Shown here piece after piece: positions 1-34,202 of a stretch of DNA of 34,202 nt (position 1 is its first letter; each line of letters begins with the position of its first letter). The stretch is from a virus: IMG/VR virus record IMGVR_UViG_3300021963_000391, positions 1 to 34,202 of that record. One strand, written 5' to 3'. The translations under genes were made by a program, and so were the position numbers. The notes below the pieces were generated by a model that saw only the letters and a program-made list of their open reading frames with translations, did not search any database and was not told the origin of the DNA.

Positions 1-175
1 ATAACACATCTTGTACATCATTCGTTAACTTATGGGTGAGATTAGATTAGCTAATGGACGGAAAAGGATTGTTTTCCTATGGGATAAGTAGAGATTGGCG
101 ACGACTGGGGCGGCCCCCTTCGGGGGTGGGCTTCGTTTACGATACCCCCCTCAAAAATTTTCCACCTTTTTGACC
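1..175. other. left-end non-coding stretch with a small UUCG hairpin
   Basis: No convincing gene is seen before the nuclease-like gene. Bases 115-126 can form a short C/G stem closed by a TTCG tetraloop, ahead of an A/T-rich stretch. This could be a leader hairpin or a weak terminator. An in-frame upward extension of the following gene to position 95 would read through the hairpin and give a low-complexity N-terminus, so the stretch is treated as untranslated. Confidence 0.25.
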
Positions 176-727
176 ATGCTAAACAAAATCAAAATAGGTC
201 AAAAAGTATTTCTATCCACAGCAGAGCAGAAGCTGGCCCATTTCGTCGCTAAGAATCGAAACGGCAGTAATCGCCATTTCAATGTCACGAATCTGAAGAT
301 CAGCGCGGAAGATCCGCATACGGTCGATCTTGAGGGTATTGCTGGCGAGCTTGCTTTCTGTCGCCTGTTCAATGTGTATCCTGACATTGATACCGACCGT
401 GAGCCTCCGCATCCGCTCTACGACGCGGTTATCCCGCCTCCGCCGGGATTCCGCATCGATGTCAAAACGACCAAGTACGACAATGGAAAGCTACTGGTCG
501 ATGCGCGTAAGGGCGTGAAGACCGAGGCTGTTGATTACTACGTTCTGATGACCGGAACTTTCCCCGGCCCATACACATTCAGAGGATTCATCGCTCGCGA
601 GCATATCATCCAGCCTCACAAACTTGGCCTACTCAAGGGTTACAGCTCGTACATGGCGGAGCAGTCGGAGCTGACCGACGAGATAATTGCCAATCCTTCG
701 GATTGCCAATCGACCGATTTATTCTGA
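176..727 (+). CDS. PD-(D/E)XK nuclease-like protein
   Basis: A 183-residue protein, probably a DNA-cutting enzyme of the restriction-endonuclease-like fold. Seen: an early acidic position in GELAF (E58), an aspartate in LYDAV (D83), and a beta strand FRIDVKTTK whose D95-V96-K97 fits the (D/E)-x-K signature. A second strand rich in hydrophobics (KLLVDAR) follows, as expected for this fold. The start at 176 was chosen because the longer frame from 95 adds about 27 residues of unlikely Gly/Pro/Arg sequence encoded by a hairpin. No Shine-Dalgarno sequence is visible. It lies directly upstream of the capsid gene, so a role in DNA processing or host DNA degradation late in infection is possible. 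The fold is inferred from motif spacing only; the specific substrate is unknown. Confidence 0.6.
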   Translation: MLNKIKIGQKVFLSTAEQKLAHFVAKNRNGSNRHFNVTNLKISAEDPHTVDLEGIAGELAFCRLFNVYPDIDTDREPPHPLYDAVIPPPPGFRIDVKTTKYDNGKLLVDARKGVKTEAVDYYVLMTGTFPGPYTFRGFIAREHIIQPHKLGLLKGYSSYMAEQSELTDEIIANPSDCQSTDLF

Positions 728-779
728 TTGACTTATTAGCCATTCTTATGCGTCAGTCCGCGCATCGACCTTAAGAGTT

Positions 780-802
780 GCATTCAACTGGTCATTGAAT
801 GC
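780..802. promoter_or_regulatory. perfect 8-bp inverted repeat upstream of the capsid gene
   Basis: GCATTCAA (780-787) is followed by a 7-base spacer and its exact complement TTGAATGC (795-802), in the 191-base gap between the nuclease-like gene and the capsid gene. There is no T-run after it, so it does not look like an intrinsic terminator. It may be an operator or an RNA hairpin in the capsid leader. Confidence 0.4.
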
Positions 803-918
803 GCCTGTCTAAGCGGCAATGACGCTCCGCAAATGGAAGGTCGGCCAATCAGCCGTCGTGTGATGGATAGGATGGCCTACCGTAATGCAGATAACGTCGG
901 TTTAACATATTTCCTAAC

Positions 919-2169
919 ATGGCTTGTCCTAATGTCTTTAACGCCTTCGCGGTGGCTACTGAGTCGCTCGCGCAGGACGTCTACAAACGCGCCTCGTATC
1001 GCTCGATGTGGCTCAACATGATTGAGCGCGGCGAGTATCCTCAGGGTACGGGTCTGACCCAGACCTCGTTCACCACGACCTCCATCGAGCCGACTGCGGC
1101 TGAGGAGTGGTCGGCTATCACCCTCGCCTCCGGCAACCCCGGCAGCAATGGTGGTGCTTGCGATGTCACCTACAATGACGTTCCGGTCGGCTATGATGCC
1201 GTCACCTGGAGTCCTGAGCGTTTCGCCCTCAAGGGTCCGCTCCTCTGTAAGGATGACCTGACCTTCGACCATCGCGTCGAGGCGTTCCTGCGCGTGTATT
1301 TGGAGAAGCTCTCCATCCGCGCGCAGCGTTCTTGGGAGACTCGCTACCAGAACATCTTCGCCAAGTACGCCATCAAGGCCGTGGCCGACTCGTCCTTCAC
1401 TCAGGTGGAGACGATTCCCGCTGGTGTGAATGAGCTGCCTTGGATTCAGACTGGTTCGGTTGGTCAGGCTTTGAACCAGTCCACCTCGGAGCTGACTCAG
1501 GAAATGCTCGATGTGGCTGCTGCCACCCTGATCCGCAATGGTGCCACCAACCCCGACAGCTCTGGCTTCATCAGCTATTCGAGCGACGGCCCGGTGTTCC
1601 CGCTGTACATTGGTCTGGAGGCCAGCCAGCGCATCGCTCAGAACAACCCTGGATTCCGCGACGATCTGCGCTACGCCGACATGGGCAGTGGCACTGGCGC
1701 GGAGCTGCTCAAGCGCATTGGTGCCAATCGGGTCATCAAGAACTTCCGGCATGTGCCGAATCTGTTCCCGCCCCGCTTCACCTATGCTGGCGGCAAGTAC
1801 ACGCTGGTTCAACCGTTCACCAGCTCCGCCGGTACCGGCAAAGGCACGGTGTTCAGCGTCAATCCGAGCTGGACGACCGCCCCGTACGAAGGTGCCTTCA
1901 TCGTCACCCCGTATGTGTTCAAGAGCCACATTGTTCGCCCTGTGAACCGTGTTGGTGACTTGAGCTGGATGCCGACCAACTACATGGGCGAGTGGCAGTG
2001 GGTGACTGGTGCCTACAAGCTGAACACCGATTGCGCCGATCCTCTCGACAAGAAGGGTCAGCACTACGCCGAGTTCATTCACGCGCCGGAGCCGATCTTC
2101 ACCAATCAAGGTATGACGATCATCTTCCGCCGCTGCACTGGCGCGCTGACTCAGATCATCTGCTCCTAA
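919..2169 (+). CDS. putative major capsid protein
   Basis: A 416-residue protein read as the major head subunit. Evidence is partly contextual: length typical of HK97-fold shell proteins, its own leader, and two strong hairpins immediately after it, as expected for a highly expressed gene. Composition fits too: no membrane segment, few low-complexity stretches, many aromatic and glycine residues, and a C-terminal half (residues about 285-416) rich in beta-type sequence such as TLVQPFTSS and GAFIVTPYVF. GC-rich, uniform codon use also suggests high expression. I cannot point to a diagnostic motif. Oddity: portal and scaffold-like genes are on the other strand and far away, whereas most tailed phages keep the three together. 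An alternative is another abundant virion protein. No Shine-Dalgarno sequence precedes the ATG. Confidence 0.7.
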   Translation: MACPNVFNAFAVATESLAQDVYKRASYRSMWLNMIERGEYPQGTGLTQTSFTTTSIEPTAAEEWSAITLASGNPGSNGGACDVTYNDVPVGYDAVTWSPERFALKGPLLCKDDLTFDHRVEAFLRVYLEKLSIRAQRSWETRYQNIFAKYAIKAVADSSFTQVETIPAGVNELPWIQTGSVGQALNQSTSELTQEMLDVAAATLIRNGATNPDSSGFISYSSDGPVFPLYIGLEASQRIAQNNPGFRDDLRYADMGSGTGAELLKRIGANRVIKNFRHVPNLFPPRFTYAGGKYTLVQPFTSSAGTGKGTVFSVNPSWTTAPYEGAFIVTPYVFKSHIVRPVNRVGDLSWMPTNYMGEWQWVTGAYKLNTDCADPLDKKGQHYAEFIHAPEPIFTNQGMTIIFRRCTGALTQIICS

Positions 2170-2193
2170 TCGGATCAGCTAATCCTACGCTAC

Positions 2194-2236
2194 GAAAGAA
2201 TCCGCGAGTCGAAAGGCTTGCGGGTTTTTTCTTTTC
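2194..2236 (+). terminator. intrinsic terminator after the capsid gene
   Basis: Stem 2202-2208 (CCGCGAG) pairs with 2217-2223 (CTTGCGG, one G-T pair) around an 8-base loop, followed by TTTTTT at 2225-2230 and a further T-rich run. A-rich sequence upstream can extend the pairing with the T-tract. Located about 30 bases after the capsid stop codon. Confidence 0.8.
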
Positions 2237-2286
2237 CACTACCGTCGCCCCGGTTGATTGACTCATAGGTTGTATGTCTGTAGCAG

Positions 2287-2338
2287 CCTCGTTGCGAGGT
2301 AGCCCCTTATCGGCCCGAAAGGCTGGTAGGGGGTTTTT
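2287..2338 (+). terminator. second terminator: small hairpin plus 13-bp stem and T-run
   Basis: A first hairpin (CCTCG 2287-2291, loop TTG, CGAGG 2295-2299) is followed by a long stem: 2303-2315 pairs along all 13 positions with 2321-2333 (three G-T pairs) around the loop CGAAA, then TTTTT at 2334-2338. Together with the terminator at 2194-2236 this gives tandem stops after the capsid gene. Confidence 0.85.
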
Positions 2339-2353
2339 CGCGTCGCATTAGCC

Positions 2354-2382
2354 TTGACAGTATGCGCGACAATCTGATGCTT
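2354..2382 (+). promoter_or_regulatory. possible promoter between the terminators and the next gene
   Basis: TTGACA at 2354-2359 is a perfect -35 consensus placed just downstream of the double terminator, where a new promoter would be needed for the fibre genes. At 17-base spacing the -10 region (2377-2382) is a poor match to TATAAT, so the call is weak. Confidence 0.3.
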
Positions 2383-2387
2383 CCGTC

Positions 2388-2678
2388 ATGCCGAGTTTTA
2401 CTCTCCCCGAAGGCGTTGAAATCCCCGAGAATCTGAAGGAAGGCGAGGCGTTCCAGACGATGGCGACTATCGTTCTCGGTAAGAACGGCAAAGCTGAGTT
2501 CATCGAGATTGATGGCGTGGCCATTCCCGGCTACGAGAAGAAGTCGAAGGGCAAGAAGCTGGCCGAGCGTGGCTATGAGGAGGAGGGCGAGGGTGAGGAG
2601 ATGGAATCTGAGGGTGGCGGCGCGCGCGAGGGTTTCATCGCCGAGGTGATGCGTCGCGGCTCCGGTCCGATGGCCTGA
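2388..2678 (+). CDS. small charged protein of unknown function
   Basis: A 96-residue protein I do not recognise. The N-terminal half (residues 1-50) is compact and mildly beta-like, with the phrase LPEGVEIPENLKEGEAFQ. The middle is lysine-rich (YEKKSKGKK). Residues about 64-82 are almost only Glu and Gly, and the tail is basic. It carries no membrane segment and no cysteine. It sits between the capsid terminators and the fibre genes, so a small virion or assembly role is plausible but unproven. The start lacks a Shine-Dalgarno sequence. Confidence 0.7.
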   Translation: MPSFTLPEGVEIPENLKEGEAFQTMATIVLGKNGKAEFIEIDGVAIPGYEKKSKGKKLAERGYEEEGEGEEMESEGGGAREGFIAEVMRRGSGPMA

Positions 2679-2693
2679 TAAATTCCAAAGCGT

Positions 2694-3140
2694 ATGTCCG
2701 ACATTACATGCACTGAAACAGCGACGTTGCTGAGTGAGGTAAGCCCACTTGGATGCCGCTCGCCGTGGGAGCGTGAGATGGCGAAGATTGCGCTTCTCAA
2801 TCGCATCGCGGACGGAGCCGGTACCGCTGCGGCCAATGCGGCGTCATTTGGAACTGTTCGTTCGGTTACCGTATCGACGACAATCGTTTCGACCGATTAC
2901 ACCATTCTGGCCGACGCAACATCCGGCCCGATCATTGTTTCGCTTCCACCCGCTGCGACGGCCAATGGGAGAATCTTTTGCGTGATTCGGACCAATTCTG
3001 GAGGCGCAAACAATGTCACCGTTGATCCGTACGCATCCGAAACGATCAATGGGGCTGCAAACCATGTTCTGACTTCGCAGTACAGCAGGATTGTATTCAC
3101 CAGCAACGGAACCGCGTGGTTCCTCATTGTGAACCAATAA
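2694..3140 (+). CDS. virion-associated protein with GCRSPWE N-terminal module
   Basis: A 148-residue protein with two parts. Residues about 4-40 form a helical Cys-containing module (ITCTE...EVSPLGCRSPWE...ALLNRIAD) that recurs at the start of the next gene. Residues about 50-148 are beta-rich: VSLPPAATANGRIFCVIRT, a GG-NNVTVDP segment, then SRIVFTSNGTAWFLIV. That pattern is common in small domains of phage fibres and tail appendages, where a flat repetitive beta fold describes a rigid spike. It lies just upstream of the S74 fibre gene, so I infer an accessory fibre or base protein. The next gene starts one base after its stop codon. Confidence 0.65.
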   Translation: MSDITCTETATLLSEVSPLGCRSPWEREMAKIALLNRIADGAGTAAANAASFGTVRSVTVSTTIVSTDYTILADATSGPIIVSLPPAATANGRIFCVIRTNSGGANNVTVDPYASETINGAANHVLTSQYSRIVFTSNGTAWFLIVNQ

Positions 3141-3141
3141 C

Positions 3142-3366
3142 ATGCCTGAAGCATCATCCATAACCTGCACGGAGGCTGCTCAACTTATTGCGGAGGTTTC
3201 CGCAAGCGGATGCCGTTCCCCGTGGGAGATGGATCTGCTTGAGCTTGCGCTTTTGAATCGCATATCGGATTCGACTGGAGGATCGGTTGGATTTCCGCTG
3301 ACGGCTGATCTAACATCGATTACCGCCGATGTGACGACGATTACCGCTGATCAAACCCAATTTTAA
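3142..3366 (+). CDS. small protein: GCRSPWE module plus three ITADxT repeats
   Basis: A 74-residue protein. Residues about 7-43 repeat the N-terminal module of the preceding gene (ITCTEAA, EVSASGCRSPWE, ALLNRISD), so the pair arose by duplication. The C-terminus is three seven-residue repeats: LTADLTS (53-59), ITADVTT (60-66), ITADQTQ (67-73), then a terminal Phe. The same heptapeptide type appears in the nozzle-like protein encoded at 18275-20125. It may be a shortened paralogue that lost the beta domain, or a connector that ends in a docking repeat. Its function is unknown. Confidence 0.65.
   Translation: MPEASSITCTEAAQLIAEVSASGCRSPWEMDLLELALLNRISDSTGGSVGFPLTADLTSITADVTTITADQTQF
3304..3366 (+). 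repeat. three 21-bp tandem repeats coding ITADxTx
   Basis: Units 3304-3324, 3325-3345 and 3346-3366 each begin GC(T/C)GAT; the first two share the segment CGATTACC at their ends. They encode the three-fold heptapeptide at the end of the 74-residue protein; the last unit runs into its stop codon. Confidence 0.6.
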
Positions 3367-3392
3367 TAATCGCTTAGGAAACATCTCATACT

Positions 3393-5030
3393 ATGGCACA
3401 GCAAACGATTAACGTAGGCGCAGCCCCGAATGACGGAACGGGAACACCGTTGCGTACGGCGTTCCAGTACACAAACAGCAACTTCAGCGAGCTGTACACC
3501 GCAACCGGACCGAGCGGCAACAACATCACCGTACCGGGAACCGCCACCATCAGCGGCGACCTGACGGTGGATACCAGCACTCTGAAGGTGGTTTCTGCGA
3601 GCGATGTCGTTGGAATCAATACCGCCTCTCCGCTTACCGGAACTGATGCCGGTTTGACGATTGGTGCGATTGGTACTGTAAAAGCCTTAAACATCGGCCT
3701 CCAGAACACGTTTGCTCGTTTGCGCGAAAAGGATGCCCTTGATGCGTTTGCAATAACGACAAACATGACCGCATTGAATACACAGGACGATGCTACCAAG
3801 TCATCTTGGAAAGCTCGGATGGGATTCGGAAACGGGAATGACAATTTTATAATTTCCCGTTCCGGTGTTGGTAGCACGACGTTTTACGATCTGCTTTCTG
3901 TTTCTACTGGTTCGTGCGTCTGGTACGACGGCGCAGGCGGCACTCGGATGACGTTGAATGCCACCGGCTTGGGCGTGGGTGCGAGTCCTCTTTCTGCATC
4001 AAAGCTGACGTTGAACGGTGGCACTGGAGACACGTCATCTCAAGATTCGATCTTCTCGTTAATCAGAACATCTTCCAACGGAAATGTTCTTACTGGAAAG
4101 GTTGTTCTAGCTCAAAAAACGACCGACTTCGGAAACATTGTTTTCCGAATCAAAACGACCGCTTCGTCTGCGGAAAACCCTGCGTATTACACCAATGCTC
4201 TTACAATAGACGGAGAAAATGGCAACGTCGGCATCGGGGTTACGCCGAGTGCGTGGGGAAATCAATATCGCGCTATTCAGATTTTCAACAACAGCGCACT
4301 CTACGGAGCTAACTCTTACGGTTATTACGGACTGTTGTTCAATGGATACAATGACAACACCAATATCAAAGCGATAGCTTCTTTGTATGTTGGAGAGTAT
4401 CGTTATGAGTTGTCCACCGGAGCGCACAAGTGGTTTGGAACCACTGCAAATGCGACGGCTGGAGCTACTGCTACACCAACGCAAGCGATGACGCTGGATG
4501 CGAGTGGGCGGTTGTTGGTTGGAACTGCAAATGCTTCAGTCACTTCTGAAACTGGATGTCGCTTGCTGCTTAATAACGGCGCAACTGGTCATTTCACTCT
4601 TGCTGTAACAACCAATCAAAGCACTGCCGCAACTTCGTGTTATGACTTTTATTCAACGTCTGCGGCAGCATATCGTTTTTACGTTACGTCAGCCGGTGTA
4701 ATCAACGCCACAAACACGACCATCTCAGCCATCTCCGATGCTCGGTTGAAGGAGAACGTGCAGGATATCGACGTTGGACTCGGTGCGATTCTCGCGCTGA
4801 AACCGCGCAAGTTCGACTGGAAAGCTGGTAAGGGTAAGGATATCAAAGGCGACAGAGGCTTCATCGCTCAGGAGTTTGAGCAGGTGTTTCCTAACCTCAT
4901 CGACGAGTGGAAAGACCCCGCTCCCGAAGGCGAAGCTCCTTACAAGTCCGTTCGCCAAGACCTCATTCCTGTGCTTGTGAAAGCCATTCAGGAACTCGCC
5001 GCCGAAGTCAACGCTCTGAAAAACGCCTAA
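3393..5030 (+). CDS. tail fibre with C-terminal S74 intramolecular chaperone
   Basis: A 545-residue fibre. The N-terminus (TINVGAAPNDGTGTPLRTAF...NSNFSELY, residues 4-35) is a virion-attachment type start seen in many phage fibres. Residues about 40-440 are repetitive beta-type sequence with phrases such as NGNVGIGVTPSAWG and MTLDASGRLLVGTA. Residues about 447-545 form a peptidase-S74/endosialidase-type chaperone: ISDARLKENV (S448, K453), the phrase RGFIAQEFEQVFP, and LIPVLVKAIQELAAEV at the end. In this family the domain helps trimerisation of the fibre and then usually cuts itself off at the Ser of SDxRLK. Both the Ser and Lys are present, so self-cleavage is expected. A likely receptor-binding protein. 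Confidence 0.9.
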   Translation: MAQQTINVGAAPNDGTGTPLRTAFQYTNSNFSELYTATGPSGNNITVPGTATISGDLTVDTSTLKVVSASDVVGINTASPLTGTDAGLTIGAIGTVKALNIGLQNTFARLREKDALDAFAITTNMTALNTQDDATKSSWKARMGFGNGNDNFIISRSGVGSTTFYDLLSVSTGSCVWYDGAGGTRMTLNATGLGVGASPLSASKLTLNGGTGDTSSQDSIFSLIRTSSNGNVLTGKVVLAQKTTDFGNIVFRIKTTASSAENPAYYTNALTIDGENGNVGIGVTPSAWGNQYRAIQIFNNSALYGANSYGYYGLLFNGYNDNTNIKAIASLYVGEYRYELSTGAHKWFGTTANATAGATATPTQAMTLDASGRLLVGTANASVTSETGCRLLLNNGATGHFTLAVTTNQSTAATSCYDFYSTSAAAYRFYVTSAGVINATNTTISAISDARLKENVQDIDVGLGAILALKPRKFDWKAGKGKDIKGDRGFIAQEFEQVFPNLIDEWKDPAPEGEAPYKSVRQDLIPVLVKAIQELAAEVNALKNA

Positions 5031-5031
5031 C

Positions 5032-5400
5032 ATGAACATCTCTTGGATCATCGAACGCCTTCTCGTTAAGCCGACCGAAGGCTCCTACACCGATGTCGTC
5101 ATCACCGCCGACTGGAGGTGCAACGGCTCGCAGGAATCGTACAGCGGAACCTGCTACGGTAGCTGCTCGTTCGCTCCGCCGACTGGCAGCTTCACTCCTT
5201 ACAATGAACTGACCGAGCAGCAGGTTCTCGACTGGTGCTACGCCAACGGAGTCGATCAAGCGGCCATCGAAGCGAACGTCACCGCGCAGATCGAAGCGCA
5301 GATCAACCCTCCGGTTGTGGTGCTGCCGCTGCCGTGGGTGCCGCCCGCTCCGGTTGTTGTTGCCGAGCCTGAGGTTGTTGCCGATGCTCCGACCGTATGA
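5032..5400 (+). CDS. small fibre-associated phage protein
   Basis: A 122-residue protein that resembles a family of short proteins often found right after phage fibre genes: a VVITADWRCNG strand, a small YGSCSF strand, then FTPYNELTEQQVLDWCYANG and a helix (residues about 76-93) ending before a Pro/Val-rich tail with PPVVVLPLPWVPP. The family role is not known to me; position suggests a fibre cap, chaperone or assembly factor. Four cysteines lie within residues about 30-70. It starts one base after the fibre stop and overlaps the next gene by ATGA. Confidence 0.7.
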   Translation: MNISWIIERLLVKPTEGSYTDVVITADWRCNGSQESYSGTCYGSCSFAPPTGSFTPYNELTEQQVLDWCYANGVDQAAIEANVTAQIEAQINPPVVVLPLPWVPPAPVVVAEPEVVADAPTV

Positions 5401-5546
5401 TTCACATCGAACTTACGCAGGAGCAGGCCAATAGCCTCCTCCAACTCATCGACATCGCAATCAAAGCCGGTGGCTACCAGAACGCCAAAGTCGGCGTTCC
5501 CATTGCCGACATCATCATCGCAGCCGCTCAACCCAAGCCCGAATGA
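5397..5546 (+). CDS. 49-residue protein of unknown function
   Basis: A very short gene recognised by context: its ATG overlaps the previous TGA (ATGA at 5397-5400) and its own stop overlaps the next ATG (ATGA at 5543-5546). The product starts MIHIELTQEQANSLLQLID, an amphipathic helix, followed by AGGYQNAKVGVPIADIIIAAAQ. The same general layout occurs in small phage proteins that sit between fibre and lysis genes, but I do not know the function. Unbroken coupling on both sides makes it likely real. Confidence 0.7.
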   Translation: MIHIELTQEQANSLLQLIDIAIKAGGYQNAKVGVPIADIIIAAAQPKPE

Positions 5547-5725
5547 AGAACTGGAAAACAACCGCTGGCGGCGTTGCCGTCCTGCTGGCCGCTATCAGTG
5601 TTGCCATCAAACAGGCCGTTGCCGGTGACATGGGTGGCGCAATCGCCGCCGCTGTCGGTGGTGCCGGTGCCATGTTTACCGCTCTCAAGGCCGCTGACGC
5701 GCAATCGGAGGACAAGACCAAGTGA
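5543..5725 (+). CDS. small membrane protein, holin-like
   Basis: A 60-residue protein with a basic start (MKNWKTT), two hydrophobic Ala/Gly/Val stretches (residues about 8-26 and 30-48) and a charged end (AADAQSEDKTK). Size, topology and its place at the head of a run of membrane proteins suggest a holin or lysis accessory. Such small two-helix proteins are common in phage lysis clusters, but the second stretch is rich in Gly/Ala and may not cross the membrane. Coupled by ATGA to the gene before and GTGA to the gene after. Confidence 0.65.
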   Translation: MKNWKTTAGGVAVLLAAISVAIKQAVAGDMGGAIAAAVGGAGAMFTALKAADAQSEDKTK

Positions 5726-6000
5726 AAGACCAGCTACGAGATTTAGGAATCAATATTGGCCTACTCGTAGCTGGCTTCGCTGGCTCTCTTGTCACGGTGA
5801 AGAAGGACGGACACAAGGACTGGTTCACAACGCTGACTTCGCTCCTCGCTGGAACGCTGTCGGCCAATTACCTCACCCCTGTGGTCGTTGACTTCTTCTC
5901 AATGAAAAACAGCAACACGCAGTACGCTGCGGCGTTCATCATGGGCTTCTTAGGACTCCACGGTGTCGAGTTCGTCATAGATCGGTTCCGAAGGAAATGA
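5722..6000 (+). CDS. three-helix membrane protein, putative holin
   Basis: A 92-residue protein with a GTG start that overlaps the previous stop (GTGA). Three hydrophobic segments are visible: residues about 10-25, 36-59 (containing LLAGTLSANYLTPVVV) and 67-86 (AAAFIMGFLGLHGVEFVI), with a lysine-rich loop between the first two and an RFRRK end. The LLAGTLSANYLTP segment with a following helix is typical of small phage holin-like proteins. It would sit in the inner membrane and form the lesion that times lysis. Which of the three adjacent membrane proteins is the true holin cannot be told from sequence. Confidence 0.65.
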   Translation: MKDQLRDLGINIGLLVAGFAGSLVTVKKDGHKDWFTTLTSLLAGTLSANYLTPVVVDFFSMKNSNTQYAAAFIMGFLGLHGVEFVIDRFRRK

Positions 6001-6356
6001 AGCCCGAAACCATCATCAATGTCATCGCCAGCGGAGTCCTTGCCGCTGGCGTTTCTGCTTTCATGGTCATGCTCTATCGCACCGGAGGACTCGTCGAAAA
6101 GTTCCCCATGACCGGAAGCCTCGCGCTCCGCCTATCGCTCGCAGGAACAGCCGCAGGTTCACTCGGGAATTGCCTCACGCTCTCAACCCCGAACGATTCC
6201 GAAATTCTGACCAACTGCGGTCTGGCCGGTATCTTCGTATGGGCCTGCATCTTCCACGCAAAACTCATAAAACATGGACCCACTTCTAAGCATCTCACAG
6301 GGACTGATGAAAGCAGCTCTGGACAAGGTTCTGGAGCAGAAGGACCAAACAAGTGA
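5997..6356 (+). CDS. three-helix membrane protein, possible second holin or antiholin
   Basis: A 119-residue protein starting with ATGA overlap. Hydrophobic segments: about 7-26 (INVIASGVLAAGVSAFMVML), 41-58 and 71-88 (LTNCGLAGIFVWACIFHA). The last 30 residues (GPTSKHLTGTDESSSG...) are hydrophilic and low in complexity, and in DNA they are overlapped by another open frame beginning at 6274. The pairing with the preceding three-helix protein suggests a holin/antiholin or holin/pinholin set. It is also possible that the functional protein ends near residue 91 and the tail is only the by-product of the overlap. Confidence 0.6.
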   Translation: MKPETIINVIASGVLAAGVSAFMVMLYRTGGLVEKFPMTGSLALRLSLAGTAAGSLGNCLTLSTPNDSEILTNCGLAGIFVWACIFHAKLIKHGPTSKHLTGTDESSSGQGSGAEGPNK

Positions 6357-6474
6357 AGACGGAGCGAAAGACCAATCACTCGTTGCTCGCCTCAATTCTC
6401 GCATTGATGCTGCCGGGTTGCACCCCGACAAGGGTGGTGATGGTTCCTCCAGGGCAACCAGTCAGACTGGCTGA
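6274..6474 (+). CDS. possible overlapping gene between the holin-like and lipoprotein genes
   Basis: A 66-residue frame that lies in the third reading frame across the end of the membrane protein gene and the start of the lipoprotein gene. Its first 20 residues (MDPLLSISQGLMKAALDKVL) look like a natural amphipathic helix start, resembling the opening of some phage holin-type or spanin-neighbour proteins, whereas the end (GGDGSSRATSQTG) looks like random out-of-frame sequence. The overlapped tail of the upstream gene is low in complexity, which is what overprinting would leave. No Shine-Dalgarno sequence. It may equally be chance. Confidence 0.35.
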   Translation: MDPLLSISQGLMKAALDKVLEQKDQTSEDGAKDQSLVARLNSRIDAAGLHPDKGGDGSSRATSQTG

Positions 6475-6580
6475 ATCAGTCAAAGCCCACGTTTGGGCCA
6501 AAGACTCCGAAGGCAAAATCATCAAGAGCCGAAACCGCGTGACAATCCACGAAGGATGGTACGCACTTCCCAAGGAATGA
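6353..6580 (+). CDS. Rz1-like outer-membrane lipoprotein (o-spanin candidate)
   Basis: A 75-residue protein, GTG start coupled to the previous stop (GTGA). A basic start (MKTERK) and hydrophobic stretch SLLASILALMLPGC form a lipoprotein signal with LPGC as lipobox and C23 as the lipidated residue. The mature part is short, proline-containing at first (TPTRVVMVPPGQPVR) and then beta-like (ESVKAHVWAKDSEG...VTIHEGWYALPKE). In phages with Gram-negative hosts, small lipoproteins in the lysis cluster act as outer-membrane spanin subunits. No obvious inner-membrane partner with a long coiled coil is next to it. The VP-GQPVRLAE...V..W..D..G....... pattern is also known from other small phage lipoproteins. 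Supports a Gram-negative host. Confidence 0.65.
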   Translation: MKTERKTNHSLLASILALMLPGCTPTRVVMVPPGQPVRLAESVKAHVWAKDSEGKIIKSRNRVTIHEGWYALPKE

Positions 6581-6735
6581 AAAAGAACGTCCCAACGAAC
6601 AAGTCGCTCTACAGCAAGATGAAGGCGGCGGCGAAAGCCAAGTTCGACGTTTATCCCAGCGCATACGCTAATGGCTGGCTTGTTCGCGAGTACAAGCGGC
6701 GTGGCGGCAAATACAAGGTTGCCGATGTCAGGTAA
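6577..6735 (+). CDS. small cationic conserved phage protein (YPSAYANGW type)
   Basis: A 52-residue Lys/Arg-rich protein. The core phrase AKFDVYPSAYANGWLVREYKRRGGKY is split here as AKFDVYPSAYANGW and LVREYKRRGGKY. I recall similar short proteins in many environmental phages, with no known role; the charge suggests binding to DNA or RNA. The start at 6577 is fixed by ATGA overlap with the lipoprotein stop; an upstream in-frame start at 6493 would add 28 residues of shadow sequence. It overlaps the next gene by 11 bases. Confidence 0.75.
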   Translation: MKKNVPTNKSLYSKMKAAAKAKFDVYPSAYANGWLVREYKRRGGKYKVADVR

Positions 6736-6997
6736 TAAGCCGCAGAAGGGAGGACTTGGCCGATGGTTCGCCGAGAAATGGGTGGACATCAAAACCGGCA
6801 AGCCGTGCGGTCGTCAGGAGGGTGAGGAACGCGCCGGATATCCCGCCTGTAGGCCAACAAAGCGTATCAGCGAGAAGACTCCCAAGACTCTTGGCGAGAT
6901 GAGCAGTGCGGAGAAGACTAGGTTCAAGCGCGAGAAAACCAGCTTCCAGAAGATCGGATACCAGCATAGAATGCGGAAGAATAAGGAAAAATTATGA
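6725..6997 (+). CDS. cationic conserved phage protein (EKWVDIKTGKPCGR type)
   Basis: A 90-residue, strongly basic protein. Conserved-looking core: WFAEKWVDIKTGKPCGRQ, YPACRPTKRISEKTPKT, then GEMSSAEKTRFKREK. I recognise the pattern as a small orphan family of aquatic phages and large viruses, without known function; two Cys in GKPCGR and YPACRP might bind metal as a pair. ATG 6725 was chosen because the longer frame from 6671 overlaps the previous gene by 65 bases and begins with an unlike segment. The last bases form an ATGA overlap with the next microgene. A DNA-binding or internal head role is only a guess. Confidence 0.7.
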   Translation: MSGNKPQKGGLGRWFAEKWVDIKTGKPCGRQEGEERAGYPACRPTKRISEKTPKTLGEMSSAEKTRFKREKTSFQKIGYQHRMRKNKEKL

Positions 6998-7140
6998 GCA
7001 ATAACGCACCGTACAAAGGTTCTCCGTCTGTATCTCGATCCGGCGGTAGCGGACCCTACAAACAGTCGCCGCCTCCTAAGCCTCCGGTAAGGCCGCAGCC
7101 TAAGCCGGTTCCGAGCGGAAGCGGTCCGTATCGTAAGTGA
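6994..7140 (+). CDS. 48-residue Pro/Gly microprotein with APYK/GPYK/GPYR repeats
   Basis: A tiny gene at the end of Block A with a good ribosome site (AAGGAAAAATTATG) and an ATGA overlap with the previous stop. The product reads MSNNAPYKGSPSVSRSG, then GSGPYKQSPPPKPPVRPQPK, then SGSGPYRK: three copies of a (G/A)PY(K/R) element separated by Ser/Pro-rich linkers. Basic, without hydrophobic core, so probably unstructured. A terminator follows its stop codon. I do not know the function; it could be a flexible peptide bound to another virion protein. Confidence 0.6.
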   Translation: MSNNAPYKGSPSVSRSGGSGPYKQSPPPKPPVRPQPKPVPSGSGPYRK

Positions 7141-7144
7141 TTTG

Positions 7145-7196
7145 AAACGAAAAGCCCCCGGCGGTAATCGAAACCATCGGGGGCTAATTGTTTCGG
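7145..7196. terminator. bidirectional terminator between convergent blocks
   Basis: AGCCCCCG (7153-7160) pairs exactly with CGGGGGCT (7178-7185); the interior GGT/ACC and the outer GAAAC/GTTTC also pair. On the minus strand the stem is followed by TTTTCGTTT. It lies between the stop of the last + gene (7140) and the stop of the scaffold-like gene on the other strand (7206), so it can end both transcripts. Confidence 0.85.
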
Positions 7197-7205
7197 CGTA
7201 GCGCG

Positions 7206-8405
7206 TCAGCGTCCTAGCGATTTCATCACGCTGGCAACGAAGTCTTCGCTCTTCGCAGAGTTTGTGCTTGCCGGTCGTGAGCCGCCGGTCGTCGCTTTCG
7301 AGGTAACTCCCGGCTCGCTGCCACGATACTTCGACAGTTCGGCTTGGAGACGCTTGTTCACCTCGACCTGAGCATAGAGAAGCTCGCGGTATTTTGGCGC
7401 AGCAGCAGCCCAAAGAGCAGCCTTGGCGAGGTCTTCTTCGCTGTTCTCACCGTTGAAGATTTGCTGCGCGAGGTTCAGACGCTCGTTCAGCTCGCCATTC
7501 CATTCCTCATCGCCTTCACGCGGCTCAAAGATTTCAAGCGCGCGAGCATTCTCGCTGACCTTGGCCCAAGTCTTACTGGCCGACTCCAATGCAGCCTTCG
7601 TACCCTCTTCGTTATCCTGCTGGTACTTCGAGATGATGGCGTCGTAATCGGACTTGGCTTCCGAAATCTCAGCGGAACGTTCGCCGTTAATCTCGTCGTA
7701 CTTCACGATCAGCGCGCCGAGCTTTGCCTTCTTGGACGGAGAAAGACCCTCAACGATGTCGTCGATCTGCGAGTTGCGGTAATCGCTCTCGGGCGACTTG
7801 AGTAGGCCAACGAGCCGTTCGCCATCGCTGCCAACAAGACTTTTCACCGATTCAAATACGCCATTGATCTTGCCTTCGTACTTCTTGACGAACTCAGGAT
7901 GACGTTCGACATCAAGAAGGCGGACACGCTCGGAAAGCGCATCACGCTCCTCCTGCAACGTCTTTAGCTGGGCTTCAAAGTTCGGATTGCTGGTTTTTCC
8001 AGCCTTCAATTCCTCAAGTTGTTTGGCCAACTGAGCCTTCTCTTCCTTGATCTTGCGAAACGCATCAGCGGCTTTAGTGGACTTGATCGTCTCGGGAATA
8101 TCGGAATCAGCGTCCGTAGAAGTCGGAGCGGCCTCGGCTTCGGGCTGCTGCTTCTTCGTACCGAACATCCGCTCGATGTCCATCTCAGCCTTGCTAAGTT
8201 TGGAGGCGTCTGCCGACTTCGTTTGCTTCGTAGGCTTCTGCTTCGCGGCTTTCGGCTCCTCAGTAACCTGCGATGCAACATTGGCCGACTCGTCAGCCGA
8301 TGCGGCGTCATCAATGCCGTTAGCCTTGAAAGCATCGATGAACGAGCTTCCGAAGTCGGGAGGTTGCGCCGAGTTGACGAGAGGTGAGTTCAGTGGTTCT
8401 TCCAT
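7206..8405 (-). CDS. scaffold-like head assembly protein
   Basis: A 399-residue acidic, almost entirely helical protein. Residues 1-80 are low-complexity Ala/Ser/Lys; 105-175 predict a coiled coil (KIKEEKAQLAKQLEELKAG, LKTLQEERDALSERVRLLDVE). The region to about 345 is helical and charged, and the C-terminus carries KYRGSEPG...RPASTN...DFVASVMKSLGR, a basic end such as scaffolds use to touch the shell. The layout and the late-gene position after portal support a scaffold; there is no catalytic motif. Unusually, the capsid gene is not next to it but on the opposite strand beyond the terminator. It could otherwise be an internal head protein. Confidence 0.65.
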   Translation of the reverse strand: MEEPLNSPLVNSAQPPDFGSSFIDAFKANGIDDAASADESANVASQVTEEPKAAKQKPTKQTKSADASKLSKAEMDIERMFGTKKQQPEAEAAPTSTDADSDIPETIKSTKAADAFRKIKEEKAQLAKQLEELKAGKTSNPNFEAQLKTLQEERDALSERVRLLDVERHPEFVKKYEGKINGVFESVKSLVGSDGERLVGLLKSPESDYRNSQIDDIVEGLSPSKKAKLGALIVKYDEINGERSAEISEAKSDYDAIISKYQQDNEEGTKAALESASKTWAKVSENARALEIFEPREGDEEWNGELNERLNLAQQIFNGENSEEDLAKAALWAAAAPKYRELLYAQVEVNKRLQAELSKYRGSEPGVTSKATTGGSRPASTNSAKSEDFVASVMKSLGR

Positions 8406-8411
8406 AATCTA

Positions 8412-8735
8412 TTAGTATTGCTTATCGAATGTTGCTTCTGGTTCTTTCGCTGTTTCAGTTACTGCCAATTTACGAAGGTTTTCAAGACAATGCGCGTAGC
8501 CAGCGGTTACACCGGCTGCGAAAATGATGTCCGATTCCTTGCTTCCATGCGACGGCATTGGAACCGGCATTGACTCTGCAACGATGCGTAATGCCATGCG
8601 GAGGACAGGCATGTTCAGGATCTGCGCTAGTTCAGCCTGTTGGCCATCAGTCTGCCAATCGGACAGATTGATGTCAGGCAGATCCAGCAGGTTCTTCGGA
8701 TTCTCCTTCTTCAAGCCTCTTAGCCAGTTGATCAT
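8412..8735 (-). CDS. small phage protein of unknown function
   Basis: A 107-residue protein. The first 20 residues are basic (MINWLRGLKKENPKN), the centre reads LAQILNMPVLRMALRIVAE, then a short MPVPMPSHGSKE linker and FAAGVTAGYAHCLENLRKLA. The ending of helix, loop, Gly-Tyr helix is seen in small proteins near head genes of other phages, without known role. Its first 62 bases overlap the end of the upstream beta-propeller gene in another frame; there is no later Met that would avoid the overlap and keep the conserved-looking part. Six bases separate it from the scaffold-like gene. Confidence 0.65.
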   Translation of the reverse strand: MINWLRGLKKENPKNLLDLPDINLSDWQTDGQQAELAQILNMPVLRMALRIVAESMPVPMPSHGSKESDIIFAAGVTAGYAHCLENLRKLAVTETAKEPEATFDKQY

Positions 8736-10020
8736 ATTTTGTTTTCTTGTTTCGTTTCAGTTTGTGCCTTTGCGGAATCGGATCGAGAACATCGTCGAGT
8801 TTGATTGGATTCTCCTTGTTGACGACATCGCGATTAGGTCTGATGACCTTTGTAATCTCCAGCAAATCAGATAACGGCAACTTGATGTACCCGCAGTCAA
8901 CATCGTTGATGCCGTACGAAACGACGAATTGATTCTTCGCGGAATCGTAGAATGCGCCGCACGGGAAGACGACTGCTGGAAGTCCCGGCCACCAGTCTTG
9001 CTGGTTGGTTCCGGTGAGGATCGGCAACGTCGTCATGCGGACAATGCGGAACGGGGCTTTTGCCTCAAATGCGTACGCCCCCATGTAGTAGCGACGCTTC
9101 TTGTTTATCCACGGCAAAGAGCTGTGGAAGAAGGTCCAATACAAGCCATCCACCAGAATCGGATTTGACCCGCCGCGAACCTCGCCAAATTTCCAGAGCG
9201 GATTGAACTCCTCGGTGACGTATTCGGCATCCTTCTCAAGACGTCCATTAAGGCGCACAACAACATGGGGATTGGCCGAATACACCATGTGTGGCGCATT
9301 GTCGTGGACGAAGTAGACCCAGTTCTTTTCATGGCCATCGTTAATCATGGCCTGCGCGTTGTTGTTTCCGTAGACCGTATCAAAACGTCCCACGTTTAAA
9401 AACTGGCTGTCCAAGAGAAACATCGCCTGATGCGCGTACGACTTGAGCGGAACAAACGTGCAGCAGCTCAGGCCGTACTTGTCTCCAAACTTAACGACGC
9501 GAGGATCTTCGAACTGCTCGTTTGGATATTGAAAAGTAAGCTGAACCAAAGCCTTTTTTATGGCTCTCAAATCTTTGCTCAACTCAAAGACAACGATGTC
9601 GTTTTTCTCGACATAGACATCCTCATCTTTTTCGCGTTTATTGCGGCATCGGCGAGCAAAGAGAAGGATTTTTCCACTAGGCTCCTCTCGCGTAATGGCT
9701 GGGTTGAAGTAGTATGTTCCAGCTTCTTTAGGGAGAATTATTTTCCCGACCTCCCAGTCAACTTGATGAGCTAGTTTGGGTACGTCGTTTTTTGCGTAGC
9801 TCATTAGAAACTCGGCTGCGAATTTGATTTCGTCGTACAGAGCAAGCCAGTGGTCGCGTTCCTCACGGACCTCGGTCAGATGCTCCTCATGCTCCTTTGT
9901 CCTGACATCTATTGTATTTTGTAAATTTTCGATCTGCATCAGAAGATCGGCATGCCCGTCACCTCCATTTGCGAATCGCTTGAGAGCTTTTATGGATAGG
10001 CTTCGAATGATGTCTTTCAT
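8674..10020 (-). CDS. GH130-like five-bladed beta-propeller protein with N-terminal coiled coil
   Basis: A 448-residue protein. Residues about 25-70 form a charged coiled coil (LMQIENLQNTIDVR, EHEEHLTEVREERDHW). From about 95 on the sequence follows the repeating pattern of the GH130 / furanosidase-like propeller: YYFNPAITR and KILLFARRCRN (104-126), EDPRVVKFGDKYGL (171-184), EKNWVYFVHD (231-240), VRGGSNPILVDGLYWTFFHSS (281-301, H299), YYMGAYAFEAKAPF, and FPCGAFYDSAKNQFVVSYG. In GH130 enzymes these motifs hold mannoside phosphorylase or hydrolase activity; I cannot tell whether this copy is active. The context of two glycosyltransferases and two methyltransferases supports carbohydrate work. 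The last ~40 residues are a Lys/Glu-rich tail overlapping the next gene. Confidence 0.75.
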   Translation of the reverse strand: MKDIIRSLSIKALKRFANGGDGHADLLMQIENLQNTIDVRTKEHEEHLTEVREERDHWLALYDEIKFAAEFLMSYAKNDVPKLAHQVDWEVGKIILPKEAGTYYFNPAITREEPSGKILLFARRCRNKREKDEDVYVEKNDIVVFELSKDLRAIKKALVQLTFQYPNEQFEDPRVVKFGDKYGLSCCTFVPLKSYAHQAMFLLDSQFLNVGRFDTVYGNNNAQAMINDGHEKNWVYFVHDNAPHMVYSANPHVVVRLNGRLEKDAEYVTEEFNPLWKFGEVRGGSNPILVDGLYWTFFHSSLPWINKKRRYYMGAYAFEAKAPFRIVRMTTLPILTGTNQQDWWPGLPAVVFPCGAFYDSAKNQFVVSYGINDVDCGYIKLPLSDLLEITKVIRPNRDVVNKENPIKLDDVLDPIPQRHKLKRNKKTKYDQLAKRLEEGESEEPAGSA

Positions 10021-10650
10021 TCACGCATACAAATTTGAATTCTCCTGAGTGGCCAGTCTTGGAAGAATTCCGTAGAAGTTCATCCTGGGCATTGAATCGA
10101 CCAGCATTTGGATGTCGATTGGACACCAAACTTTTTGATTTGTCTCAAGCAATTTGCATGCGCCTTCGTAGTTTACGAGGTAGCAGTGCGTACACATTCC
10201 GCGAACGAGCTTGTAAAGGTTGGACGCGATGTGTCCATGATCCTCAATCGGATCAGCGCAGCAGCTTCCAATGTAAACGACATGCCAGTCATTTGGGAGA
10301 TGATCGAGATTTTCTGACAACTTATCCTTCCAGTCAGCACATGTGAACTCAACATCATCTTCTACAACCAAGAAGGTGCGATGATCAGTTGTTTTCGATT
10401 CAACCATCCACTTGATGGCCGACCAAATTGAAAAGTGACTCAATCCAGCAACGATGGTTTTTACTTTTATTTTTTCTTTTTCAGTCGAGTGATAGTAATC
10501 GGTGGATATTCCGCAGTTGTCTGATCTAAATCCGTAAATTGGAACTGCATCGATTCCAAAAGTCTTCATGTACCGGATGCAGCGTCTTTCCTTTTTGTTT
10601 TCAGGTTTTGAAACTATGAAGCAAGGTGTATTCTCAAGTTTTATTTTCAT
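10021..10650 (-). CDS. GT25-like glycosyltransferase (copy 1)
   Basis: A 209-residue protein resembling family GT25 (LPS beta-galactosyltransferase / procollagen galactosyltransferase type). Seen: a start FIVSKPENKKERRCIRY typical of the nucleotide-sugar domain, GLSHFSIW (69-76), the acidic metal-binding motif VVEDDVEF (E97-D98-D99), WHVVYIGSCC, CTHCYLVNYEGACKLLE and PIDIQM. It shares the GSCCA, CTHCY and PID-QM elements with copy 2 (11242-11844), so the two are paralogues. The sugar and acceptor are unknown. Coupled by ATGA to the methyltransferase before it and adjoining the propeller gene after it. AT-richer than the packaging genes, suggesting separate acquisition. Confidence 0.8.
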   Translation of the reverse strand: MKIKLENTPCFIVSKPENKKERRCIRYMKTFGIDAVPIYGFRSDNCGISTDYYHSTEKEKIKVKTIVAGLSHFSIWSAIKWMVESKTTDHRTFLVVEDDVEFTCADWKDKLSENLDHLPNDWHVVYIGSCCADPIEDHGHIASNLYKLVRGMCTHCYLVNYEGACKLLETNQKVWCPIDIQMLVDSMPRMNFYGILPRLATQENSNLYA

Positions 10651-11237
10651 CGGTTCGGAAGGATGTAAATTATTCCCCGACGCGCTCCGGTAGATCGGCT
10701 TGGGTGGTTATAGTAAAAACTGTATCCGTATCTTTGTGTTTGTGTTTTTGCCCTGTAAATTGAGTCCAATTTCTGCTTGATGTATCCAAGGCAAATGTCG
10801 TGGCCTTTGTAACTGTCGTATCCGAGTTCCCCGGTTGGTTCCCTGCAATCGTGAATGGCGATTACCGGATGCAGATCATAACGATTGATTGTCTCAAGCT
10901 CATCAAGCAGCGGAAGATAATCGTTCCAGTGAGCATCAAGAAAAAAAATTGTATCGTGTCCAACTCCGTGATGCGGAATGAACCAGTTCATGCAGGACTC
11001 GCTGCTTCCCTCAAACATTTCGACGTAGACATTCTCTCTCTTGAATCTTTCCTTGGCCTTCTCAACGCGATCATGGTCTAGCTCGCATGAAACGGTTTTG
11101 AGGAAGTTTTTTGCAAGCCAGATAGTTGTATCCCCTTTGTGAGTTCCAGTTTCAACGGCAGTTGTCAGCTCAAAGCGTTCTTTGAGATAAAGAAACTCCT
11201 GCTCGATAAATGTGTCCCCGTTGAAAGGTGAATCCAT
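10647..11237 (-). CDS. class I SAM-dependent methyltransferase-like protein
   Basis: A 196-residue protein. AVETGTHKGDTTIWLA (residues 27-42) matches the SAM-binding glycine loop; CELDHDRVEKAKERF is the acidic end of the next strand; DTIFFLDAHW followed by LLDELETINRY and VIAIHDC fits the rest of the Rossmann-type core. The acceptor is unknown; such genes beside glycosyltransferases often cap or decorate sugars. The start at 11237 leaves 4 bases after the previous stop, while the longer frame from 11276 would overlap by 35 bases and add 13 residues. ATGA overlap with the next glycosyltransferase. Confidence 0.75.
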   Translation of the reverse strand: MDSPFNGDTFIEQEFLYLKERFELTTAVETGTHKGDTTIWLAKNFLKTVSCELDHDRVEKAKERFKRENVYVEMFEGSSESCMNWFIPHHGVGHDTIFFLDAHWNDYLPLLDELETINRYDLHPVIAIHDCREPTGELGYDSYKGHDICLGYIKQKLDSIYRAKTQTQRYGYSFYYNHPSRSTGARRGIIYILPNR

Positions 11238-11241
11238 AATT

Positions 11242-11844
11242 TTAATCAGATAAATGGCAGTCTTCTTGGTCGGCAACTCGCGGAAAAATCGTGAAGCACC
11301 TCAGATGTTGCCTACTTTTGAAGTACATCTGCAAATCGATTGGTGCGAAAATTTCCTCGTTAGTGTCGATCAGTGTTTTTAGTGCCTTTTTCCGCACGAT
11401 GTAGCAGTGGGTGCAAAGAGCCATACCCTCGAACAAATTTGAATCAAACTCCCTGCCCATTCTTCCGCTCGCGCAACATGAACCGGGATACAGGATATCC
11501 CAATCATGTGGCAACTTTGTCAGGGCGAGTTCAACGGTTTCTCTCCAGTGCGGACGAAAAATGATGTCGTCTTCCAGAATCATCACCATGTCTGGAGTGG
11601 ACGGCTCAAAATCGAGAGCATTCCAAAGCATCCAGTGGGACATGCTGCATCCAACATGTTTTGCCCCGATGAGATATCCAGAGCCTGGGTTGTCCACTTC
11701 GTACGGAATGCTTGCCTTGAGTCCAGACCTTGCCCCATTCAGCCCATAGAAAATGCGGTAGTCCGTGATTCCAGCGGAATCAAGATTGGTTTGCAAACGC
11801 GGGATGCGGGAGCTGCCACGCATCGTGATAACAACCGTATGCAC
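11242..11844 (-). CDS. GT25-like glycosyltransferase (copy 2)
   Basis: A 200-residue protein paralogous to the product of 10021-10650. It begins MHTVVITMRGSSRIPRLQTN with the expected first strand, has CSMSHWMLWNAL (66-77), the metal motif MILEDDIIF (E91-D92-D93), WDILYPGSCCASG, CTHCYIVRKKALKTLI and PIDLQMYF, and ends FPRVADQEDCHLSD, close to the PRLATQENSNLYA end of copy 1. A second copy suggests that two sugars are added in order or to two acceptors. Four bases upstream is the methyltransferase at 11849. Confidence 0.8.
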   Translation of the reverse strand: MHTVVITMRGSSRIPRLQTNLDSAGITDYRIFYGLNGARSGLKASIPYEVDNPGSGYLIGAKHVGCSMSHWMLWNALDFEPSTPDMVMILEDDIIFRPHWRETVELALTKLPHDWDILYPGSCCASGRMGREFDSNLFEGMALCTHCYIVRKKALKTLIDTNEEIFAPIDLQMYFKSRQHLRCFTIFPRVADQEDCHLSD

Positions 11845-11848
11845 GGGG

Positions 11849-12466
11849 TTATTTCAGTTTTCGATAAATGGCGAAGCAGCTTTCGTTCAGGTCAAAGCGA
11901 GAGATAAATTCGCAACGCTTGAGAACGAACTTCAACGCGGTTTGCGTCGATTCCCAGTTCACATCATCCATGATGATGTATCCGCCAACCTTGAGCTTTG
12001 GAAGCCAGTTGACGACATCGCTCGTAGACGGCCATTCGGCGTGATTTGCGTCGATATGAACCATGTCCATATCTGGCAGGAATCGCGATGCATCCCAAGA
12101 CGACATACGGCAGAATTGGATGTGGCGAACAACCTGAGCGCGAACGCAGTGGCGCACAAAAGCCTCGTAGTGGTTGTCCAAATCGAGTTTTGACCACCAC
12201 TCTTGGTTCGCGCTCACCTCGTCATCGATGCAGTCTTCTTTCTTCCAAGAGTCGATAGCATAGACGGTTCCGCTTCCGTTCAACTTGCATGCTTGCGCGA
12301 GAGCGAGCGTTGACTTGCCTTCAAAGACGCCAATTTCAGCGATTCGTTGCGGCTTTGTTTCAAGAACAAGTTTGGCAATTTCCAAACCTTTTCTCGGGTC
12401 GCACCAGCCAGCCATCTGGCGGAAGTTTTCTAGGATGAACTGAGCTATTTTTTCTTCGTTTTCCAT
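11849..12466 (-). CDS. class I SAM-dependent methyltransferase-like protein
   Basis: A 205-residue protein of the family used for sugar or small-molecule methylation. RIAEIGVFEGKSTLALAQA (41-59) is the SAM loop, VYAIDSWKKED the next strand, MDMVHIDANHAE carries the acidic residue, and LKVGGYIIMDDVNW is the late-strand signature of this group (Methyltransf_24 type). It is not closely similar to the other methyltransferase in the cassette. It begins 2 bases after the portal stop, so the sugar cassette is transcribed with the packaging genes. The substrate is unknown. Confidence 0.8.
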   Translation of the reverse strand: MENEEKIAQFILENFRQMAGWCDPRKGLEIAKLVLETKPQRIAEIGVFEGKSTLALAQACKLNGSGTVYAIDSWKKEDCIDDEVSANQEWWSKLDLDNHYEAFVRHCVRAQVVRHIQFCRMSSWDASRFLPDMDMVHIDANHAEWPSTSDVVNWLPKLKVGGYIIMDDVNWESTQTALKFVLKRCEFISRFDLNESCFAIYRKLK

Positions 12467-12468
12467 AC

Positions 12469-14718
12469 TTATCCCTGACGCGCCAAGTTGGACTCGGCAG
12501 TTGCATTCGCTCGCTGAATATCAGCAGTTGTCTTTGCATTCCGGCGCGACAGATCAGCCATCGCCTTCGTGTTCTGACGCTGAATGTTGGCCATAGTCTC
12601 GGCGTTCTGGCGAGCGATTTTTGCCTGAACTTCAGCGTTGAGGACAGCGGTCTTCGGATCGACGCCCTGCTGAATTGCCTGAGCCTGCTGCATCTGCATC
12701 TGGGCTTGCTGCTGTTCGGCCAACAAATCGCCAAGCTGCTGGATGGTGTCGGACAAAATCTGAAGCTGTTGGCGATAGGCATCCGCCTGTTGGCGACGGG
12801 TCGGATCGGTCGATAGACGCAGCAGATGATCTTGAACATGCTGACCGATACCTTGAAGGAAGAGGACAATCTCCTGCGGATTGCCACCCTGCTGAAGCGA
12901 CGCAGCAGCCTCGTTGGCAGCGGCTAGGTGCGTGTCGATGTGGACGATGTGATTCTGCGTGTCAGTGACGATTGCCATGTTCCCTTGGCGCAAGGACGAA
13001 TGCTCCAGAACAGCCAGCGCGGTCTGATCTTGAACTCGCGAAGACTGGATCTGAGTCGGCAGATAACGATCCACCATTTGTTGGCCAACCTGAGCGGCGA
13101 TGTAGTCGCGCAACAAGCTGACTTTGCCACCCTCGGGCAGAGAGCCGAGTAGGCCAAGCAATGAGCCAAGAAGCTGCTGCTTCGCAAACTGAGAACCTTG
13201 GCCGACTGTGCGCGTCGCTTCCACGAAGTCGATATCAAGCATGGCTTGAACTGGAACGCCTCGTTCAGCGCAGCGACGTTGGAATTCAATCGCGTCCTTA
13301 TCCGACTTGGTAATCGGATTCAGGTTGGGATTGGAGGCTCGGTTGTACCGTTCTTCGAAGAAAGAATCGAGCTGGTTGTAATACCGACTCAGTTGGGTCT
13401 TACCGATGGCTGATTGCTGGGAGACAATCGCTTGGATTTCGGTGGCAGTGCGAGGGTTGCCAGACGGTTTGTTGAGCGATTGGCGATACTGAGAGAGATT
13501 GCCTTGAAGAACATTCTCAAGGTCCGCGTTGACCGCCATAGGAGCGTCCAGAACGCCAGCAATGTTCTGCTGAATGACTTCGTAGTCTGGCGGGAGAATG
13601 GCATACGGTCCTTGTTGAACGACGCTGGTCTTGCTGAGAGCGTTCGGGTTGAGGGGGCGGAAGAGAATCTGGGTGCGAGCGAATGCGCTGTCCACCATCG
13701 AGCAGCGGAGACGGTTCTTCAGCTCCATCGCCTGAAGCATCTTGATTCCAAGACCCTTCACGCCGTGATGCTCGCCATCGCCACGGTCGTAGTACATCGG
13801 GTGGATGATCTGCTCCCACCGCTTGTACCGACGGAGCTTGCGATACATGAAGTCTTCACTGTCACGCTCATCGATGATGGCATGGCTGATCTGACCATCG
13901 AACTCCTTGTAGAAGATGTGCGACATCAGCACTACCTCTGACCGCGCGCTGAACGTGATGTCGTTCGAGCGAAGCTGACGCTGGAAAAACTCCCAATCGT
14001 ACTGAACACCGGAGCGATACGGCTCGGGCATGGCAGCGCGAATACGCTGGCGAACGTAGTCCACGTTCCAACCAGCAGCCCTTGCAGCTTCCTCGTCCTG
14101 AATCTTCTCAAACAGATCGTCAACGCCCATACGGGTGCGGACGCAGGCCACCTTCCAGTCGCTGACGTTTGATTTGGTGCCGTCTGGGACGAGAAGGTCG
14201 GTAGCCATGATGGCTTTGCATCGCCAGTTGGAACCGTCTTCGAAGATCAGCGGACCATCGCCAATGAGAACCATCTCTCGCTGCGAGAGCTGCATGATGT
14301 AGTCGAAGTCCTTGTCGAGCTTCTGGAGGCGGTCAAACTCTTCGGTGATGATCTTCGACCATTCCTCCCGCTTATCCATGTCGTTGCCGTAAGCAGTACG
14401 GACATTCGCATAGGTCGGAACCTCGGCGAACACATCGTAGAAGGCAGACATGGCCAACGTCAGAAACGCCTCCGACTCACGGAAGTTGACGTTGGTACGG
14501 AACGCTTGGTTGTTCCGGCGAAGTTCAGCGGGGTTGTACGGCGGATTGCCATCGACCAAGCCACGGAGCTTTGCGCGGGTGTTGTTACGAAGCTCGTCCG
14601 CAGAAATCAGCTTTTGGAAGATTTCGCGAGCCGATGCCGCGTCCGCAATCCGCGTCTCTGGAGGGGTTCCGTTTTCGTTGAGCGTCTCCAGCGGCAGTTG
14701 AGCTATGTTTCCGTACAT
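12469..14718 (-). CDS. portal protein
   Basis: A 749-residue portal, the dodecameric ring through which DNA enters and leaves the head. Support: position two genes after terminase, length as in podovirus-type portals, the early pattern LRNNTRAKLRGLVDGNPPYNP typical of such portals, a long helical middle (SREMVLIGDGPLIFEDGSNW is not repeated elsewhere), and a Gln-rich helical C-terminus (QQQAQMQMQQAQAIQQ) that would form the barrel. The last 55 residues (694-748) are five 11-residue repeats of the type NAxxxAxIxRQ. The start overlaps the preceding gene by 16 bases. The assignment rests on context and overall character rather than a single catalytic motif. Confidence 0.85.
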   Translation of the reverse strand: MYGNIAQLPLETLNENGTPPETRIADAASAREIFQKLISADELRNNTRAKLRGLVDGNPPYNPAELRRNNQAFRTNVNFRESEAFLTLAMSAFYDVFAEVPTYANVRTAYGNDMDKREEWSKIITEEFDRLQKLDKDFDYIMQLSQREMVLIGDGPLIFEDGSNWRCKAIMATDLLVPDGTKSNVSDWKVACVRTRMGVDDLFEKIQDEEAARAAGWNVDYVRQRIRAAMPEPYRSGVQYDWEFFQRQLRSNDITFSARSEVVLMSHIFYKEFDGQISHAIIDERDSEDFMYRKLRRYKRWEQIIHPMYYDRGDGEHHGVKGLGIKMLQAMELKNRLRCSMVDSAFARTQILFRPLNPNALSKTSVVQQGPYAILPPDYEVIQQNIAGVLDAPMAVNADLENVLQGNLSQYRQSLNKPSGNPRTATEIQAIVSQQSAIGKTQLSRYYNQLDSFFEERYNRASNPNLNPITKSDKDAIEFQRRCAERGVPVQAMLDIDFVEATRTVGQGSQFAKQQLLGSLLGLLGSLPEGGKVSLLRDYIAAQVGQQMVDRYLPTQIQSSRVQDQTALAVLEHSSLRQGNMAIVTDTQNHIVHIDTHLAAANEAAASLQQGGNPQEIVLFLQGIGQHVQDHLLRLSTDPTRRQQADAYRQQLQILSDTIQQLGDLLAEQQQAQMQMQQAQAIQQGVDPKTAVLNAEVQAKIARQNAETMANIQRQNTKAMADLSRRNAKTTADIQRANATAESNLARQG
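12475..12639 (-). repeat. five 33-bp units coding 11-residue helical repeats in the portal tail
   Basis: Residues 694-748 of the portal read NAEVQAKIARQ, NAETMANIQRQ, NTKAMADLSRR, NAKTTADIQRA, NATAESNLARQ. Asn at position 1, a hydrophobic at position 8 and Arg at position 10 are fixed in all five. Eleven-residue periodicity points to a right-handed hendecad coiled coil, extending the barrel or forming a plug inside the head. Confidence 0.75.
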
Positions 14719-15338
14719 GGTCGTTTTTTCCAGCAGTGAGCCGGTAAGTTTTCGTTCTCTGTAGCGTCCGTGAAGCGGTGAAGTGTTTCAATGGGAAACC
14801 ACACCATGCTTCTGATAAAGCAACCACAAAATTCACAGCTCTGAACCTGCTCATCGTATGGCGTACTGCCGTGCTGCGAGAAGGTTTTTACAGCTTCTTT
14901 GAGGACGCGAGCATTGCATCCGGTACATCCAAGTGGCTTGCGATTGAACCGGCAACCTGAGCAGATGTTTGCGCGGCGGTTGGCTTCTTCTTGGCTGACT
15001 TTGCCGCCTCCAACCGTCAGGCCATGAAGCAAACTCATGCTGAACCGGATAACGTCGCCAATCTGGAGCGACTTCCGGCCTGCTGGTTTTGGAATTTCAA
15101 CGTCGTCGTAAGCGCAATCGGCACCATTTTTACAGATGTACTCCAGCATCAAGTCGTCCAAATTTGGCGGGACTTCAATGGCGTTGGCGGCGTAATGCCT
15201 CCTGACAAATTCGTGGAGTTGCGGCCATGATCCTGCGAAAACCTCGATTCCGGTTTCTGGAACGCGATAAATCCAACCGCCTGGAAGCCCACGATGATCG
15301 TTTAACAGCTTGTATCCGGTATTTGATCCGTACGTCAT
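14703..15338 (-). CDS. Cys-rich zinc-binding-type protein between terminase and portal
   Basis: A 211-residue protein. The N-terminal half (to about 100) has GGWIYRVPETGIEVFAGSWPQL and a DLMLEYICKNGADC helix. The C-terminal half holds two paired-Cys elements: ICSGCRFNRKPLGCTGC and SCEFCGCF, then HCWKKRPC, enough ligands for one or two zinc ions. Proteins of this type commonly sit between terminase and portal in environmental phages, possibly in packaging or head completion; no enzyme motif is present. The start forms ATGA with the terminase stop. Confidence 0.7.
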   Translation of the reverse strand: MTYGSNTGYKLLNDHRGLPGGWIYRVPETGIEVFAGSWPQLHEFVRRHYAANAIEVPPNLDDLMLEYICKNGADCAYDDVEIPKPAGRKSLQIGDVIRFSMSLLHGLTVGGGKVSQEEANRRANICSGCRFNRKPLGCTGCNARVLKEAVKTFSQHGSTPYDEQVQSCEFCGCFIRSMVWFPIETLHRFTDATENENLPAHCWKKRPCTET

Positions 15339-17011
15339 AAATCGTCGTAGTAAATTGAATCGGCGTCTCGAACGAGCTTTTCCCAGACTTTATCCATCTT
15401 GGTTGCTCGCGGTTCAAGAACGGAAGTCTTTCGAACCAAATCAAGAAGGACAACAGCGGCATCGGCCAAGTCTGGCGATTTTCCGGTTCGTTGTTTCATC
15501 ACGGTCTTGGATTCGACGGATATCTTCCGCTTTCCGTCATCGAACATGCGCGCGCAAAACTCTTGAAGCGTCTCGATATCCATGCCCCCGATGCGCTCTT
15601 CGACGACCCACTTTCGCATTGAGAACCAGAGTTCAGTCACCTTGCGGTCGTAAGCCTCATTGCATGGCCGACTATCCTCGTCACTGACCGGAATTGTCGA
15701 TGGAGAGCCGCCGAACTCAACGCGATGAACAACTCCCCATTCGCGAGTCAGAATGTCCGCAAGACCGCCACCCTCACCGCTTGAATCAAGGGCGAACTTG
15801 TCAGGCGGCACTCCCCGCTTGTTGCACTCTTCCTTGACTCGATTGGCTATCTGGTAGTGAACAGGCTCAGTTAGCTGTGCATTGGGCGAAATGTGGATGA
15901 TATCGCCAAAAAGTATGCTAACTTTATCGTTAGCAGTGCCAACCTTGGCAAAGCGAAGGATACACCTGTCACCGCCGAATCCTGGGTCGAGAGCAGCCAC
16001 AGTTTCGACGTTTGTACTAAACACCAACTTTTTTGTAGGTGTATGCGTATCAATGAGCGATTCGGACAGCACCGTCTTGACCATGCCGTCAGGACTCCAG
16101 AATCCGCGCGTGTACTTCCAGAAAGTAGGACTCTGCTCGCCCTCATGGCGCATCGCTGACAAGACCTGATCGTGGGTGATGAGGTATGGGTATTTTGTCC
16201 GACCCTCGCTGATGTTCGGACTCTTCATGCCGTCGAACCGTCGGCACATACCGCGTTCCGTCAGCCAATGTTGGTCTTCAATCGTGACGCTGCGCCATCC
16301 TTTGGCAGGAGTGCAGAATCGGCCATGAGGATCGAACTTGGATGCCGGATTGCCGATGACCAGCATCTTAAACTCGCGGCAACCCTTGCTGAGGTTGGTA
16401 CATGCCTCGAATGCTGCTTCAGGGGTGTCCGTCGCTTCGTCGATGATGACCATCACCCGCTCGGCGTGAATACCCTGAATGTTGGCCACAGCCTTCGAAG
16501 TGTTGCCCTCGGCGACGGCAATGGCTGAAATCGAATGGCGGTCGTCACCTTTAATAGCCTGCAACGCCATCTTCGAATCGACCATGTTGCCGGGGAAACC
16601 GCGCGATTTCCGAACAAGATCCTGAAGATTAGCCCACATGCGCTTTCGGATCATCTTCGCGGTCGTCGATGTCAGGACAACCGTTGACTTGGCAGGGTTG
16701 GCCAGCCACCAGACTGTCGCGAAAAGCGTTGCGCCAAAGGTCTTTCCGCTCGCGCCGCACCCGGCCCACCCAACGTAGTCATGCTCGCAGAGGCTTTCGA
16801 CTTGAGCTTCCAGCCACGGGTTCCAACTGAGCTTTGGCCATAGCATTTTCGTCGCATTCTGAAAATGTTCGAAAGTGCCTAATCCGCCCTCGTTTGGCTG
16901 AAGTCGGTTTCGGAATGCGTAAAGTTCCAGCTCTAGGTCAGGAATCTTGACCGGAGAACGAATTCCATACTTGTGCTGAATAAGTTGATGCTCAGACGCT
17001 TGCTCTGCCAT
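15335..17011 (-). CDS. terL: terminase large subunit
   Basis: A 558-residue DNA-packaging motor ATPase with C-terminal nuclease. ATPase: Walker A GCGASGKT (84-91), a following TVVLTSTTAKMIRKR strand, Walker B VMVIIDEA (186-193) and a VIGNP coupling segment (218-222). Nuclease of RNase H type: AALDPGFGGD (D342), FALDSSGEGG (D409) and SPDLADAAV (D514/D517) supply the acidic metal ligands. ATG 17011 was chosen over 17077 because the longer frame would run across the start of the divergent fibre gene; 54 bases then remain between the two starts. No small terminase was recognised in the window. Confidence 0.95.
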   Translation of the reverse strand: MAEQASEHQLIQHKYGIRSPVKIPDLELELYAFRNRLQPNEGGLGTFEHFQNATKMLWPKLSWNPWLEAQVESLCEHDYVGWAGCGASGKTFGATLFATVWWLANPAKSTVVLTSTTAKMIRKRMWANLQDLVRKSRGFPGNMVDSKMALQAIKGDDRHSISAIAVAEGNTSKAVANIQGIHAERVMVIIDEATDTPEAAFEACTNLSKGCREFKMLVIGNPASKFDPHGRFCTPAKGWRSVTIEDQHWLTERGMCRRFDGMKSPNISEGRTKYPYLITHDQVLSAMRHEGEQSPTFWKYTRGFWSPDGMVKTVLSESLIDTHTPTKKLVFSTNVETVAALDPGFGGDRCILRFAKVGTANDKVSILFGDIIHISPNAQLTEPVHYQIANRVKEECNKRGVPPDKFALDSSGEGGGLADILTREWGVVHRVEFGGSPSTIPVSDEDSRPCNEAYDRKVTELWFSMRKWVVEERIGGMDIETLQEFCARMFDDGKRKISVESKTVMKQRTGKSPDLADAAVVLLDLVRKTSVLEPRATKMDKVWEKLVRDADSIYYDDL

Positions 17012-17065
17012 AGTTTGGCCTTGCAATAGTTCTCGCTGGACTTGACGTTCTGCGAAAGGAAAATT
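17012..17065. promoter_or_regulatory. divergent promoter region
   Basis: Only 54 bases separate the terminase start (leftward) from the collagen-like fibre start (rightward), so promoters for the two largest operons must overlap here or lie inside the first codons of each gene. No clear -35/-10 pair was found. The right-hand gene has a ribosome site AAAGGAAAA 4-5 bases before its ATG. Confidence 0.45.
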
Positions 17066-18271
17066 ATGCCGTCGCAACTTGTTTCTTCATCCGGCTGCTG
17101 CCAGCCTTGCGACTCCGAGCCGGTAGTCGTGAATATTCCCGGCCCTCAAGGGGCCGCTGGAATCAACGGCACCAATGGCACGAACGGAATCGATTCGTTC
17201 ACCTACACGACAGCCCAGTTTTTTGTTCCCGGCCTTGGCTCAACGGTCGTTGTTCCAGTCGATAATTCCGATTTTCTTCCCGAATCGGTTGCTGGTCAGT
17301 TTTTTGTCTCGATTCAGGGTGTTGGTTACATGCAGGTTCTGGATGTAACTGGGCTTCTTGTAACGCTAAAAAATCCTGCTACTGGGGTTCTTGGAATTGC
17401 CAATGCGGTTCCAGGGACAGCGATTCCGTCCGGTTCGCTCATCACGCTTGCTGGAGCAGTTGGACCTCAGGGTGCTTCCGGTGCTTCCGGCGGCGCGCCA
17501 GTTGGAGCTTCTTACGTTTGCCGCACATCGGACGGAACGCTAACAAACGAAACTGCCCTCGACTCGCTGTCAGCCGGTTACATGAAGACCGCCGGTTCTG
17601 GCGGTGCTGGCGTCGTCTCGACGGTTGCGACGGTTCCTGTGGCCGACATCAGTGGCACGTTGCCGATTGCAAATGGCGGCACGAATGTCACGACCGTTCC
17701 AACCAATGGTCAGCTTCTGATCGGCAATGGAACCGGATACACGGTGGCCAGCTTGACCGCTGGTTCAAACGTCACGATTACACCCGGTGTTGGTTCGATT
17801 ACAATCGCAGCAACGACTGCCACGCCGTTCAACTACGTCACGTTCACTCGAAGGCTGACCGGAAACAATCTGATTGCTTCTGGAGACACCAAAAATCCGT
17901 TTAATTCAACTTCATTTCCATCAGGATCTTGGACAACGCTTGACCCTTCGGCAGGATTTACTGCTGCAACAGGTCGATTCACAGTTCCGTACACCGGATA
18001 CTACAAAATTAACGTTCTGCTCAATTTGCTTGGTAGTGCTGGCGTTTCGAGTGTCATCGTTTTTCTTCGTAAGAATGGTTCAAACATTTTGCAGAGCTTG
18101 GAATTTAACGCCACAAACGCTTCTCCTCAGAGCCTTGTTCCGGTTTCACTTTCGTACATCGACCAAGCTGCCGCCACAACCGATTACTACGACATATTGG
18201 TTCAGGCTTCCAATTTTGGAGTCAACGTTGCAGCCGGAAGCTCATTCTCTGTTCAACGCATTCAGGCTTAA
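17066..18271 (+). CDS. collagen-like fibre protein with C1q-type head
   Basis: A 401-residue structural protein. Domains: Cys-rich start (SSSGCCQPCDSE, 7-18); Gly-X-Y collagen-like run GPQGAAGINGTNGTNGI (26-42); a beta domain often repeated in phage fibres (FFVPGLGSTVVVPV ... NAVPGTAIPSGSLITLAG, 52-130); a second short collagen run (130-144); a fibre shaft with IANGGTNVTTVPTNGQLLIG; and a C-terminal domain (about 265-401) with the C1q/TNF-like pattern GRFTVPYTGYYKINVLLNL, VIVFLRKNG and FSVQRI. Such trimeric proteins decorate heads or tails and bind surfaces. Start 17066 is supported by AAAGGAAAA; the frame is open to 17042. First gene of Block C. Threonines in the collagen run could be acceptors for the GT25-like enzymes (inference). 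Confidence 0.8.
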   Translation: MPSQLVSSSGCCQPCDSEPVVVNIPGPQGAAGINGTNGTNGIDSFTYTTAQFFVPGLGSTVVVPVDNSDFLPESVAGQFFVSIQGVGYMQVLDVTGLLVTLKNPATGVLGIANAVPGTAIPSGSLITLAGAVGPQGASGASGGAPVGASYVCRTSDGTLTNETALDSLSAGYMKTAGSGGAGVVSTVATVPVADISGTLPIANGGTNVTTVPTNGQLLIGNGTGYTVASLTAGSNVTITPGVGSITIAATTATPFNYVTFTRRLTGNNLIASGDTKNPFNSTSFPSGSWTTLDPSAGFTAATGRFTVPYTGYYKINVLLNLLGSAGVSSVIVFLRKNGSNILQSLEFNATNASPQSLVPVSLSYIDQAAATTDYYDILVQASNFGVNVAAGSSFSVQRIQA

Positions 18272-18274
18272 ACC

Positions 18275-20125
18275 ATGAGCGAACGCGCACCACGGAGGTA
18301 CACGGACGGATCTGTCACCTTTGAGGGTGGCATTGACTCCGGCGTTATGCCGTCTGAGGTGGACAAGAATCAGGTTGCGTTTGCCGTCAACGCCAACTTT
18401 CGCGAGGGCTTCATTTCTCCACGCCCCGGTTTCGTTCAGAAAGACTACGACATCTGTGTCACAGTCACTGCTGACAATACCGAAATCACGGCTGACCAAA
18501 CCAACGTAACCGCAGATGGGTGGTCAGAGGAATGCTACGGCCCTCAGGGACTAACCGGCACGTTCCAATGTGCGCTACCGTACATCTCGGATGATGGACG
18601 CACCTTCATCCTGATGCTGATCAGTGGTAAAGTGTGGCTTTACAACTGCGCTGAAAACAATGCCCAGAGCTTGTCGCTTTCTGCTGATTTGGAAAACCCT
18701 TCCAATCTGCTCGATGGTTGGATGGTTCAGGCGGAGAACTTTGTCGTCATTCAGGATGGATTCAGCAAGCCGCTGATCTTCAACGGAACAAATCTGCGTC
18801 GCGCTGCTGATGACGAAATCAAGTGCGGCAGAGTGATGGCCTATGTCAACGGACGCATTTGGTATGCGCTTCCCGATGGGTTTTCGTTCCGCGCCACAGA
18901 CATTGTTTATGGAGATGGAACGCGAGCCAGTGTTCTCAAAGAAACCGAGAACACCTTCCTCAATGAGGGCGGCGACTTTGCGGTTCCGTCGGATTCAGGA
19001 GGCATCACGGCAATGGCCGTCCCCGGCAATCCAGATACGTCGCTTGGCCAAGGACCGCTTCTCGTCTTCACCCCTCGCTACGTTTTCAGCGTTCAAGCTC
19101 CTGTAGACCGCGATGTCTGGAAGAACCTGAACTATCCGATTCAAGCCATCAGCCTGCTAACCAGTGGCGCACTTGGCGCACGGTCGGCTATTACCGTCAA
19201 TGGCGACGTCTTCTACCGAGCTATCGACGGAATTCGCTCATTCATCATCGCTCGTCGCTCATTCAACGATTGGGGAAATACGCCTATCAGCGGTGAAATG
19301 ACGCCGATTGTTGAGAATGATCAGTCGAATCTTTTGTGGGCCAGTTCTGCGGTTGTCTTCGATAATCGAGTGCTGATGACGTCTCAGCCTCGCTTCAATT
19401 CCGAAGGTGTGATTCACAAGGCCATATCTGTCTTAGATATGGAGCTTGTCACATCGATGCGGAAGAAGGCTCCTCCAGCATGGTCTGGAATCTGGACTGG
19501 GTTGAATGTGTTACAGCTCGTCAAGACCGAGAACGCTTACGGGGACGCTTGCTTCGCCATTGCTCGCGGATCGGACGGAACAATTCAAATTTGGGAAATC
19601 ACCAAGTCAGACAAGTTCGACTCGAACGTTTCCGATCCTAAGAAAGAAATCGAGTGGCTGGTTCAAACTCGCGCTTACAATTTCGAACTTCCGTTCGGAC
19701 TGAAGAAGCTCGATTCGGGCGACATCTTCATCGATTCCTTAAGCGGTTCGGCGGCGTTCAATGTTCAGTATCGCCCTGACCAATACCCCGGCTGGCTTGA
19801 GTGGACCGATTGGACTGAGTGCGCGATTGTCGATCAGTGTCTGACAGGGTTGTGTCCGATAACCAATTTTCAGCCTCAATACAGGCCGAAGATGCGGCTT
19901 CCGACTCCAAGCGATATCCCGTGCAATGAGTCGACCAGCACTCCGACTCGGAATTTGTACGAGGTTCAACTCAACATTGCGGTGTCTGGATATTGCCGCA
20001 TCAAGAGTGTTCGAGTTCACGCTTACGACGTTCAAGAATCTCCTGTCGGTGAGTGCCGAACATACCAAGGATGCAAGGTCATTGATGCCTGCGACGTAAA
20101 TCCGTTTACCTACACATCGGAATAG
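18275..20125 (+). CDS. tail nozzle / stabilisation-type protein
   Basis: A 616-residue protein. The start FEGGIDSGVMPSEVDKNQVA...VNANFREGFISPRPGF (16-53) is the opening found in large beta-propeller-like tail proteins of podoviruses (gp12/nozzle or gp10-type DNA stabilisation proteins). The rest is beta-rich with repeated strands such as TFILMLISGKVWLY, GRIWYALPDGFSF and GPLLVFTPRYVFSV, consistent with a propeller. Residues 64-84 carry three heptapeptide units (VTADNTE, ITADQTN, VTADGWS) inserted in the N-terminal part and shared with the 74-residue protein of Block A. The Cys-rich C-terminal quarter (about 505-605) may hold disulphides or metal. Its place near the adaptor gene supports a tail-tip tube role. 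Confidence 0.7.
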   Translation: MSERAPRRYTDGSVTFEGGIDSGVMPSEVDKNQVAFAVNANFREGFISPRPGFVQKDYDICVTVTADNTEITADQTNVTADGWSEECYGPQGLTGTFQCALPYISDDGRTFILMLISGKVWLYNCAENNAQSLSLSADLENPSNLLDGWMVQAENFVVIQDGFSKPLIFNGTNLRRAADDEIKCGRVMAYVNGRIWYALPDGFSFRATDIVYGDGTRASVLKETENTFLNEGGDFAVPSDSGGITAMAVPGNPDTSLGQGPLLVFTPRYVFSVQAPVDRDVWKNLNYPIQAISLLTSGALGARSAITVNGDVFYRAIDGIRSFIIARRSFNDWGNTPISGEMTPIVENDQSNLLWASSAVVFDNRVLMTSQPRFNSEGVIHKAISVLDMELVTSMRKKAPPAWSGIWTGLNVLQLVKTENAYGDACFAIARGSDGTIQIWEITKSDKFDSNVSDPKKEIEWLVQTRAYNFELPFGLKKLDSGDIFIDSLSGSAAFNVQYRPDQYPGWLEWTDWTECAIVDQCLTGLCPITNFQPQYRPKMRLPTPSDIPCNESTSTPTRNLYEVQLNIAVSGYCRIKSVRVHAYDVQESPVGECRTYQGCKVIDACDVNPFTYTSE

Positions 20126-20126
20126 T

Positions 20127-20930
20127 ATGCCAAACCTAACGCTCATCACGCTTACCGCGCCAAATCTGCCGCTGACTTACTGCCCGTCCAACTACCAGCA
20201 GTTGGCCAACGACATCATCAACGGCACTCAGGCAAATTTTAACAGCTCGATTGGGAATTCGTTCTTCAACTACGGACCGACAACCCCTTCGCTGAACAAT
20301 CAGATTTACCCGTGGCTGGACGAGAACGGTGAATGGTGGGTTCGCGTCAATGGATACTGGGCTAGGAAAAACCCTGTTGCTGCCAACGGCTCCGAGCGTC
20401 GCATTTTTGTTGGCACCGCTGCTGATGTTCTCAGCTACGATGGTGGTGACGGCACGGCGACTTCAACAAATGTGACTTCTGGTCCGATGTGGGTTGTTGA
20501 TACCGCGTTTGAGGCGCGGTTCCCGGTTGGAGTCGGAGCCTTTGCGGCAAGCGGAACAGTGAATGTCACCGGCACCTCGACGAACACATCTGTTGCCGGT
20601 GAGGACAAGCACACGCTGATAGTCGCTGAAACCCCGTTCAACGAACACACGCACGGTGTGGCTCAGTTGGCGATTCCGAATAACGACGATTACTACCTTG
20701 TTGGAAAATCTTGGACCGGACTTGGATCGTATCCGACCAAGATCATTCAGGGTGCTGCTGGAACTGGTGGTGGCGGCGCAGGTCCAAGCATCACGACCGG
20801 CGAAGTTGGAACGACCAACGCCGACAAGACTGGAAACGACAGCCAGAACGCCATTGGCCATAACAACCTGCCGCCGTTCTACGGTGTTTACTTCATCAAG
20901 CGCAGCAGCCGAGTCTACTACACCAAATGA
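20127..20930 (+). CDS. tail fibre with collar-type C-terminus
   Basis: A 267-residue protein. The N-terminal 90 residues (YCPSNYQQLANDIINGTQANF ... YPWLDENGEWWVRVNGYWAR split here) are typical of short fibres in environmental phages. The C-terminal part has EHTHG, a Gly-rich loop (GAAGTGGGGAGPS) and ends GHNNLPPFYGVYFIKRSSRVYYTK, close to the end of phage tail-collar domains (short tail fibre tip, HNN-PP-xxV-FIK). The His residues of HTHG and GHNN may bind a metal as in T4 gp12-like tips. Likely a receptor-binding tip or spike. The stop forms ATGA with the next gene. Confidence 0.7.
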   Translation: MPNLTLITLTAPNLPLTYCPSNYQQLANDIINGTQANFNSSIGNSFFNYGPTTPSLNNQIYPWLDENGEWWVRVNGYWARKNPVAANGSERRIFVGTAADVLSYDGGDGTATSTNVTSGPMWVVDTAFEARFPVGVGAFAASGTVNVTGTSTNTSVAGEDKHTLIVAETPFNEHTHGVAQLAIPNNDDYYLVGKSWTGLGSYPTKIIQGAAGTGGGGAGPSITTGEVGTTNADKTGNDSQNAIGHNNLPPFYGVYFIKRSSRVYYTK

Positions 20931-21898
20931 AGCTAATCGTTCAGGACATTCGCTCCACAATCGCTCGGGTCATCGGTGTATGTGTCGATGATGCGCGCGT
21001 TTATGATTACATCAATCAGGCGTGTCGAAGGCTTCTGCACAAGGGGTTGTGGGCTGGCGCGTACGGACGCTTCACGATTCATACCGTCGGCGGCTGCATC
21101 ACTTGGCCGCGTCAAATCGAAACCATCGAAGCTGTAGCCGATTGCTGCGGAGTCGGGACGGTTCGCAACCAATGGTTCGAATTTCAGGAGACTGGCTATG
21201 GACTGCTCAACGGGAATCAGGTGTGCATCGGCAAGCAGCTTATTGACCGTGGCACTGTGGTTTCTTACCGCGACATGTCTGGCGGTCTTAACAGCTATCT
21301 TCGAGTCTACCCTGGTGACGCTTCGGACGTTGGCAAAACCATCACGTTGCAGGGCGTCGATCAGAACGGTCAGTGGATTCGAACGCAGTCGGGTTTAACA
21401 TGGATTGACGGAGAAAAGCTGACGCTCGCTTTGCCGTACGTTCAATCGACCAAGAAGTTCACCGAACTGACCGGCGTCATCCGCGAGGCAACGAACACGG
21501 TTAGCCGATTGTACGAGTACAATGCGACGACCGCGCTGGAATCGGATCTGGCAGTTTACGACCCTGATGAAACTTTGCCGCAGTATCGTCGTAGCTACCT
21601 TGCTGACCGATGTAGCGACGAGGCTGACAAGCCGGTGACGGTCATGGCCAAGATGCGCCACATCAACGCTACGAGCGTCAACGACTACCTCATTCCTCCG
21701 TGTCCTGACGCCATCAAGCTGATGGTCATGGCGATTCGCAAAGAAGAGAACGATTTGATTCAGGAAGCAGTGGCCTACGAAGCCAAAGCGGTTCAAGCTG
21801 TGCAGGAGCAGACGATGCAGTACCTAGGCGATGCGGTTGCTACCATTCGCATGGTGGGCGTCGGATTGAACGGCGGAGGATTCTCCCAATGGTTTTGA
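20927..21898 (+). CDS. tail adaptor-type protein (gp11 / head-to-tail connector-like)
   Basis: A 323-residue protein with the layout of podovirus tail tubular protein A: a helical start (VQDIRSTIARVIGVCVDD, VYDYINQACRRLLHKGLWAG) that packs below the portal, a central beta region (about 85-200), and a helical end (CPDAIKLMVMAIRKEENDLI, AVAYEAKAVQAVQEQTMQYL). The phrase INQACRRLL...W.G is seen in adaptor proteins of many phages. It would join portal to the nozzle-like protein encoded two genes upstream. Its end contains a good ribosome site (GGAGG at about 21880) for the following gene, which it overlaps by 10 bases. Confidence 0.7.
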   Translation: MKLIVQDIRSTIARVIGVCVDDARVYDYINQACRRLLHKGLWAGAYGRFTIHTVGGCITWPRQIETIEAVADCCGVGTVRNQWFEFQETGYGLLNGNQVCIGKQLIDRGTVVSYRDMSGGLNSYLRVYPGDASDVGKTITLQGVDQNGQWIRTQSGLTWIDGEKLTLALPYVQSTKKFTELTGVIREATNTVSRLYEYNATTALESDLAVYDPDETLPQYRRSYLADRCSDEADKPVTVMAKMRHINATSVNDYLIPPCPDAIKLMVMAIRKEENDLIQEAVAYEAKAVQAVQEQTMQYLGDAVATIRMVGVGLNGGGFSQWF

Positions 21899-22455
21899 AC
21901 CTGAACATTGATTTTGCGCTGGAAGAAGCGACGCCGGAGAAACTTCGGCTGCTTCAGGCTGTCTTGGACGCGCATGACATGGCGGCGCGGAACAATCAGA
22001 ATGCGAGTTCTGGTGCTGCGGTAAACGCTTTCTTTGGAAGCGCGCAGCTTACCAATGGAATCGCTTCAGCCATCCTGACACTTGGTGATGCTCATGGTCC
22101 GATTGGTCCTGCTCGATTCGTTTACGAGCGATTCAACGAGATGGCGTTGAAGTCGGCCATTGAGTCCGGCATGAAGATTCCCGGCTTCGGCAATTCGTTC
22201 TTCAAGGATCGAATCGATCCGGCGTGGAGTCACGTTCGCGAGGTTATTGAGGCTGACTTTCCGAATGCGAATGCCCGTATCAATCAGCTTCATGGGTGGA
22301 TGAAGGAGGCTGGAAAAGATGTTTATCCGAATGCGGCTCTTTACACCGCAGTAATTTGCAGCGAACTAGGAATGATTCCCGGTTCTGAAGCGGCCATCTT
22401 CATCTTGGCGAGGACCGCTGCGTGGACATCGATGTGCGTAAAAAATGAAAGGTAA
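21889..22455 (+). CDS. citrate-synthase-like pseudoenzyme
   Basis: A 188-residue protein that aligns by eye with the C-terminal half of bacterial citrate synthase. Matching elements in order: AHDMAARNNQNASS (about 28-41), FGSAQLTNGIASAILTLGDAHG (49-70), IPGFGNSFFKDRIDP (97-111), VYPNAALYTAVICSELGMIP (145-164) and FILARTAAW (171-179). In real enzymes these positions read HADHEQNAS, GIASLWGPAHGG, MGFGHRVYKNYDP, YPNVDFYSG and FAMARTVGW. The catalytic His of AHGG is kept (H69), but the His of GFGH is Asn (N102) and the catalytic Asp of NVDF is Ala (A150). It therefore keeps the fold but should not catalyse citrate formation. It sits between tail adaptor and internal virion genes. GGAGG lies 9 bases before the ATG. 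Confidence 0.8.
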   Translation: MVLNLNIDFALEEATPEKLRLLQAVLDAHDMAARNNQNASSGAAVNAFFGSAQLTNGIASAILTLGDAHGPIGPARFVYERFNEMALKSAIESGMKIPGFGNSFFKDRIDPAWSHVREVIEADFPNANARINQLHGWMKEAGKDVYPNAALYTAVICSELGMIPGSEAAIFILARTAAWTSMCVKNER

Positions 22456-22990
22456 GCTCTTTCAAATCTGCGGACTGCCCCGATTCGGATCGGCATTCAT
22501 GTCGGTCCTTTTCTCGTTGGAGGCAGACTGCATTGGCTTACATGAGCAGGGTGCGACTGACCCGAACTGGAAACAGTCCATCGAGGAGTATCGGACGCGG
22601 TACAAGTACGTCGCCGATTGCTCTACTTACGGTTACCTTCCCAAAGCTGTCGTCAGCGACTCGGTGAAGGTGTACGTCAAGAAGGATGCGGAAGCGTCGG
22701 CCAAGGAATGCACCGAGCGATTCGGATACGAGGTTCACTTGCCTTCGGTTCAGGCGTTGCGCGAATACGCTGATTCGTGGGCATCGCTTCATGGCGTGAT
22801 GATCGTGGAGGAGAACGAGCTTTTTAAGTTGGATACTTTGCGTCGTGTGTGGGTTCATTGCTTCCAGAACGAGCGAGCATTCCCAGAGGAGAAGGCTGCG
22901 CGTCTGGTTACCATGAATATCCAACGTCACGAACCTGAGAAGGTGTTCTCGATTGAGAACGGCAATCGTCTTGTGAAGGAGGTTTTTTGA
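22445..22990 (+). CDS. P-loop sulfotransferase-like protein
   Basis: A 181-residue protein. The start FQICGLPRFGSAFMSVLFSL followed by LHE resembles the 5'-phosphosulphate loop of sulfotransferase-like proteins (GLPRSGTTW) that occur in many phage genomes next to tail genes. Here the expected Ser-Gly-Thr is FGSA, so binding of the sulphate donor may be weakened. Later YVADCSTYGY and VKVYVKKDAEASAKEC match the second conserved block (strand, then a basic residue and Ser/Ala helix). It overlaps the citrate-synthase-like gene by 11 bases. Substrate unknown; a structural role derived from the enzyme is possible. Confidence 0.55.
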   Translation: MKGKLFQICGLPRFGSAFMSVLFSLEADCIGLHEQGATDPNWKQSIEEYRTRYKYVADCSTYGYLPKAVVSDSVKVYVKKDAEASAKECTERFGYEVHLPSVQALREYADSWASLHGVMIVEENELFKLDTLRRVWVHCFQNERAFPEEKAARLVTMNIQRHEPEKVFSIENGNRLVKEVF

Positions 22991-22993
22991 TTT

Positions 22994-23806
22994 ATGGGAG
23001 CTATTCTAGGTGGTGCAGCAATCATCGGCGGAACGAGCTTGCTTGGTGGCTTACTGGGCAAGGGCAGCAAGCCGAAGATTCCAGAGCTTAAGCCAATCGA
23101 TTTCGCGGCAGAGCAGCGACAAGCGATTCAGCAGAACATCGCATCGCTCGAACCTGCCACCGAATTGGCGCAGAAGACGACCGCCGCTGAACAGTCTCAG
23201 CTTGAGGCGCAGCTTCGCCGCGCGATTCCCGGTTATGACCAGCTCGTTCAGCAAGCCAGCAAAAACATTGGTGCTTCGCTAAGGGGCGAGCTTCCTGCGG
23301 ATGTGCAGCAGCAGATTCAGCGTTCGACCGCTGGACGCGCGCTTGCTGGTGGATTTGGCGGCGGAACTGGATTTGGCCGTGCGCTGACCGCTCGCGACTT
23401 GGGTCTGACGAGTTTGCAGCTTCAGAATCAAGGTCTTGCTCAAGCTCAGAACTTCATCCAACAGCAGCGCGCATTCGGCATGACTCAACCGTTCTCGGTG
23501 AGCAGTATGTTTATTACACCGGCACAACGTGTCGGCGTGATGCAACAGCAGCAGCAGGCGCAGTACAATCGCAACCTGCAAGCCGCCCAGGTGGCCGCAA
23601 TGCCCGATCCTACGATGGCTGCAATCGGAAGCGCGATTTCTCAGGCCGGTGGATTCGCTGGCGGCGCGTACACGCAGCGCGGGTTGATGCAGCAGATGCC
23701 GGGAGGATATTCTTCCGGTTCGTACAATCCGCAGAACGACCCTGAGATTTACTCTTTCCCGAGAACAAACATCGGCGGACCAGCCGATTCCGCTAACTGG
23801 GGTTAA
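22994..23806 (+). CDS. internal virion-type protein with Gly-rich N-terminus
   Basis: A 270-residue protein. Residues 2-23 are hydrophobic and Gly-rich (GAILGGAAIIGGTSLLGGLLGKG), then a helical Gln/Ala region (AAEQRQAIQQNIASLEPATE, LAQKTTAAEQSQLEAQLRRA), a Gly-rich stretch (GRALAGGFGGGTGFGRALT), and another Gln-rich helix (VMQQQQQAQYNRNLQAAQ). Proteins of this composition, followed by two larger ones, are ejected into the host by podoviruses and build a channel through the envelope. Strong ribosome site AAGGAGG 11 bases before the ATG. Confidence 0.65.
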   Translation: MGAILGGAAIIGGTSLLGGLLGKGSKPKIPELKPIDFAAEQRQAIQQNIASLEPATELAQKTTAAEQSQLEAQLRRAIPGYDQLVQQASKNIGASLRGELPADVQQQIQRSTAGRALAGGFGGGTGFGRALTARDLGLTSLQLQNQGLAQAQNFIQQQRAFGMTQPFSVSSMFITPAQRVGVMQQQQQAQYNRNLQAAQVAAMPDPTMAAIGSAISQAGGFAGGAYTQRGLMQQMPGGYSSGSYNPQNDPEIYSFPRTNIGGPADSANWG

Positions 23807-23811
23807 AATTT

Positions 23812-25185
23812 ATGGCTGACGAAACTCTTCAAGCATTTCAGCTCGGTGCTTCGCTGTTCGACCGCGCGCAGACGCAGAAGCGGATGATGGAGCAGATGCA
23901 GATGCAGACTGCCGATCAGTTGATGCGTCAGCGTCAGTACGATCTTCAGAACAAGATCCAGTCGAATGCTTACGCTCAGGCGTTGGAGGAGCAGGCGAAT
24001 CAGGCTGCTGAGTATGATACTTTTCAGACGTTCAATCAGCAAGTGGCCGATTTCTTGAACAACTCAACTGAAGGTGGAGCAATGCCAGCTCTTCCTCGGT
24101 TCAAATCAAAGCAGTTCAATCAGCAAGCAACTCAGATCATCAATGGATTGGAGCCGTATTCTGCCCGTGCAAAACTCATCAAAGAGCAGGCAAAGCTAGC
24201 ATCGTTCACTGATCAGCTTGAAGCAGCAAGAATAGCTGAGGCTAGAAAGTACAATGCCCTGACGCGCACTTCTGACGGGAAATATGTCATTGATGACGGT
24301 CTGATTGCACAGAAGAAATCTGAAGAAGAACAGCTTGGCAGGGCATCAAAACTTGGAAGCATTGGAAAACTTGGAACATCAACCGTACAGAGAATGATTG
24401 ATGTTGGCCAAATTCCTCAAGAAATAGCACCGCAAGCTCTTCTTGCCGCTGAAAGTTTTGAAAAGTCAAAACAAGGTGCTGTTGCTAAAAATACCGACTT
24501 GTTCATTGAAGCTGCAAAAGCAAAGGCAAAAGCATCAGGACAAGAGCTTTCTCCAGCTAAAGAAGCTGAGTTGAGACAGACATTTATCGGCGGCGGCGGA
24601 CGGCTTAAACCGCTTGAAGCCAAGACAGCGACAAAGCTGGAGGATGAATTTGCTGTCATGGAGACGATTGATTCTCTTCAAGATGGAATCGCAGAATTTG
24701 AGTCTCGTTATCCCGGCAAGAAGTTCACCGACTTTCTTGGCGCGATACCCACAACTGAAATCAAGATTCGCTCTCTTGTTCAGACCGAGAAAGATCCAAT
24801 GAAACAAGACGCTCTGGAGTTGTTGGCCGATTTCATGGGCGTTGTAAATCGCACCGCAAGAACTACGTCTGGGCTGAATGTTACTGAAAGCGAAGGTAAA
24901 CGAATTGCTCAGGAAATCGGTGGATCGTTCGACAAGAATTCCCTCATCAAACTCGATCAGTTTAGAAAGCGGATTGAGCGGAGTGCGCGCGGGACGATTG
25001 GTCGAAACATCGACAAATCTCTTCCGTCGTTCTACGAACGCTGGTCTACGACACCATTTGGAACTAGAACCACCGCTGCATATTCCGTTCCTGCGGTTCC
25101 GTTTCAGTCAAATGCTCAGTCCACAGAGTCGATGAGTCTTCAGGATATGCAGCGGTTAATCCAAGAGCTGGAAGCGAAGCAATAA
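23812..25185 (+). CDS. internal virion-type helical protein
   Basis: A 457-residue, mostly helical protein. Residues 15-70 are Met/Gln-rich coiled coil (RAQTQKRMMEQMQMQTADQ), the middle is a long charged helical region, and residues about 290-400 include SLQDGIAEFESRYPGKKF and FMGVVNRTARTTSGLNVTESE, then FRKRIERSARGTIGRNID. The GLNVTE...R..F...GG pattern with a following FRKRIER helix occurs in other phage ejection proteins. No catalytic motif was recognised. DNA from about 24,100 on is visibly more AT-rich than the fibre genes. Likely part of the DNA-ejection apparatus. Confidence 0.65.
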   Translation: MADETLQAFQLGASLFDRAQTQKRMMEQMQMQTADQLMRQRQYDLQNKIQSNAYAQALEEQANQAAEYDTFQTFNQQVADFLNNSTEGGAMPALPRFKSKQFNQQATQIINGLEPYSARAKLIKEQAKLASFTDQLEAARIAEARKYNALTRTSDGKYVIDDGLIAQKKSEEEQLGRASKLGSIGKLGTSTVQRMIDVGQIPQEIAPQALLAAESFEKSKQGAVAKNTDLFIEAAKAKAKASGQELSPAKEAELRQTFIGGGGRLKPLEAKTATKLEDEFAVMETIDSLQDGIAEFESRYPGKKFTDFLGAIPTTEIKIRSLVQTEKDPMKQDALELLADFMGVVNRTARTTSGLNVTESEGKRIAQEIGGSFDKNSLIKLDQFRKRIERSARGTIGRNIDKSLPSFYERWSTTPFGTRTTAAYSVPAVPFQSNAQSTESMSLQDMQRLIQELEAKQ

Positions 25186-25188
25186 TTT

Positions 25189-27624
25189 ATGCCACTTTCA
25201 CAACAAGAATCTGAGCTTCTTCAGAGCCTTAAAGCCGAAGTCGCTCGGAGAATGGCGTCAAGCAATGCCACTCCTGCTCAGCCTTCTATCCCTCAATTCG
25301 AAACCGCTGCCGCTGTCGGATCGACCGCTCAGTTGAATCGGGCTGTACAACAGTCGGCCACTGTTGGCGAGATGCGTCGTCGCGAGGAGCAGGGCCTTGT
25401 TTCCGCGCTTAATCCAGAGCAGATCAGGCAAGCGACGATGAGTGACGCTGCTCGGATGGGCGAGGCAATGCAGCAAGAGGAGGCTCGTCTTGCTGCTGCT
25501 GGCGCACCGTCAATGTTTGATGAAACTGCACCTACCAAGGAAGAAGTTTCTCAAGGTGTAAGATATGGTGCAGGCCCATTGCTTCAGACAATGGGTGTTC
25601 CGTTTCCCGTTGGCCAAGCCATCGGTGAAACAGGTTATCAGTTGATGTCTGGAGAAACTAGCCCTCGAAAGATTGCGGCAGCAGCGGCAAAAGAAGCTGT
25701 CACATCTTTAGGTGGTGGGGCTGCAAAAATTTTGCCAGGGCCAATTAGAAGGAATCTTTTTGAAACTGGACAAACACTTCTCAGTGCTGCCGCAAAAGTT
25801 CCAATTCAAGGAGCGATGCGAGGTTTGGCCGGTGAGGCTACAAGAGCTTCAGTTGCTGGAGAAGAATGGAAGTTTGATAACTTTCTTGATGCAGCAAGAG
25901 ATTACGCCGTTGGAGAAACTGCGGGAAGTCTTGCTGGTAACTTGATCGGTGCTGGATATCGCAAGTACAAAGGAGGCGGAGATTTTCTCGGTGAGTTGAG
26001 TCGTCCGTTTTACGATCAGTTTCAGAGGAACATTGCTGATAAGGAAGGGGAGCTTGCTGGTAAGCTGGCTAGGGCATATCGAGCAGATCCAGATCAAGTG
26101 AAAAACGTTCTTGCTCAGTCTTTCAAGCAGAACTCAACCAAGTCTGGACAAGAGTTTGCCGATGCGGCTGTTGCTGATGTCGAAAAAGTATTCGGAAAAC
26201 TCGACGAAGAGACGACAAACGCTTTCAGCAAGTTGGCCAACGATTACGACAAGATGGAGTCGTTGACGCTTGGTGAAGCTGTTGGAGTTGTTAAAAACAC
26301 TGCACAGAGTGTTTACGACAGGAAGAATGAGGCTTTTGGAAAAGAGTTTGACACTTTTCGGGCAGACCCTCGCGTTCAATCAAAAGATTACGACAAGTCG
26401 GTTGCCAGAGGCGGTGAACTTTACGGTCCAGTTAGCGGAAAAAGTCTGAACGACCTTTGGAAAGAACAGCAGGATGCCGCAAAAGCAATCAAGTGGGGCG
26501 AACCTGTCAAAGCTGGCACTGGCGATCAATGGGCCGCTTACAACCAAGCGAAGGCAAAGTTTGAAGATGCTCTTGGTCAGTTTGAAAAAAGGTTTCCCAA
26601 AGATCCTCTCATCCAAAATTTCAGAGACTTGAAGGATCGGTACTCTGGATTCATGGAGGACTACAATACCACTTTTTCAAAAGGAATTCTTAAGGACATC
26701 GGAGAGCAAGGTGGATCTTGGTCTTCGATCATCAAAACTCTTGGAGGTTCTGACGGCCCTGCAAAACTTCAGCAGTTGAAGAAAATTCTAGCTGAAGACT
26801 ATGACGGAATTAAATCAAAGATTGGAAACACGATCTACAACGATCTAAACAAAGGAGGTCAGATCAAGTTTCTGGATAATCTTGAAAACGCGCTTTCAAA
26901 AGGATGGAACGGACTTCAAAAAGAAGTTCTTGATGAGTTCTTTCCAAACGTAACTAGAGATGGAATCAAGCAAGCGAGAGCAGCTTTTGAAGTGTCGTCG
27001 AAAAGTTTTGCTGAAGATTTCAGGAAGGCTTCACTAGGAAAAGGTGAAGGTGTAATTGCATCTCCAGATGTTGTTCTTGAGTTCCTGAATAACTCAAAAG
27101 AGAACGTGACGAAGGTTAAAAACGCACTGAGTGCAGAGACTTTGGCTGACACTCAGAATGCGTTGCTATCTCAGATTGTCAGCGAAGCAAGTAAGAAAGG
27201 TCCTATCACAGCTAGGTCGTTCACTCAGTCGGCGGAGTCATGGCAGAACGCTTTAGATGGAGTTTTTGGTCCTTCTGGAAAAACCAAAATCGATGAAATA
27301 GCGAAGGCACTTGAAATAGGCGAAAAGAACAAGACGTCGCTTATTTCAAAGTTACTTCCTGGGGTTGCAGGTGCAACTGCATTTGCAAAAGGAACGACGG
27401 CTGCTGGGCCGTTTTTTGGAATTGCTGGAAGCGAAAGAGCCTATCGCTGGACTGAAAAACTTCAGTCGAAGATTGTCGGTTATCTCTTGGACAATCCGAA
27501 CTATCGCGCTGCTGTCATCAAGCCATTTGACCAGCTAACGAACGCCGAGACTCGCATGCTCGACAACGACATCCCGATGATCATCCGAAATCTGACCGTC
27601 AAAACCGTCATGTCTGGCGAATGA
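25189..27624 (+). CDS. large internal virion-type protein
   Basis: An 811-residue protein, the largest in the window. Residues about 120-220 alternate Gly/Ala hydrophobic patches (VRYGAGPLLQTMGVPFPVGQ, PRKIAAAAAKEAVTSLGGGAA, GSLAGNLIGAGYRKYKGGGD) that could insert in membranes; 280-720 are long charged helices; 725-765 again hydrophobic (LLPGVAGATAFAKGTTAAGP). The end LDNPNYRAAVIKPFDQLTN looks like a compact cap. This fits the big ejection protein of podoviruses. I looked for a lytic transglycosylase or peptidase motif and found none. The stop forms ATGA with the next gene. Confidence 0.65.
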   Translation: MPLSQQESELLQSLKAEVARRMASSNATPAQPSIPQFETAAAVGSTAQLNRAVQQSATVGEMRRREEQGLVSALNPEQIRQATMSDAARMGEAMQQEEARLAAAGAPSMFDETAPTKEEVSQGVRYGAGPLLQTMGVPFPVGQAIGETGYQLMSGETSPRKIAAAAAKEAVTSLGGGAAKILPGPIRRNLFETGQTLLSAAAKVPIQGAMRGLAGEATRASVAGEEWKFDNFLDAARDYAVGETAGSLAGNLIGAGYRKYKGGGDFLGELSRPFYDQFQRNIADKEGELAGKLARAYRADPDQVKNVLAQSFKQNSTKSGQEFADAAVADVEKVFGKLDEETTNAFSKLANDYDKMESLTLGEAVGVVKNTAQSVYDRKNEAFGKEFDTFRADPRVQSKDYDKSVARGGELYGPVSGKSLNDLWKEQQDAAKAIKWGEPVKAGTGDQWAAYNQAKAKFEDALGQFEKRFPKDPLIQNFRDLKDRYSGFMEDYNTTFSKGILKDIGEQGGSWSSIIKTLGGSDGPAKLQQLKKILAEDYDGIKSKIGNTIYNDLNKGGQIKFLDNLENALSKGWNGLQKEVLDEFFPNVTRDGIKQARAAFEVSSKSFAEDFRKASLGKGEGVIASPDVVLEFLNNSKENVTKVKNALSAETLADTQNALLSQIVSEASKKGPITARSFTQSAESWQNALDGVFGPSGKTKIDEIAKALEIGEKNKTSLISKLLPGVAGATAFAKGTTAAGPFFGIAGSERAYRWTEKLQSKIVGYLLDNPNYRAAVIKPFDQLTNAETRMLDNDIPMIIRNLTVKTVMSGE

Positions 27625-27908
27625 AAACCTCCCTCTCCAAGAAAGGTAATACTTGGCGTGGCCGAAATGTAACGCTCGACTCTCCTCGGAAGATCGAAGG
27701 CGTGACGCCGTATCCGAAAAAGAAGTCTGTCTTCGTGAAGAACGACAACGGCAGGGTAATTGTCCTTCATTTTGGTGACGTTCGATATTCCGATTTCACC
27801 AAGCACAAGAACCCGAAGCGTCGGGCCAATTTTCGCTCCCGTCACAACTGCGCGGAAGCGAAGGACAAAACAACGCCCAAATATTGGGCATGCAAAAACC
27901 TCTGGTAA
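27621..27908 (+). CDS. small basic conserved phage protein (SDF-HK-RR-FRSRH type)
   Basis: A 95-residue basic protein. The core KKSVFVKNDNGRVIVLHFGD, YSDFTKHKNPKRRANFRSRH, then CAEAKDKTTPKYWACKNLW is a pattern I recall from many phage genomes and some large DNA viruses; its function is unknown. Two Cys and the RH element may bind metal. The start is coupled by ATGA to the large virion gene, so it is made late. It may belong with the other small cationic proteins at 6577 and 6725 as proteins packed with DNA (inference). Confidence 0.75.
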   Translation: MKTSLSKKGNTWRGRNVTLDSPRKIEGVTPYPKKKSVFVKNDNGRVIVLHFGDVRYSDFTKHKNPKRRANFRSRHNCAEAKDKTTPKYWACKNLW

Positions 27909-27913
27909 CTATT

Positions 27914-28114
27914 ATGGACAAGATGCGACTTGGTGGTGGCGGACGTTTCGAGAAGCTGGTTGGCCAGCTTGAGAAGAAGGGCGTGAAAGATCCTGCGGCT
28001 TTGGCAAGCGCAATTGGACGCAAGCAGCTCGGCAAGGCGAAGTTCCAATCGCTTGCTGCGAAAGGTCGTCGCCGCGCGATGCGGGAGAAGGAGTCTAGCT
28101 CCTCTTACGCTTAA
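27914..28114 (+). CDS. small basic conserved phage protein (LGGGGRF type)
   Basis: A 66-residue basic protein: MDKMRLGGGGRFEKLVGQLE, KKGVKDPAALASAIGRKQLG, KAKFQSLAAKGRRRAMREKE. The GGRF...L...GV-DPAALAA-IGR-K-G pattern is widespread in phages beside virion genes; role unknown. Start 27914 was chosen because the longer frame from 27884 overlaps the previous gene. Last gene of Block C; its end overlaps the primase-helicase end on the other strand by 20 bases. Confidence 0.75.
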   Translation: MDKMRLGGGGRFEKLVGQLEKKGVKDPAALASAIGRKQLGKAKFQSLAAKGRRRAMREKESSSSYA

Positions 28115-29903
28115 AGCCGTTCGACGGTTTCTTATCAACGACGAACTTCTCTGGCTCCGCATGAGTCCATGAGATGGTTCCAACGCCGCGCTGGATGATG
28201 ATCGAGCCGACCTTCTTGTCCTCCTTGTCTCTCAATCCAGCGCGGTCTGCCCTCTTGGCCATGCCGAGCATGAAGCGGCGAGGATGATTGAATCCAAGCT
28301 CTTTCATCACAATCACCTCTCTCGCCCAGTTGGTCAGGTCTGAGCTTCCGAATCCTGAGTAGGCCAAATCTGCCACGCTCTCAGGTTTGTCGTCCTTTCC
28401 CTTCGGCTTCGGGAAGTGATGTACCAGCACCAGGACAACTCCCGTCTCCATCATAATCGGCTGGAGCAGATGTCGCGTGAAGTTGGCGCAGACCTCGATG
28501 TCCGCAGGATTGCCGCCCATGTAGGAGAGCAGCGGATCGATGTAGACGATATCCGCCTTCGTCTTCCGAACCAGCCTACGCAGCATCGTGGCGAAATCCG
28601 CACCCGTCCGCACCGTCTCGCGGAAGAATAGCATGCCAGCTTGGCGAAGACCTTCCTGCCATCCATGTTGGCCAAAGACCGACATTGCTGCGCCTTTGAG
28701 ACTGTCGTGTTGATCGGCGATGTCGTTCTCAGCTTGGATGTACGCTATCTTGAGCGGTCGTACCGGCTGCACTCCGAACCAAGCCGCCCCTCTGGCCCAG
28801 CACAGACCCTGATAGAAAGCCATCGAGCTTTTGCCGCATCCGCTCTGCCCAACGAATAGAAGCGACGATCCGCGACGTAGCCACCTGTCTCCGATCAGAT
28901 TGTCAGGATCATTCTCAGGGTCGTAGTCGATGATGCTCTGGAGCGTGAACTCCTGAGGCATGTCCTGAGACTCCAGATAGTCCGTGAACGCTTCCCAATT
29001 CACCGACCCGACATTGATGGCCAACAGCTTCTGCTCCTTGCCATCGCGCATCACACCGGCCAAGCGGCTGAACCTGCTTGCGTTCTTGTTCTTCGGATCG
29101 ATGCCGAGAGCCTCTAGCTGGCGATAGACGACATCTCTCCGCTCGCCCCACTCCTCCTTGTTCGCCGCATCGACTCGCACCCATCCATGCAGACTCTTGC
29201 CGCCGGAATCGATGACGACGGAAAGCGGCAGCTTTGACTCCTTGAGAATCGTCCACTGCTCGTCCTTCGTCTTCTCATCCATCTCGACAAGGACATGTCG
29301 GAATGATGCTACGCCGGAATCTGATCCGCTTTCATCGAGACATGGATTGACTCTGACATACGCGCCACGGCTATCAGGACTGTTCCACATGGAACTAATC
29401 GGCGGCGTGAAATGATGCTTTATCCAATCATCGCGCTTGAGGAATGTACCCTTGGAAGCTGGCCTACATCTGCCATCCTCGTCGCTTACGATATCATTGC
29501 AGATACAGACAACCTCGTCCGGTTCGAAGCATGCCTTGAGAAAATCGATGGTTGAAAATCTGAATTCCGGTTGCGGAATTGCTTGAATCTTTTGCACGAC
29601 GAACTTGCCGGTAGTCGAGACTGGCGTTCCACTCTGCGCCGACAGAAGCCAGCCCTTCGGCTTGTCGTGCGCCACGTTCATCGCCTGATTCACCTTGTGG
29701 GCCAGTTCATTGGCATTCCACGGTGGAACGCATTTCTCGTTGTACTCGGCGAGCAGTGCTTCAGCCGATCCTCGCGACAGCTCAAAGCCATGCACCAGAG
29801 CGGTGGCTACTGCGAAGGTTGCGTTATGACCGCCCTGTCCGCTGATGGCACCGGGGGTGTTACGAAGCCATGCTCGCGCACGGTCGATATTTGAATTGCT
29901 CAT
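28095..29903 (-). CDS. primase-helicase (AEP-type primase plus RepA-like ATPase)
   Basis: A 602-residue replication protein. Residues about 5-80 form a helical domain like those in front of or behind phage primases (ARAWLRNTPGAISGQGGHNA, PWNANELAHKVNQAM). Residues about 195-300 fit an archaeo-eukaryotic-type primase core: HVLVEMDE (203-210), SVVIDSGGKSLHGWVRVDA (228-246, H239) and SRFSRLAGV. The C-terminal half is a RecA-fold helicase of RepA type: Walker A GQSGCGKSS (352-360), IAYIQAEND, Walker B DIVYIDPLLSY (451-461), and VLVLVHHFPKPKG. It should prime and unwind DNA at the fork. No DNA polymerase was seen in the window. Ends inside the convergent overlap; start coupled by ATGA. Confidence 0.85.
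   Translation of the reverse strand: MSNSNIDRARAWLRNTPGAISGQGGHNATFAVATALVHGFELSRGSAEALLAEYNEKCVPPWNANELAHKVNQAMNVAHDKPKGWLLSAQSGTPVSTTGKFVVQKIQAIPQPEFRFSTIDFLKACFEPDEVVCICNDIVSDEDGRCRPASKGTFLKRDDWIKHHFTPPISSMWNSPDSRGAYVRVNPCLDESGSDSGVASFRHVLVEMDEKTKDEQWTILKESKLPLSVVIDSGGKSLHGWVRVDAANKEEWGERRDVVYRQLEALGIDPKNKNASRFSRLAGVMRDGKEQKLLAINVGSVNWEAFTDYLESQDMPQEFTLQSIIDYDPENDPDNLIGDRWLRRGSSLLFVGQSGCGKSSMAFYQGLCWARGAAWFGVQPVRPLKIAYIQAENDIADQHDSLKGAAMSVFGQHGWQEGLRQAGMLFFRETVRTGADFATMLRRLVRKTKADIVYIDPLLSYMGGNPADIEVCANFTRHLLQPIMMETGVVLVLVHHFPKPKGKDDKPESVADLAYSGFGSSDLTNWAREVIVMKELGFNHPRRFMLGMAKRADRAGLRDKEDKKVGSIIIQRGVGTISWTHAEPEKFVVDKKPSNGFKRKRS
28114..28133. terminator. weak hairpin at the meeting point of Blocks C and D
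   Basis: AAGCCGT (28114-28120) pairs with ACGGTTT (28124-28130, one G-T pair) around the loop TCG, then CTT follows. It comes right after the stop of the small basic gene but lies inside the last codons of the convergent primase-helicase gene. Stem length is short, so efficient termination is uncertain. Confidence 0.35.
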
Positions 29904-30124
29904 TGGATTCCAAGTTGTTTACGCGCTAGTTCTCCAGACTTGCCAAGATCGGTCTTGGCGATTTCCTGAAGAACAGAATTTGATTTCTCTAACTTTCTGA
30001 AAAGGAGAGCCAGCTCTTTGGGCGTCATCAGGTACTTGCTCCAATGCTGGATGGCTATGGAGCGAGACTGGAACTTCGCAAAGAGCTGCTCTTGTGCGGC
30101 GATGTAATGATCAGGGCTTCGCAT
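29900..30124 (-). CDS. small helical protein of unknown function
   Basis: A 74-residue charged protein with predicted helices (IAAQEQLFAKFQSRSIAIQH, TPKELALLFRKLEKSNSVLQ, GKSGELARKQLG). No motif recognised. It lies between the primase-helicase (ATGA overlap) and an upstream small gene (overlap of 14 bases), so it is translated with the replication proteins and might be a loader or regulator. Confidence 0.6.
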   Translation of the reverse strand: MRSPDHYIAAQEQLFAKFQSRSIAIQHWSKYLMTPKELALLFRKLEKSNSVLQEIAKTDLGKSGELARKQLGIQ

Positions 30125-30296
30125 CTATCAGCACGAACTTGGCCTTGAATTCGGCTTTGGTTCGAACGTAGAGCTTTCGCTTACCTTCCCGCATGTAAAC
30201 CACGCCGGACCATTTAGTTTCTCCGATCCGTATTTCTACGTCGTCGGAGAGGAGTTCAACCTCCACCGAGCTGTTTCCTGAGTTCTTGTATTTCAT
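30111..30296 (-). CDS. small beta-rich protein of unknown function
   Basis: A 61-residue protein from ATG 30296: MKYKNSGNSSVEVELLSDDV, EIRIGETKWSGVVYMREG, KRKLYVRTKAEFKAKF. Alternating hydrophobics suggest a small beta barrel. The frame is open to 30353 (80 residues), but the extra N-terminus looks like shadow of the neighbouring gene; 30308 is another candidate start. Function unknown. Confidence 0.6.
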   Translation of the reverse strand: MKYKNSGNSSVEVELLSDDVEIRIGETKWSGVVYMREGKRKLYVRTKAEFKAKFVLIDAKP

Positions 30297-30462
30297 CTTC
30301 GGAAGCATCGTCGAGATGGCCCACCCCAGCCGACTGCCATCCGCTGTCCGCATTGCGTTTTGGCTTTGCCGGTCTGGTCATCCACCCGCGAAGAATCGCA
30401 TAGTCGATGAGGCGCGGAGCTTCCTTCAAGAGTTGTTCTCTGGAGATTTCAGATGCTTTCAT
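30256..30462 (-). CDS. small helical protein of unknown function
   Basis: A 68-residue protein from ATG 30462: MKASEISREQLLKEAPRLID, YAILRGWMTRPAKPKRN, then GHLDDASEDEIQELRKQLGGG. The frame is open to 30624, but residues upstream of this Met are Ser/Thr/Arg-rich and look like out-of-frame sequence of the preceding gene, so the short start is preferred. It overlaps the neighbours by 14 and 41 bases. Function unknown. Confidence 0.55.
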   Translation of the reverse strand: MKASEISREQLLKEAPRLIDYAILRGWMTRPAKPKRNADSGWQSAGVGHLDDASEDEIQELRKQLGGG

Positions 30463-30661
30463 CGGAGCTGCTGTTTCGTTTGATGGCACGACCGCGACGG
30501 CTGTTGGAGCGTCGCATTCCGAGTTCGGTTTGGTCTTCGCTGGCGAATCCACGGCGGATAAGCCACTCCTTGTACTTCTTGTCGATGTACGCGAAGTCGA
30601 TACGCGGGGTTGATTCATCGGCATCGGCGATTCTTACTATCTTGCTCGTATTTAGACTCAT
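30449..30661 (-). CDS. small protein of unknown function
   Basis: A 70-residue protein: MSLNTSKIVRIADADESTP, RIDFAYIDKKYKEWLIRRGF, then a Ser/Arg-rich end (MRRSNSRRGRAIKRNSSSDE). The centre looks natural, with aromatic and charged residues; the end is basic and may contact nucleic acid. It overlaps the gene before by 47 bases and the next by 14. Recognised only by coding character and packing of the operon. Confidence 0.5.
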   Translation of the reverse strand: MSLNTSKIVRIADADESTPRIDFAYIDKKYKEWLIRRGFASEDQTELGMRRSNSRRGRAIKRNSSSDESI

Positions 30662-30833
30662 AGGTTTTTAGTAGTGTTTTGTATGCTTTCTGTGTGTCGG
30701 TGCAGTCGATGCACAGGTCGAAGTCTCCACCAATCGTGCATCCGCAGCCAAGGGCTTTCGCTAGTTCCTTGGAAATCCATCTGAAATCGACCAGCTCATT
30801 CTTGAGGTCTTCTATCTCCTCGCTGTCGCTCAT
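30615..30833 (-). CDS. small acidic Cys-containing protein
   Basis: A 72-residue protein from ATG 30833: MSDSEEIEDLKNELVDFRWI, SKELAKALGCGCTIGGDFDL, CIDCTDTQKAYKTLLKTYES. GCGC and CIDC give four Cys, a probable zinc site between two helices. The start is fixed by ATGA with the preceding 39-residue membrane gene; the frame open to 30992 is not used. Function unknown. Confidence 0.65.
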   Translation of the reverse strand: MSDSEEIEDLKNELVDFRWISKELAKALGCGCTIGGDFDLCIDCTDTQKAYKTLLKTYESKYEQDSKNRRCR

Positions 30834-30949
30834 TTGATGACGAATAGGATGAAGTACGCGCTGGTGATGACGACGCCCATCGCGAACGCGGCGATGAGCA
30901 TTTGCTTCAGCTCCTCCGGCGACGGTGGCCGATTCATCCTGCGGATCAT
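30830..30949 (-). CDS. 39-residue single-helix membrane protein
   Basis: A microgene with ATGA overlaps at both ends (30946-30949 with the RuvC-like stop, 30830-30833 with the next start). Product: MIRRMNRPPSPEELKQMLIA, then AFAMGVVITSAYFILFVIK. Residues about 18-37 form one transmembrane helix after a basic, proline-containing start, so the N-terminus probably stays in the cytoplasm. A second in-frame Met at residue 5 is possible. A membrane anchor, an inhibitor of a host envelope protein, or a superinfection-type factor are all possible; none can be chosen. Confidence 0.65.
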   Translation of the reverse strand: MIRRMNRPPSPEELKQMLIAAFAMGVVITSAYFILFVIK

Positions 30950-31407
30950 CTGCCGCCTCCTTGAGCGTAATGGAGAATGAGCAGGGCGTCACAGTTCTTA
31001 AGCGTTACGTCTAGGTGAGGATACAACTCTTGCGCCTTGGCCTTGAGCTTGCGCTTCCACTCCGAATAATCCTTACACGATGCTTTCCCGCCTAAGCCTA
31101 GAGGAGCCTGCCACACTTTGGGAGCAACTCTGTGAAGAGCGTATCCGTAAGCATAGGCAGCAGCTTCAACTCGACCGAGGTTTCTGTGAAGTACGGCCAT
31201 CGACGAGCTTTTCGTCATGGGAGACACAAAGTTCGGAAGCTCCTCAATCCATAACTCTGAGTTGGCCACCTTGAGCTGATTGATCAGCGCGCAGATGTCC
31301 GGCAATGATTCCGGCATCTTGAACAGGACGATTCCGTCCGGTGTATTGACTGCGAATCCGCCTCCGACACCAGGATCAACGGCTATGATTGATTTAGTTT
31401 TGTTCAT
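30946..31407 (-). CDS. RuvC-like Holliday junction nuclease
   Basis: A 153-residue protein of the RNase H fold. SIIAVDPGVGGGFAV (6-20) gives the first catalytic Asp (D11); ELWIEELPNF (51-60) gives the Glu (E55); a helix-rich middle with GRVEAAAYAYGY follows; and VTLKNCDALLILHYA (134-148) gives one Asp (D140). In RuvC the last motif usually has two Asp residues (DxxDA); here the first is Lys, so only three acidic ligands are certain. It probably resolves branched DNA before packaging. ATG 31407 is preferred; ATG 31440 would add 11 residues. Confidence 0.75.
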   Translation of the reverse strand: MNKTKSIIAVDPGVGGGFAVNTPDGIVLFKMPESLPDICALINQLKVANSELWIEELPNFVSPMTKSSSMAVLHRNLGRVEAAAYAYGYALHRVAPKVWQAPLGLGGKASCKDYSEWKRKLKAKAQELYPHLDVTLKNCDALLILHYAQGGGR

Positions 31408-31480
31408 GTTTGTAGACTGATAGATTTCTTCGACACTCATCTTGCAAAGCGTGAATGCTCGTTTTCTTGGGTAGTAGATG

Positions 31481-32305
31481 TCAGAGAGCGCATCCACCTT
31501 CGCACTCAAAGTTGAAGGCTGATTGACCGCGCTCTCCGTCGGTCAGTTGAACCTCTTTCAGCGGGCGACAGCTCTTGTGGATGTAGAGCTTGTCGTTGGA
31601 ATGTTTTGAATTGCTTACAACAACTCCTTCAACTCGAAGGGCATCGTCGATTTCAACAGCTCTAGCCCATCCATCCGAATCTGATTCTCTAAGTTGTAAC
31701 CATTCATGGTCTGACTTGTACGGACAGAATACACAGGCAGAACGCGGAACCTGATGCGGGATTCCAAACGCTTCTAACCACTTCACGCAATCCGCTCTGG
31801 TCATCATCTTGTCGCAGAGCGGGAACTCGGGTTCAGACCAGTGCGGACTATTGCCTTTGATGCGTGTGGCTCGACCTGCTTCATCGAGGCTGATTCCAAA
31901 AAGCTGTGTCAGCTTGGTTTTGATGCGCTGACCTTTTTCAAGCCCTAGAAGCTCTCTGCGAATGAATCGTTCGATTGGAAGAATCTTGTACTCACTTGTA
32001 CATTGTCTTCGTGTTATTCCAAGAGGCTCTCCCTCTTTTTGGGCTGTGAAAGCTGGTATTGCTGTAAATCTTTGACCAGTTGAATTGACTCCATGAATCA
32101 GGTCGTTTCCAAGAATTCCAGCAGACACAACATGGATGATTGGCCCACCCAGACTCTTGAGCCACTCCATGTGGGCGTAGACTGACTTTGGCTCTTCTCC
32201 AAGATCAGCAAAGATGGCGCAATCAATCGGCGCAATCTCGCCTTTGATAGCCATGAGGTAGAGCGTCGTGGATTGTACGCCACCTCCGAGGTTCAGGATT
32301 CTCAT
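31481..32305 (-). CDS. PP-loop ATPase, PAPS-reductase-like
   Basis: A 274-residue protein. NLGGGVQSTTLYLMA (5-19) is the ATP-binding PP-loop, followed by CAIFADLGEEPKSVY (29-43) as in PAPS reductase-family enzymes. RQCTSEYKILPIERF (100-114) and SACVFCPYKSDHEWLQL (189-205) are the signature phrases of the phage group; Cys residues 102, 191 and 194 and those at the end (246, 268, 272) could hold an iron-sulphur cluster or zinc. Enzymes of this family adenylate or thiolate substrates, including DNA and RNA in related systems. ATG 32305 is fixed by ATGA with the small gene before it. Confidence 0.75.
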   Translation of the reverse strand: MRILNLGGGVQSTTLYLMAIKGEIAPIDCAIFADLGEEPKSVYAHMEWLKSLGGPIIHVVSAGILGNDLIHGVNSTGQRFTAIPAFTAQKEGEPLGITRRQCTSEYKILPIERFIRRELLGLEKGQRIKTKLTQLFGISLDEAGRATRIKGNSPHWSEPEFPLCDKMMTRADCVKWLEAFGIPHQVPRSACVFCPYKSDHEWLQLRESDSDGWARAVEIDDALRVEGVVVSNSKHSNDKLYIHKSCRPLKEVQLTDGERGQSAFNFECEGGCAL

Positions 32306-32481
32306 TTGCTGTAATCCCTTATTTCGCCGCGTTTCACCTTTGAAATCCATCCAAGGCTGACCGCGTAGTCTTCCTTGATCTGCCGGTATCGTTTGCCCGA
32401 CTTGATATCCTGAAGAACCTCGGAAACAACCGCTTGGGGTATGTGTCCGTTCAATGGGACGTAATTGCTAATCGTTCTCAT
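32302..32481 (-). CDS. 59-residue HTH-type microprotein
   Basis: A short gene: MRTISNYVPLNGHIPQAVVS, EVLQDIKSGKRYRQIKEDYA, VSLGWISKVKRGEIRDYSK. GKRYRQIKEDYAVSLGWISK looks like helix-turn-helix (helix, turn at AVSLG, recognition helix). Its stop overlaps the PP-loop ATPase start (ATGA) and it follows the SSB by one base, so coupling is tight. Likely a DNA-binding regulator of the replication block, or of the phage's own promoters. Confidence 0.7.
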   Translation of the reverse strand: MRTISNYVPLNGHIPQAVVSEVLQDIKSGKRYRQIKEDYAVSLGWISKVKRGEIRDYSK

Positions 32482-32482
32482 T

Positions 32483-32842
32483 TTAGTAGCAAAGGACCGT
32501 TATTTGTTCGGCAGCGATTCTAACTGCGCTCTTGGTTTCGCCGCCATCACTCCACTTCTCAACCTTCACTCGGCCTTTGACACGCACCAGCGCGCCATTG
32601 CCGACTTCCATGATCTTTTCGGCAACCTGCCCCCATGAAGACAGCTCGAATTCATCGTAATCTTCGTGAAATCTGCCGTCCGCATCCGTCCAATGGCGAG
32701 CGATTGAAATGACGCGGCGCACCATAAGCGCGCCTGTCTTGGTTTCGGTTTGACGGCTGATTCCTCGTAGTTCGCCGATCAGATAAACCACATTCTCTGT
32801 GGGCGTGGCTGTTTCGTTTGTTGTTGTAATTGATGCACTCAT
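32483..32842 (-). CDS. ssb: single-stranded DNA-binding protein
   Basis: A 119-residue OB-fold protein. VVYLIGELRGISRQTETKTG (18-37) is strand 1-2, VRRVISIARHW strand 3, DYDEFELSSWGQVAEKIMEV (62-81) carries the FE-WG pattern of SSB, then GALVRVKGRVKVEKW and AVRIAAEQITVLCY close the barrel. No acidic C-terminal tail is present, unlike host SSB, as in several phage versions. It coats ssDNA for the primase-helicase. ATG 32842 is fixed by ATGA with the helicase stop; the longer frame is ignored. Confidence 0.85.
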   Translation of the reverse strand: MSASITTTNETATPTENVVYLIGELRGISRQTETKTGALMVRRVISIARHWTDADGRFHEDYDEFELSSWGQVAEKIMEVGNGALVRVKGRVKVEKWSDGGETKSAVRIAAEQITVLCY

Positions 32843-33921
32843 TGAAATACGCAACCTAGTTCTCGGTAGCACTTCATCCGCTTCTTCGCGTGGAACGCTC
32901 CGATGGGATGAAACTTGTCCGAAAAATCAACGATTGTCGCACAGTTTTTGGTTTCTGTTTTTCGCAATGCGCGACTCGCCCTCTGAATCGTCTTCTGCGA
33001 CGACCGACCGCCGCTCACCATGATGAGCAGTTCGACATTGGGCAGATCAAGTCCTTCGTCGGCCAAACTTGTGGCAATCATCGTTCGCAGGTTTCCAGCC
33101 TTGAATTCCTCCATGTAGGCGCGCCTGTCCTTCTTCCCAATCTTGGAATGAACGAGCCGAGAATTCGGAATCCAGCTCTCGTACTCTTCTCCCAGCGTGA
33201 TGCGCGGGATGAGGATGAGCGTCTGCATGTCGAGGTGTTCCAGCGCGTAGTTGATGGCGTATTGGTTTCGCTCACGGTTCTGGCAGATGCCGATGTCCAC
33301 AAGTGATTCCCAAGCGCACATGCGCTTCAGCTCTTCGTCGGTTATCCGCATGTACTTCCTGCGCGTCGTGAAAAGCCGGTCGATGTTGTCGTCAATCTTC
33401 TGCTGAAGATTCAGGTCGGTTGCGTCGCTGATTTCGAGGTATGCGTCGGCCAATGAATCCCCGATGTCGCTGCGCTTGATTTCGTAGGTGCGGTTGAAGA
33501 ACAGCATTCGCGTCACCGCATTCCGCTCATCATCGTCGCACCAGGGAGTCGCATCGAATCCGTACCTAAATCCTTTGCAGGACTCGATGATGCGACGCCA
33601 TCCGACAGCAGGGCTGTGCTTCGCTTCGTCAACGATCAGCAGACCCATTCCGCTGAAATCGACTGACTCATGCGGACATCGTATCTGAACCAAATCGTCA
33701 GGAATTCCAGCAACTCGAAGTGCGGTGCGCGCTTGCTGGCAAGTCTCGCGGGTAGGAGCGAGCCAACCGCATCCGAATTTGAAATCCCATCCGATTGATT
33801 CGTAATGCTTGATGATGCTCGCGGCAATCCATGTCTTGCCGCTTCCAGCCGGTGCGATAATCAGGCCGTCGCTAGTTTTGGCCCACTCTACTGCGTTCTT
33901 TTGGTAGTATCTCAGATTCAT
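32839..33921 (-). CDS. SF2 helicase (UvsW-like)
   Basis: A 360-residue DNA helicase. Start LRYYQKNAVEWA is the Q-motif region; Walker A IAPAGSGKT (22-30); WLAPTRETCQQA motif Ia; LLIVDEAKH (94-102) motif II; GFDATPW (121-127) motif III; second domain with LILIPRITLGEEYESW, MIATSLADEGLDLPNVELLI motif V, and IQRASRALR motif VI. Shorter than full UvsW, lacking an N-terminal DNA-binding domain. It would remodel recombination or replication intermediates. First large gene of Block D in the window. Confidence 0.85.
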   Translation of the reverse strand: MNLRYYQKNAVEWAKTSDGLIIAPAGSGKTWIAASIIKHYESIGWDFKFGCGWLAPTRETCQQARTALRVAGIPDDLVQIRCPHESVDFSGMGLLIVDEAKHSPAVGWRRIIESCKGFRYGFDATPWCDDDERNAVTRMLFFNRTYEIKRSDIGDSLADAYLEISDATDLNLQQKIDDNIDRLFTTRRKYMRITDEELKRMCAWESLVDIGICQNRERNQYAINYALEHLDMQTLILIPRITLGEEYESWIPNSRLVHSKIGKKDRRAYMEEFKAGNLRTMIATSLADEGLDLPNVELLIMVSGGRSSQKTIQRASRALRKTETKNCATIVDFSDKFHPIGAFHAKKRMKCYRELGCVFQ

Positions 33922-34002
33922 AGTTTTAGGAAATTTGCCCCTCCGCCTACTGCTTCATAGCGAGCGAAGGGGATTGTGCCGCCCACACGGGAGGCTCCGC
34001 TA
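33922..34002. other. intergenic hairpin upstream of the helicase
   Basis: CCCCTCCGC (33938-33946) pairs with GCGAAGGGG (33964-33972) with one mismatch, around a 17-base loop. No T-run follows on either strand. It may be a regulatory hairpin in the leader of the helicase message. Confidence 0.35.
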
Positions 34003-34194
34003 TCATTCGTTAGCTGCTGGCGGTAGGGAAGGTACGTTCGATTGCGTCGTGGCGTACTTTCCGTCCAGCAGCTTTCGCAACGCCTGAGTAGCGAGAAAGC
34101 CGATCTTCAATCCATTCTGCTCGCAGTATCTGCGAAGCTCTTCATGGAGTGCTGAGTCGATGGTGATTACGTTAGATTTCTTCTTTGGTTTCAT
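34003..34194 (-). CDS. ribbon-helix-helix-type regulator
   Basis: A 63-residue protein: basic start MKPKKKSN, strand VITIDSALHE, helix ELRRYCEQNGLKIGF, helix LATQALRKLLDGKYA, then a short unstructured tail. The strand-helix-helix layout with VTID-like strand is that of small ribbon-helix-helix DNA-binding proteins (Arc/CopG type), which act as dimers. It is the first gene of Block D in the window, and could repress its own operon. The gene upstream, if any, lies outside the window. Confidence 0.7.
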   Translation of the reverse strand: MKPKKKSNVITIDSALHEELRRYCEQNGLKIGFLATQALRKLLDGKYATTQSNVPSLPPAANE

Positions 34195-34202
34195 GGTTTC
34201 TC

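Follow-up and report, generated by a model that had tools for sequence, protein, structure and literature searches.

A fixed genome position with exchangeable glycosyltransferase and methyltransferase genes in uncultured phages, a possible virion glycan cassette

In the 34,202-nucleotide stretch of viral DNA analyzed here (the window), positions 8674 to 12466 of the minus strand hold five densely packed genes of a leftward run, which encode a pair of GT25 glycosyltransferases, a pair of SAM methyltransferases unrelated to each other, and a GH130-like protein. The features of this run, and of a tail gene at its head, are as follows.

17042-18271, plus strand: tail protein with a short collagen-like repeat (GPQGAAGINGTNGTNGID), a candidate glycan acceptor (PHROG tail fiber, 4.9e-6)
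15335-17077, minus strand: large terminase subunit (TerL), head of the leftward run (PHROG phrog_2, 1.8e-23)
12469-14718, minus strand: portal-like protein (749 aa), next to TerL; upstream border of the exchangeable slot
11849-12466, minus strand: MT24 (family F1), SAM-dependent O-methyltransferase-like protein; first gene of the slot (Pfam Methyltransf_24, 4.4e-21)
11242-11844, minus strand: GT25a (family F0), glycosyltransferase with an EDD motif (Pfam Glyco_transf_25, 1.4e-10; PHROG 2835)
10647-11237, minus strand: MT25 (family F3), class I SAM methyltransferase (weak Pfam Methyltransf_25 match, 0.0024; recognizable SAM motif)
10021-10650, minus strand: GT25b (family F2), a GT25 paralogue of GT25a that closes the slot (Pfam, 6.4e-5; PHROG 2835)
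8674-10020, minus strand: GH130-like protein with an N-terminal helical extension; core gene bordering the slot (Pfam Glyco_hydro_130, 4.5e-10)
8412-8735, minus strand: small protein (107 aa) between the GH130-like and scaffold-like genes
7206-8405, minus strand: scaffold-like protein (399 aa), so called from its position and size

The analysis confirmed the coordinates and enzyme identities of the original prediction, which had named two GT25-like glycosyltransferases, two different SAM methyltransferases, and a GH130-like protein. MT25 was called from a TTG at 11276 (10647-11276), which gives a 35-nt overlap with GT25a. The ATG at 11237 appears to be the better start because the overlap then becomes a 4-nt gap and because matches in several relatives begin there. 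With this start, the spacings read from the portal-like gene toward the GH130-like gene are 2 nt, 4 nt, 4 nt, an ATGA overlap, and 0 nt, in agreement with the compact leftward run that had been proposed. The greater A/T richness claimed for the segment was also borne out, with G+C fractions of 0.42 to 0.49 in the four glycosyltransferase and methyltransferase genes versus 0.56 in the portal-like gene and 0.53 in TerL; across relatives the corresponding values were 0.483 and 0.555. Promoter- and terminator-like sites in the run were not in excess over chance. The recurrence of the cassette genes in dozens of contigs and their strong purifying selection (median dN/dS of 0.03 to 0.07) indicate that they are not a chance arrangement.

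The location between portal and scaffold genes was upheld as a gene order next to a recognized TerL, but neither name is backed by a Pfam or PHROG family. The portal-like protein, which is 87 to 96% conserved among relatives, had no match in Pfam, PHROG, or PDB profiles, and hhalign gave no match to T7 gp8 or to the genes beside the TerL of a Salinibacter phage; its structure model, built with little alignment depth, had a pLDDT of 37. The scaffold-like protein is 22% identical to its sister-clade homologue (E = 5e-5). We designated these proteins portal-like and scaffold-like on the basis of size, gene order beside TerL, and the same order in the sister clade.

GT25a and GT25b are, from their sequences, members of glycosyltransferase family GT25, and sugar transfer is their predicted activity. 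The Pfam score of GT25a (41.9 bits) was above the 24-bit cut-off, and that of GT25b (23.3 bits) was slightly under it. However, the two proteins are 30% identical (E = 8e-28), both matched the glucosyltransferases of PHROG 2835 (1.6e-9 for GT25a and 3.5e-9 for GT25b), and an acidic motif of the ExDD (DxD-like) type, E91 D92 D93, is invariant in both and in a third GT25 family, F7. The dN/dS of GT25a was 0.05. Values for the methyltransferases were similarly low, with a median of 0.07 for MT24 (53 relatives) and 0.03 for MT25 (15 relatives). MT24 matched an O-methyltransferase of known structure (PDB 3cbg, 5.5e-5), and no relatedness between MT24 and MT25 was detectable by sequence.

The GH130-like protein scored 39.4 bits against Pfam Glyco_hydro_130 (cut-off, 26), and its closest solved relatives are the beta-1,2-mannobiose phosphorylases 5b0p and 7fip. 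An ED[AP]R segment (E171-D172-P173-R174) is invariant in 28 homologues and aligns with GIEDAR of Lin0857; its Asp is the residue that we take to be catalytic in the GH130 family. The scores against the NCBIfam beta-1,2-mannobiose phosphorylase equivalogs were 47.1 bits, where 550 are required, and 43.4 bits, where 450 are required, and thus the protein is related to beta-1,2-mannobiose phosphorylase by sequence but is predicted not to be that enzyme. Its likeness to GH130 beta-mannoside phosphorylases and GT108 consists of GH130 sequence similarity and the invariant motif, whereas it is only distantly related to them and adds an N-terminal helical region. A five-bladed beta-propeller is its putative fold; the AlphaFold2 model, from a shallow alignment, had a pLDDT of 41. 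The 765-position profile phrog_28262 gave two weak matches in separate parts, one to the GH130-like protein (7.7e-5) and the other to the GT32 of relatives (3e-4), which suggests that these two proteins act together. GT108 illustrates that a GH130-type fold can also work as a transferase (PMC8950772).

Comparison with relatives revealed an exchangeable slot that extends from the portal stop codon to the GH130 start codon and holds the glycosyltransferase and methyltransferase genes. Ten architectures, drawn from nine families (three GT25, one GT32, one GT7/GT2-like, and four methyltransferase families), were found among 79 distinct slots. None of the 79 was empty; every slot had at least one glycosyltransferase and at least one methyltransferase, with one to two (rarely more) of the former and one to three of the latter. 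Certain glycosyltransferase-methyltransferase neighbors were stable: F1-F0 in 53 slots, F3-F2 in 41, F4-F5 in 29, and F7-F6 in 15. In two pairs of loci (L114 and L119, L077 and L111) the backbones on the two sides of the slot were about 97% identical, as far as the portal stop codon on one side and the GH130 start codon on the other, with no BLASTN match between the slots. At least 23 cassette changes were required on a backbone tree of 63 rows. These results demonstrate modular exchange of cassettes at gene boundaries. The GH130-like gene was present in all 71 distinct portal loci with enough sequence. The five-gene glycan cassette of the original prediction is therefore better described as an exchangeable set of glycosyltransferase and methyltransferase genes beside a GH130-like backbone gene. 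The search for the same cassette elsewhere in related phages, which had been suggested as a check, was negative; relatives of GT25a were anchored to the portal-like or GH130-like gene in 56 of 56 loci. The genome position is fixed, and its gene content is the variable part.

The cassette is an insertion relative to a sister clade that lacks the whole insert, in which the portal-scaffold distance was 254 to 260 nt in 51 of 51 loci and a small open reading frame of about 85 aa fills the empty site. A 92.5-kb contig that is 99.9% identical to the window was considered as a larger genome but is most plausibly a composite sequence in which two phages are joined; the empty site came from the second of them. 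Searches of INPHARED by portal or major capsid protein (MCP) recovered no cultured relative, and the database yielded no more than three weak matches for GT25b and MT24 and none for the GT32 of relatives. A 4.8-kb contig (L161) in a metagenome-assembled genome (MAG) of an uncultured member of the Nitrosomonadales has GH130-like and scaffold genes. A search of that MAG did not recover the portal, and the link is thus too weak for a host assignment. Our literature search found no description of GT25 cassettes in phages.

We propose that the locus acts as an exchangeable cassette for writing glycans, which would build short, O-methylated glycans on virions late in infection, a reading to which we give about an even chance. 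The cassette genes would act as part of the leftward run that also holds the terminase, portal-like, and scaffold-like genes. Late coexpression with the head genes is plausible because the run is free of gaps and its promoter- and terminator-like sites are at chance level. Host nucleotide sugars would probably serve as donors for a short oligosaccharide, O-methylated and attached to a surface protein of the virion; the GH130-like protein may carry out a common step, with the outer sugars and methyl groups set by the swapped glycosyltransferase and methyltransferase genes. Recombination between the conserved portal-like and GH130-like genes would replace the intervening set and create a new "glycotype." Tentatively, and with slightly less than even confidence, we further suggest a combinatorial glycotype locus, in which the exchange of whole cassettes exactly at the portal stop and the GH130 start yields near-identical virions with different O-methylated glycans. 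The phage-encoded glycosyltransferases lie within the structural gene region, the arrangement expected of a phage virion glycosylation system.

That the collagen-like tail protein is the glycan acceptor is a conjecture; its GXY stretch recurs in relatives. Other candidate acceptors are the MCP, the portal-like protein, and a fiber encoded at 3393-5030. Of twelve other genes compared with cassette type, five gave slightly positive associations (P = 0.002 to 0.03), namely the GH130-like gene, the collagen-like protein gene (r = 0.158, P = 0.004, a weak residual association), the neighbor of the latter, and the genes at 2694-3140 and 95-727, and none of the five is more than marginal once the twelve tests are corrected for. 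MCP sequence had no positive association with cassette type, which is of limited weight against a virion glycan because a conserved acceptor need not covary with the cassette. Covariation between fiber and cassette was near nil (partial r = 0.087, P = 0.026), which we counted against a virion glycan.

The main rival, credible but on balance unlikely, is that the enzymes modify the LPS core or capsule of the host late in infection, that superinfection is blocked or progeny are kept off debris as a result, and that the set is exchanged when receptor use shifts. GT25 is described by Pfam as an LPS biosynthesis family. Furthermore, for a glycosyltransferase gene between portal and major capsid genes of the uncultured gut "Gratiaviridae," its authors proposed a change of the host envelope (PMC8008677), and thus a late position is not in itself decisive for a virion glycan. 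Remodeling of the host surface could also account for the weak residual association of fiber and cassette. However, both vary strongly and are nearly uncoupled, no membrane-bound Gtr-type gene was recognized, and the cassette genes are packed within a structural run in which a promoter of their own does not stand out. It is also conceivable, though improbable, that virions display no glycan and that the targets of the enzymes are non-sugar moieties of host or virion proteins, or else host glycoproteins distinct from LPS. Class I SAM methyltransferases have very diverse substrates, and those of the cassette could act on a non-sugar substrate, a point that counts against the virion glycan. Yet the stable glycosyltransferase-methyltransferase pairing, and the recruitment of GT25, GT32, and GT7/GT2-like enzymes to a single slot, suggest that sugars are what the enzymes have in common.

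Catabolism, in which the GH130-like protein and its companions would be metabolic auxiliary genes that draw energy from mannosides of the host's stores or surface, is a very improbable explanation. The nearest solved relatives of the GH130-like protein are mannobiose phosphorylases, and GH130-family enzymes usually degrade or phosphorolyze mannosides, which we also counted against a virion glycan. However, the equivalog cut-off was far off, the genes lie in a structural run, and the GH130-like gene is always accompanied by biosynthetic glycosyltransferases and methyltransferases. Least probable of all is DNA modification, with glycosylation of hypermodified bases and methylation of DNA. Phage glycosyltransferases that act on bases do exist, as in T4, some relatives have other DNA-modifying genes (QueC in G002, a C5 methylase in G003), and MT24 also matches phrog_2675, which is annotated as a DNA methyltransferase. 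Nevertheless, MT24 matches sugar and small-molecule O-methyltransferase families, family GT25 is not known to include DNA glycosyltransferases, and a scan of the largest remaining open reading frames of the complete relative G003 recognized ThyX and the C5 methylase but no hydroxymethylase or base oxygenase.

A virion glycan cassette would have partial counterparts in known systems. Bacterial O-antigen and capsule loci, and phage seroconversion genes, likewise have exchangeable glycosyltransferase and modification genes between flanks that are conserved. The phage cassette lies instead in a virion operon, and polymerase, flippase, and nucleotide-sugar synthesis genes were not recognized. Mycobacteriophages also encode glycosyltransferases, with which Che8 (gp110), Corndog (gp38), and Myrna add sugars to proteins of their own capsids and tails; the available parts of the reports describe no modular exchange (PMC12363180, PMC11256854). 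These phages are unrelated to those studied here, Che8 and Corndog being likened by description, and in Maravista the glycosyltransferase genes are located close to the 3' end of the genome and not in the portal-scaffold interval. The "Gratiaviridae" glycosyltransferase gene shares the late structural position, but its companions encode a HipA-like kinase and an ATPase and its product is read as modifying the host capsule; the available part of that report mentions no methyltransferases or cassette swapping (PMC8008677). In the chlorovirus PBCV-1, A064R and A061L (two glycosyltransferases and two methyltransferases) assemble the outer portion of the glycan on the capsid, and variants with altered glycosyltransferase and methyltransferase genes form antigenic classes (PMC9614988). 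The likeness lies in virus-encoded glycosyltransferases and SAM methyltransferases of about 200 aa, which in PBCV-1 build and O-methylate outer sugars and in the phages are predicted to do likewise. The comparison is by description; PBCV-1 is a eukaryotic virus with N-glycans, its glycosyltransferase domains are fused in one protein and belong to other families, and its variation arises by mutation and deletion, whereas whole cassettes are replaced in the phage slot.

Few phages have been shown to glycosylate their virions, and the modification is mostly discussed as protection from mammalian antibodies. The phages described here are an uncultured environmental group with no known vertebrate connection, and they fill a sugar-writing slot in every locus examined. 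The cassette set switches faster than the capsid genes diverge. A slot that is always filled and rapidly switched suggests strong, changing selection on the product of the enzymes, which would bring a selective benefit. Near-identical backbones with different cassettes provide natural matched pairs for asking what phage glycosylation does. If the proposal is correct, the glycotype locus would be a bacterial-virus counterpart to O-antigen or capsule switching.

The window spans the whole of an IMG/VR virus record (34,202 nt), which probably represents only part of a genome of about 45 kb; the relative G003 (46,856 nt) has exact 245-nt repeats at its ends. On the minus strand, in reading order, methyltransferase MT24, glycosyltransferase GT25a, methyltransferase MT25, glycosyltransferase GT25b, and a GH130-like gene are flanked by a portal-like and a scaffold-like gene:

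12469-14718, minus strand, portal-like gene, named by position only
7206-8405, minus strand, scaffold-like gene, named by position only
upstream of the portal-like gene, large terminase (TerL), recognized by phrog_2 (1.8e-23)

GT25a, MT24, and the GH130-like protein have solid family matches; GT25b is backed by paralogy, and the match of MT25 is weak but consistent. If MT25 begins with the ATG at 11237, the successive gaps between genes are 2, 4, and 4 nt, followed by an ATGA overlap and a 0-nt junction. GC content falls from 0.56 in the portal gene to 0.42 to 0.49 in the four glycosyltransferase and methyltransferase genes. Promoter- and terminator-like sites at the locus were not in excess over shuffled sequence.

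The GH130-like and portal-like proteins were used to search IMG/VR, with the best 80 matches taken per search and the relatives therefore being fairly close ones. Dozens of contigs were obtained, about 84 to 90% (GH130-like) and 89 to 97% (portal-like) identical in these genes. Loci extending far enough had a constant order: TerL, a 211-aa protein, portal, slot, GH130-like gene, a small gene, and scaffold, followed by convergent fiber and major capsid protein genes. Unlike this flanking order, the content of the slot, between the portal stop and the GH130 start, was variable. Slot proteins clustered into nine families: GT25 enzymes (F0, F2, and F7), a GT32-type enzyme (F4; Gly_transf_sug, 3.8e-12), a GT7C/GT2-like enzyme (F8), and methyltransferases (F1, F3, F5, and F6).

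Slot architectures among 79 distinct slots
F1-F0-F3-F2 (the window's type): 29
F4-F5-F1-F0: 18
F4-F5-F7-F6: 10
F8-F3-F2: 8
F4-F7-F6: 5
F1-F0: 4
F1-F0-F3-F2-F6: 2
three further architectures: 1 each

None of the 79 slots was empty, and every one held at least one glycosyltransferase and at least one methyltransferase. The GH130-like gene was present in all 71 distinct portal loci with sufficient downstream sequence. Among the matches listed, all 56 GT25a-bearing viral loci were anchored at the portal/GH130 position.

On a tree of portal and GH130 DNA (63 rows), slot type changed at least 23 times, with a possible minimum of 8 and a shuffled mean of 35.8. The backbones of loci L114 and L119 were 93 to 99% identical per 200 nt over the 2 kb up to the portal stop and the 2.4 kb from the GH130 start, whereas their slots (F8-F3-F2 and F4-F7-F6) gave no BLASTN matches. 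The L077/L111 pair likewise had matching flanks and slots without a BLASTN match. In other pairs the slot was partly common, at 66 to 79% identity, and the remainder different. The exchange is therefore one of whole genes, cut at gene borders, a pattern that fits homologous recombination in the conserved flanks. Median dN/dS of slot genes was 0.03 to 0.07, similar to terminase and portal. Thus, replacement is the source of the diversity, and the enzymes themselves are conserved by selection. Virion glycosylation by phage enzymes and exchangeable loci for surface glycans are already known separately; in the open-access literature, we found no fixed phage head-gene slot swapping whole glycosyltransferase and methyltransferase genes between near-identical backbones.

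A 92.5-kb contig that includes the window sequence at 99.9% identity is probably a composite assembly of the window phage and a distantly related phage of the same gene order. This contig (IMGVR_UViG_3300021962_000056, 92,531 nt; L221 to L225) is 99.95 to 99.98% identical to the window, and window positions 5504 to 5775 are absent at its ends. The second phage was also found as a separate group of 67 loci, with homologues in the same order (TerL 30%, portal 24%, and scaffold 22% identity). In this sister clade the portal-scaffold gap was 254 to 260 nt in 51 of 51 loci, and no glycosyltransferase, methyltransferase, or GH130 relatives were detected in its loci. Thus, the block was either gained by insertion in the window's clade alone or lost by the sister clade; the simpler reading is that it was inserted into an ancestral arrangement that was compact.

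The S74-chaperone tail fiber (3393-5030) is hypervariable in length and C terminus, from about 340 to 960 aa, and some relatives' fibers have no S74 end. In the tail-gene run, a half-length citrate-synthase-like protein (21889-22455; Pfam Citrate_synt C-terminal domain, 2.1e-9) is present in 19 fetched loci and missing from others spanning the site. It co-occurs with a 181-aa protein (22445-22990) that had no match in Pfam or PHROG and whose N terminus (GLPRFGSAFMS) resembles, by eye, a sulfotransferase PAPS-binding motif. Where the window has a PAPS-reductase-like gene (31481-32350; phrog_424, 2.4e-36), the relative G002 (L228:1540-2115) carries QueC (1.8e-45) together with a protein of TGT/DpdA-like appearance by eye that had no family match; this is a second exchangeable site, possibly for DNA base modification. 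The sole match in GTDB genomes, L161 (CAITJF010000097.1), is a phage contig of 4.8 kb in the bin of an uncultured Nitrosomonadales MAG and hints weakly at the host.

We give an even chance to the possibility that the cassette glycosylates the virion. The best analogue is the distal capsid-glycan machinery of chlorovirus PBCV-1, in which A064R (two glycosyltransferase domains and one methyltransferase domain) and A061L (a 209-aa methyltransferase) add and O-methylate the outer sugars, and alterations in this machinery yield antigenic classes (PMC9614988). Among tailed phages, mycobacteriophages add sugars to capsid and tail proteins of their own (PMC12363180, PMC11256854). The main rival is that the enzymes modify the host envelope, for which 'Gratiaviridae' offer a published parallel (PMC8008677). 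However, envelope modification predicts coupling between fiber and cassette, and the very weak coupling found argues mildly against it. Modification of DNA is unlikely because no base hydroxylase was recognized among the scanned open reading frames of the complete relative G003 and MT24 belongs among O-methyltransferase families.

For virion glycosylation, sugar donors would be supplied by the host, because no nucleotide-sugar synthesis gene was recognized in the window or the complete genome G003, in a scan of the larger and some of the smaller open reading frames. The GT25 family takes in collagen galactosyltransferases, and the sequence of a tail protein with a short collagen-like repeat had a slight residual association with cassette type; this protein is therefore a candidate acceptor, as a lead only. 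Its collagen-like stretch (GPQGxxGTNGTNGTNG; gene at 17042-18271) is very short and nearly invariant in relatives, with the remaining protein only about 64% identical.

The best solved relatives of the GH130-like protein are beta-1,2-mannobiose phosphorylases (Lin0857, 1.8e-5), and it falls far short of phosphorylase equivalog cutoffs. An EDPR segment and many more residues are invariant among its homologues; thus, judged by its sequence, it is likely an active enzyme. By analogy, a synthetic role is possible because GT108 enzymes, which are dual transferase-phosphorylases, have a fold and mechanism in common with GH130 (PMC8950772). A single PHROG profile weakly matches both the GH130-like protein and the relatives' GT32, which hints at a fused form elsewhere. 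The constancy of the GH130-like gene beside a changing set suggests that its product performs a step common to the differing glycosyltransferase and methyltransferase sets.
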